From: a virus
DNA length: 33,204 bases
Reading direction: 5' to 3' (one strand)
IMG/VR virus record: IMGVR_UViG_3300009151_000227
Coordinates: 1 to 33,204 of that record
The stretch's first letter is position 1. Each line of letters begins with the position of its first letter. The notes beneath the pieces were generated by a model. That model did no database searches and was not told the DNA's origin. It saw only the letters and a program-made list of their open reading frames with translations. Positions 1 to 33,204 of this stretch are shown piece after piece. The translations under genes were made by a program, and so were the position numbers.

Positions 1-1
1 A

Positions 2-388
2 GACCGCCCTGAGCCGAAGCACATTGTCTCGGTCGTCTCGACTGGAGTCTTGTGTCGCACTTTGCAGATAGCCTTCCCGAACGCTGAGTTCCACGGAGTT
101 GCCGTTGCCAGAAACTTGAAGGCCGGTGAAATTGGTCGGGCAAACGTTATTTCCTATCACCGTCCGTTCTTGCAGGACGCAGATGAAGCTCAGAAGATTA
201 TCGAAGAAACTGGAATCAGCTCGGCTCCGAACTACGACATGAAGGGCATCGAGTATTTGATTCGCGGTAAGCTCGGTGTTCCGATGAACCCTGAGACGCT
301 CTTCTGGAACGTCGCAGGCGACATAAAACCGTCTTTCATGAAGCACGAAGATGTTGATTCGGCTCGTGAATGGGGTGAGGTTCGCTAG
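2..388 (+). CDS. C-terminal part of an unidentified enzyme, possibly PLP-dependent (fold type II) (left end cut by window)
   Basis: The reading frame is open from the first bases of the window to the TAG at 386-388, so only the last ~129 residues are present; the TTG at 50 is just an internal codon. The segment STGVLCRTLQIAFPNAEFHG followed by a V-x-V strand resembles the glycine-rich cofactor-phosphate region and following strand of fold-type-II PLP enzymes (threonine synthase/cysteine synthase group). The catalytic lysine would lie upstream of the window. The later SAPNYDMKG and PMNPETLFWNVAG segments are not recognised. It is the last gene of an operon that ends at a strong terminator. The coding frame is certain; the enzyme class is only a suggestion. 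Confidence 0.45.
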   Translation, partial: DRPEPKHIVSVVSTGVLCRTLQIAFPNAEFHGVAVARNLKAGEIGRANVISYHRPFLQDADEAQKIIEETGISSAPNYDMKGIEYLIRGKLGVPMNPETLFWNVAGDIKPSFMKHEDVDSAREWGEVR

Positions 389-403
389 CTCCGGCGCGCC
401 TCT

Positions 404-440
404 AAAAAGTCCCCTGTCGCTATTGGCAGGGGATTTTTTA
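404..440 (+). terminator. Rho-independent terminator
   Basis: A 7-bp stem TCCCCTG/CAGGGGA with a 10-nt loop is followed by TTTTTT and preceded by AAAAA, so it could work on both strands. It lies 15 bp after the stop of the left-edge gene and closes that operon. Confidence 0.9.
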
Positions 441-840
441 CATGTCCTTGACTCTAAGTAGCGGTATCGGAGCGCGCGAACTGGACCGCTTGAGCGCGTC
501 TCTGTTTATGAAATGTCGATGATTCCATGAAACTTATGAAAGTCTGCGGGGGTCGCTAGGGAGCCGCTTTTCTGTACATAAGCGACGACAAGCGCGATAC
601 AGTAATGAAAAACTAAAATCTCAGATACTAGAAGAAAATTCGCGCAAGGCTCGTACGTTTTTCTCTAGTATCGCGGCTTCCATAAAACCATGTATTGACT
701 GTAATGGTGATTACTGATTATTATTTCTATACACGTTAAGAGTTAACTGGGGGCCCCTTTAAAAGAATAATCAGGTTCAATGGTTACAACCTAATCAAAG
801 TAGTTTCATAGTACTTACATGGATACATGGAGGACTTTTT
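441..840. other. Non-coding stretch with duplicated ATG-rich element
   Basis: No convincing gene is seen on either strand for about 400 bp. Visible features: a 13-bp element ATGATTCCATGAA at 519-531 that recurs exactly at 849-861; an inverted repeat GTCGCT (552-557)/AGCGAC (581-586); a candidate promoter at 695-720; and a G/C-rich block GGGGGCCCC near 750-760. The first copy of the 13-bp element also sits in a chain of mini-ORFs (ATG at 508, 519 and 527, each stop overlapping the next start as ATGA), like the chain at 841-877 but without an evident Shine-Dalgarno. The stretch could be a control region for the genes from 875 on. Confidence 0.5.
695..720 (+). promoter_or_regulatory. Candidate promoter with operator-like dyad in the spacer
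   Basis: TTGACT at 695-700 is followed after 17 bp by TTATTA at 715-720, a poor -10. The spacer holds the perfect dyad GTAAT-GGTG-ATTAC (701-714), where a repressor could block polymerase. It is the best -35-like hexamer upstream of the 875 gene, but the -10 is weak. Confidence 0.35.
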
Positions 841-877
841 ATGATACTATGATTCCATGAATCCATGAGTTGACATG
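829..877 (+). promoter_or_regulatory. Shine-Dalgarno plus chain of overlapping mini-ORFs leading to the 875 start
   Basis: A strong Shine-Dalgarno GGAGGA (829-834) sits 7 nt before ATG 841, which encodes only Met-Ile-Leu. Its TGA overlaps ATG 849 (Met-Ile-Pro), whose TGA overlaps ATG 857 (Met-Asn-Pro), whose TGA overlaps ATG 865 (Met-Ser). The ATG at 875 that opens the long frame follows 2 nt after the last stop. The start triplets recur every 8 nt. The main gene has no good ribosome site directly before it, so ribosomes could reach it by repeated termination-reinitiation. An alternative start at ATG 899, with AAGGAA very close upstream, would also be in frame. Confidence 0.5.
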
Positions 878-1411
878 GGCGGAAAGAAAAAAGGAAAAAT
901 GGAAGACGAGATTTTAGAAGACGAGTTCGTTGAAGTCGGGCAGGAAAAAGTAACCGGACAAGGATTTGCGATTGTCGATTTTGAATACGACGATGTTGTG
1001 TCAAGTGAAGCGGAGCTAGTTGCTTCTGGGCGTAGGCGCAATGGAAACAGAAACATCTGTGTTTGCGGGCATCCTGCAGGAAGGCACACTCAGATTCAGG
1101 GGCTAACGATTTGTAAGCCAACGAGAATGGAATGTCCATGCAAGAACTTGCGTGCTGTGCTAAGAGCCGAGGACACTCGAAACTTCTTGAGGAAGACCGA
1201 AGGGTCAGGCGCTCTTCATGCACTAGGTCGAGGATTGAGAGCAGCGCAAGACGCAGGCAAGTCTGTTGAGTGGCTAGTTGAGGCTAAGTGTGACCGTTGC
1301 TTGGCTGAAGCTCAGGTAAGTCCAGTAGCTGTGACTCAGCGAGGTGTCGTTGTTCAGGCAGCTACCGGGTTCGATGCCTTGTTGTGCCGTAAGTGCCGTG
1401 AAAACGTCTGA
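875..1411 (+). CDS. Zinc-ribbon-like hypothetical protein
   Basis: 178 residues. After an acidic N-terminus there is a cysteine/histidine cluster at about residues 61-90 (CVCGHPAGRH ... CKPTRMECPCKNL) and a second pair of knuckles near the C-terminus (CDRC ... CRKC), so one or two zinc sites are likely. The pattern C-x-CGH-x4-H ... C-x-C-K followed by a KTEG-x-G-x-LHALGRGL segment is one I associate with actinophage and actinobacterial hypothetical proteins; no function is known to me. The start is debatable (ATG 875 reached through mini-ORFs, or ATG 899). Its TGA overlaps the next ATG by one base, implying coupled translation with the 1411 gene. Confidence 0.8.
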   Translation: MGGKKKGKMEDEILEDEFVEVGQEKVTGQGFAIVDFEYDDVVSSEAELVASGRRRNGNRNICVCGHPAGRHTQIQGLTICKPTRMECPCKNLRAVLRAEDTRNFLRKTEGSGALHALGRGLRAAQDAGKSVEWLVEAKCDRCLAEAQVSPVAVTQRGVVVQAATGFDALLCRKCRENV

Positions 1412-1761
1412 TGACTGAAGCTCCGAGAAGACTAAAAGTCGGACCGCAATGGTACCGAGTCGAGCAGAGAAGAACAGGCGATGATGGCATGCTGTCAGAT
1501 GCTAGCCACGCTTACACGTTGGCAGAGCGAAACCTAATAGTCTTATCTCTTGACTTAGACGAGTCTAACAAGAAGCAAGTACTTGTACACGAGATACTTC
1601 ACGCGATACATAACACGATGGGTTCAGCTAGTAAGCCAGGTAAGTCTGCCGAGTTTTCTGATTGGGAGCACCACTTCATTTCCATGTACGAAGTCGGTCT
1701 GCTAATGGTGCTGCAGGACAATCCAGAGCTAGTAAAGTACTTGGCATCGGACGAGGCGTAA
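1411..1761 (+). CDS. Small HExxH zinc-metallopeptidase-like protein
   Basis: 116 residues. The motif VHEILHAIHN (about residues 58-67) is an HExxH zinc-binding signature, and SDWEHHFISMYEVGLLMVL follows, where a Glu/His third ligand could lie. The size and the compact HEILHA helix resemble the small phage and ImmA/SprT-like metallopeptidase-fold proteins. The start overlaps the previous stop as TGATG, so the pair is co-translated. Substrate unknown; it might process a phage protein or only bind zinc structurally. Confidence 0.8.
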   Translation: MTEAPRRLKVGPQWYRVEQRRTGDDGMLSDASHAYTLAERNLIVLSLDLDESNKKQVLVHEILHAIHNTMGSASKPGKSAEFSDWEHHFISMYEVGLLMVLQDNPELVKYLASDEA

Positions 1762-2013
1762 AGCACAAGCAGTTTCAAAAATAACCTATCGTTTACGGCG
1801 CGTTGTTTCTGAACAGCGAAAACTGTGTCCGGCGCGCTACACACTCGAAAGAAAACTTTAGGAACCGTATACAGTGTAACTGACCTCGCGACTGTAAACG
1901 ACCTTTACCGTTAGTGGTTTCCGGTCCCTCGCAGCACGCAGGTCGCATCAAGGCGGGTGCTGCTACGAGTCTCTCCCCGGTTAGCGGCACCCGTCTTGTC
2001 TTATAGTGCAAAC
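1762..2013 (+). promoter_or_regulatory. Intergenic region with candidate leaderless promoter
   Basis: About 250 bp without a convincing gene. TATAGT at 2002-2007 is followed after 6 nt by the A of ATG 2014, so a transcript from this -10 would start on the start codon and be leaderless, a common situation in actinobacteria. No Shine-Dalgarno precedes ATG 2014. No convincing -35 is seen 16-18 bp upstream. Confidence 0.4.
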
Positions 2014-2985
2014 ATGACTTCTGTACACGATGATGAAGAAAAACCTCTCGTCCCTTTTGGGGCCGAGGTTGCTGACAAGCCGATTATTGAACTCGACACT
2101 CCTGTAAACATTCGCCCTGACCTCTCGGAGATTGGCATTGACGAGGTTGAGAGAGGTGTCTGTGAGGATACCTTCGAGAACCGTGCAATCCTCCGCCGTG
2201 CGAAGATGGGCTGGGACACGGTATACGCTTCGAATGGTGTCCCGACCGGCATGATTCAAGCCCGCTCCGAAAACATGGCCACTCAGCGCCGTATCCTCTC
2301 CCTCGCTGAGAAGAAGCCGATCCTCTCGGACCCTGCTGACCGTAACTCTGACTACCTGACCGGCTTAGACCTGATTATCGAGTCGGCAGCCGACCACTTG
2401 GTTCCACCTTGGGTCCTCGGGGCGACACGCCTGTGGATGAAGGAACAGGAAACACCTCACCCGAATCCGAAGCGAAAGCCAAGCGCCAAGCCTCACCGCT
2501 GCCGAACCGTCAAGGACGACGGCATCCGCTGTATGCTGTGGTCCTCAGGGCGGCCGGCAGACGACGGCATGTGCCGTGTCCACCTTCGCTCCGAGAGCAG
2601 GAAGCCTGGCGACGACATTGAGCGTGCCAGACAGAAGCTGCAGCAAGCAGCACCGTTCGCCGTGAACCTGCTTGAGGAACTTATGGAGACCGCCGAGTCT
2701 GAGCCAGTGAAACTCAAGGCAGCCACCGAAATCCTTGACCGTGCCGGCGTTCGTGGCGGCATAGAGGTGGATACCTCAGTGAACCTGGACGTCAGGCCTG
2801 CTGCAATGGTGATTGCCGAGAGGTTACAGCGCCTCGCTGTAGGTGCAACAGAGGCGGCAGCCAAGCTGGCTCAAGCCGGTATCATAGTCCCAGCCGATGA
2901 GGACCCGAGGATCGAAGACGCAGAAATCGTCACCGACGAAGAAAATCAAAAAGAAATCACCGATGGAGTGTACAAAGATGAATAA
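2014..2985 (+). CDS. Terminase small subunit-like protein (putative)
   Basis: 323 residues from ATG 2014; a GTG at 1957 is in frame, but its extra codons look non-coding and lack a ribosome site. The centre carries a small Cys/His cluster, CRTVKDDGIRCMLWSS ... CRVHL (about residues 162-192). The C-terminal half has ESEPVKLKAATEILDRAGVR, a helical segment typical of DNA-binding small terminase proteins and their relatives in actinobacterial phages and prophages. The tail is very acidic. The large terminase is 21 kb away rather than adjacent, which is unusual, so the role is inferred. The last bases overlap the start of the next gene. Confidence 0.6.
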   Translation: MTSVHDDEEKPLVPFGAEVADKPIIELDTPVNIRPDLSEIGIDEVERGVCEDTFENRAILRRAKMGWDTVYASNGVPTGMIQARSENMATQRRILSLAEKKPILSDPADRNSDYLTGLDLIIESAADHLVPPWVLGATRLWMKEQETPHPNPKRKPSAKPHRCRTVKDDGIRCMLWSSGRPADDGMCRVHLRSESRKPGDDIERARQKLQQAAPFAVNLLEELMETAESEPVKLKAATEILDRAGVRGGIEVDTSVNLDVRPAAMVIAERLQRLAVGATEAAAKLAQAGIIVPADEDPRIEDAEIVTDEENQKEITDGVYKDE

Positions 2986-3175
2986 AGATGCTATAATTGA
3001 ATTAGCGGAAGCACTGGCTAACGACCTTCACGCGGACGTTGCCCTTGCCGCGACTAGAATGGAACATGTCCGGGTGTCTTCCCGGGCAAACGCTGCACAA
3101 ATCCTACTCATTGCACTGAAGGAAACCGAGAGAGACGATTCAAATGACAGCAACACCGAAGTCACCATCTTCTAA
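2978..3175 (+). CDS. Small hypothetical protein
   Basis: 65 residues from ATG 2978 (MNKDAIIELAEALANDL), with GGAG about 9 nt upstream inside the preceding gene. It overlaps the upstream stop by 8 bp and the downstream start by 32 bp, so three genes are chained by overlaps. The protein looks all-helical and has no recognised domain. Confidence 0.6.
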   Translation: MNKDAIIELAEALANDLHADVALAATRMEHVRVSSRANAAQILLIALKETERDDSNDSNTEVTIF

Positions 3176-3956
3176 AGACCTGATTGAACTCTTCGTTTCT
3201 AAAGCTCTAGCCTACCAGGGCCATCGGGCGCAGGCCGGCATGGCCTCCGGCTTCGGTGAGAAGGTCGGGTACGGCTCAAATCCCTGGTCCGGGTCTTTCA
3301 TCGACGTCGTGGCGCGAGAGGCCGGTCTGACGGTGCGCAACGTGCCTGCTACGGTGTACACCCCGGCGGCACTTGCTGAGTTTGTGAAGCGAAACACCCT
3401 ATACCAGAAGCCACAACGAGGCGACATTGCCTTCTTCGCCTTCCCAGGTGAAGGTGCACGCACCATGTTTGACATGCCCCACGTCGGAATCGTGACGGAT
3501 ACCTCTCGGTTCACTTCAACCGGGTTCTTCCAGGTGCTAGAGGCGCAAACCAGCACCGGACTGCCTAGAGGAAATCAGGACCCGACGGGCGTTTACCTTC
3601 GGGTGCGCTCGGGCCAAGAGGTAATCGGGTTCGGTAGGCCGGACTTCAAGCTGAAGAAAACCATAAGCTTCAACAACAAGCTGAAGGTTTCCGCATCGGA
3701 CTCCTTACCGAAGCTAACGGTGGCGCATCTCACGACCGGGCGGCCTAATCGGGCGACAGCAACACTGCAACTTGCCCTATCCAGTCGGGTGCAACTTGCC
3801 GGACATACCTCGGGCACCTTTGACAATGCAACTCGGACCGCTTTGGCCCGCTATCAACGTGCCATAGGCCGGGTCGGGCCGGATGCATCGGGCAACCTGG
3901 ACTCGAACACCCTTGCATGTCTGGCTAGAGACACCGGACTGTTTGTAGTCGGGTAG
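3144..3956 (+). CDS. CHAP-like endolysin-type protein with peptidoglycan-binding domain; catalytic Cys replaced by Ser
   Basis: 270 residues. Residues ~12-165 have the CHAP layout: NPWSGSFIDVVARE (46-59) where family members have PWC at the nucleophile, PQRGDIAFF (90-98), and PHVGIVTD (112-119) with the catalytic-type histidine H113. Position 49, the usual cysteine, is serine here, and the only cysteine visible is near the C-terminus, outside the fold. Residues ~205-265 look like a PG_binding_1 repeat (LQLALSSRVQLAGHTSGTFD, ARYQRAIG). Known CHAP enzymes are amidases or endopeptidases on peptidoglycan; this one may use Ser, be inactive, or act only as a wall-binding protein. Confidence 0.75.
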   Translation: MTATPKSPSSKDLIELFVSKALAYQGHRAQAGMASGFGEKVGYGSNPWSGSFIDVVAREAGLTVRNVPATVYTPAALAEFVKRNTLYQKPQRGDIAFFAFPGEGARTMFDMPHVGIVTDTSRFTSTGFFQVLEAQTSTGLPRGNQDPTGVYLRVRSGQEVIGFGRPDFKLKKTISFNNKLKVSASDSLPKLTVAHLTTGRPNRATATLQLALSSRVQLAGHTSGTFDNATRTALARYQRAIGRVGPDASGNLDSNTLACLARDTGLFVVG

Positions 3957-3959
3957 CAA

Positions 3960-4275
3960 CTCGGACCTTAAAAAGCGCGCAACCTGCCTATACCCTAGGC
4001 CGGACGCGCATCGGACCGAAAAAACCGCGCAACCTGCCCTATAGGCCTAGAGGTCGCGTCGGGCAGAAAACCGCGCAACCTGCCTATAGGGGCCTCCGGA
4101 ACTAGGCCGGACTGCTTTTCAGAACTATGCAACCTGCCTATAGGGGCCTAGAGGTTTTGCCGGACCAAAATATGCGCAACCTGCCTATAGGGGCCTTGCA
4201 AATGCATGCCGGACTGAAAAACAGTGCAACCTGCTATAGGGAACCAGGAAACTAGGCCGGACCAGTTTTAGAGGC
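3960..4275 (+). repeat. Six imperfect ~50-bp direct repeats (iteron-like)
   Basis: The core GCAACCTGCC(C)TATAGGGGCC occurs six times, with AACCTGC starting at 3981, 4031, 4078, 4131, 4179 and 4229 (spacing 47-53 bp). Each core is linked to the next by a variable stretch containing CCGGAC or TCGGAC and an A-run. The array lies in a ~470-bp gap without genes and is followed by a promoter and a DNA-binding gene. Spacing near five helical turns suits an array bound by one protein, such as a replication origin or packaging/partition site. Confidence 0.85.
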
Positions 4276-4376
4276 CTGAAGGCCTGAAAGCTAGGGAAAC
4301 CCTAGGCTAGAGGAAACGCTTCAATTTAGTATAACCAATTTCGCGCAAATGCCAGACTTTTGTCACCTTTAGGGGG

Positions 4377-4425
4377 TATAATGGTTTCATAGTCAATTCC
4401 GTGACTATCTCGACAATGACGAAGG
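4377..4425 (+). promoter_or_regulatory. Promoter module with +1 hairpin (for 4426 gene)
   Basis: TATAAT at 4377-4382. Seven nt downstream begins the hairpin ATAGTCA/TGACTAT (4389-4408, loop ATTCCG), then CAATGACGAAGG, a variant of the leader box. The GAAGG abuts ATG 4426 with no spacer, so initiation here is unusual. Confidence 0.75.
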
Positions 4426-5046
4426 ATGATACCCATCACTAATCAAACCCAGCACCAAATGAGTCAGAACTTCAAAAACCTAATTGAAGCTCGTGCTCAA
4501 AATCACATTCAGCTGAAGGACTTTGTGGCTCTAGCTCTCGAAGACCAGACTCAGCCTCTCACAGTTGCCGAACTTACAATTTTCGTCAACCGTGAACTCA
4601 AGCGCAATTACGACAAGTCGACCATTCGCCTAATCGTGAACGAGCTCGTCCTCGAGCGTCGCGCTGTTACCCGTATCGAAACTCTGGCCGAGAGAACTCT
4701 TCGTTCCGAAGGCCGTTCAGTTCCAGGTACTCCATCAGCAATTTACTTCTCTGCAGTTGCAGGAGTTCACACTCCTCCAGCTCGCACAGTGGCAATTGTG
4801 GTTCCAGGCTCAGAACTTCGCTCGACGTTTGGTCGTCGCGCAAAAGTAAAGAAGCGTGGACGTCCGCTAGGTTCGAAGAACCGCCCAACAATTCCGGCGC
4901 CAGTGAAATCTGCTGACACCTCTCCCTCTCTAACTGTCGAGTCGCTCATCGAGCAGCTTGTCAAAGAGCGCACTCGCGAAATCCAAACTCAGTTGGACGA
5001 AGCGAACGCGAAGCTAGCAACTCTGAAGGACCTTCTCAGAAGCTAG
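4426..5046 (+). CDS. DNA-binding protein with winged-helix-like domain, AT-hook and C-terminal coiled coil
   Basis: 206 residues from ATG 4426 or 195 from ATG 4459 (MSQNFKNLI). Residues ~30-90 (LKDFVALALEDQTQPLTVAE ... KSTIRLIVNELVLERRAVTR) read as a winged-helix domain. VKKRGRPLGSKNRP around residues 142-155 is a clear AT-hook (RGRP core). The last 45 residues (ESLIEQLVKERTREIQTQLD and on) form a heptad-like coiled coil for oligomerisation. Position next to the direct-repeat array suggests, but does not prove, that it binds those repeats. The start choice is open because the ribosome site touches the first ATG. Confidence 0.75.
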   Translation: MIPITNQTQHQMSQNFKNLIEARAQNHIQLKDFVALALEDQTQPLTVAELTIFVNRELKRNYDKSTIRLIVNELVLERRAVTRIETLAERTLRSEGRSVPGTPSAIYFSAVAGVHTPPARTVAIVVPGSELRSTFGRRAKVKKRGRPLGSKNRPTIPAPVKSADTSPSLTVESLIEQLVKERTREIQTQLDEANAKLATLKDLLRS

Positions 5047-5092
5047 TCACGGAAATCGAAGCGATGTATGGTAGTTTCCATAGGAGATTACC

Positions 5093-5317
5093 ATGCATCG
5101 TTTCGAACTTTTCCAAGTCCGTTCCATTGAAGACCACTCAGACGCAGAGGCCGAAGGTCTTGCAGCTCAGTACGAAGACACCTGTACTTCGTGTGACGAG
5201 CCTGTTGGCCTAATCTCTGGAGAACTGTTCGACTACGTAATCGTCTCTGACGAGAACGACGACTTTTGGTTCACGTGTGAAGCGTGCGCGATGCCCGTTA
5301 CAGACCCAGAAGCCTAA
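5093..5317 (+). CDS. Small zinc-knuckle hypothetical protein
   Basis: 74 residues, acidic, with CTSC (about 31-34) and CEAC (about 62-65), spaced for one zinc ribbon. Shine-Dalgarno AGGAG lies 7 nt before ATG 5093. A short hairpin TATGG/CCATA (5067-5082) just upstream mimics the other leaders, but no TATAAT is seen, so it may be read from the 4377 promoter. Confidence 0.7.
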   Translation: MHRFELFQVRSIEDHSDAEAEGLAAQYEDTCTSCDEPVGLISGELFDYVIVSDENDDFWFTCEACAMPVTDPEA

Positions 5318-5354
5318 TAACAATTTTCAAACGACAAAGCGATAGGATTAGAAC

Positions 5355-5630
5355 ATGCAGTATAGACAAGCACTAGGCGACGTGATTCGCGAGACTCGAC
5401 TTGAAAAGAACAAGACACTACGCTACGTTTCGCAACGCGGCGTCATCGCCCTTGGATACTTGAGCGAAGTCGAGCGTGGACAAAAAGAAGCCTCGTCTGA
5501 AATTCTCAACTGCATCGCGTACGGTCTTGGAGTTCCAGTTCATGAACTCGTCATCGCGGCAGGATACAAGCTCGCTTTTGAAAACGGCCACATAAGTGCT
5601 GACACGTTTTTGGAACTAGTTTCGAACTAG
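5355..5630 (+). CDS. XRE-family regulator resembling actinobacterial ClgR
   Basis: 91 residues. LGDVIRETRLEKNKTLRYVS followed by GYLSEVERGQKEASSEIL and LGVPVHEL closely matches ClgR, the actinobacterial activator of clp protease genes (typical motif GYLSEVERGQKEASSELL). The helix-turn-helix covers about residues 7-62. It is a little shorter than host ClgR, with a compact C-terminus. The leader carries the AAACGACAAA box variant (5333-5342). In the phage it could steer the host Clp regulon or act on phage promoters; the family call is fairly secure, the target is not known. Confidence 0.8.
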   Translation: MQYRQALGDVIRETRLEKNKTLRYVSQRGVIALGYLSEVERGQKEASSEILNCIAYGLGVPVHELVIAAGYKLAFENGHISADTFLELVSN

Positions 5631-5639
5631 GGAAACTCG

Positions 5640-5737
5640 TTACCAATTCGTTATAACTATTTTTACCAATACTAGAATAAATGTCACATCTAGATGGTAT
5701 AATAGAACTGTAAGCACAAATGCTTGCAAACGACGAA
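5640..5737 (+). promoter_or_regulatory. Promoter module (for 5754 operon)
   Basis: TATAAT at 5698-5703; at exactly +1 a 7-bp hairpin GTAAGCA/TGCTTGC with loop CAAA (5710-5727), immediately followed by box AAACGACGAA (5728-5737). Upstream block TTACCAATTCGTTATAA begins at 5641 and recurs before several other modules. Shine-Dalgarno AAAGGAG lies after the box. Confidence 0.85.
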
Positions 5738-5753
5738 ATGAAAAGGAGTCATT

Positions 5754-6134
5754 ATGACAACTACAACTCTCTCAGCAGCAAAAATCTACGAAGAGCTAAA
5801 GCTAGCGTCATTCAAAGGACGTATGGAAGCTGAGGCTCCAACTCCAGTATCAGTAACTGATGGAATTCAAACATGGAGTATGTCTGGCGGCATTTGCGGA
5901 AATGCTGTCGTCATGCTCAGTAGTGCACGAACCAAAGTCGCGCAAGACTTCAAGAAGCTTGGACTTGCTGAACCTTGGTATGGTAAGCCAGGACTCTCAT
6001 TGAGAACTTACAGTTTCATGGGCTTTGCAAGTGGAGGACAGAGCCTTGCGTACAACGAGGCGATTGCAAAAGCGATGGTCGACCACTTGGAGTCACTTGG
6101 CATCAAAGCTTACGTTCACAGTTGGGTTGACTAA
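5754..6134 (+). CDS. Hypothetical phage protein
   Basis: 126 residues, start ATG 5754 with AAAGGAG 8 nt upstream. It has a glycine-rich middle (WSMSGGICGNAVVMLSSART) and a C-terminal helix-strand end (MVDHLESLGIKAYVHSWVD). No signal peptide or known motif. First gene of the 5698 promoter unit; its stop overlaps possible TTG starts of the next gene. Confidence 0.75.
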   Translation: MTTTTLSAAKIYEELKLASFKGRMEAEAPTPVSVTDGIQTWSMSGGICGNAVVMLSSARTKVAQDFKKLGLAEPWYGKPGLSLRTYSFMGFASGGQSLAYNEAIAKAMVDHLESLGIKAYVHSWVD

Positions 6135-6135
6135 T

Positions 6136-6471
6136 TTGAACGCGAGCATCTTCGACTACGAGCTAATTGAGGAGACTGGGGTTCGCATGAACCCCGGTGC
6201 TCCGGCTCACGCTAAATCGTGGACGCGAGACATGCACACATGCATCATCGTCGAGCGTTACGTCGATAACACGCGCCAAAAAGGTTATCGCGTTATCACG
6301 ACGACGCAAACTCCAAGTTCGACTTTTGCGTTTGGCAAACTAGTTGAAATTGGAAGCGAGAAGCACGGTCGCTTGGGAACTTATCGTGTCATCGGTATGG
6401 TGAACATATTCACGATGAAAACGCTTGGCAGAATTTTCGACAAAAGTCTTCCGCATTGGATTCTTAAATAA
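6136..6471 (+). CDS. Hypothetical protein, uncertain TTG start
   Basis: The frame is coding-like from about LNASIFDYELIEETG to the TAA at 6469-6471. No ATG exists near its beginning; TTG 6127 or TTG 6136 would place the start at the stop of the preceding gene, while ATG 6187 would give a shorter 94-residue product. No known domain. Basic C-terminus. Confidence 0.55.
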   Translation: MNASIFDYELIEETGVRMNPGAPAHAKSWTRDMHTCIIVERYVDNTRQKGYRVITTTQTPSSTFAFGKLVEIGSEKHGRLGTYRVIGMVNIFTMKTLGRIFDKSLPHWILK

Positions 6472-6496
6472 TGCGACGAATGTCACAAGCACATGG

Positions 6497-6533
6497 TATA
6501 ATGGAATCAGCAACAAAAATTAAAAACGACGAA
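6497..6533 (+). promoter_or_regulatory. Promoter module (for 6547 gene)
   Basis: TATAAT 6497-6502 preceded by TGTCAC; box AAACGACGAA 6524-6533; then AAGGAG. No clear leader hairpin. Confidence 0.75.
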
Positions 6534-6546
6534 CAAGGAGAACGAC

Positions 6547-6873
6547 ATGAAATTTAAATTACTCAAACAAGAATCAGGCAAAGCAGATGACACTGGGCTC
6601 AGAGGATATCTCGAGTCGACACGCGAGCAGCTAGTCGAGCTATTTGGAGAACCACATCCAACCGATTGCATCGACGGCAAAATCACGACTCGATGGATTA
6701 TCGAGTTTGCAGATAAAACCGTTGCGACTATCTACGACTACAAGCGATACACGCATGGAGCTCCAAAGGACGACGAGCTTTACGCGTGGCACATTGGTGG
6801 ACGTGACCACCGCGCTTGGGAAAACGTTTCTACTGCGTGGATAGATGCATATACTGTTACCATTCCGTTATAA
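6547..6873 (+). CDS. Hypothetical phage protein
   Basis: 108 residues. The pattern TREQLVELFGEP ... TRWIIEFADKTVATIYDYK ... WHIGGRD is one I recognise from small phage proteins of unknown function, often rich in Asp/Trp, in which a substrate-like strand (F-A-D-x-T-V-A-T-I-Y-D-Y) precedes a WHIGG loop. Single-gene transcription unit between two promoter modules. Confidence 0.75.
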   Translation: MKFKLLKQESGKADDTGLRGYLESTREQLVELFGEPHPTDCIDGKITTRWIIEFADKTVATIYDYKRYTHGAPKDDELYAWHIGGRDHRAWENVSTAWIDAYTVTIPL

Positions 6874-6914
6874 AGAATTTGCGCCAAATGGCAGCAAATG
6901 TCACTGGCGCAGTG

Positions 6915-6949
6915 TATAATGGAATTAGCAACAAACAATAAACGACGAA
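6915..6949 (+). promoter_or_regulatory. Promoter module (for 6960 gene)
   Basis: TATAAT 6915-6920 with TGTCAC upstream; box AAACGACGAA 6940-6949 directly followed by GGG. No leader hairpin. Confidence 0.75.
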
Positions 6950-6959
6950 GGGACATCAT

Positions 6960-7262
6960 ATGTCAGAAATCAAAATCAGTTGGAAGGCTTTCGAGCCACG
7001 TGGTGAACGCCAACACACAAGCGTTTCATTCTCGTACGAAATCAAAAATCCAAATGGAATCATGGACCTAGTGATTCTAGACATCATCTTCCGTGACACT
7101 AACGTCTACGAAGGATTCATGTGGAACATCATCGAGCCGAAGCTCTCACCGCTTCGCACTCACACCGCACTAAGCGTTGGTGACGAAATCGAAATCGATG
7201 GTCGCGTGTATCGATGCGAGAACATCGGTTGGAAGCGTCAAAATCTCGTTACCAAAATGTAA
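6960..7262 (+). CDS. Hypothetical protein
   Basis: 100 residues, mostly beta-like strands. The C-terminal SVGDEIEIDGRVYRCENIGW resembles a small beta-barrel edge, and a comparable segment (DINDIVWLHGMKYRVVETEV) occurs in the leftward gene at 26453-26740; the similarity is weak. Monocistronic between promoter modules. Confidence 0.7.
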   Translation: MSEIKISWKAFEPRGERQHTSVSFSYEIKNPNGIMDLVILDIIFRDTNVYEGFMWNIIEPKLSPLRTHTALSVGDEIEIDGRVYRCENIGWKRQNLVTKM

Positions 7263-7305
7263 TAAAAAAGTTTGCGCAAATGCGCACTTTTGCTTCAAAA
7301 CATGG

Positions 7306-7346
7306 TATAATGGAATTAGCAACAAACAATAAATACAAACGACGAA
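7306..7346 (+). promoter_or_regulatory. Promoter module (for 7364 gene)
   Basis: TATAAT 7306-7311 with TTTTGCTTCA upstream; box AAACGACGAA 7337-7346. No leader hairpin. Confidence 0.8.
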
Positions 7347-7363
7347 ACGAAAGCAGGGATGCT

Positions 7364-7606
7364 ATGGAAAAGAAATGGTGTTTACTAAAAGAGTCAGACG
7401 GCGCACGCGGCGATGCTGGCAAGAAGAAGGTCTACGAAGTTGTCGTAAAGGACAACATGTTGTTCACCTCATGGGGAATGGCAGAGAAGTCAGTTCGAGC
7501 ATCTAGCACGAAATTCTTCGCAAGCGAGAACGCGGCAGTCGCAGAAGCACTCGACAAGATTCACTCAAAGCTCGACAAGGGTTACAAACTAGCGTTCGTC
7601 GTCTAA
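7364..7606 (+). CDS. WGR-like domain protein
   Basis: 80 residues from ATG 7364, which is the start placed by the leader; the open frame extends upstream only by chance. KKVYEVVVKDNMLFTSWGMA ... SSTKFFASENAAVAEALDKI ... LDKGYKL follows the WGR pattern (Trp-Gly plus basic/helical half ending in K-x-x-K-GY), with WGM in place of WGR. WGR domains occur in PARPs and bacterial regulators and bind nucleic acids. A paralogue sits on the opposite strand at 25790-26035 (shared LLKESDG, GKKKVYE, SWGMAEK, SENAA/NENAA), in the same type of promoter cassette. Confidence 0.7.
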   Translation: MEKKWCLLKESDGARGDAGKKKVYEVVVKDNMLFTSWGMAEKSVRASSTKFFASENAAVAEALDKIHSKLDKGYKLAFVV

Positions 7607-7621
7607 CGATGAGCACCGAGC

Positions 7622-7643
7622 TGGGCACTCGTAAAAATGCCCA
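7622..7643 (+). terminator. Hairpin after the WGR-like gene, possible terminator
   Basis: TGGGCA/TGCCCA with a 10-nt loop ends the 7306 unit 15 bp after the stop. It lacks a U-tract, so termination is uncertain. Confidence 0.4.
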
Positions 7644-7719
7644 CCAAAAACAAAAAAATCTCTTACCAATTCGTTATAAATAATTTTGCAAAATGGTTAC
7701 ATTTTGCTTCAATACATGG

Positions 7720-7756
7720 TATAATGGAATTACAGCAAAAAGCTGCAAACGACGAA
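7720..7756 (+). promoter_or_regulatory. Promoter module (for 7774 operon)
   Basis: TATAAT 7720-7725 with TTTTGCTTCAA upstream; hairpin CAGC/GCTG (7733-7745); box AAACGACGAA 7747-7756; upstream block TTACCAATTCGTTATAAATA at ~7663. Confidence 0.8.
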
Positions 7757-7773
7757 ATGAAAGAAGGTTCCTT

Positions 7774-8148
7774 ATGGAAACTACAATCACAAAAATGGTA
7801 GTTGCAAAACTAGAAGCAAGCAAGTACCCACGCAAGTACGAATACAAGCAACAAGCAAGCGATTCTCCATACGCGCCATCACGAGTCTTCGTTGACTTCG
7901 GTGAAGACGTCTGGACTCACTTAGCGAACCGTCGCTCACGCGACTACAACACATTGCGACCACTCATCGCGGCGAAACTTATCGAGCAGGGAATCAAGTT
8001 CGAGAAGATAAGCTGGAACCGCTATGCAGGATGTTCAATGTGTCCATGTTCAGGTGGATTCGTTATCGTCAACGGCGATATTGGAATCGACTATTGGGCA
8101 AAAATCGAAACCGTAAATCTTGAGGCTGAGTTGGTTGCCTTCGCGTAA
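7774..8148 (+). CDS. Cys-rich hypothetical phage protein
   Basis: 124 residues from ATG 7774 with GAAGG 6-7 nt upstream. The loop YAGCSMCPCSGGFVIVNG (C-x-x-C-x-C) suggests a metal or Fe-S-like site; similar CSCxCSPGF loops occur in phage proteins of unknown function. Preceded by a helical region NTLRPLIAAKLIEQGIKFEK. First of four overlapping genes to 8845. Confidence 0.7.
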   Translation: METTITKMVVAKLEASKYPRKYEYKQQASDSPYAPSRVFVDFGEDVWTHLANRRSRDYNTLRPLIAAKLIEQGIKFEKISWNRYAGCSMCPCSGGFVIVNGDIGIDYWAKIETVNLEAELVAFA

Positions 8149-8182
8149 GCGAAGTGCAACCCACTCTCGAGAAGGAGAAATC

Positions 8183-8368
8183 ATGAGCGACAAACCAAAA
8201 ATCAAAATCACGCTAGAGCTTAGTGAAAAGCAACTTTCACTTTTGCAAGATGCAATTTACGAAGCGATGGATTCCGACAATTGGGAAGGCGACGAAAAGT
8301 TCGTTGACCAAATGTTCGGCGAAATGTACAACACAGTTTCAAAGGCTTTGAAGGAGGCTAGCAAATGA
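8183..8368 (+). CDS. Small acidic helical protein
   Basis: 61 residues, start ATG 8183 after AAGGAG. ITLELSEKQLSLLQDAIYEA suggests a small helical protein. Stop overlaps the next ATG as ATGA. Confidence 0.75.
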   Translation: MSDKPKIKITLELSEKQLSLLQDAIYEAMDSDNWEGDEKFVDQMFGEMYNTVSKALKEASK

Positions 8369-8619
8369 GTGAAAACAAACCAGCACCAATTTGTCCATCA
8401 TGCGATGGATTCATACCGAACAACGAAACTCCAGGCGCGTACATGGGCGCTATCTCACGCAAGGACAACAAGACTGAAATCTGTTCGGCTTGCGGAACTC
8501 GCGAAGCTCTACTACCAATCATCGAAGCGCAGCGCGCGCAGATGCTGGAAGACATTGCGAAGATTGACGCGGCGCTTGAAAACTTTAGCTTGAAAACTTT
8601 AGGAGCAACACATGAGTGA
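8365..8619 (+). CDS. Zinc-ribbon phage protein
   Basis: 84 residues. CPSCDGFIPNNETPGAYMGA and TEICSACGTREAL form one zinc ribbon (about residues 10-50), a recurrent small actinophage protein type of unknown role, followed by a helix with QRAQMLEDIAKID. Coupled with both neighbours by overlap. Confidence 0.75.
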   Translation: MSENKPAPICPSCDGFIPNNETPGAYMGAISRKDNKTEICSACGTREALLPIIEAQRAQMLEDIAKIDAALENFSLKTLGATHE

Positions 8620-8845
8620 CAACCTAAAGTACGTCGATGTCAGCATCGTGTCCATCTACAACTACAAAGACAACGTGGACGAAGTCACTGTCGCGATTGG
8701 CGACGGCAAGACAAAGTTCGATGACGACTTTGACTTCGATGCTCGAGTCTACTTTTACTTTGACGACCAAGCTCAGTTCGACAGAGCGCGAGTCGAGTCG
8801 CTCGAAGAAGTTGGATTCAAAATCACCAAGATTCTAGACGAATAA
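8612..8845 (+). CDS. Hypothetical acidic protein
   Basis: 77 residues, rich in Asp (DDDFDFDARVYFYFDD), probably beta-sheet; unknown function. Overlaps the previous gene by 8 bp. Last gene of the 7720 operon. Confidence 0.7.
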   Translation: MSDNLKYVDVSIVSIYNYKDNVDEVTVAIGDGKTKFDDDFDFDARVYFYFDDQAQFDRARVESLEEVGFKITKILDE

Positions 8846-8848
8846 GCT

Positions 8849-8951
8849 GTTACCAATTCGTTATAAATAATTTCGCGAATTGGCGACAAACGCTTCAAAA
8901 ACAAGGTATAATGGAATCAAGCAGCAAACAACAAGTTGCGAAAACGACGAA
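8849..8951 (+). promoter_or_regulatory. Promoter module (for 8963 operon)
   Basis: TATAAT 8907-8912; upstream block TTACCAATTCGTTATAAATA at 8850; box AAACGACGAA 8942-8951 next to AAGGA. A weak stem GCAA/TTGC lies in the leader. Confidence 0.8.
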
Positions 8952-8962
8952 AGGACTTCACT

Positions 8963-9286
8963 ATGAAGACTAACCAAGAATACAACGAAAAGTACCAGAC
9001 CATCACATTGCTAACAGCAATCGCAGCAGGAGAATACTGGTCAGTAAACGACATCAATGACATGCGCGACTTGAAGAAGTCGAACGTCTCGAACCTTGAG
9101 ATTGCTCAGTTGCTTGGTCGCAGCTACTACTCAATCTGCACGAAGCTAAGTCTCGTAGGACTAGATGGTGACGTCTCAGTGATGTTCGGTAACCGACGCA
9201 ACAACACCAAGAAGCCGAACGATTACGGAGTTGCTTGCTCGACTTGCTTCTTGTATCACACAGCGATTCAGGTCGATTGTGCATAA
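8963..9286 (+). CDS. Hypothetical protein with SANT/HTH-like helix pair and Cys motif
   Basis: 107 residues. MRDLKKSNVSNLEIAQLLGR followed by SYYSICTKLSLVGL looks like a Myb/SANT- or HTH-type tri-helix. The C-terminal CSTCFLYH ... DCA may bind metal. Start ATG 8963 with AAGGAC 8 nt upstream. Possible DNA-binding regulator; weak call. Confidence 0.6.
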   Translation: MKTNQEYNEKYQTITLLTAIAAGEYWSVNDINDMRDLKKSNVSNLEIAQLLGRSYYSICTKLSLVGLDGDVSVMFGNRRNNTKKPNDYGVACSTCFLYHTAIQVDCA

Positions 9287-9311
9287 GTTCAGTAAAGGAG
9301 CACGAGCTGCA

Positions 9312-9527
9312 GTGGCGTTAGTCACCTCAGTTCGTTCCAACTCCACAGAAGACGAGTTGGTAAATGCGCAGCAGCTTTCTGCATTGATGCGAGACATCAT
9401 CAAAGAGTCAAGTCCAAAAGAGCTTGCGGCGACACTTTACACACTCACCATCTTGGCAGCGAATCCGCTTGAAGGCGACGAGTTCAAAAAGTTTGCTCTC
9501 GAGCTATCGACAACTCAGCTAGATTAG
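9312..9527 (+). CDS. Hypothetical protein, uncertain GTG start
   Basis: 71 residues from GTG 9312 (AAAGGAG 11 nt upstream) or 82 from GTG 9279, which overlaps the previous stop. DELVNAQQLSALMRDIIKES ... LATLYTLTILAANP is helical. No known domain. Confidence 0.55.
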   Translation: MALVTSVRSNSTEDELVNAQQLSALMRDIIKESSPKELAATLYTLTILAANPLEGDEFKKFALELSTTQLD

Positions 9528-9596
9528 CAGAAATGTCGTTATAGATTCGTTATAAAGAATTTGCTAGAAACTGTATCAAATGCTCCAAAAACAAGG

Positions 9597-9632
9597 TATA
9601 ATGGAAATACAACAAAAGTTGTAAACGACGAA
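9597..9632 (+). promoter_or_regulatory. Promoter module (for 9652 operon)
   Basis: TATAAT 9597-9602; hairpin TACAAC-AAAA-GTTGTA (9608-9623); box AAACGACGAA 9623-9632. Confidence 0.85.
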
Positions 9633-9651
9633 ATGAAGGACGTGATTGCTT

Positions 9652-9879
9652 ATGGCAGATAACACAAACAAGTTACCAGAATCAGTAACTCTAAAACTAG
9701 AGTACACACTCACACTCGAAGAACTAAACGAGTACATTGGAATCCCGCTCGACGAAATCACCGTTGAAGTGATGATTGAAAAGTTGCGTGAGTATGCGCA
9801 TGAAGCATGCGATTACAATGCCATCGAACTTGCAAAAGTCTACGATGACTCTGGCGCTATCGTCGCAGGAGACGAATAG
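9652..9879 (+). CDS. Hypothetical acidic protein
   Basis: 75 residues from ATG 9652; TTG 9646 is in frame and nearer to the Shine-Dalgarno GAAGGA, so the true start may be two codons earlier. LTLEELNEYIGIPLDEITVE resembles the short helix-loop start of many small phage proteins. Unknown function. Confidence 0.65.
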   Translation: MADNTNKLPESVTLKLEYTLTLEELNEYIGIPLDEITVEVMIEKLREYAHEACDYNAIELAKVYDDSGAIVAGDE

Positions 9880-9882
9880 ACC

Positions 9883-10197
9883 ATGTTAGAGCGCATAGAC
9901 GAAAAGCATGTAGTATTGCGAATCGACTTCAAGCAAGAAGTCGAGTTCGCGATACTCAAGCGAGAAGACGGCAAGTTCGACTTGACTTGGACAGACTACA
10001 TCATTAATGTTTGGACCGAGACATACGAAAATCTTTCGACCGCGATGCTACGAGCCGCAGCGCTCGTGAAGTGCGGCGAAACAAATTGGGAGGGTTTCTT
10101 CCAAGCTTCACCGGAAGAGTTCACGAAAGTCGCGAACACTTTCTTTGACACAACAGTAACAAAACCAATATCGAAGTCTCGAGAGGAGACCAACTAA
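9883..10197 (+). CDS. Hypothetical protein
   Basis: 104 residues, starts 4 nt after the previous stop with GGAG ~13 nt upstream. FKQEVEFAILKREDGKFDLT ... TETYENLSTAMLRAAALVKC looks like a small alpha/beta fold. Stop overlaps the next start as TAATG. Confidence 0.7.
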   Translation: MLERIDEKHVVLRIDFKQEVEFAILKREDGKFDLTWTDYIINVWTETYENLSTAMLRAAALVKCGETNWEGFFQASPEEFTKVANTFFDTTVTKPISKSREETN

Positions 10198-10439
10198 TGA
10201 GCACAAAACGATACGCGCGCTACGCGCTGAACTACCTAGCAACAGCTCACATCTTTCTTGCGGCAGCTTGCTGGCGCATGAACGGTATTTACAACGAACG
10301 AATCTACATGGCCGACGACATGGACCAAACTCGATTCATAGCAAATGGCTACGCGCTAATTGGTGCCATCATGCTAGTGAGCGGTTTGTTCATCTTGCTA
10401 GCAGTGAAGATGATGCAAAAGGGCAAACACGCGGCATAA
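10197..10439 (+). CDS. Small membrane protein
   Basis: 80 residues with a hydrophobic helix at about 10-28 and a clear transmembrane helix at about 50-72 (IGAIMLVSGLFILLAVKMMQ), basic C-terminus. Unknown role. Overlaps the preceding stop. Confidence 0.7.
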   Translation: MSTKRYARYALNYLATAHIFLAAACWRMNGIYNERIYMADDMDQTRFIANGYALIGAIMLVSGLFILLAVKMMQKGKHAA

Positions 10440-10512
10440 ATGTCGTTACCAATTCGTTATAAACTTTTTCAAAAAAGTTTGCGAAAATGCAACAAATGCT
10501 CCAAAAACATGG

Positions 10513-10552
10513 TATAATAGAACTATCAAGCAAACGTTTGATAAACGACGAA
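10513..10552 (+). promoter_or_regulatory. Promoter module (for 10590 gene)
   Basis: TATAAT 10513-10518; 7-bp hairpin ATCAAGC-AAAC-GTTTGAT (10525-10542, one G.U pair) begins at the expected +1; box AAACGACGAA 10543-10552 abuts it. Upstream block TTACCAATTCGTTATAAACT at ~10445. Confidence 0.9.
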
Positions 10553-10589
10553 ACGAAAGTTTCAAAAGATGAAAGGACGGTGGTTGCGT

Positions 10590-10931
10590 ATGGCAACTAT
10601 CATCAAGACAGAAACCAAGGTAACAGAGATTACCACCACCAGTGAAGTTGTAGACCTCACTAACACCAACGCTTTGGAAGTTGCAAAGAAGTTGGCAGAC
10701 GCTCGTGAGCTGAAGAAGCTTGCAGACGAGATGGAAGCAGAAGCGAAAGCTGAAGCCGAGGCTCTGATGGGCGAAGCCAAGTTCGGCATCGTCGACGGCA
10801 AGAAGGTTTTCCAGCGCATGAACGGAAAGTCTACCGGCATCGACCGCGACATCCTAAAGTCTCTCTCGATGGAAATCTTCGAGAAGTCTTATTGGGAAAA
10901 GGCGACTCACTGGTTCAAGGTCCTCGGCTAG
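10590..10931 (+). CDS. Hypothetical helical phage protein
   Basis: 113 residues. A long charged helix (ELKKLADEMEAEAKAEAEAL) is followed by FGIVDGKKVFQRMNGKS; a helix followed by a G-x-x-DGK-x-V strand recalls the C-terminal part of phage YqaJ-type exonuclease proteins (the ...GLLDGREVVRW... region), here as a stand-alone unit. Monocistronic, followed by a strong hairpin. Confidence 0.6.
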   Translation: MATIIKTETKVTEITTTSEVVDLTNTNALEVAKKLADARELKKLADEMEAEAKAEAEALMGEAKFGIVDGKKVFQRMNGKSTGIDRDILKSLSMEIFEKSYWEKATHWFKVLG

Positions 10932-10952
10932 AGGACTTCCAGCTTCTAGGCG

Positions 10953-10993
10953 CCTGACTGAGTTCCAATCCTCAGTCAGGTGTCTAGGACACC
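10953..10993 (+). terminator. Strong stem-loop after the 10590 gene
   Basis: A perfect 10-bp stem CCTGACTGAG/CTCAGTCAGG with an 8-nt loop (10953-10980), followed by an overlapping 6-bp stem GGTGTC-TAG-GACACC (10979-10993). The two share two bases, so they compete. No U-tract; terminators of this form are accepted in actinobacteria, but it may be an mRNA end protector instead. Confidence 0.7.
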
Positions 10994-11038
10994 ACCAAAA
11001 AGTTTCAAAATGAATTGTACTTTTGAAAAGTTACAAGG

Positions 11039-11081
11039 TATAATGGTTACATGAGGCAAAAGCCTCAGACAAAACGACGAA
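11039..11081 (+). promoter_or_regulatory. Promoter module (for 11092 operon)
   Basis: TATAAT 11039-11044; hairpin TGAGGC-AAAA-GCCTCA (11052-11067); box AAACGACGAA 11072-11081. Half-site TGAATTGTACTTTTGA at ~11011 sits over the -35 region. Confidence 0.85.
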
Positions 11082-11091
11082 GGGAAATACC

Positions 11092-11559
11092 ATGGAAGAT
11101 ACGACGACCAAGGTTTACGGAAAGGCTCTTTACTTAGAGCTTGAGCAGCCAGGCAATGCAAGCGTGTTGCAGCTGCTACTAACACCAGACATGAAGTCAC
11201 CTAGCGGTTCACATGTGGCATTGACACTGTACAGACGCAGACTGACTCCATCGAAGCCACGAGCAACTTGGAATGCGTACTCAACGTACGACAAGCCAAA
11301 GCTCGATGTTGATGGCAACTTTGAAATCATCAACTACAAATCAGATGCCATCAAGTTGGCAAAAGAGCGACTAGTCTTTGGCGAGAAGCTGTTCACTCAG
11401 ATAATCGACCACGGCTACAAGCTTCGCAAGGCGCCAATCGTAGTAGAGATTGGTGTCGATGACTTGGATGACATCTGCGCACACAAGACTCCGTACAAGA
11501 TTCTTGCACGAGTCACCAGAACCCGAAAGGTGCTCGGCTTCGCCGACGCACTAATCTAA
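11092..11559 (+). CDS. Hypothetical protein in the MoxR/VWA operon
   Basis: 155 residues, no motif recognised; mixed alpha/beta (LYLELEQPGNASVLQLLL, ITNYKSDAIK-type segments, VEIGVDDLDDI). It is co-transcribed with the MoxR-type ATPase gene 24 bp downstream, so it may be a substrate or adaptor of that ATPase; this is inference. Confidence 0.65.
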   Translation: MEDTTTKVYGKALYLELEQPGNASVLQLLLTPDMKSPSGSHVALTLYRRRLTPSKPRATWNAYSTYDKPKLDVDGNFEIINYKSDAIKLAKERLVFGEKLFTQIIDHGYKLRKAPIVVEIGVDDLDDICAHKTPYKILARVTRTRKVLGFADALI

Positions 11560-11583
11560 GAATAACGACGAAACGAGGACATT

Positions 11584-12567
11584 ATGGAATCAGTAGAAAA
11601 TCTAAACAAGTTGTACGATGGTCTAAGCGAAGCCATCTACGCGACAGTTGTACAGACACAACACGAAGACTCAGCGAAAGCGATAGAGGCTTACATGTCG
11701 ATGACTGGCATGCTAACCAAAAAGTCAGCTAGCAAGAAGGCATTCGTAACTGTGGTTGAAGCAGAGACACTCGAAGGACTCTCGAAGTACACTCGTCCTA
11801 ACGGCGACATGTACTTTGCACGAAAGTGGGGAGAGCACAACGATGTTGAAGTTGTTCGCAAGGCTCATGTCGCAGGACAGTTTGTACTTCTGTACGGAGC
11901 TCCAGGAACTGGTAAGACTGCGGTCTTCGAGGCAGCGTTCGGCAACGACCTCTACACAGTGCTAGGTACAGGCGACACTGAAGTTTCTGACTTCGTTGGT
12001 GGCTACGTACAAAACACTGACGGTGGATTCAGCTGGGTTGATGGACCTCTCATCAGAGCTGCGGAAGAAGGCAAGCCGCTACTCATCGACGAGATTGGTA
12101 TCATCGACCCGAAGGTCTTGACAGTTGTGTACGGTCTAATGGATGGTCGCCGTGAACTTGCGGTAACTGCAAATCCAGAGCGTGGCACAGTCAAGGCGAA
12201 GGATGGATTCTTCGTGGTCGCAGCGACTAACCCGAATGCTCCAGGAGTCAACTTGAGTGAGGCGTTGTTGTCTCGATTCAAGATTCACAGTGAGATGACC
12301 ACTGACTGGAACCTAGCTAGGAAACTTGGTGTACCTACCAACATGGTTGGTGCGGCACAGAACCTTGCGAAGAAGCAGCAGACTGGTGAAGTCTCATGGG
12401 CTCCGCAAATGCGTGAGCTGCTTGCGTTCAAGGAGTTGGCGACAACTTTTGGAACTAAGTGGGCAGTTCAGAACCTTCTAGCTCAGGCTCCAGAGATGGA
12501 CCGTCCGGTTGTTGCCGATACGTTCACTCGAGTCTACGGTGAAGAGATTCGTCCAGCTAAAATCTAA
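11584..12567 (+). CDS. MoxR/CbbQ-type AAA+ ATPase
   Basis: 327 residues. Walker A GAPGTGKT (105-112), Walker B LLIDE (166-170), sensor-1 ATNPN (N216) and LLSRF (228-232) with arginine-finger R231 place it in the MoxR/CbbQ/GvpN AAA+ group. These act with a VWA-domain partner to remodel protein complexes or load metals; the partner gene follows at 12772. A box-like TAACGACGAA lies at 11563-11572 without a promoter, so this internal gene could also be targeted by the loop RNA encoded just downstream. N-terminal 80 residues are not recognised. Confidence 0.85.
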   Translation: MESVENLNKLYDGLSEAIYATVVQTQHEDSAKAIEAYMSMTGMLTKKSASKKAFVTVVEAETLEGLSKYTRPNGDMYFARKWGEHNDVEVVRKAHVAGQFVLLYGAPGTGKTAVFEAAFGNDLYTVLGTGDTEVSDFVGGYVQNTDGGFSWVDGPLIRAAEEGKPLLIDEIGIIDPKVLTVVYGLMDGRRELAVTANPERGTVKAKDGFFVVAATNPNAPGVNLSEALLSRFKIHSEMTTDWNLARKLGVPTNMVGAAQNLAKKQQTGEVSWAPQMRELLAFKELATTFGTKWAVQNLLAQAPEMDRPVVADTFTRVYGEEIRPAKI

Positions 12568-12569
12568 TA

Positions 12570-12700
12570 GAAACTCCGAGACGCTTTCTTCGTCGTTTCC
12601 GTCTCGGTGGCAGGATGCTTTCTTCGTCGTTTGCATCCTGCACGAGAGGGAGACTGTTGAGACCACTCCGGTCTCCCTCTCACAACTTAAAAGTTTTTTA
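12570..12700 (+). ncRNA. Candidate small RNA with two identical loops complementary to the leader box
   Basis: Three consecutive hairpins lie between the ATPase stop and the next promoter. Hairpin 1: stem CCGAGACG/CGTCTCGG (12576-12607). Hairpin 2: stem GCAGGATGC/GCATCCTGC (12610-12641). Both display the loop TTTCTTCGTCGTTT, the second as a 14-nt loop and the first inside a 16-nt loop, while the stems differ. The loop contains TTCGTCGTTT, the exact complement of leader box AAACGACGAA. Hairpin 3: GAGAGGGAGAC/GTCTCCCTCTC (11 bp, 12644-12681), a probable terminator, followed by AACTT/AAGTT then T's. The RNA could be processed from the ATPase transcript; the TAAAAT at 12558-12563 is a possible own -10, with no convincing -35. 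It is not translated in any frame that I can support. Confidence 0.75.
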
Positions 12701-12704
12701 CAAA

Positions 12705-12759
12705 TGAAGTGTACTTTACTTCAAAACTGTGTATAATGGAATTAGAGACAAACGACAAA
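12705..12759 (+). promoter_or_regulatory. Promoter module (for 12772 gene)
   Basis: Operator-like TGAAGTGTACTTTACTTCA at 12705-12723; TATAAT 12732-12737; leader box AAACGACAAA (12750-12759), the variant with A in place of G; then AGGAG. No hairpin. Confidence 0.85.
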
Positions 12760-12771
12760 AAGGAGATTCAC

Positions 12772-14541
12772 ATGGGACATTTCAAAACAAATGGCACACG
12801 AGCAGAGATGACTCAGCCAGCATGGTTGAAGACAGGCGCACAGATTGGCGAGCTTGTAAATCAGTGGGCATACCGAGGCGACCTAGTTGTATACCTTGGT
12901 CCAGGAGCTGGTGGACCAGCACCTGCAGCTTACAACCCTGCGCTAAGCGAAATCGAAGTCAATACTGAGGCTGCGTTCGGAAAAGGCGTTGAGGCTGAAG
13001 TAGTTGGCGACCTTCGCGAACGCGACACTCAATTCGAATGGCCTCGTGCATCTGGCGCCATCTTCCACGAAGCTTGCCACGCACGCTACTCTCGCTGGTC
13101 GATGGAAGCAGCGCACGGCTCACTAAGCAGTTCAGAGTTTGAGGCTCTTCAGCTTCTAGAAGAATCACGCATCGAAGGATTCGGTGTGCAGTCGACTCCT
13201 AACAACCGTGAGTTCCTCCGTTCTTGTGCACTTGAAATTGTGCTTGGCGACCTAAGCGAAGAAGGACTAAGCAAAATCTCAACGATTCACGCTGGCGCAC
13301 GACTCGCTGGACTAACGCTAGCTCGTGTTGATGCTGGTGTTCTCGAAGAGAGCGACCTAGGTGACGTGCCTCAGCTTCTTGAGACTCTACTAGGTGCAGA
13401 CTTGCTAAAGACTCTACGCGGTCTATGGAACGAAATGCAGATGCACGACGACCACGACAACATCACTCCGATGTATGACGTTGCGCGCCGTTGGGTTGAA
13501 GCCATTCGTACTGCGCAAACTGAAAAGGGCGAAGAGACTCAAGAAAGCATCGAGCAGCAGATTCAGGAAATCCTTGAGGCTCTAGCTGATGCGGCAGGCA
13601 TCACAGAGATTGCTGCAGCTGGAGAACTTGCTGAACAGCAAATCAGTGAGCAGTGGGTCAAGATTGCAAAAGGCCGCAGCGCAGATTCAGGTGAGGAACA
13701 CGCTCACAAAGGTATCGCGGAGAAAATCTTCACCGAGAATGCTGAAGCTGAAGCAGGTAGCAAGACTAAGTCGACACTAGCGTCTAGACGTCAGCCGACT
13801 TCTCAAGAGCGTGCGGCAGCCGTGAAGCTAGGTCAACTATTCGACAAGGCTAAGTACCGCGAGCGTTCGCAGACAGAGATTCAGTCGATAACTCCTCCAG
13901 GACGTCTACGCACTCGCGCGCTTGTTCAAGGTGCGGCACTCAAGTCTAAAGGCTTGCTGACTCAGACTGAGCCATGGCGTCGTACGCAGCGCAAGCACAC
14001 CGACAACCCGCAGCTCAAAGTCGGCGTAATGGTTGACATCTCAGGTTCAATGGGCGATGCGATGGAACCAATGGCTGTGACTGCGTGGGTTCTCTCTGAG
14101 GCCACCAAGCGCGTCCAAGGACGTGCGGCAATGGTCTACTATGGCAACGATGTCTTCCCGACTTTGAAGCCAGGTCAAAGTCTTCCTGAGGTTCAGGTTT
14201 ACACGGCTCCTGATGGAACTGAGAAGTTCGACAAGGCGTTCAAGGCACTAGACGGTGCGATGAACTTCTTGCACGGTGACGGCGCTCGCATGCTTGTCGT
14301 CGTAAGCGATGGACACTACACTCACGAGGAAACTCAAGCCGCCACCAAGTGGGTCGAGCGTTGCTACAAAGCCGGCGTGGGAGTTCTTTGGCTGACGTAC
14401 GATGACGTCGTGCAAGCAAACCGTTGGGTAAACGGCAATGGTGAAGTTGTGCATGTTGGCAAGGACACGGTTGACGCGGCTCAGAAGATTGGAATGGCGG
14501 CAGTCAAGGTGCTATCAAAGGCCTCGGCTTCCCGCCGCTAA
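12772..14541 (+). CDS. DUF2201-type metallopeptidase-VWA protein
   Basis: 589 residues. N-terminal part has HEACH at 99-103 (HExxH) with LLEESRIEGFG at ~128-138 supplying a possible third zinc ligand, as in the DUF2201 N-terminal metallopeptidase-like domain. A long Glu-rich helical linker (250-300) follows. The C-terminal VWA domain starts with the MIDAS motif DISGSM (422-427) and ends near LWLTYDDVV. This is the partner type of MoxR-type ATPases, encoded just upstream. Together they probably act as a protein-remodelling pair of unknown target, seen in several phages. Confidence 0.85.
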   Translation: MGHFKTNGTRAEMTQPAWLKTGAQIGELVNQWAYRGDLVVYLGPGAGGPAPAAYNPALSEIEVNTEAAFGKGVEAEVVGDLRERDTQFEWPRASGAIFHEACHARYSRWSMEAAHGSLSSSEFEALQLLEESRIEGFGVQSTPNNREFLRSCALEIVLGDLSEEGLSKISTIHAGARLAGLTLARVDAGVLEESDLGDVPQLLETLLGADLLKTLRGLWNEMQMHDDHDNITPMYDVARRWVEAIRTAQTEKGEETQESIEQQIQEILEALADAAGITEIAAAGELAEQQISEQWVKIAKGRSADSGEEHAHKGIAEKIFTENAEAEAGSKTKSTLASRRQPTSQERAAAVKLGQLFDKAKYRERSQTEIQSITPPGRLRTRALVQGAALKSKGLLTQTEPWRRTQRKHTDNPQLKVGVMVDISGSMGDAMEPMAVTAWVLSEATKRVQGRAAMVYYGNDVFPTLKPGQSLPEVQVYTAPDGTEKFDKAFKALDGAMNFLHGDGARMLVVVSDGHYTHEETQAATKWVERCYKAGVGVLWLTYDDVVQANRWVNGNGEVVHVGKDTVDAAQKIGMAAVKVLSKASASRR

Positions 14542-14602
14542 ACTCGCTGGAAATCTTTCCATAAAGTTATCAAAAAATGAAGCAAGCATCACACATCTGT
14601 GG

Positions 14603-14637
14603 TATAATGATTACAGATGGAAAATCTAAATGACGAA
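14603..14637 (+). promoter_or_regulatory. Promoter module (for 14648 operon)
   Basis: TATAAT 14603-14608; small hairpin AGAT-GGAAA-ATCT (14615-14627); box variant AAATGACGAA (14628-14637), which still pairs with the loop RNA through one G.U; then AAGGAA. Confidence 0.75.
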
Positions 14638-14647
14638 AGGAACCGCA

Positions 14648-15046
14648 ATGGACGAAAACAAGATTCAATGTTCGCGATGCGAAGAAACAAAACTAGCTGC
14701 TGAGTTCAGCAAAAACGAACCAGGCGAAATCGCTTGGTGTAACGACTGTGAAGGTGTTTGCAGAAGGTGCGGCACTACAGACTGCAGCGAGGAAGAGCTT
14801 GAGCACGGTCTCTGCCTTATTTGCTGCATGGACCTAGACGAGCAGGCCGAAGAAGAGGAAAGTCCTCTATCTAAGTTAGCCGATGAAATCGTTGCGCAGT
14901 TCACGCCATTTGCGTTCCTATGCAAGTGCAAGGGTGAAAACGAGTCTTGCGCCGAAGCAATGTCTAGACCTACTTTGGTAGTTCAGGCAGACACCGCGGC
15001 AAGGATAGCAGACTTCATCCGTGAGAAGGCGAGAGCGACTTCATAA
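14648..15046 (+). CDS. Zinc-ribbon protein
   Basis: 132 residues from ATG 14648. CSRCEETKLAAEFSKNE ... WCNDCEGVCRRCGTTDC ... CLICC forms a cluster of zinc knuckles; the first part matches the KxCxxC...F zinc ribbon that opens some phage HNH nucleases, but no HNH motif is present. Further cysteines near 98-107 (CKCKGENESC). Unknown function. Overlaps the next gene as TAATG. Confidence 0.75.
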   Translation: MDENKIQCSRCEETKLAAEFSKNEPGEIAWCNDCEGVCRRCGTTDCSEEELEHGLCLICCMDLDEQAEEEESPLSKLADEIVAQFTPFAFLCKCKGENESCAEAMSRPTLVVQADTAARIADFIREKARATS

Positions 15047-15231
15047 TGACTAATCAAGAAATCATACTCGTGGTAGGCATTGCCACTTTAGTGCTAGGCT
15101 TTATTGCTGGACGGAAATCACAACCTAGCTTCACAGTCGACAACCAGGCTACAGACTACGTTATCGACATCGAAGTCCATCCAGCAAAGCACAAGCTGGT
15201 AATCAAACGCATCACTCCAAAAAATAAATAA
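15046..15231 (+). CDS. Small N-terminally anchored membrane protein
   Basis: 61 residues: an N-terminal transmembrane helix (IILVVGIATLVLGFIAG) and a short hydrophilic tail. Translationally coupled to the upstream gene. Confidence 0.65.
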   Translation: MTNQEIILVVGIATLVLGFIAGRKSQPSFTVDNQATDYVIDIEVHPAKHKLVIKRITPKNK

Positions 15232-15244
15232 ATAAAGTTTCAAA

Positions 15245-15301
15245 TGAAGTGTACATTTGCTTCATTATGCTGTATAATAAAACCAAGAAGTAAACGACAA
15301 A
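15245..15301 (+). promoter_or_regulatory. Promoter module with full operator-like palindrome (for 15321 operon)
   Basis: The 20-bp site TGAAGTGTACATTTGCTTCA (15245-15264) covers the -35 region; TATAAT 15273-15278; box variant AAACGACAAA (15292-15301); AGGAG further down. No leader hairpin. Confidence 0.85.
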
Positions 15302-15320
15302 ACGACAACTAGGAGACCAA

Positions 15321-15683
15321 ATGAGTCTAGAACAAATAGAACTAACTGCACCAGCATATGCAAACGCACCTTACGGTCCATGGACGCTAGCGCTTCGCTC
15401 AGTCGAAATCCGCGAAGGTCAACCAGCATGGAGAATCCAGTCAGAATCTCCAAACTACAAGTACAACGACATCTGTGTGATGACCTACGTAAAGTATGAC
15501 GAGGCTCTCAAAAGGTTCAACGAGCTTGCGGCTAGCATCGACCTAAGCGTCACAACAGAAACTGAGCGCAAGCGCCTTTGCTCAACTTGCGACAAGGAAC
15601 TAAGCGGAGACCCGGCCTTCCCACAAACTCTACCTCACCGAGCTTTCGACATCGCTTATTGCGGCTGTAAAGGCTGGGACTAG
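15321..15683 (+). CDS. Hypothetical protein with C-terminal zinc knuckles
   Basis: 120 residues. The middle (SPNYKYNDICVMTYVKYDEA) is unrecognised; the end has CSTC ... CGCKG. Ends in TAGTG, overlapping a GTG start. Confidence 0.7.
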   Translation: MSLEQIELTAPAYANAPYGPWTLALRSVEIREGQPAWRIQSESPNYKYNDICVMTYVKYDEALKRFNELAASIDLSVTTETERKRLCSTCDKELSGDPAFPQTLPHRAFDIAYCGCKGWD

Positions 15684-15916
15684 TGAGCAAAAAGTTTGCG
15701 GTCTCACGGCAAATCTCGGTGAACGGAAATCCACCGATAAAAATCACCTACCGCTACCAGGTGTCAGCAGAAACTGCTGAGCACGCGTGCGGCATCATAG
15801 CAGGCGATTGGAGCATCGCCCTGTCTAAGTTCACCAACTATCCAGAAAACCTATCGTCAACAGACGTCGTCAAGTTTATTGGCGAGTATACAGCAGAGGA
15901 AGTATCAAATGACTAA
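15683..15916 (+). CDS. Hypothetical protein, GTG start
   Basis: 77 residues, start GTG 15683 overlapping the preceding stop. IKITYRYQVSAETAEHACGI and LSSTDVVKFIGEYTAEEV read as a small alpha/beta protein. Stop overlaps the next gene by 8 bp. Confidence 0.65.
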   Translation: MSKKFAVSRQISVNGNPPIKITYRYQVSAETAEHACGIIAGDWSIALSKFTNYPENLSSTDVVKFIGEYTAEEVSND

Positions 15917-16259
15917 AGAAGAACTACTAGCAAAAATCCAGGAAATCTGTCCAGAGGCTTTCATTAGCGATGCAGAAAACGGTGCCGATGAAATCTTCAT
16001 CGCAACTGGCTTCGTAGAACCTGAAGAAGGTGCGGAACTAATCACCATCGATGAGCACACTGAAGAAGCTCGCGTGTTCACACAACCAATCGTCCATTAC
16101 TTCTCTGATGATGGAAACTACGGCATGGCAGATGGGTTAGTTATCATCGAAACCTCTAGCTGGAACGACAGCGACTGGGTAGAGATAGAAGAAACTTCAG
16201 ACGAGAACCGTCCAAAAGCTGCTGAAATCATCAGCAACAAATACAAGAAAAAGAAATAA
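15909..16259 (+). CDS. Hypothetical acidic protein
   Basis: 116 residues from ATG 15909 with GAGGA 8 nt upstream. Very acidic; FSDDGNYGMADGLVIIETS; lysine-rich last five residues. Unknown function. Confidence 0.7.
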   Translation: MTKEELLAKIQEICPEAFISDAENGADEIFIATGFVEPEEGAELITIDEHTEEARVFTQPIVHYFSDDGNYGMADGLVIIETSSWNDSDWVEIEETSDENRPKAAEIISNKYKKKK

Positions 16260-16269
16260 GGAGAGAACC

Positions 16270-16614
16270 ATGTCACAGTTCGCGGCAATCATGTCACCTG
16301 AAGGTGCGGTACAAGTAATACCTTTCGTTGACAACCAACTAAAAACCATGCAGACTGCGGTTGGAGGTTACATTGAACCAATCAGACTAGCACCAGACCT
16401 CATCATGTGGACGAATGAAGATGGCAAGATGACCAAACTTCCATTCAATCAGGCTGCAACATCTATCTTCGTGAAGTATTGCGGAGGTACAGACTTCATC
16501 GTTGGTCCAGTTGTATTTACGGGAGGCATCGACTCCAGTGGAGACACGCGGGGAATCAGTGAAGTGCAGATTCAACAGTTAAAGACTTATGCGGAAATGT
16601 CAAAAATAAATTAA
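16270..16614 (+). CDS. DUF3846 domain protein
   Basis: 114 residues. VGGYIEPIRLAPDLIMWTNE, KLPFNQAAT, and DFIVGPVVFTGGIDSSGDTR match the DUF3846 pattern (VGGYIE...MWVNEDGK...LP.N..AT...GP.VF), a family common in phages and plasmids. Family position in the sequence is full-length. Function of the family is unknown to me. Last gene of the 15321 operon. Confidence 0.8.
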   Translation: MSQFAAIMSPEGAVQVIPFVDNQLKTMQTAVGGYIEPIRLAPDLIMWTNEDGKMTKLPFNQAATSIFVKYCGGTDFIVGPVVFTGGIDSSGDTRGISEVQIQQLKTYAEMSKIN

Positions 16615-16637
16615 ATCTTTCCAAAAAGTTATCAAAA

Positions 16638-16700
16638 TGAGTGTACATTTGCTTCAGTACGCTGTATAATAGAACCATGGAGAAATCCAGAAACGACAAA
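16638..16700 (+). promoter_or_regulatory. Promoter module (for 16715 operon)
   Basis: Operator-like TGAGTGTACATTTGCTTCA at 16638-16656; TATAAT 16665-16670; hairpin TGGA-GAAA-TCCA (16678-16689) with a GNRA loop; box variant AAACGACAAA 16691-16700. Confidence 0.85.
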
Positions 16701-16714
16701 ATGAAGGAGTCAGC

Positions 16715-17023
16715 ATGACTGATAAAGAAAACAACAAGATGAAGAACATCACAATCACCACGGCGACAATCGACTTCGGCGACTGGAAGCTGGAAGCATC
16801 AGGTCAAATCGACGAGTTCTACGATTGGTACTTCACGATGAACTTCAAGGGAGTCATCTCAAGCAGCGACTGGAAAGAGCGTCACTACTTCAGCGACCAG
16901 GAAGAACTTGAAGAGTACATGTGGGAAGAAGTTCAGCGATTGAACAAGAAGTACTCTTCTTGTGTATTCACTGAAACCACCGAAGAAGTCGAGAACGAAG
17001 ACTACGAAGAAGACGAGGAGTAG
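16715..17023 (+). CDS. Hypothetical acidic protein
   Basis: 102 residues. N-terminal strands (IDFGDWKLEASGQIDEFYDW) then an acidic helical half with EELEEYMWEEVQRLNKKYSS and a polyacidic tail. Unknown. Confidence 0.7.
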   Translation: MTDKENNKMKNITITTATIDFGDWKLEASGQIDEFYDWYFTMNFKGVISSSDWKERHYFSDQEELEEYMWEEVQRLNKKYSSCVFTETTEEVENEDYEEDEE

Positions 17024-17025
17024 AC

Positions 17026-17256
17026 ATGAGTGAAAAGAAAATCTACAACTTCAGGTTCGACGTGGTCGAATCGTGGAAGGCTTCATTCGAAGCCTCATCC
17101 GATGAAGAAGCCATGCGGCTCTTCAAGGAACTCACCGAAGGCGACATCAACGGTGAAGACCTCCCTGAGTACTTCGAGAAGAACAGCGGTATCGACACCG
17201 AATACTACGTTCTCGAGGATGCGGCAGGAAAAGTAATTGAAGTCGAGAACGACTAA
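17026..17256 (+). CDS. Hypothetical acidic protein
   Basis: 76 residues starting 3 nt after the previous stop. NFRFDVVESWKASFEASSDE resembles the strand-helix start of many small phage proteins. Unknown. Confidence 0.7.
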   Translation: MSEKKIYNFRFDVVESWKASFEASSDEEAMRLFKELTEGDINGEDLPEYFEKNSGIDTEYYVLEDAAGKVIEVEND

Positions 17257-17304
17257 ACTTACAAAAAGTTTCAAAAAACGATGTACTTCTGAAGCAGAAT
17301 GAAG

Positions 17305-17341
17305 TATAATTGAATTACTAGGAAAACCTAGTAACGACGAA
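17305..17341 (+). promoter_or_regulatory. Promoter module (for 17352 operon)
   Basis: TATAAT 17305-17310; the longest leader hairpin, TTACTAGG-AAAA-CCTAGTAA (17315-17334); box TAACGACGAA (17332-17341) begins within its end. Confidence 0.85.
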
Positions 17342-17351
17342 AAGAGGAAAT

Positions 17352-17579
17352 ATGGACAAGTACACTTTGAGACGATTCTTTGTAAGCATCATCACTGTAC
17401 CGCTCTCTTACGCAGGCTATCTGTTTATCTGGATAATCCTGATTGCGTTCGGTGCAGAAGGACGATTCGTAGACTTTCTACAAAATCTTCCAACCATCGG
17501 CACGGTATGGGTTCTAGGCTGGACTTTTGGTCCAGACATTGAACGCTATATCGAACGCCGCAGTGCTAAGCGTGACTAA
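17352..17579 (+). CDS. Small membrane protein, holin candidate
   Basis: 75 residues, transmembrane helices at about 9-33 and 48-60, basic ends. It stands in an operon with another small membrane protein and runs toward the NlpC/P60 lysin at 18190, so a holin-type role is possible; this is inference. Confidence 0.6.
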   Translation: MDKYTLRRFFVSIITVPLSYAGYLFIWIILIAFGAEGRFVDFLQNLPTIGTVWVLGWTFGPDIERYIERRSAKRD

Positions 17580-17802
17580 GCGCAAGTCGCTTTTTGAACG
17601 CGGCTACCGTAAAGCCAAGGAAGGAATGTTCGCAGCGACCGAACTAGCAAATCGCGAAGGCTTTCTTGGCTTTATTGGTAGGGCAGCTTACCTAACGATT
17701 TGGGCAGTGATGCTCGTAATCATCTGCACCATCTGGCTGCTCACACTGGGCGGCAAATTAATCAAACAAGAAGAACAAACAACAAGGAGTCAAAATGACT
17801 GA
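17572..17802 (+). CDS. Small membrane protein
   Basis: 76 residues from GTG 17572, overlapping the preceding stop. A transmembrane helix lies at about 38-62 (AVMLVIICTIWLLTLGGKLI). Alternative holin or accessory lysis protein. Overlaps the next start by 8 bp. Confidence 0.6.
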   Translation: MTKRKSLFERGYRKAKEGMFAATELANREGFLGFIGRAAYLTIWAVMLVIICTIWLLTLGGKLIKQEEQTTRSQND

Positions 17803-18094
17803 AATCAAAACCACTGAACCTGCGGCTAAAATCAAAAAGGTTCCAGTAAAAAATCGCACCAGAGTTGAAACAGTTCCACGCCTAGCGCCAGGAATCGAAA
17901 TTCCTGCGGGCTATGTTCCAGCGTACTACCGCAAGCGTCACGGCCTATTGGTCCTTCGAACAACTGAAACAAAAGACTATTTAGTCTTCAGCATCAAGAC
18001 CGGTGAGTTCGTTTCGGTTCGCAACACGCGAGAGGCTTCGGACCTAATGGCAGCAATCGCAAAGGGCCTAAAGAGCCTTTCTACCGCGGCTTAG
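17795..18094 (+). CDS. Hypothetical basic protein
   Basis: 99 residues, start ATG 17795 with AAGGAG upstream. Lys-rich N-terminus and a beta-like core (VLRTTETKDYLVFSIKTGEF). Unknown. Confidence 0.65.
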   Translation: MTEIKTTEPAAKIKKVPVKNRTRVETVPRLAPGIEIPAGYVPAYYRKRHGLLVLRTTETKDYLVFSIKTGEFVSVRNTREASDLMAAIAKGLKSLSTAA

Positions 18095-18106
18095 TGATAA
18101 AGTAGT

Positions 18107-18135
18107 CTAATCCTGAGGTCGATAATCAGGATTAG
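18107..18135 (+). terminator. Stem-loop between 17795 and 18190 genes
   Basis: CTAATCCTGA/TCAGGATTAG, 10-bp perfect stem with a 9-nt loop, no U-tract. Like the stem at 10953 it could be a terminator of the actinobacterial type or an mRNA-processing stem. Confidence 0.6.
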
Positions 18136-18189
18136 GGAGACCGGACAATAAACAGCTAAGTACTAACGCAAGGAAAGGTAGGCTGCTAA

Positions 18190-18846
18190 ATGAAATGGTT
18201 AATAACAACAGCGCTCGTATCGGTAGTTGTTTTTGGAGGAAACTATCCAGAGACGCCAGCAGGAGCGGATACCGTAACACCTAAAAATGTTAAGGTAGTT
18301 GCAACTACAATCGAAAAGCCAATGCACTTCGAAGGAATCAAACTGGGAAAAACTTTCCAGCCGATGACTTTCTTAGAAGCTGAAGCTCACAGGAAGCAAA
18401 CGCTTCTGGAGAGACTTGCGGTTGCGCAGGCTAAACGAGTGCAAAACACATTGGACATGCGGAAGACAATCAAAACCCTTAGGAAAACTGCAAATCATAC
18501 TTGGTATGTTTACAGCGGTGTTAGTCCTCAGGGTTGGGATTGTTCTGGGCTTGTGTACTGGACGTACCAGCAATTAGGTATCACGCTGAAACATTCAGCT
18601 ACGGCGCAATCGCACACAGGAACACGTACCGCAAATCCAGAACCCGGAGACATCGTAGCGTTTCACTACGGAAAGAGTTACTACTCGTTCCACAGTGGAA
18701 TCTATTTAGGCAACGGGATGATGATTCATTCATACAGAAAAGGTATGTTGACCGTCATTCAATCTGTTGCGGATGTTTCCCAGGAAAACGGAAATGCCAC
18801 GGTTACATACAACCGGATTATCGACCAGGACCCGTCACTTCCGTAG
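18190..18846 (+). CDS. Secreted NlpC/P60-type lysin
   Basis: 218 residues. Signal-peptide-like N-terminus (WLITTALVSVVVFGGNYP, cleavage likely near residue 26). A helical segment (~60-98) precedes the NlpC/P60 domain: WDCSGLVYWTYQQLGI with catalytic Cys118, PGDIVAFH, HSGIYLG with His168, and MIHS with His180 as third polar residue. These enzymes cut peptidoglycan peptides. Export by a signal sequence would let it act without, or in addition to, a holin. Confidence 0.85.
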   Translation: MKWLITTALVSVVVFGGNYPETPAGADTVTPKNVKVVATTIEKPMHFEGIKLGKTFQPMTFLEAEAHRKQTLLERLAVAQAKRVQNTLDMRKTIKTLRKTANHTWYVYSGVSPQGWDCSGLVYWTYQQLGITLKHSATAQSHTGTRTANPEPGDIVAFHYGKSYYSFHSGIYLGNGMMIHSYRKGMLTVIQSVADVSQENGNATVTYNRIIDQDPSLP

Positions 18847-18934
18847 ACAAAGTCGAGTGCCGTCAGCTGCGAAAGTAGTTGGCGGCATTCTTCTTTACGC
18901 GGCGCAGAAACTTTTTCATAAATCTTTTGGAAAT

Positions 18935-18997
18935 GTGTACTTTTGCTTCAGCAATGTGCTATAATAGTATTACCAGGAAAATCTGGCAAACGACAAA
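18935..18997 (+). promoter_or_regulatory. Promoter module (for 19008 gene)
   Basis: Half palindrome GTGTACTTTTGCTTCA at 18935-18950; -10 TATAAT 18960-18965; hairpin CCAGG-AAAA-TCTGG (18973-18986); box variant AAACGACAAA 18988-18997. Confidence 0.85.
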
Positions 18998-19007
18998 AGG
19001 AGTTCAC

Positions 19008-19268
19008 ATGAACCTAACAGTAAAAGACATTGCAACAGTAGTAGTTACCAGCACAAACATTCACACCGGTGCGGAAGTAAAACCAGTTTACGAAGCTTAC
19101 GGCTACGAAAGGTTCCAAGGGTTCGTAACTTGGCACCAGGAAAACGCCCGTCCAGACTGGATTACAAAGGTAGAAGGCTTCGGCTACGACTGGAAAGCAG
19201 AAGGTGGAACAAAGTCTTACCTTCTAGCTAGCGAGTTCATTGGGGTAAAAGTTCCAGCTCTAATCTAG
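19008..19268 (+). CDS. Hypothetical protein
   Basis: 86 residues from ATG 19008, the start set by the leader box. AYGYERFQGFVTWHQENARP and GFGYDWKAEGGTKSY suggest a small beta protein. The upstream extension of the frame covers the promoter and is not expected to be translated. Confidence 0.7.
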   Translation: MNLTVKDIATVVVTSTNIHTGAEVKPVYEAYGYERFQGFVTWHQENARPDWITKVEGFGYDWKAEGGTKSYLLASEFIGVKVPALI

Positions 19269-19333
19269 TTGCATACAAAACCTCCAGAGGCGAGATAGTA
19301 TTTTTCTATCAAACCTCTGGAGGAAATGCAATG
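19269..19333 (+). promoter_or_regulatory. Hairpin that buries the Shine-Dalgarno and start codon of the 19331 gene
   Basis: Nested pairing: TTGCAT (19269-19274) with ATGCAA (19326-19331); CCTCCAGAGG (19281-19290) with CCTCTGGAGG (19314-19323), a perfect 10-bp stem; GATAG (19294-19298) with CTATC (19306-19310). The Shine-Dalgarno GGAGG is in the inner strand and the A of the ATG start closes the outer stem. Looks like a translational switch or thermometer; a plain terminator is less likely because there is no U-tract and the ribosome site is embedded. Confidence 0.75.
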
Positions 19334-19549
19334 ACACCGAAGCTAAAGGCGCGAGAACTCGTGTTGACCGTTCTCAATGTAGAAAACTCTCAAGGTTGGA
19401 ACATCAGAGGATTCACGACTCTTCAGCTCAAAGAACTCTATGATGCGATTGAACTGGCGGACTTTGGACGCGGCTCTAAAGAACTGAACAAGATACGGAT
19501 ACGAGTAATGGGAGAATTACTGATTCGCGGTGAACTTCAGAATACTTAG
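19331..19549 (+). CDS. Hypothetical protein under hairpin control
   Basis: 72 residues. FTTLQLKELYDAIELADFGR looks helical; no known domain. Its ribosome site is enclosed in the stem upstream, so translation should be low unless the stem opens. Confidence 0.7.
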   Translation: MTPKLKARELVLTVLNVENSQGWNIRGFTTLQLKELYDAIELADFGRGSKELNKIRIRVMGELLIRGELQNT

Positions 19550-19585
19550 AATGTTACCGAAATCTTATAAAAATCTTCCACAAAT

Positions 19586-19646
19586 AGTGTACATTTGCTT
19601 CATTACACTGTATAATAATTATGTGGTAAAAACCACAAACGACGAA
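19586..19646 (+). promoter_or_regulatory. Promoter module (for 19657 operon)
   Basis: AGTGTACATTTGCTTCA (19586-19602); TATAAT 19611-19616; hairpin TGTGGT-AAAA-ACCACA (19622-19637); box AAACGACGAA 19637-19646. Confidence 0.85.
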
Positions 19647-19656
19647 AGGACACACG

Positions 19657-19848
19657 ATGGCAGGAAAATTCTTCATCGAAACAATTACAAAGCTTGGAAA
19701 GTGCGACGAGGCTGAGGCAAAAATCATTCTCGAAGTAATTGACAAAGAGGCGCTAGTTTCTAGTTGGTCGAACGGAACCAACAAAGACTTCCGCGAGGCA
19801 ATAAAGTACGCGAGAATGTACATCAACAACGGTTATAGCTGGGAATAG
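19657..19848 (+). CDS. Hypothetical protein
   Basis: 63 residues. GKCDEAEAKIILEVIDKEAL then FREAIKYARMYINNGYSWE, probably helical. Unknown. Confidence 0.7.
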   Translation: MAGKFFIETITKLGKCDEAEAKIILEVIDKEALVSSWSNGTNKDFREAIKYARMYINNGYSWE

Positions 19849-19856
19849 GAGAAACT

Positions 19857-20045
19857 ATGTACGATTACGAAGACGAAAAAGAATACGTCAAAGAAATCTT
19901 CTGGGAGTCCAAAGGACTCGGAGGATACGACAGACCTGCGGTAAAGGAAATCACTCTGACAGGAAAAGAAATCGCCTGTCCAAAGTGCGGTCGTGTTAGA
20001 GACGAAGCAATCATCGAGCAACACCTACCTAAGTGTGGTGGCTAA
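19857..20045 (+). CDS. Small zinc-finger protein
   Basis: 62 residues, acidic start, then CPKCGRVRDEAIIEQHLPKC (C2HC zinc finger, residues ~41-60). Strong AGGAG upstream. Overlaps the next start as TAATG. Confidence 0.75.
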   Translation: MYDYEDEKEYVKEIFWESKGLGGYDRPAVKEITLTGKEIACPKCGRVRDEAIIEQHLPKCGG

Positions 20046-20296
20046 TGTCTGATAACTATCCAGAAGGCTCGATGCGAGGTTCAGGAATCTACTCACAGGA
20101 AGTAGGTTACGATGAGTTCGAGTGCGAGAACGAAGAATGCGGCAAGACAAATCCAGCAGGAGAAACAGCGACCGATGACTGGGGAAACTACGCAATCGAG
20201 TGCGAGTTCTGCGGTTCGACTTACCGAGAGAGTTCTCTATCAGACGACCGAGACGATTACGAAGCGGACCGAGACGACGATCGGTATGATGACTAA
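20045..20296 (+). CDS. Zinc-ribbon protein with acidic tail
   Basis: 83 residues from ATG 20045. CENEECGKTNP ... CEFCGSTYRES is one zinc ribbon; the last 20 residues are almost all Asp/Arg/Glu/Tyr. Stop overlaps the next ATG. Confidence 0.75.
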   Translation: MSDNYPEGSMRGSGIYSQEVGYDEFECENEECGKTNPAGETATDDWGNYAIECEFCGSTYRESSLSDDRDDYEADRDDDRYDD

Positions 20297-20568
20297 TGAG
20301 TGACCTAAAGAACTTACAAATCCTAAACGCAGACTTTCACCGAAACGGAGTTGGAGGCGCGCCGTTCAAAGTTGCGCTAGTCGACGACCCGAACGATGGC
20401 GATGTTAAACTCGTCATCATGTTTGAGGAACGTTACCACACAGCCGTTCTTTCTCTTGATAAGTTGATACAGAATGAAGACATTGCTTTCGGCTCAAACT
20501 CCTATCGCGGTGACAGATTCGACGATGAACTTCGACCTGAACTTTGGCAAGGCGAAGAGGGAGAGTAA
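20296..20568 (+). CDS. Hypothetical protein
   Basis: 90 residues. GAPFKVALVDDPNDGDVKLV and the following FEERYHTAVLSLDKLIQ resemble a small regulatory-type alpha/beta protein. Unknown. Confidence 0.7.
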   Translation: MSDLKNLQILNADFHRNGVGGAPFKVALVDDPNDGDVKLVIMFEERYHTAVLSLDKLIQNEDIAFGSNSYRGDRFDDELRPELWQGEEGE

Positions 20569-20570
20569 AA

Positions 20571-20774
20571 ATGGAACCAGTATTTATAATAGTTTTAGGA
20601 TTAGTAGTTCTGATTGCTGTCGTAATTGCGGCATTTATAGTAGTTACTCTTTTAGAGGCCGCTTTTAGTAACTTCAATGAACTTGAGTACTATGATGATA
20701 CTGAACCTTACTTTGATGAAGAACACCACGTCCGTCCATTACTGGGCGTCGTCCACCCTAAGGAGAAAAAATGA
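20571..20774 (+). CDS. Small membrane protein
   Basis: 67 residues with a long transmembrane helix (about 4-30, VFIIVLGLVVLIAVVIAAFI) and an acidic/His tail. Overlaps the next gene by 4 bp. Confidence 0.65.
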   Translation: MEPVFIIVLGLVVLIAVVIAAFIVVTLLEAAFSNFNELEYYDDTEPYFDEEHHVRPLLGVVHPKEKK

Positions 20775-20941
20775 GATTACTACTTGCCCGTCTACGCGAA
20801 CTAATTTGGCCTGCGGTCCTAGCTGCGGTCTTCGCCGTGGCTTCTATCTTGGTTGGAATCTTCCTGCCTAACGCTATTTCTGCCGCCGTCTCTTTTGGCT
20901 TAGCGGCCGTGACTATGGCTTTGCTAGCAAACCGCGCGTAA
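20771..20941 (+). CDS. 56-residue hydrophobic protein
   Basis: Very short gene, ATG 20771 to TAA 20941, with AAGGAG upstream and an ATGA overlap with the previous gene. MRLLLARLRELIWPAVLAAV then FAVASILVGIF and a second hydrophobic run (AAVSFGLAAVTMALLA). Two helices; membrane function unknown. Confidence 0.65.
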   Translation: MRLLLARLRELIWPAVLAAVFAVASILVGIFLPNAISAAVSFGLAAVTMALLANRA

Positions 20942-20976
20942 AAAGAAATCCAAAAAAGTTATAAAAAATGTGCAAA

Positions 20977-21035
20977 TGAAGTGTACATTCTGCAGAAAAC
21001 ACTGTATAATAGATACATGAGGTAAACGAAAACCC
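20977..21035 (+). promoter_or_regulatory. Promoter with operator-like site (for 21054 gene)
   Basis: TGAAGTGTACATTCTGCAGA starting at 20977; TATAAT 21005-21010. The leader hairpin TGAGG/CCTCA (21018-21037) has AAACGA inside its loop, so the box is not in its usual place; GAAGG precedes ATG 21054 by 5 nt. Confidence 0.75.
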
Positions 21036-21053
21036 TCAAGAATGAAGGCAAAA

Positions 21054-21647
21054 ATGACGATTACAACTTTCTTTGAAGCTTCACCAAAACAGATTCAATT
21101 TATCCAAGACCTAATCGAGAAGAAGAACCTTACCGAGACGGCAAACGCAAAAACCGTTCTAGCAAAGATTGCGGACAAGCAGCTTGACAAGAAGGAAGCT
21201 TCTAAGCTTATCGACGAACTTATCGTTGCAAAGCCACTAGTAACTTCAGTAACTTCAACTGCAACTCCATCTCCAGTTGGCAAGATGCAAATCCTTCTAG
21301 CTGAAGTTCCAAAAGCTAAGTACGCGGTTCCGATGGACGAAATCGACCTAGCAATCGACGAGAAGGTAAACGGAGACATCTTGTTTATTGAAGTTCGTGA
21401 ATACATGAACGTTCTTTACATGCGTCGACTACACGGAGCTCCTGGAAACTTCAACCGCTCGAAGCTTAGCTTCAAGGACACCGAGTTGGTAATCAACTTG
21501 GTGAAGAAAGACCCTCTAAAGTACACTCAGCTTTTCGGTGAAGTTCACAAATGCTGTGGCAAGTGCGGTGCGGAGTTGACCGACCAAATCAGCCGAGACC
21601 TAAAGCTCGGTCCAAGATGCCGCAAAGAGTTTGGATTCAAAATGTAG
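21054..21647 (+). CDS. Phage protein with DUF6011-like C-terminal zinc motif
   Basis: 197 residues from ATG 21054; ATG 21042 is less well placed. N-terminal FFEASPKQIQFIQDLIEKKN is a helix motif shared by many phage proteins. The C-terminus CCGKCGAELTDQISRDLKLG then PRCRKEFGF matches the DUF6011 pattern CGxCGxxLTD...GIGPxC. The middle has FIEVREYMNVLYMRRLHGAP. Likely nucleic-acid related; function unknown. Confidence 0.75.
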   Translation: MTITTFFEASPKQIQFIQDLIEKKNLTETANAKTVLAKIADKQLDKKEASKLIDELIVAKPLVTSVTSTATPSPVGKMQILLAEVPKAKYAVPMDEIDLAIDEKVNGDILFIEVREYMNVLYMRRLHGAPGNFNRSKLSFKDTELVINLVKKDPLKYTQLFGEVHKCCGKCGAELTDQISRDLKLGPRCRKEFGFKM

Positions 21648-21704
21648 TTGTGAAAGCAACTTCGGAAGGCGGGGGAAAATCTCCTCCGCTTTCCAGTTTC
21701 ACAA
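21648..21704 (+). terminator. Nested stem-loop downstream of the DUF6011-like gene
   Basis: Outer stem TTGTGAAA/TTTCACAA (21648-21655/21697-21704) starting right after the stop codon and inner stem GGAAGGCGG/CCGCTTTCC (21664-21672/21686-21694, one G.U). No U-tract. Terminator or regulatory structure in front of the 21742 gene. Confidence 0.6.
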
Positions 21705-21741
21705 ATGACAAATGACAAAAATAGAAAAGGAGTGATGCCTT

Positions 21742-22134
21742 ATGTGGATATTCACTGAAACAGGATTCATTAGCGCGGTTGCACATCGCGAAGACCAAAG
21801 ATTCATGATGGTTCGAGCGCGAGACAAGCAATCTCTAGAAGAGTTAGCGCTCATGTCTCAAACCGAAATCGAGTACTCACCAAATGCTGACTACTCTTGG
21901 AGAACAGTAGTTCACAAGCAAGACCTTTACGGATTCATGGAGAACGCAATCTCCGTTGCGGATTACGACAACTTCAAAACCAGAGTCACAAAAACCAGAG
22001 GTCGTAGATTCGTAGACGCACTTCATCAGGTCTGGGAAATCATGCACATGGTTGAAGACGAGGCAGCGAAAAAACGTTGGGCTAGAGAAAGTTTCCTCGA
22101 AGAGCTTGCGGATGAGTACGAACCGAAGCATTAG
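21742..22134 (+). CDS. Conserved actinophage hypothetical protein
   Basis: 130 residues. MWIFTETGFISAVAHREDQR, VRARDKQSLEEL, DYSWRTVVHKQDL and SVADYDNFKTRV follow a pattern I recognise from a conserved hypothetical family of actinobacteria and their phages. No catalytic motif. Ends within the start of the lytic-transglycosylase-like gene (23 bp overlap). Confidence 0.75.
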   Translation: MWIFTETGFISAVAHREDQRFMMVRARDKQSLEELALMSQTEIEYSPNADYSWRTVVHKQDLYGFMENAISVADYDNFKTRVTKTRGRRFVDALHQVWEIMHMVEDEAAKKRWARESFLEELADEYEPKH

Positions 22135-22699
22135 GCGAATACTAGCGTTCTTTATTGGTATTTGCCTGCTAAATCCACCGCCTTTGCCGACGGAAAACCT
22201 GAAGCCTGAACTTATTGCAAAACCTATGCGAGTAGTTCAAGCTCCAGGCCCGTTGAAGGTTGCAAAGCCAAAATCAGTAAAGACTCTTACATCGTTGATA
22301 AAACCTACACCGATGAAATGGTACACGAGCAAAAAGATGCTAACGGACCGTGAGCTATCGTATTTGCTGTATGAAGTTGGGTTCAGAGGAAAAGAACACC
22401 GCCTCGCTTGGATAGTTGCAAAAGGTGAATCAACTGGAAGACCGAAGTCCTTAAATAGTTCAGGTTGTTACGGCCTCTTCCAAATCAACATGTCCGGAGA
22501 AATGAAATCCGATAGGTTGAAGAAATACAAACTAAAATCAGTAAGAGACTTGTTTAACCCTGTAACAAACAGCAAGATTGCCTTTATGATGTCCAGGAAG
22601 GGAACCAACTGGTCCGCTTGGACCGTGAATCCCTATAAGCGGTCATCGTACAATTACCCTGGAATCGTAACTCACCAACCAAAGCAGAAAGTAAGATAA
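22112..22699 (+). CDS. Lytic transglycosylase/lysozyme-like protein
   Basis: 195 residues from ATG 22112, inside the previous gene. N-terminal hydrophobic segment (ILAFFIGICLLN) acts as signal or anchor, then a Pro-rich linker. The domain LAWIVAKGESTGRPKSLNSS-GCYGLFQINM has the catalytic Glu of KGES and the YGLFQINM motif of SLT/lysozyme-like enzymes that cut glycan strands. Followed at once by a peptidoglycan-binding gene. Confidence 0.8.
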   Translation: MSTNRSIRRILAFFIGICLLNPPPLPTENLKPELIAKPMRVVQAPGPLKVAKPKSVKTLTSLIKPTPMKWYTSKKMLTDRELSYLLYEVGFRGKEHRLAWIVAKGESTGRPKSLNSSGCYGLFQINMSGEMKSDRLKKYKLKSVRDLFNPVTNSKIAFMMSRKGTNWSAWTVNPYKRSSYNYPGIVTHQPKQKVR

Positions 22700-22704
22700 T
22701 CACC

Positions 22705-23217
22705 ATGAGTGAAGAAAACCTAGAACCAGAAAAAATCGTTGCGGAACCCGTAATCGAAGAAGTCAAAGAAGTCGAAGAAGTCAAAGAAGTTCAAGAACCA
22801 ATCGAACCTCCTGAACCTCCAAAACCGGCGCCTGCAAAACCAGCCCTTGTGAAGCAGGAACAGAAATACGCAACCCCCGTCTCAGTAACGACTGCGGACA
22901 TTGAAGAACTGGCACCAACTCCTGCGGGTCCCGCGGTTGTAGGTTACGGACTCGTTGACGAAGTCTACCTAGACAAAATCGTTTACAAAAACCTTTACGC
23001 TCGTAAGAGCCTAAGCGTTCATCACATGCAACGACGCCTAGCAGAACTAGGTTACGTGGAAGCGGCCGCCGATAAAGATGGATACTACGGCGACATGACC
23101 AAATCAGCTGTTGCAAAGTTCCAAGCCGAGAACAATCTAAATGGTGATGGAACGGTAGACGCAGAAACCTTTACGCTTCTCTTCACCGGAGACATCAACG
23201 TAAGAGCAATCGTTTAG
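22705..23217 (+). CDS. Pro/Glu-rich protein with peptidoglycan-binding domain
   Basis: 170 residues. Residues 1-60 are acidic and proline-rich (EEVKEVEEVKEVQ, EPPEPPKPAPAKPAL). Residues ~105-165 form a PG_binding_1 domain: HHMQRRLAELGYVEA, DGYYGDMTKSAVAKFQAEN, DAETFTLLF. No catalytic domain. Probably helps target the adjacent transglycosylase or forms part of the virion/lysis apparatus. Confidence 0.8.
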   Translation: MSEENLEPEKIVAEPVIEEVKEVEEVKEVQEPIEPPEPPKPAPAKPALVKQEQKYATPVSVTTADIEELAPTPAGPAVVGYGLVDEVYLDKIVYKNLYARKSLSVHHMQRRLAELGYVEAAADKDGYYGDMTKSAVAKFQAENNLNGDGTVDAETFTLLFTGDINVRAIV

Positions 23218-23228
23218 TCTAACAAAAA

Positions 23229-23264
23229 GAAAGCGCCTGCAGGATTGCGGGCGTTTATCTTTTC
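23229..23264 (+). terminator. Rho-independent terminator before terL
   Basis: Stem GCGCCTGCA/TGCGGGCGT (9 bp, two G.U) with loop GGAT, then TTATCTTTT. A weak -10-like TAGGAT at ~23285 may start the terminase unit. Confidence 0.8.
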
Positions 23265-23321
23265 CCTGATACGCGGCCTAGTGTAGGATGACAATGAGAC
23301 GAAATAGAAACAGGAGTTCAG

Positions 23322-24737
23322 ATGGCTAAAAGCATAATGGAGCAATTAGCCCTTTTACCTGAAGAAGAGAGAAACATTCTTCTTTCTGGAATGGACCCGG
23401 AATCTCTGCTTTGGGATTGGTCTGTCTGGGGCCGTCCAGAGCAGCAAGCACCTCTCGGTGACTGGAACGTTTGGCTAGTACTCGCAGGCCGTGGGTTTGG
23501 AAAAACCAGGCTCGCATCTGAATGGGTTCGAGAGGAAGCAAAGTACACAACCACCGGTCAAAGGCGTTTTGCGTTGGTCGCTCGTACCGCGGCCGACGTT
23601 CGTGACGTTATCGTCGAGGGTGAATCAGGAATCTTGAACGTTACTCCGCCGTCCGAAAGACCTCATTACGAACCGTCTAAGCGGCGTTTGACATGGCCAA
23701 ATGGAAATACTGCGACACTATTCACCGCCGATGAACCAGACTCTCTACGTGGTCCACAATTCACTCACGCTTGGGGAGATGAGATTGCGGCTTGGAGACA
23801 AACTCCTGATGCTGCGGGAATGACAGCTTGGGACAACTTGCGAGTAGGTACTCGTCTCGGCTCTCATCCAAAACTATTGGTAACTACAACGCCTAAGCGC
23901 GTGCCAATTCTGTATTCTCTTCTCAAAGAATCTGAAAAAGGCGACATTGTAAAAGTTACTCGCGGCTCGACGCTCGACAACTCTGGAAATCTTTCTAGCG
24001 CTTACTTGGATACTATGCTAGGAATCTATGATGGAACAGTTTTAGCTAGACAAGAACTTTACGGTGAAATGTTGAGCGACGTTGACGGCGCAATGTGGAC
24101 CGAAGAAATTATTGAGGCATCTAGGCAAATGGCGTATCCCCCGCACACACCTTTGCGCCTAATCGGTGTCGACCCCTCGGTTGCTGAAAATCCAAAAGAC
24201 GAGTGCGGAATCGTTGTAGTTTCTTCCACGGCCGAAGGCGACTTGTACAAGCGTCAAGCATGGGTCTTAGAAGATGCATCCATACACGGGTCTCCGACTG
24301 TTTGGGCGCAAAAGGTTGTGGACATGGCAAGGAAATGGGGATGTCCGGTTGTCGCCGAAGTAAATCAGGGAGGCGCGTTGGTGAAGAATGCAATTCACCA
24401 AATCGACCCTTCTGTTACGGTCCTCGAAGTTCATTCGAAGTACGGAAAAGCGTTACGCGCAGAACCAATTACGCTCGCGTATCAGCAAGGTCGCGTACAT
24501 CACATCGGCTATCACGTGAACTTAGAATCGCAAATGTATTCTTGGATTCCAGGCGAAGGAAAATCTCCTGACCGAATCGATGCTCTCGTTCACGCATTGA
24601 CCGCGCTTCTCATCAAACCTCCTGCGGGATTCTCTGGAGGAAAAATTACGGCAAAATCTCCTAGTCATCGTCGAGTCGACTTAGGTCGAGGAGGCGGAAA
24701 TAAAAACGGTGGTGGAGGAATCTTCCGAACCCGTTAA
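23322..24737 (+). CDS. terL: Terminase large subunit
   Basis: 471 residues. N-terminal ATPase: LAGRGFGKTR Walker A (54-63) and the Walker B-like THAWGDEIAAW near residue 150, then LVTTTPKR as coupling motif. C-terminal nuclease: LIGVDPSVAE (first Asp, ~residue 283), VVAEVNQGG, and PDRIDALVHALTALL (late Asp). This motor cuts and packs phage DNA. A GGAG precedes ATG 23322. It is not adjacent to a recognised small subunit: the next rightward genes are 2.5 kb away beyond four leftward genes. Confidence 0.93.
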   Translation: MAKSIMEQLALLPEEERNILLSGMDPESLLWDWSVWGRPEQQAPLGDWNVWLVLAGRGFGKTRLASEWVREEAKYTTTGQRRFALVARTAADVRDVIVEGESGILNVTPPSERPHYEPSKRRLTWPNGNTATLFTADEPDSLRGPQFTHAWGDEIAAWRQTPDAAGMTAWDNLRVGTRLGSHPKLLVTTTPKRVPILYSLLKESEKGDIVKVTRGSTLDNSGNLSSAYLDTMLGIYDGTVLARQELYGEMLSDVDGAMWTEEIIEASRQMAYPPHTPLRLIGVDPSVAENPKDECGIVVVSSTAEGDLYKRQAWVLEDASIHGSPTVWAQKVVDMARKWGCPVVAEVNQGGALVKNAIHQIDPSVTVLEVHSKYGKALRAEPITLAYQQGRVHHIGYHVNLESQMYSWIPGEGKSPDRIDALVHALTALLIKPPAGFSGGKITAKSPSHRRVDLGRGGGNKNGGGGIFRTR

Positions 24738-24742
24738 AAAAG

Positions 24743-24772
24743 AAAACCTCCCCTTTCGAGGAGGCTTTCTTT
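24743..24772 (-). terminator. Terminator for the leftward 24780 gene
   Basis: Read on the minus strand: CCTCCTC-GAAA-GGGGAGG, a 7-bp stem with one U.G pair, then TTTTCTTTTTT. On the plus strand the same position is a C/A mismatch, so it is built for leftward transcripts, although it also follows the terL stop. Confidence 0.85.
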
Positions 24773-24779
24773 GCGGTGA

Positions 24780-25040
24780 CTACTTGTTTACTTCAAGAGT
24801 GCAAGGATAAACTTTCACGTCTCTTGACCAAATCCAAGGGTCGTCGTAACCAGCATCTTCACCTAGGTCTTCGTTGAAGTTTGCTTCTGCGGTTGCTAAG
24901 TCAGTTTCTTCATAGTAGACATCGCTGAATTTTCTTGCCTTCTGCAAGTCGCTGCAACCTACGCGGTGACAAGCGTCCTGTCCAGATAGCTCGCGGATTA
25001 CTGCTACGGCTTTTGAGTTTGCTTTTACGTTTACGTCCAT
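24780..25040 (-). CDS. Hypothetical protein (leftward cassette 1)
   Basis: 86 residues; MDVNVKANSKAVAVIRELSG, then CHRVGC and an acidic middle (EETDLATAEANFNEDLGEDA). Start set by the leader. One gene with its own promoter module and terminator. Confidence 0.7.
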   Translation of the reverse strand: MDVNVKANSKAVAVIRELSGQDACHRVGCSDLQKARKFSDVYYEETDLATAEANFNEDLGEDAGYDDPWIWSRDVKVYPCTLEVNK

Positions 25041-25050
25041 GTGAATCTCC

Positions 25051-25120
25051 TTCGTCGTTTTATCAAGTTTTCTTGATAGTTCAATTATACAGCAAAAACT
25101 GAAGCAAATACACCATTTCG
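25051..25120 (-). promoter_or_regulatory. Leftward promoter module (for 24780 gene)
   Basis: Minus strand: -10 TATAAT (25084-25089); hairpin ATCAAG-AAAA-CTTGAT (25062-25077); box AAACGACGAA (25051-25060); GGAG. Half palindrome GTGTATTTGCTTCA lies upstream of the -10. Confidence 0.85.
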
Positions 25121-25165
25121 CTAAAATTATTTATAACGGTTCTGTTACCGAAAAATCTCTTTCCG

Positions 25166-25200
25166 GATAAAAAGAAATCGCCCGCTTTCGCAGGCGAAAT
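25166..25200 (-). terminator. Terminator for the leftward 25217 gene
   Basis: Minus strand TCGCCTGC-GAAA-GCGGGCGA, 8 bp with one U.G pair, then TTTCTTTTT. Confidence 0.85.
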
Positions 25201-25216
25201 CCTTTTGCGGTCGACT

Positions 25217-25510
25217 TTAAACTTCGCCGGCTCGCTTCGCGAAGAACTCGTATTCTTCCTTCGAACTTAGAAACCTCTTTACACATTCGTTTCCGAGTCT
25301 TTTTATTTGGGTGTCTGCTTGCTCGTTTTCGAATGGAACTAGAGAATCAGTTTTCCAATTCCAGCGAACTAACCAACCTGCGGTCTCGTCCATCGCCTTC
25401 GCGCAATGTTCGCACCAAGTTTCAAAGTTGTTTTTGTAGTTTCTTTTCATGTTCATTTCGTACTGATTGTGCGCACCAAAACCGTGGCATTTAATTTCGT
25501 TTTCAGTCAT
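25217..25510 (-). CDS. Hypothetical protein with His/Cys pairs (leftward cassette 2)
   Basis: 97 residues from the ATG at 25510-25508; the longer upstream frame crosses the promoter. CHGFGAHNQYEMN and WCEHC could together bind a metal. WLVRWNWKT is Trp-rich. Unknown function. Confidence 0.7.
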   Translation of the reverse strand: MTENEIKCHGFGAHNQYEMNMKRNYKNNFETWCEHCAKAMDETAGWLVRWNWKTDSLVPFENEQADTQIKRLGNECVKRFLSSKEEYEFFAKRAGEV

Positions 25511-25520
25511 CGTAATCTCC

Positions 25521-25586
25521 TTCGTCGTTTTCAAGCGCGTGCTTGATAATTCGATTATAGCGGGTAATTGAAGCAAAGTACACTAC
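25521..25586 (-). promoter_or_regulatory. Leftward promoter module (for 25217 gene)
   Basis: Minus strand: TATAAT (25554-25559); hairpin TCAAGC-ACGC-GCTTGA (25531-25546); box AAACGACGAA (25521-25530). Upstream GTGTACTTTGCTTCA half palindrome. Confidence 0.85.
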
Positions 25587-25742
25587 ATTCGCAAATCTTT
25601 TTCAAAATCTTTTTGAATCTTTTTTCGCGGTGAAGTTCACGAGTTTTTGCTTGCGGACTCGAATCTCCATCGCGCATCATCTCGCCGTCTGAAGGCGCGT
25701 AGACGCGGCGAAGATTGAAGCGAAAGTTTGCATCCATTCGGA

Positions 25743-25776
25743 CAAAAGAAAATCGCCCACGTTTCCGTGAGCGACT
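25743..25776 (-). terminator. Terminator for the leftward WGR-like gene
   Basis: Minus strand TCGCTCACG-GAAA-CGTGGGCGA, 9 bp with one U.G pair, followed by TTTTCTTTT. Confidence 0.85.
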
Positions 25777-25789
25777 TTCGTGAGATTAC

Positions 25790-26035
25790 TTACACCGCGT
25801 AAGCAACCACGTAACCAGTTGAAACCTTGTCCCACATTTTCTGCTTCGCGGTCCAAATTGCTGCGTTCTCGTTTGCGGCGATGATTACTGAACTCTGACG
25901 TGAAGTCTTTTCTGCCATTCCCCAACTGAAAGTAACCTTGTTACCTTCAACAAGAATTTCGTAAACCTTCTTCTTACCGTTTGCTCCGCGGTTGCCGTCT
26001 GATTCTTTTAGAAGTGCCCATTTTTGTGTATTCAT
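25790..26035 (-). CDS. WGR-like domain protein, paralogue of 7364 (leftward cassette 3)
   Basis: 81 residues from the ATG at 26035-26033. KWALLKESDGNRGANGKKKV then YEILVEGNKVTFSWGMAEKT, aligning end to end with the rightward 7364 product (WCLLKESDGARGDAGKKKVY ... SWGMAEKS). Also NENAAIWTAKQKM near SENAAVAEALDKI. Both have WGM at the WGR position. Probable nucleic-acid-binding domain protein. Confidence 0.72.
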   Translation of the reverse strand: MNTQKWALLKESDGNRGANGKKKVYEILVEGNKVTFSWGMAEKTSRQSSVIIAANENAAIWTAKQKMWDKVSTGYVVAYAV

Positions 26036-26051
26036 AATTGTCTCTTTTCGT

Positions 26052-26110
26052 TTCGTCGTTTTCAAGCATTTGCTTGATGTAATGACTCTATCACGAAACT
26101 GAAGCGTTTT
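26052..26110 (-). promoter_or_regulatory. Leftward promoter module with weak -10 (for 25790 gene)
   Basis: Minus strand: hairpin TCAAGC-AAAT-GCTTGA (26062-26077) and box AAACGACGAA (26052-26061). At the expected place the -10 reads TAGAGT (26085-26090), keeping only T1, A2, A4 and T6. The same degenerate -10 stands before the 26453 gene. Confidence 0.7.
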
Positions 26111-26149
26111 TGCCAATTTCGCGCAATGTTACCATTTTGTTATAAAGAA

Positions 26150-26452
26150 TTTTTTCTAGTCTTTTTGCGGCTTTTTGATTGCGGACTCAAGTCGAGTCAA
26201 CGCGGTCTCGTTCGAGAGGTCGATTCGGTGCGGTAGATGAGTTCGATGAGTTCGATGAATTCTTCGATTAACTTTTTTTCTTCGAGACGCGAACCGATCT
26301 TTTTTCTTCTTCTTGCGGACACGAGCTCGAGAGGCTTCGTCAAGTTTGCGGACTAAAAAAATTCTTTACGTTTGCGGACAAAAAAATTCTTCGAGTTTGC
26401 GGACAAAAAGAAATTGCCCACTCTTTCGAGTGAGCAAAATCTTTTGCGGTTA
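26150..26452. repeat. Non-coding region with TTGCGGAC repeats
   Basis: No gene is supported here. TTGCGGAC occurs at 26179, 26313, 26346, 26372 and 26397 (and at 25651 further left); the last three form tandem units of ~25 bp that continue with A-runs. A GACTC-AAGTC-GAGTC dyad follows the 26179 copy. Short GTTCGATGA repeats lie around 26238-26262. Confidence 0.7.
26404..26437 (-). terminator. Terminator for the leftward 26453 gene
   Basis: Minus strand TTGCTCACTC-GAAA-GAGTGGGCAA, 10 bp with one U.G pair, then TTTCTTTTT. Confidence 0.85.
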
Positions 26453-26740
26453 CTAACTAACCCAAATTGCGTTGAAGTCTGAACTCTCGTTTGCGTTGGT
26501 AAGAATGTCACCGAAACCAAGACCAGTTTTGACACATTCAACTCTGATTCCCTTTTTGAAGAGTTTTCCAAATCGACGGATTCTGACTTCAGTTTCAACA
26601 ACACGATACTTCATTCCATGCAACCAGACGATGTCGTTGATGTCGACGTTTCCCATTGACCACAATGCAACTGCGCGTGAGTTCAAGTTAGGGTTTGAGT
26701 TGTAAAAGACGTTGTCTTTGATGTTTTCGCTTGTGTTCAT
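26453..26740 (-). CDS. Hypothetical protein (leftward cassette 4)
   Basis: 95 residues. SMGNVDINDIVWLHGMKYRV then VETEVRIRRFGKLFKKGIRV, weakly like the C-terminal half of the 6960 product. Weak Shine-Dalgarno (AAAAGAG). Unknown function. Confidence 0.65.
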   Translation of the reverse strand: MNTSENIKDNVFYNSNPNLNSRAVALWSMGNVDINDIVWLHGMKYRVVETEVRIRRFGKLFKKGIRVECVKTGLGFGDILTNANESSDFNAIWVS

Positions 26741-26756
26741 TTTTTTCTCTTTTCAT

Positions 26757-26825
26757 TTCGTCGTTTTATCAAGTTTTCTTGATGTAATGACTCTATCACA
26801 AAACTGAAGCAAAATGTACAATTTC
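26757..26825 (-). promoter_or_regulatory. Leftward promoter module with weak -10 (for 26453 gene)
   Basis: Minus strand: hairpin ATCAAG-AAAA-CTTGAT (26768-26783), box AAACGACGAA (26757-26766), -10 TAGAGT (26790-26795). A TGTACATTTTGCTTCAG operator-like site lies upstream. The TTACCAATTCGTTATAA block at ~26834 stands in plus orientation. Confidence 0.75.
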
Positions 26826-26859
26826 GCTCAATGTTACCAATTCGTTATAATTCTTTTTT

Positions 26860-27257
26860 TCGAGTCTTTTAGTCTCAGATTCTTTGACAAATCTTTAGTC
26901 AACACTTTTCATAGTTTCATGACCTTTCATGGACGCGACAAAAACGAGACTTCATAGAAGAGACTATGACTAGACTAGACTAGACTAGACGAGACTTTTT
27001 TCTCTGTCAGAATTCCATCAAACTTTTTCTTCGCGATGTCTCGCGCTCTTAGTTTTCGTTTCGCATCTCGTAACTAGAAATCATGTTTTCCGGAAATTCG
27101 CACAAAAAAATCTCTTTAGTCCTTTTTTCTCCCGAAACGTTTCCGTCGCGGTCCCAATACACCCACTTCCTTCCTGGACTCCAAGAGCAGTGGACCCTAA
27201 GGTATCATCTTTTCCTTCTGTACAAGTTTCTTCCGGCCTCGTGTACACTTCCCAATC
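26860..27257. other. Non-coding region between leftward cassettes and structural genes
   Basis: About 400 bp without a supported gene, AT-rich, with a TAGAC pentanucleotide array at 26968-26995 and inverted TGTACA sites near its end. It separates the leftward cassettes from the rightward late genes and probably holds the promoter of the latter; TATCAT at 27203-27208 is a weak -10 candidate. Confidence 0.5.
26968..26995. repeat. Pentanucleotide tandem repeat
   Basis: Four exact TAGAC units (26971-26990) with a preceding GAC and a following GAGAC. Copy number could change by slippage. Confidence 0.9.
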
Positions 27258-27268
27258 GAGGTGTACAA
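27219..27268 (+). promoter_or_regulatory. Three TGTACA sites before the double-HTH gene
   Basis: TGTACA at 27219-27224, palindrome GTGTACAC at 27241-27248, and GTGTACAA at 27261-27268; the last two start exactly 20 bp apart, about two helical turns. TGTACA is also the centre of the operator-like site found before the accessory operons. Confidence 0.55.
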
Positions 27269-27275
27269 TGAAGTC

Positions 27276-27824
27276 ATGGCAAACGTAGAGCGTCGCCCGG
27301 CGAGAGGGCAAAGTCTTCCAGGGCATGAGGTCGCGTTGTTGCGCACCCTTACCGGCAAGACGCTGCACCAACGATGCGCAGTTCTTTACCAGCAAGGTTG
27401 GACACTTCAAACCATCGGCGAGTCATTGACTCCGCCTAGGCCTCGGTCCACAGTCCACGTCTGGGTTTTGGCACAGTTGCCAACCGTTGACAGTAGTTCT
27501 CCAGTCACGGCGCCAACTTACCAGGAACGGGCAAACCAGAAAGCTCCTAGACCAAAGCGAGTTTCTCCAGGTATCCCTGAAGATGCCCGTAAACGTCTCG
27601 CCGAGTTGGCTCCTGTCGCCAGAAGGTATCGCGCTAGAGTTGCACCGATGTCCTCGCCGGCTTTAGCGAATGGTGAGATGTCACACATCTGCAAGACTCT
27701 GTACTCATCAGGAGTAACCATCCGCGAACTGGCAAACGCTGCCGGTGTCACGTACCGCGCCATGGCACGTCGCCTTGGCCGTCCATCTGCACAGCCAAAG
27801 AGAAAGAGTCCTACTCGACCGTGA
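27276..27824 (+). CDS. Protein with two HTH-like segments
   Basis: 182 residues from ATG 27276. An N-terminal HTH (LHQRCAVLYQQGWTLQTIGE ...) and a C-terminal HTH (ICKTLYSSGVTIRELANAAG then VTYRAMARRLGRPS), joined by a Pro/Arg-rich linker, and a basic tail. Could be a transcription regulator or a small-terminase-like DNA-binding protein at the head of the structural operon. No clear ribosome site; GTG 27261 is in frame. Confidence 0.65.
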   Translation: MANVERRPARGQSLPGHEVALLRTLTGKTLHQRCAVLYQQGWTLQTIGESLTPPRPRSTVHVWVLAQLPTVDSSSPVTAPTYQERANQKAPRPKRVSPGIPEDARKRLAELAPVARRYRARVAPMSSPALANGEMSHICKTLYSSGVTIRELANAAGVTYRAMARRLGRPSAQPKRKSPTRP

Positions 27825-28213
27825 ACATAATCCATGACATCTTTCCAGCGGTTGTTTCAATGACCAGTGTCGCACCTACTCAAGAGTCCCAGTTGACAGC
27901 ATCTAACCCGGCGACAGTGCTAAATGCACGCCGCCTTGACAGGTCAAGGGTCATTGTCACTGCTGAACGTATTATCGTTGCCACTGACTCGCCTGAAGGA
28001 CCTTTGGTTGTGTTCAACCAGCTTTATGACCAAGCCACTGCGCAGCTATCAAAAAACGTTTCTACAGACTCGACACTAACGACGATTCCTGGAGATTCAT
28101 CTAGCCCGATTTACGTTGCATACCGAAAAAGCGAAGACTGCTCATGTGGTTCACGCCTGCGAGGTTGGCGTCCATTCGGTCGTATCGATTCAGTTACATC
28201 AAACAGAAACTAA
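27821..28213 (+). CDS. Hypothetical protein
   Basis: 130 residues if started at GTG 27821 (overlapping the previous stop) or 117 from ATG 27860. The end has SEDCSCGSRLRGWRPFGR, a Cys-Gly motif seen in some actinophage head-region proteins. Unknown. Confidence 0.6.
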   Translation: MNIIHDIFPAVVSMTSVAPTQESQLTASNPATVLNARRLDRSRVIVTAERIIVATDSPEGPLVVFNQLYDQATAQLSKNVSTDSTLTTIPGDSSSPIYVAYRKSEDCSCGSRLRGWRPFGRIDSVTSNRN

Positions 28214-28225
28214 GGACAGGTAGCA

Positions 28226-28552
28226 ATGACACTTCCATTTACCATTTCAGAAAACTTCGACCTACTAAATCCTGTAGCCCTCGTAATTTTAGCGTTAGCA
28301 GTGTTTCGCATCACACGCTTGATTACGACCGACTACATCTTTGACGTTCCACGCAATAAACTTTTTGACAAGTTCCCACCTGACCGCTCATGGTTCGGTT
28401 ACCTGTTTACATGTAACTGGTGCATGTCAATTTGGGTCGCATCACTTATTGTTATTCCGTATACAATAATTCCAACGGCAACTGTCGCGCTCTTGCTTAT
28501 CCCAGCCTTGAGCGCTGTTGCTGCAATAATAGCCGCACGACTTGATGCTTAG
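28226..28552 (+). CDS. DUF1360 membrane protein
   Basis: 108 residues. LAVFRITRLITTDYIFDVPR and FTCNWCMSIWVASLIVI match the DUF1360 family pattern (R-x-T-R-L...C-x-W-C-x-x-x-W), with hydrophobic helices. Found in phages and bacilli; role unknown. AAGGA precedes ATG 28226. Confidence 0.75.
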   Translation: MTLPFTISENFDLLNPVALVILALAVFRITRLITTDYIFDVPRNKLFDKFPPDRSWFGYLFTCNWCMSIWVASLIVIPYTIIPTATVALLLIPALSAVAAIIAARLDA

Positions 28553-28602
28553 TAACACTAGCACCTGTTGTTCCGTTAGCAGAGGACGAGGAGTCAACCC
28601 AC

Positions 28603-30291
28603 ATGGCTGTATTTAGGCGCGATGATAATCAGCCTCAGTCTCAACCTCAGCGCCCTATCGTTGGCAGCTTATCAAGCAGTTACTCTTCAGTTCCAGTTGC
28701 TCCTTTCAACACACCTCGCGGTATCACAGCTGCGGCTGTCCAACTAAATGTTGCCGACAAAGGTGAAGCCGAGCGCTTCAGAATGCGTCGTACTGCAGGT
28801 ATAAACGGCTGGCAGTCAGAAGCCTGGGAGTACTACGACGCTATCGGCGAAATCAAGTACGCTTTCAACCTTGTTTCAAACGTTGTCTCTAGAATCCGTC
28901 TCTATGCTGCAGTCGTTGATAATCCTGCTCAAGCACCGTCACCGATTCGTGACGTTCCATCTGTGGACCCTAGACTGAGCGCTGCTGCTGAACGTGCGCT
29001 AACTCGTCTTGATTCAGCTTACGGAGGCCAAGCCGGTCTTCTACGTGACGCTGCACTAAACCTTTCTGTGACAGGTGAATGCTACCTGGTTCAGATTCCT
29101 CCACGTATCGGTCACCAGATTCCTGAGAGCTGGGACATTCGCTCGGTTGACGAGCTTTTGATTGACCAAAAAGGAAACTACTTCATCCAGCCTAGACGTG
29201 ACCAAACCGGCATGGCTGGAGGCTCACAGCCATCTACTAAATCAGGTAACATCTTGCTTCCAAACGGTTCTTTTGTTGGTCGCATCTGGCGTGCTCACCC
29301 TCGCTACTCTGAAGAAGCCGATTCAAGTCTACGTGGTCTTCTAGACCTTTGTGCTGAACTTCTACTTCTAAACCGTACGTTCCGTGCAACTGCACGTTCA
29401 CGTCTAAACGCTGGCGCTCTATACTTGCCAGACGGTCTCTCGGTTGCTGCAGGTCCTGACCCGGCATTCCCGTATGATGTCGATGGTGAATACACTGAGC
29501 CGACTCCAGAGGAAATGCAAGACGAGTTTGAAGACCAGCTCGTTGACGCAATGACCACACCTATTCGTGATGAGGAATCAGCTAGCGCTGTCGTTCCACT
29601 TATTATTCGTGGACCTGCTGACCTTGGTGACAAAATCAAGCAGTTCAAGTTTGAGCGTAGTTTCGATGGCGCGCTTGTTCAGCGTGCAGACCGTGTGCTA
29701 GAGAGAATCTTGCAGGGTCTAGACGTTCCAAAGGATGTCGTCACCGGTCTTGCAAACGTCAAGTACTCAAACGCTTTGCAAATCGATGAGGCACTTTACA
29801 AGGCACACATCGAACCTCTAATGCTACTTGTTGCAGACGCTATCACAGTTGTATACTTGCGTCCGTATCTAAAGGCTAACGGCTTCGACGAGGCAGCTGT
29901 CGACCGTATTGTTGTTTGGTTTGACCCATCACAGGTTGCAACTCGCAACGACCGTGCAGCTGACGCCGACTCAGGCTTTGACAAGATGGCAATCAGCTTT
30001 GAAACTTGGCGCCGTGCTCACGGCTTCGCAGATGCAGATGCACCAGACGCCAAGGAAATTGCACTCCGTCTTCTCTTTGAGAAGGCAGCTATCTCACCTG
30101 ACCTGACAGAGTCAATGCTTGCCGCGTTGGCTCCAGAAGTTATGAACGCAGCTCGCGCTGCAAGTCAGGCCGCTAATCCAGCACCGATGCCACAGAGTGT
30201 GGCAGATGTTCTAGCTGGGCAACCTGTTGCTGCAGAAGCACCAGCACCAGAAACACCAGCACCAACTTCAGAAACCCCTACCCAGGAATAA
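28603..30291 (+). CDS. Portal protein
   Basis: 562 residues. EYYDAIGEIKYAFNLVSNVV then SRIRL, ALNLSVTGECYLVQIPP, LLDLCAELLLLNRTFRATAR and LDVPKDVVTGLANVKYSNAL are typical of siphovirus portal proteins of actinophages; the C-terminus is Ala/Pro-rich. Dodecameric ring at the capsid vertex through which DNA passes. GAGGACGAGG upstream of ATG 28603. Size fits the family. Confidence 0.88.
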   Translation: MAVFRRDDNQPQSQPQRPIVGSLSSSYSSVPVAPFNTPRGITAAAVQLNVADKGEAERFRMRRTAGINGWQSEAWEYYDAIGEIKYAFNLVSNVVSRIRLYAAVVDNPAQAPSPIRDVPSVDPRLSAAAERALTRLDSAYGGQAGLLRDAALNLSVTGECYLVQIPPRIGHQIPESWDIRSVDELLIDQKGNYFIQPRRDQTGMAGGSQPSTKSGNILLPNGSFVGRIWRAHPRYSEEADSSLRGLLDLCAELLLLNRTFRATARSRLNAGALYLPDGLSVAAGPDPAFPYDVDGEYTEPTPEEMQDEFEDQLVDAMTTPIRDEESASAVVPLIIRGPADLGDKIKQFKFERSFDGALVQRADRVLERILQGLDVPKDVVTGLANVKYSNALQIDEALYKAHIEPLMLLVADAITVVYLRPYLKANGFDEAAVDRIVVWFDPSQVATRNDRAADADSGFDKMAISFETWRRAHGFADADAPDAKEIALRLLFEKAAISPDLTESMLAALAPEVMNAARAASQAANPAPMPQSVADVLAGQPVAAEAPAPETPAPTSETPTQE

Positions 30292-30303
30292 GGAAAAAAC
30301 AAC

Positions 30304-30861
30304 ATGTATGAAAACGATGGCATTGACCATAAAGAACTACTCGCTAGCGAGCTAACTGGTCTTCTAGGCGAAACAGTCGCATTCAAGTTTCTAGCTCACG
30401 GCTTCCACTGGAATGTCAAGGGTCACGACTTCACCGAGTTTCACAGCTTCTTTGGTGACATCTATGAAGAAGCCGAGGAGAATATTGACACCATTGCTGA
30501 GCTTATTCGTCAGCTAGACTACGATGCACCTTTCTTGCTTAGCGACTTTGCTTCGCTGAGTGGTATCACAAGCGTCAACGCAGGTGACGACCCAATTAGC
30601 ATGTGTGAAGCTCTTCTAGAAGTAAACAACATGTACATCGAACACGTCAAGAGCATCTTTGACATTGCAACAGACTGCCGTGAGCAGGGAATTGCAAACA
30701 TCATGGCTGACTTGCAAGGTGACCATGGCAAACTTGGTTGGAAGCTTCGCGCTACTCTAAACCAGAACAAGCAGCCTATTGCAGCAGACAATGACATGGA
30801 AGGCATGACGCCTCCAGTAGAAGACATGATGGTAGCAGAAGACGAGCAGTACCTAAACTAA
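30304..30861 (+). CDS. Dps-like ferritin in the structural operon
   Basis: 185 residues. HGFHWNVKGHDFTEFHSFFG then DIYEEAEENIDTIAELIRQL is the Dps/ferritin signature (HWNVKG...F..LH.FF...YDE..E..DTIAERI), with the likely ferroxidase residues His35, His47 and a D-x-x-x-E/D pair near 52-62. A ~30-residue acidic tail (DMEGMTPPVEDMMVAEDEQY) follows the ferritin core. Dps proteins bind DNA and oxidise iron, protecting DNA. It lies 12 bp after the portal gene and just before the next structural gene, so it may be carried in or on the virion, or act in the cell. It is not seen in most phages. Confidence 0.82.
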   Translation: MYENDGIDHKELLASELTGLLGETVAFKFLAHGFHWNVKGHDFTEFHSFFGDIYEEAEENIDTIAELIRQLDYDAPFLLSDFASLSGITSVNAGDDPISMCEALLEVNNMYIEHVKSIFDIATDCREQGIANIMADLQGDHGKLGWKLRATLNQNKQPIAADNDMEGMTPPVEDMMVAEDEQYLN

Positions 30862-30883
30862 GCCCTATCTCAAGAGGTTCACC

Positions 30884-32302
30884 ATGTCAGACAGTCCAAT
30901 ACAGGCCGACGGAAATCTAGTTCCTGAGGAACAGGACCTTGCCCGCGCACTTATCCAAATTGCGGACAAGTACGGTAAGTTCAACGAGGACCAGACCGGA
31001 ATCTGGGCCGACTACCATGAACCTGCAGATAATCCATACGCTGAGATGGGTGTCAAATGCAGCAACTGTGTCTTGTATCGTGGAGGCCAAGGATGTGCCG
31101 TCGTTGCTTTTGATGTTGACCCAGAAGGTTATTGCCGCTTTGCAGTAATACCAGATGGTGTTGTCGACCCGAGCAAGGCGCCTGTCGAAGTCGAGCCGTT
31201 CAAGAAGCAGAACCTTGCACCTGTAGTTGCTGCAGCCGAGGAAGAAAGCGTCTGCCCACCTGCGACTCAAGACATTGCTATAAACCTTGCTAATCGTGAG
31301 AAAGCAATTGAAGTTGCAAAGTATGGACCTCTAAATCCTGAGGAACCTAACGAAGAGTTCTGGGCTGAGAAGGCTAACCGCTGGTCTGTGACCGTTACTG
31401 AGGCTAAGAAGAGCCGTTGTGGTACTTGTGTCATGTTTATTCGCACACCTAAGATGCTAGACTGTATTGAAGGTGGTCTTGCTGCTGGAGACTCTGGTGC
31501 ACAAAACGCTTGGGACGCTATCGACACCGCCGAGCTTGGTTACTGTGAAGCTTTTGATTTCAAGTGTGCTGCCTCAAGAACTTGTTCGGCCTGGGTTGTC
31601 GGCGGGCCGATTACAGAAGACTCACCTAAGCAAGAGACAGTAACGGCTGCTGCCAATCCGTCTAAGCGTGCACCTAAAAAAGACCGAATTCATGGCTCAA
31701 AGGTAAACAAACCTGGTTCTGCATCTGGCAGTTCTAAGTTACCTGTACGTTTCTCTGCTCAAACCGAAGCCGTGCTACGAAACAAGGTTGCATCACATAA
31801 CCAAGGTGCTAAGAAAGGACATCACGTAACTCTAAACCAGTTGCGTCGTGTCTACCGTCGTGGAGCTGGAGCTTATTCATCTTCACATCGAACTGGCATT
31901 ACCAGAGACCAATGGGCACTTGCACGTGTAAACGCTTACCTGCACTTGTTGAAGACAGGTAAACCTGCAAATGCTAACTACGTGCAGGACAACGACATTC
32001 TTCCAGCAGGTCATCCTCGCTCGACTAAGGGCAAGACTGCAGGTGCGTACGTCGAAGACGATTATCTTGAATTAACTATCGAGCTCCGTGAGGAACATGA
32101 GTACGATAATCCAGAGCACGTGCTACTTGCATGCGCTGAGATTTCAGGCTTAGGCTACGAGCTCATTCCAGCTTTACGAGCAACATGGCTTCGTGCTACA
32201 CAAGATGATGAATCACCGTTTGAGCGAGTTGTGGACCTTGCTACAAATCTCTATGAAAGTCGCGATGCAGATTTGCTGCCGCGCAGAGGAAGGGCTAGCT
32301 AG
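30884..32302 (+). CDS. Cys-rich head-region structural protein
   Basis: 472 residues. First Cys block at about 57-85: KCSNCVLYRGGQGCAVVAFD then PEGYCRFAVIP. Second at about 181-245: RCGTCVMFIRTPKMLDCIEG and GYCEAFDFKCAASRTCSAWV, a pattern recurrent in phage structural proteins. Then VASHNQGAKKGHHVTLNQLR and RVYRRGAGAYSSSHRTGITR, DQWALARVNAYLHLLKTGKP, known from actinophage head-gene polypeptides near prohead proteases. Acidic C-terminal part. Likely metal-binding virion or assembly protein. Confidence 0.65.
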   Translation: MSDSPIQADGNLVPEEQDLARALIQIADKYGKFNEDQTGIWADYHEPADNPYAEMGVKCSNCVLYRGGQGCAVVAFDVDPEGYCRFAVIPDGVVDPSKAPVEVEPFKKQNLAPVVAAAEEESVCPPATQDIAINLANREKAIEVAKYGPLNPEEPNEEFWAEKANRWSVTVTEAKKSRCGTCVMFIRTPKMLDCIEGGLAAGDSGAQNAWDAIDTAELGYCEAFDFKCAASRTCSAWVVGGPITEDSPKQETVTAAANPSKRAPKKDRIHGSKVNKPGSASGSSKLPVRFSAQTEAVLRNKVASHNQGAKKGHHVTLNQLRRVYRRGAGAYSSSHRTGITRDQWALARVNAYLHLLKTGKPANANYVQDNDILPAGHPRSTKGKTAGAYVEDDYLELTIELREEHEYDNPEHVLLACAEISGLGYELIPALRATWLRATQDDESPFERVVDLATNLYESRDADLLPRRGRAS

Positions 32303-33204
32303 TGAGTAGCGAATACGAAAACCCAAACGTGCCAGAGATTGATGACACTCCTAGCATTAGAGTTCACATAGCAGAGCTTGTGCTTATTGCTAATGCGCGT
32401 GTGCTTCCTGCTCGCCGTGTTCCACTTACTGCAGCGTTGACTGTAGCGGACAGAGTTCTTGCTCGCACACCTCACACCGATGCTAGCGCTCGTGCTTTCG
32501 CAGTCGAGCGTGCAGTTGACCGTTTTATCACACTAGCAACTCTAGGTCTTCGTACTAATGAAAAAGCAGAACACTTTGACCTGCTTCCAATCTCGCACCC
32601 GCTTTCAGCAGCGCGCTCAGGACTAACTGCATCTGCTATTGCAGAAGCTCGTGCCGAATGGCTGTCTGCTGACCCAAGGATTGCCGAAGAGCTTCGCCCG
32701 TTAGTCGCGTCAATACAGACAATGGAGTTCGGTTCACTCGAGCGTATGCATGCTCTAGCGCGTCTAGAAGCTGCAGGCAGAGACATTCCGCTTGACCTTG
32801 TTGCACTTATCGCAGATGGAAACTCTTCAGCTGCACGTAGTGCTCGTGCAAAGCGCCAGCTTCGTGACCGTCTAAAGCGCTTCGCCTTTGAAGGCCACAT
32901 GGGTTCATTCTTAGTTCGCTTCGGAAGTAAGGTAAAGAGCCAGCTAGGTGTTCTAGTAGGCGGGTCGTCGACCACAAACACCGGTGAACTTTACATCACC
33001 GAAGACGACGCATCGCTAGGTCTAAAGAAGGGAGACATTCTTCCTGTAAACCTAGACAACTTTGAGTCTCTAGGTGTAGTTCTTACAACTGACCAGCTGA
33101 AAAAAGCTGGAATCGAACTTCCAGCTGGTAAGGCCAGCACAGTCAAGCGTGCACAGGACATCAAAGACCTTCTAGCAAATAAGCTAGAAGCTCCAAGCGA
33201 CTGG
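32302..33204 (+). CDS. Unidentified structural-region protein (right end cut by window)
   Basis: Starts GTG 32302, overlapping the previous TAG by one base, and stays open to the end of the window (about 301 residues). Ala/Arg-rich helices first (ELVLIANARVLPARRVPLTA), then basic segments (AKRQLRDRLKRF) and a region with GGSSTTNTGELYITEDDASL then GLKKGDILPVN. Order suggests a head-assembly protein, but no family is recognised. Confidence 0.7.
   Translation, partial: MSSEYENPNVPEIDDTPSIRVHIAELVLIANARVLPARRVPLTAALTVADRVLARTPHTDASARAFAVERAVDRFITLATLGLRTNEKAEHFDLLPISHPLSAARSGLTASAIAEARAEWLSADPRIAEELRPLVASIQTMEFGSLERMHALARLEAAGRDIPLDLVALIADGNSSAARSARAKRQLRDRLKRFAFEGHMGSFLVRFGSKVKSQLGVLVGGSSTTNTGELYITEDDASLGLKKGDILPVNLDNFESLGVVLTTDQLKKAGIELPAGKASTVKRAQDIKDLLANKLEAPSDW

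Follow-up and report, generated by a model that had tools for sequence, protein, structure and literature searches.

The window, that is, the whole stretch of DNA analysed here, is a 33-kb virus record whose ATPase protein is 100% identical to that of a 127-kb contig (G001). Its phage is one of a family of large phages of actinobacteria, in which the nearest named record is Actinomycetia phage DSL-LC01 (65% identity for the ATPase and 75% for the portal protein), Microbacterium phages such as Pumpernickel coming next by both proteins; a DNA comparison of window positions 9000-21000 found no close named phage. The gene of main interest encodes an AAA ATPase that we read as MoxR-type. It is preceded by a gene that matches nothing in Pfam or PHROG at E<=0.001, a homologue of which is present in 58 of the 61 records of the comparison set defined below, and the two are presumed to share one transcript because the gap between them is 24 nt. 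Downstream of the ATPase gene and its hairpin element lies a VWA-domain gene (a match under Pfam's cut-off) with a TATAAT ahead of it. The ATPase and VWA genes together (11584-14541) resemble a MoxR/CoxE-type pair, and the DSL-LC01 record names the VWA counterpart 'cobalamin biosynthesis protein', perhaps from distant similarity only. The features of the window that concern us are these:

5329..10552, + strand: leader boxes starting at 5329 (1 mismatch), 5728, 6524, 6940, 7337, 7747, 8942, 9623 and 10543
11072..11081, + strand: AAACGACGAA box of the leader ahead of the pre-ATPase gene, matching loop A over 11 nt
11092..11559, + strand: gene just before the ATPase, 155 aa, ending 24 nt upstream of it
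11563..11572, + strand: TAACGACGAA box of the ATPase leader, matching loop A over 9 nt
11584..12567, + strand: AAA ATPase gene (AAA_5), its 3' end bearing the hairpin element
12576..12607, + strand: hairpin A, 8-bp stem CCGAGACG/CGTCTCGG (12576-12583/12600-12607), 100% complementary
12584..12599, + strand: loop of hairpin A, CTTTCTTCGTCGTTTC, antisense to the leader box
12610..12641, + strand: hairpin B, 9-bp stem GCAGGATGC/GCATCCTGC (12610-12618/12633-12641), 100% complementary
12619..12632, + strand: loop of hairpin B, TTTCTTCGTCGTTT
12644..12681, + strand: hairpin C, strong, 11-13 bp, with a T run at 12694-12699
12750..12759, + strand: AAACGACAAA box of the VWA gene's leader, preceded by a TATAAT at 12733-12738
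14628..19646, + strand: leader boxes starting at 14628, 15292, 16691, 17332 and 18988 (1 mismatch each) and at 19637 (exact)
21664..21694, + strand: second, weaker candidate, 3' hairpin ggaaggcgg-GGGAAAATCTCCT, loop antisense to AGGAGAT
25051..26766, - strand: leader boxes at 25051-25060, 25521-25530, 26052-26061 and 26757-26766

The hairpin element and the leader box

The element begins directly past the ATPase stop, with hairpins A and B starting 8 and 42 nt after the gene. The folding energy of the 141-nt segment is -58.1 kcal/mol, which corresponds to a z of -6.4 relative to 200 shuffles. The original prediction of two neighbouring perfect hairpins sharing one loop was borne out, the 14-nt core TTTCTTCGTCGTTT being common to both. 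Its further claim, that the stems differ while the loops are identical, holds in part: the stems do differ, and they are unrelated in relatives, but three to four inner stem bases are alike. Since the two copies, these bases included, are 88% alike across 24 nt, the window taken alone is compatible with plain duplication; simple DNA duplication of the hairpins was nevertheless rejected as an explanation, since relatives carry the same loop on unrelated stems. The TTTC at the 5' end of the loop has no counterpart in the box that would explain it.

A third, strong hairpin had been proposed as terminator. Hairpin C is indeed there, but the T run begins 12 nt past its stem and a terminator scan, which admits loops of 3-8 nt only, made no call on it. 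Many relatives have a strong hairpin at this place, as judged by eye, and hairpin C is probably the 3' end or a processing block, though not a textbook 3' end. As to where the RNA starts, TATAAT is absent from the + strand between 11600 and 12600, where four one-mismatch hexamers were found, two of them (12558 and 12563) over the ATPase stop. A consensus promoter scan of 10900-12900 picked out one promoter-like site, no better than chance and 1.2 kb upstream; the scan is weak evidence, since the TATAAT ahead of the VWA gene escaped it as well. An independent sRNA gene was therefore rejected for want of a clear promoter at the element, although a weak one at 12558/12563 is possible. Of the two origins first envisaged, a 3'UTR RNA made from the end of the ATPase unit is thus likelier than an RNA with its own promoter.

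The complement of the loop, the box AAACGACGAA, had been reported in at least 14 leaders on both strands, and it is found exactly in 14 (10 on the + strand and 4 on the - strand) and with one mismatch in 8 more. With up to one mismatch there are 25 sites, as compared to 4.8 +/- 2.3 in shuffles, none of 100 of which reaches 25. Besides the 14 in leaders, the 16 exact sites comprise the 2 within the hairpins on the opposite strand, and all but one of the 9 one-mismatch sites (the exception is 7604-) lie ahead of a start codon. Almost all called leaders with a TATAAT (18/19) have the box with up to two mismatches, and 8 more have it without TATAAT. When hairpins were scanned for loop complementarity to leader-enriched 7-mers, A and B tied for top among 92 in the window and among 244 in G001. 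The proposed regulon is supported to the extent that the window's lineage has a group of leaders sharing the box. In G001, 21 leaders have the box with up to one mismatch (147 called genes), every one within 80-110 kb; we infer that the rest of the contig holds mainly late genes. In these 21 leaders the box is predicted to be unpaired with a value of 0.81, as against 0.62 for the remainder of the same RNAs. Predicted loop:leader duplexes average -14.8 kcal/mol at box leaders and -7.9 for the 125 other leaders, a gap that is expected because the box leaders were so chosen.

Two observations on the window stand apart. By eye, many leaders have a small hairpin of varying sequence (such as CAGC-aaaa-GCTG or TCAAGC-acgc-GCTTGA) between promoter and box, for example at 7700-7756, 11045-11081 and 25500-25560. 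As for the second candidate hairpin, which is also listed in G001 and G002, the AGGAGAT ribosome-site stretch that its loop faces is present in 4 called window leaders.

Loops and leaders in related phages

An ATPase alignment led to 265 related stretches, 80 of which were fetched; with the addition of L183, L201 and L074 they made 83 loci, which collapsed to 61 unlike records. For gene calling in these relatives we used a home-made model based on hexamers, to which a Shine-Dalgarno term was added. In a test of the own operon that was based on position only, ATPase-end loops were picked by structure alone. A perfect ATPase-end hairpin passed the filter in 49 of the 61 records and was absent in 12. 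In 27 of the 49 the loop matches both the ATPase leader and that of the preceding gene over at least 6 nt. The same holds for 5.4% of the 1182 other pairs of adjacent genes taken from these records, and for 13.3% when a loop is set against the ATPase pair of another record. At 7 nt or more the figures are 15/49 versus 2.2% and 4.9%, respectively. The mean match to the own operon is 5.55, against 4.13 +/- 0.14 (0/20,000 permutations), and among 16 mutually unlike representatives it is 5.25 against 4.12 +/- 0.23 (0/50,000 permutations), with a double match in 6/16 versus 7.5% off diagonal. The 6-nt match in both leaders was not reached by 22 of the 49 records. In the window's lineage, this complementarity of a 3' RNA to its own leaders amounts, by sequence, to 11 and 9 nt.

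The box closely follows TATAAT in the window, in the 18/19 leaders mentioned above, as it might if a phage protein recognised it in DNA and the hairpins repeated that site, whether as DNA or as RNA. We consider this very improbable because the ATPase-end loop in the sense orientation matches both leaders in 0/49 records, the matches sit between strong stems, and it is the ribosome site itself that is matched in other lineages. Even less credible is an artefact of composition, by which pyrimidine-rich, terminator-like loops would be expected to complement purine-rich leaders. Loops do match other records' leaders more than their own coding stretches (0.0165 versus 0.0107 for 7-mers), but own leaders score higher still (0.0267), and purine-rich loops such as TAGTAGGTTG and TTGGGTG match CAACCTAC and CACCCAA leaders. 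When records with anti-Shine-Dalgarno-like loops were removed, 19/35 still had a double match (0/20,000 permutations); anti-Shine-Dalgarno pairing by composition is thus contradicted by the own-operon test and its reduced sets.

A ranking by pairing strength points to the same two leaders. For 62 ATPase-end loops, the top tenth of partners includes the ATPase leader in 37% of cases and the leader of the preceding gene in 39%, whereas that of the next gene downstream is included in 10%. Other 3' hairpins (n=183, offset 0) have no preference for the leader of their host gene (mean percentile 0.51), and the preference for the host operon is limited to the ATPase element. This qualifies the original prediction as to targets: boxed leaders stand as candidates in the window's lineage, but the preferred partners across the family are the leaders of the ATPase and of the gene before it.

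In distant members the ATPase-end loop is different and the leader box is often different with it. Among the matched records, loop and both boxes co-vary through AAACGACGAA, CAACCTAC, GAACGGAA, AAGGACGA, CCACTAC, AGGACACCC, CACCCAA, GGAAGGAG and GGACAG. Loop TAGTAGGTTG pairs by sequence with CAACCTAC in both leaders, TTTTCTTCGTCGTTTC matches AAACGACGAA leaders, TTCCGTTC matches GAACGGAA leaders, TTTCTCGTCCTTT matches AAGGACGA leaders, TCGATGGGTGTCCT matches AGGACACCC(A) leaders, and GCGTAGTGGG matches the leader stretches CCACTACG and CCCACTAC. In these example pairs the matched stretch falls between about -35 and -3 relative to the start codon, either on the ribosome site or immediately ahead of it. 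A wider set of 224 hairpins from 60 records, on the transcribed strand within 150 nt past a gene and selected by structure alone, has antisense 7-mers matching 297 leaders, as against 79 for sense 7-mers and a coding expectation of 75.7; at p<1e-4 there are 23 antisense hairpins (17/61 records) versus 2 sense. The idea that the pairing of the loop is under selection is supported by this lineage-specific covariation, which is found in the antisense orientation only.

The pattern is uneven across records. A first covariation test, in which loop 6-mers of 22 ATPase-end hairpins were compared with all own leaders, had a mixed outcome: ratios were high in four records (13.1 in G004, 12.6 in G009, 11.3 in G022, 5.1 in G006), 3.0 in the window, 2.8 in G020, 1.3 to 3.5 in twelve others, and at most 1.0 in G005, G021, G024 and Pumpernickel. 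The loops of Cece, Pumpernickel and A3Wally (TCTGTCGTTGG, TTGTCGTT and CTTCGTCGTTGG) look alike, and their leaders are hardly enriched for a loop match (1.4, 1.0 and 1.3); Zooman and three Gordonia phages examined have no such ATPase-end loop. Another set of 27 records, which overlaps the first, was sorted by motif classes drawn post hoc from the 7-mer scan. It gave 18 record-class combinations with an intergenic hairpin loop of the class, and in 16 of them own leaders bear the motif at least three times (in A3Wally, counted among the 16, in merely 3/320 leaders). The exceptions are G006 (AAAGGGG) and G007 (GGAGACC), with one such leader each. Conversely, no loop passed the filter in G011, with 11/87 AAAGGGG-type leaders, in DSL-LC01, with 14/121 ACGACGA-type leaders and a loop longer than the filter allows, or in G004, with 11/101 GGACAG leaders and too short a stem. 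A permutation over all leaders with seven ATPase clusters (60 records) was significant for 7-mers (17/20,000) and not for 6-mers (2032/20,000). Nor is the relation between loop and leader one to one, because the AACGACGAA-type leader is widespread across lineages (a 6-mer of it is in 252/872 leaders of 30 unclassed records) and is also found in lineages whose ATPase loop points at a different stretch, the CACCCA lying just upstream of it.

The loop itself has been found on other stems. A search of IMG/VR for the 14-mer TTTCTTCGTCGTTT returned at least 119 stretches, and 80 loci among the matches listed were read. A stem of at least 9 bp, a cut chosen after the table was seen, is present in three of these (L183, L201 and L225), which have 4, 4 and 7 same-strand boxes and all encode the ATPase; the other listed loci, among them seven with stems of 7-8 bp, have at most one. 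The loop hairpin is placed after the ATPase in L183, and in L201 and L225 after a different gene, whose G001 relative sits near 95.5 kb. In DSL-LC01 the loop sits at 41.3 kb on a stem that is different again, behind an annotated endonuclease gene. This hairpin ranked fourth of 543 in the loop-versus-leader 7-mer scan; the top hits in DSL-LC01 and Microbacterium phages are other hairpins, some antisense to promoter-like words such as CTTGACA. Finally, L322 (ATPase 66% identical) has tandem hairpins 9 and 47 nt after the ATPase, on stems unrelated to those of the window; the first loop keeps the core and the second is a shorter variant, and the leaders matched at the box mostly read AAACGACA, so that one mismatch remains. 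The relatives in which the original prediction could have failed gave no refutation: the loop recurs on unrelated stems, and distant loops often change with the leader boxes.

Other hairpins and repeats were seen in these relatives. Away from the ATPase, neighbouring hairpins with C-rich loops (such as TTATCCCCCTTT) are antisense to own AAAGGGG leaders (G024 116304-116339, G019 16024-16059, G023 13022-13056, G021 26310, G005 134204 and 136340); in most cases a T-rich tail, or another hairpin carrying a T tract, comes next, and these hairpins might possibly be free-standing anti-leader RNAs with terminators. In L343, hairpins at 11004 and 16680 match adjacent parts of one leader type, the loop/leader pairs being TAGTAGGTTG (CAACCTA) and TATCACCCCTTTCGTC (GACGAAAGG). 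T-rich words (GTATTTATTTTTT and GTATCCACTTTTTT variants) are repeated 5-10 times per 11-kb locus in L005, L020, L023, L026 and L031, partly just past 3' hairpins.

A possible feedback RNA

The hairpins, their complementarity to the leaders, its covariation by lineage and its strand specificity are read from the DNA itself, and the accessibility of the box is predicted. They define what appears to be the conserved core, a hairpin at the end of an operon that is antisense to the leaders of that operon. From them we infer transcription, processing, pairing in the cell, trans action, repression and early timing. The reading that we favour, with a probability of about 0.63, is that a 3'UTR RNA covers ribosome sites, resulting in feedback on the operon and in trans repression of boxed genes. 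According to this scenario, the 3'UTR of the presumed two-gene ATPase transcript would bear hairpins whose unpaired loops are antisense to the box of both leaders. As the transcript accumulates, the 3' RNA would become available, either within the mRNA or cut out of it, ended by hairpin C, and would pair with both leaders over 9-11 bp in the window's phage. Pairing would cover the ribosome site and lower translation of the operon, which would constitute a negative feedback. In the window's lineage, where the box is in about 20 leaders on both strands, mostly with a TATAAT promoter, the same loops could repress this block of genes in trans as infection proceeds. Repression would be the natural outcome, since pairing falls at the ribosome site, by analogy with what is reported for OppZ/CarZ (PMC7398697), icaR (PMC3868564), NfeR1 (PMC10746234) and B11 (PMC10470900). 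The element probably acted ancestrally as a feedback on its own operon, because the leaders of the ATPase and of the preceding gene are the preferred partners family-wide.

Within the presumed operon transcript, loop/leader complementarity would fit action in cis or in trans alike. The 3' loop might thus pair solely with the leaders of the same mRNA molecule, controlling its translation or decay, and the other boxed leaders would then be copies of a good leader cassette and no targets. That the two own-operon leaders are the best partners (top tenth for 39% and 37% of loops, versus 10% for the next gene) is in accord with this, and icaR of Staphylococcus aureus offers a tested precedent of 3'UTR-5'UTR pairing (PMC3868564). 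However, the loop recurs after other genes in L201, L225 and DSL-LC01, and hairpins away from the ATPase match many leaders in some records (up to 15/38, in L343), which makes action in cis alone unlikely. Trans action is also suggested by the boxes on both strands, taken with the presence of the loop after other genes. A role in activation or protection, in which pairing would open an inhibitory leader structure or shield the 5' end and so raise translation or stability, might account for the small hairpin just ahead of the box in many window leaders. We regard it as improbable, because the prediction already has the box unpaired (0.81) and because, with the box adjoining or overlapping the ribosome site, pairing there would obstruct the ribosome.

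Known systems and significance

The original prediction named no described phage system of this exact form. Related bacterial systems are in print, so that the mechanism has precedents; they are compared here as far as the cited excerpts describe them. Among the closest are OppZ and CarZ of Vibrio cholerae, RNAs derived from operon 3' ends that inhibit translation by pairing with the transcript they come from, in a negative feedback (PMC7398697). The phage element likewise lies at the 3' end of the presumed operon whose leaders it matches. OppZ and CarZ differ in being bacterial, experimentally shown and RNase E-dependent (PMC7398697), while the element described here is phage-borne, with a lineage-specific seed in the loops of perfect hairpins and the same box in two leaders of the operon. 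In S. aureus icaR, a short 3'UTR motif (UCCCCUG) base-pairs around the ribosome site of its own mRNA, facing the Shine-Dalgarno itself, and is said to act in trans or in cis (PMC3868564). By comparison, the phage box is often outside the Shine-Dalgarno, and one or two loops face many leaders in the window's lineage.

Multi-hairpin anti-leader RNAs are known as well. NfeR1/alpha-r14 ('cuckoo') of alphaproteobacteria, a nitrogen-stress-induced sRNA, has three hairpins with the same unpaired anti-leader motif on highly different stems, redundant motifs that silence mRNAs at the translation initiation region (PMC10746234). Its motif CCUCCUCCC is described there as ultraconserved (PMC10746234), whereas that of the phages varies by lineage and lies at the end of an operon. 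The window has identical loops on unlike stems in two hairpins, with some inner stem bases alike, but these loops read UUUCUUCGUCGUUU and do not contain CCUCCUCCC. The mycobacterial sRNA B11/6C has two C-rich loops able to pair with a G tract in the 5'UTR, and repression persisted when either loop alone was mutated (PMC10470900). The actinobacterial setting is similar, and some phage relatives have loops such as TTACCCCCCTTC, but the loop of the window is not C-rich. Rfam gave no 6C hit for the window at E<=5, for its element alone and that of G024 at E<=10, or for seven related stretches at gathering score. No other family matched the window element at E<=5, the element alone gave only hits far below cut-off at E<=10, and the related stretches gave nothing but a tRNA at gathering score. 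For LhrC, with a gathering score of 110 bits, the G024 element reached 21.4 bits and the window element gave no hit. By these tests, of motif for alpha-r14 in the window and of Rfam models for 6C and LhrC in the window, the G024 element and, for 6C, seven related stretches, the element is not a member of any of the three families. In cluster K mycobacteriophages, many genes have a conserved box, the start-associated sequence, next to their start codon (PMC3203893); its sequence differs, and the excerpt of that description mentions no complementary hairpin loop (PMC3203893).

The working principle thus appears, by analogy with 3'UTR autoregulators and multi-hairpin anti-leader sRNAs, to be known already. 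No description of such a phage anti-leader hairpin system was found in the open-licence PMC literature, and what is new within the literature searched is the phage setting, one 3' loop matching two leaders of its operon, and seeds private to a lineage. If the favoured scenario is true, these phages would encode an RNA-only feedback circuit that can be seen from comparative sequence alone, in the covariation of a 3' hairpin loop and at least two 5' leaders. It would also supply naturally occurring loop/box pairs that differ in specificity, and an entry point to gene timing in large actinobacterial phages, kin of culturable Microbacterium phages. A general screen suggests itself, for operon-end hairpin loops that are antisense to leader motifs. 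A bolder proposal, which we put forward tentatively and hold to be doubtful as it stands, is that of a private-key RNA code, in which the operon-end loops of each lineage recognise a box common to that phage's own leaders. If it were true, loop and boxes would co-diversify and each phage would shut or tune only its own early mRNAs, those of its own operon at first and a genome-wide regulon later, without a protein regulator, and would be insulated from related phages in the same host.
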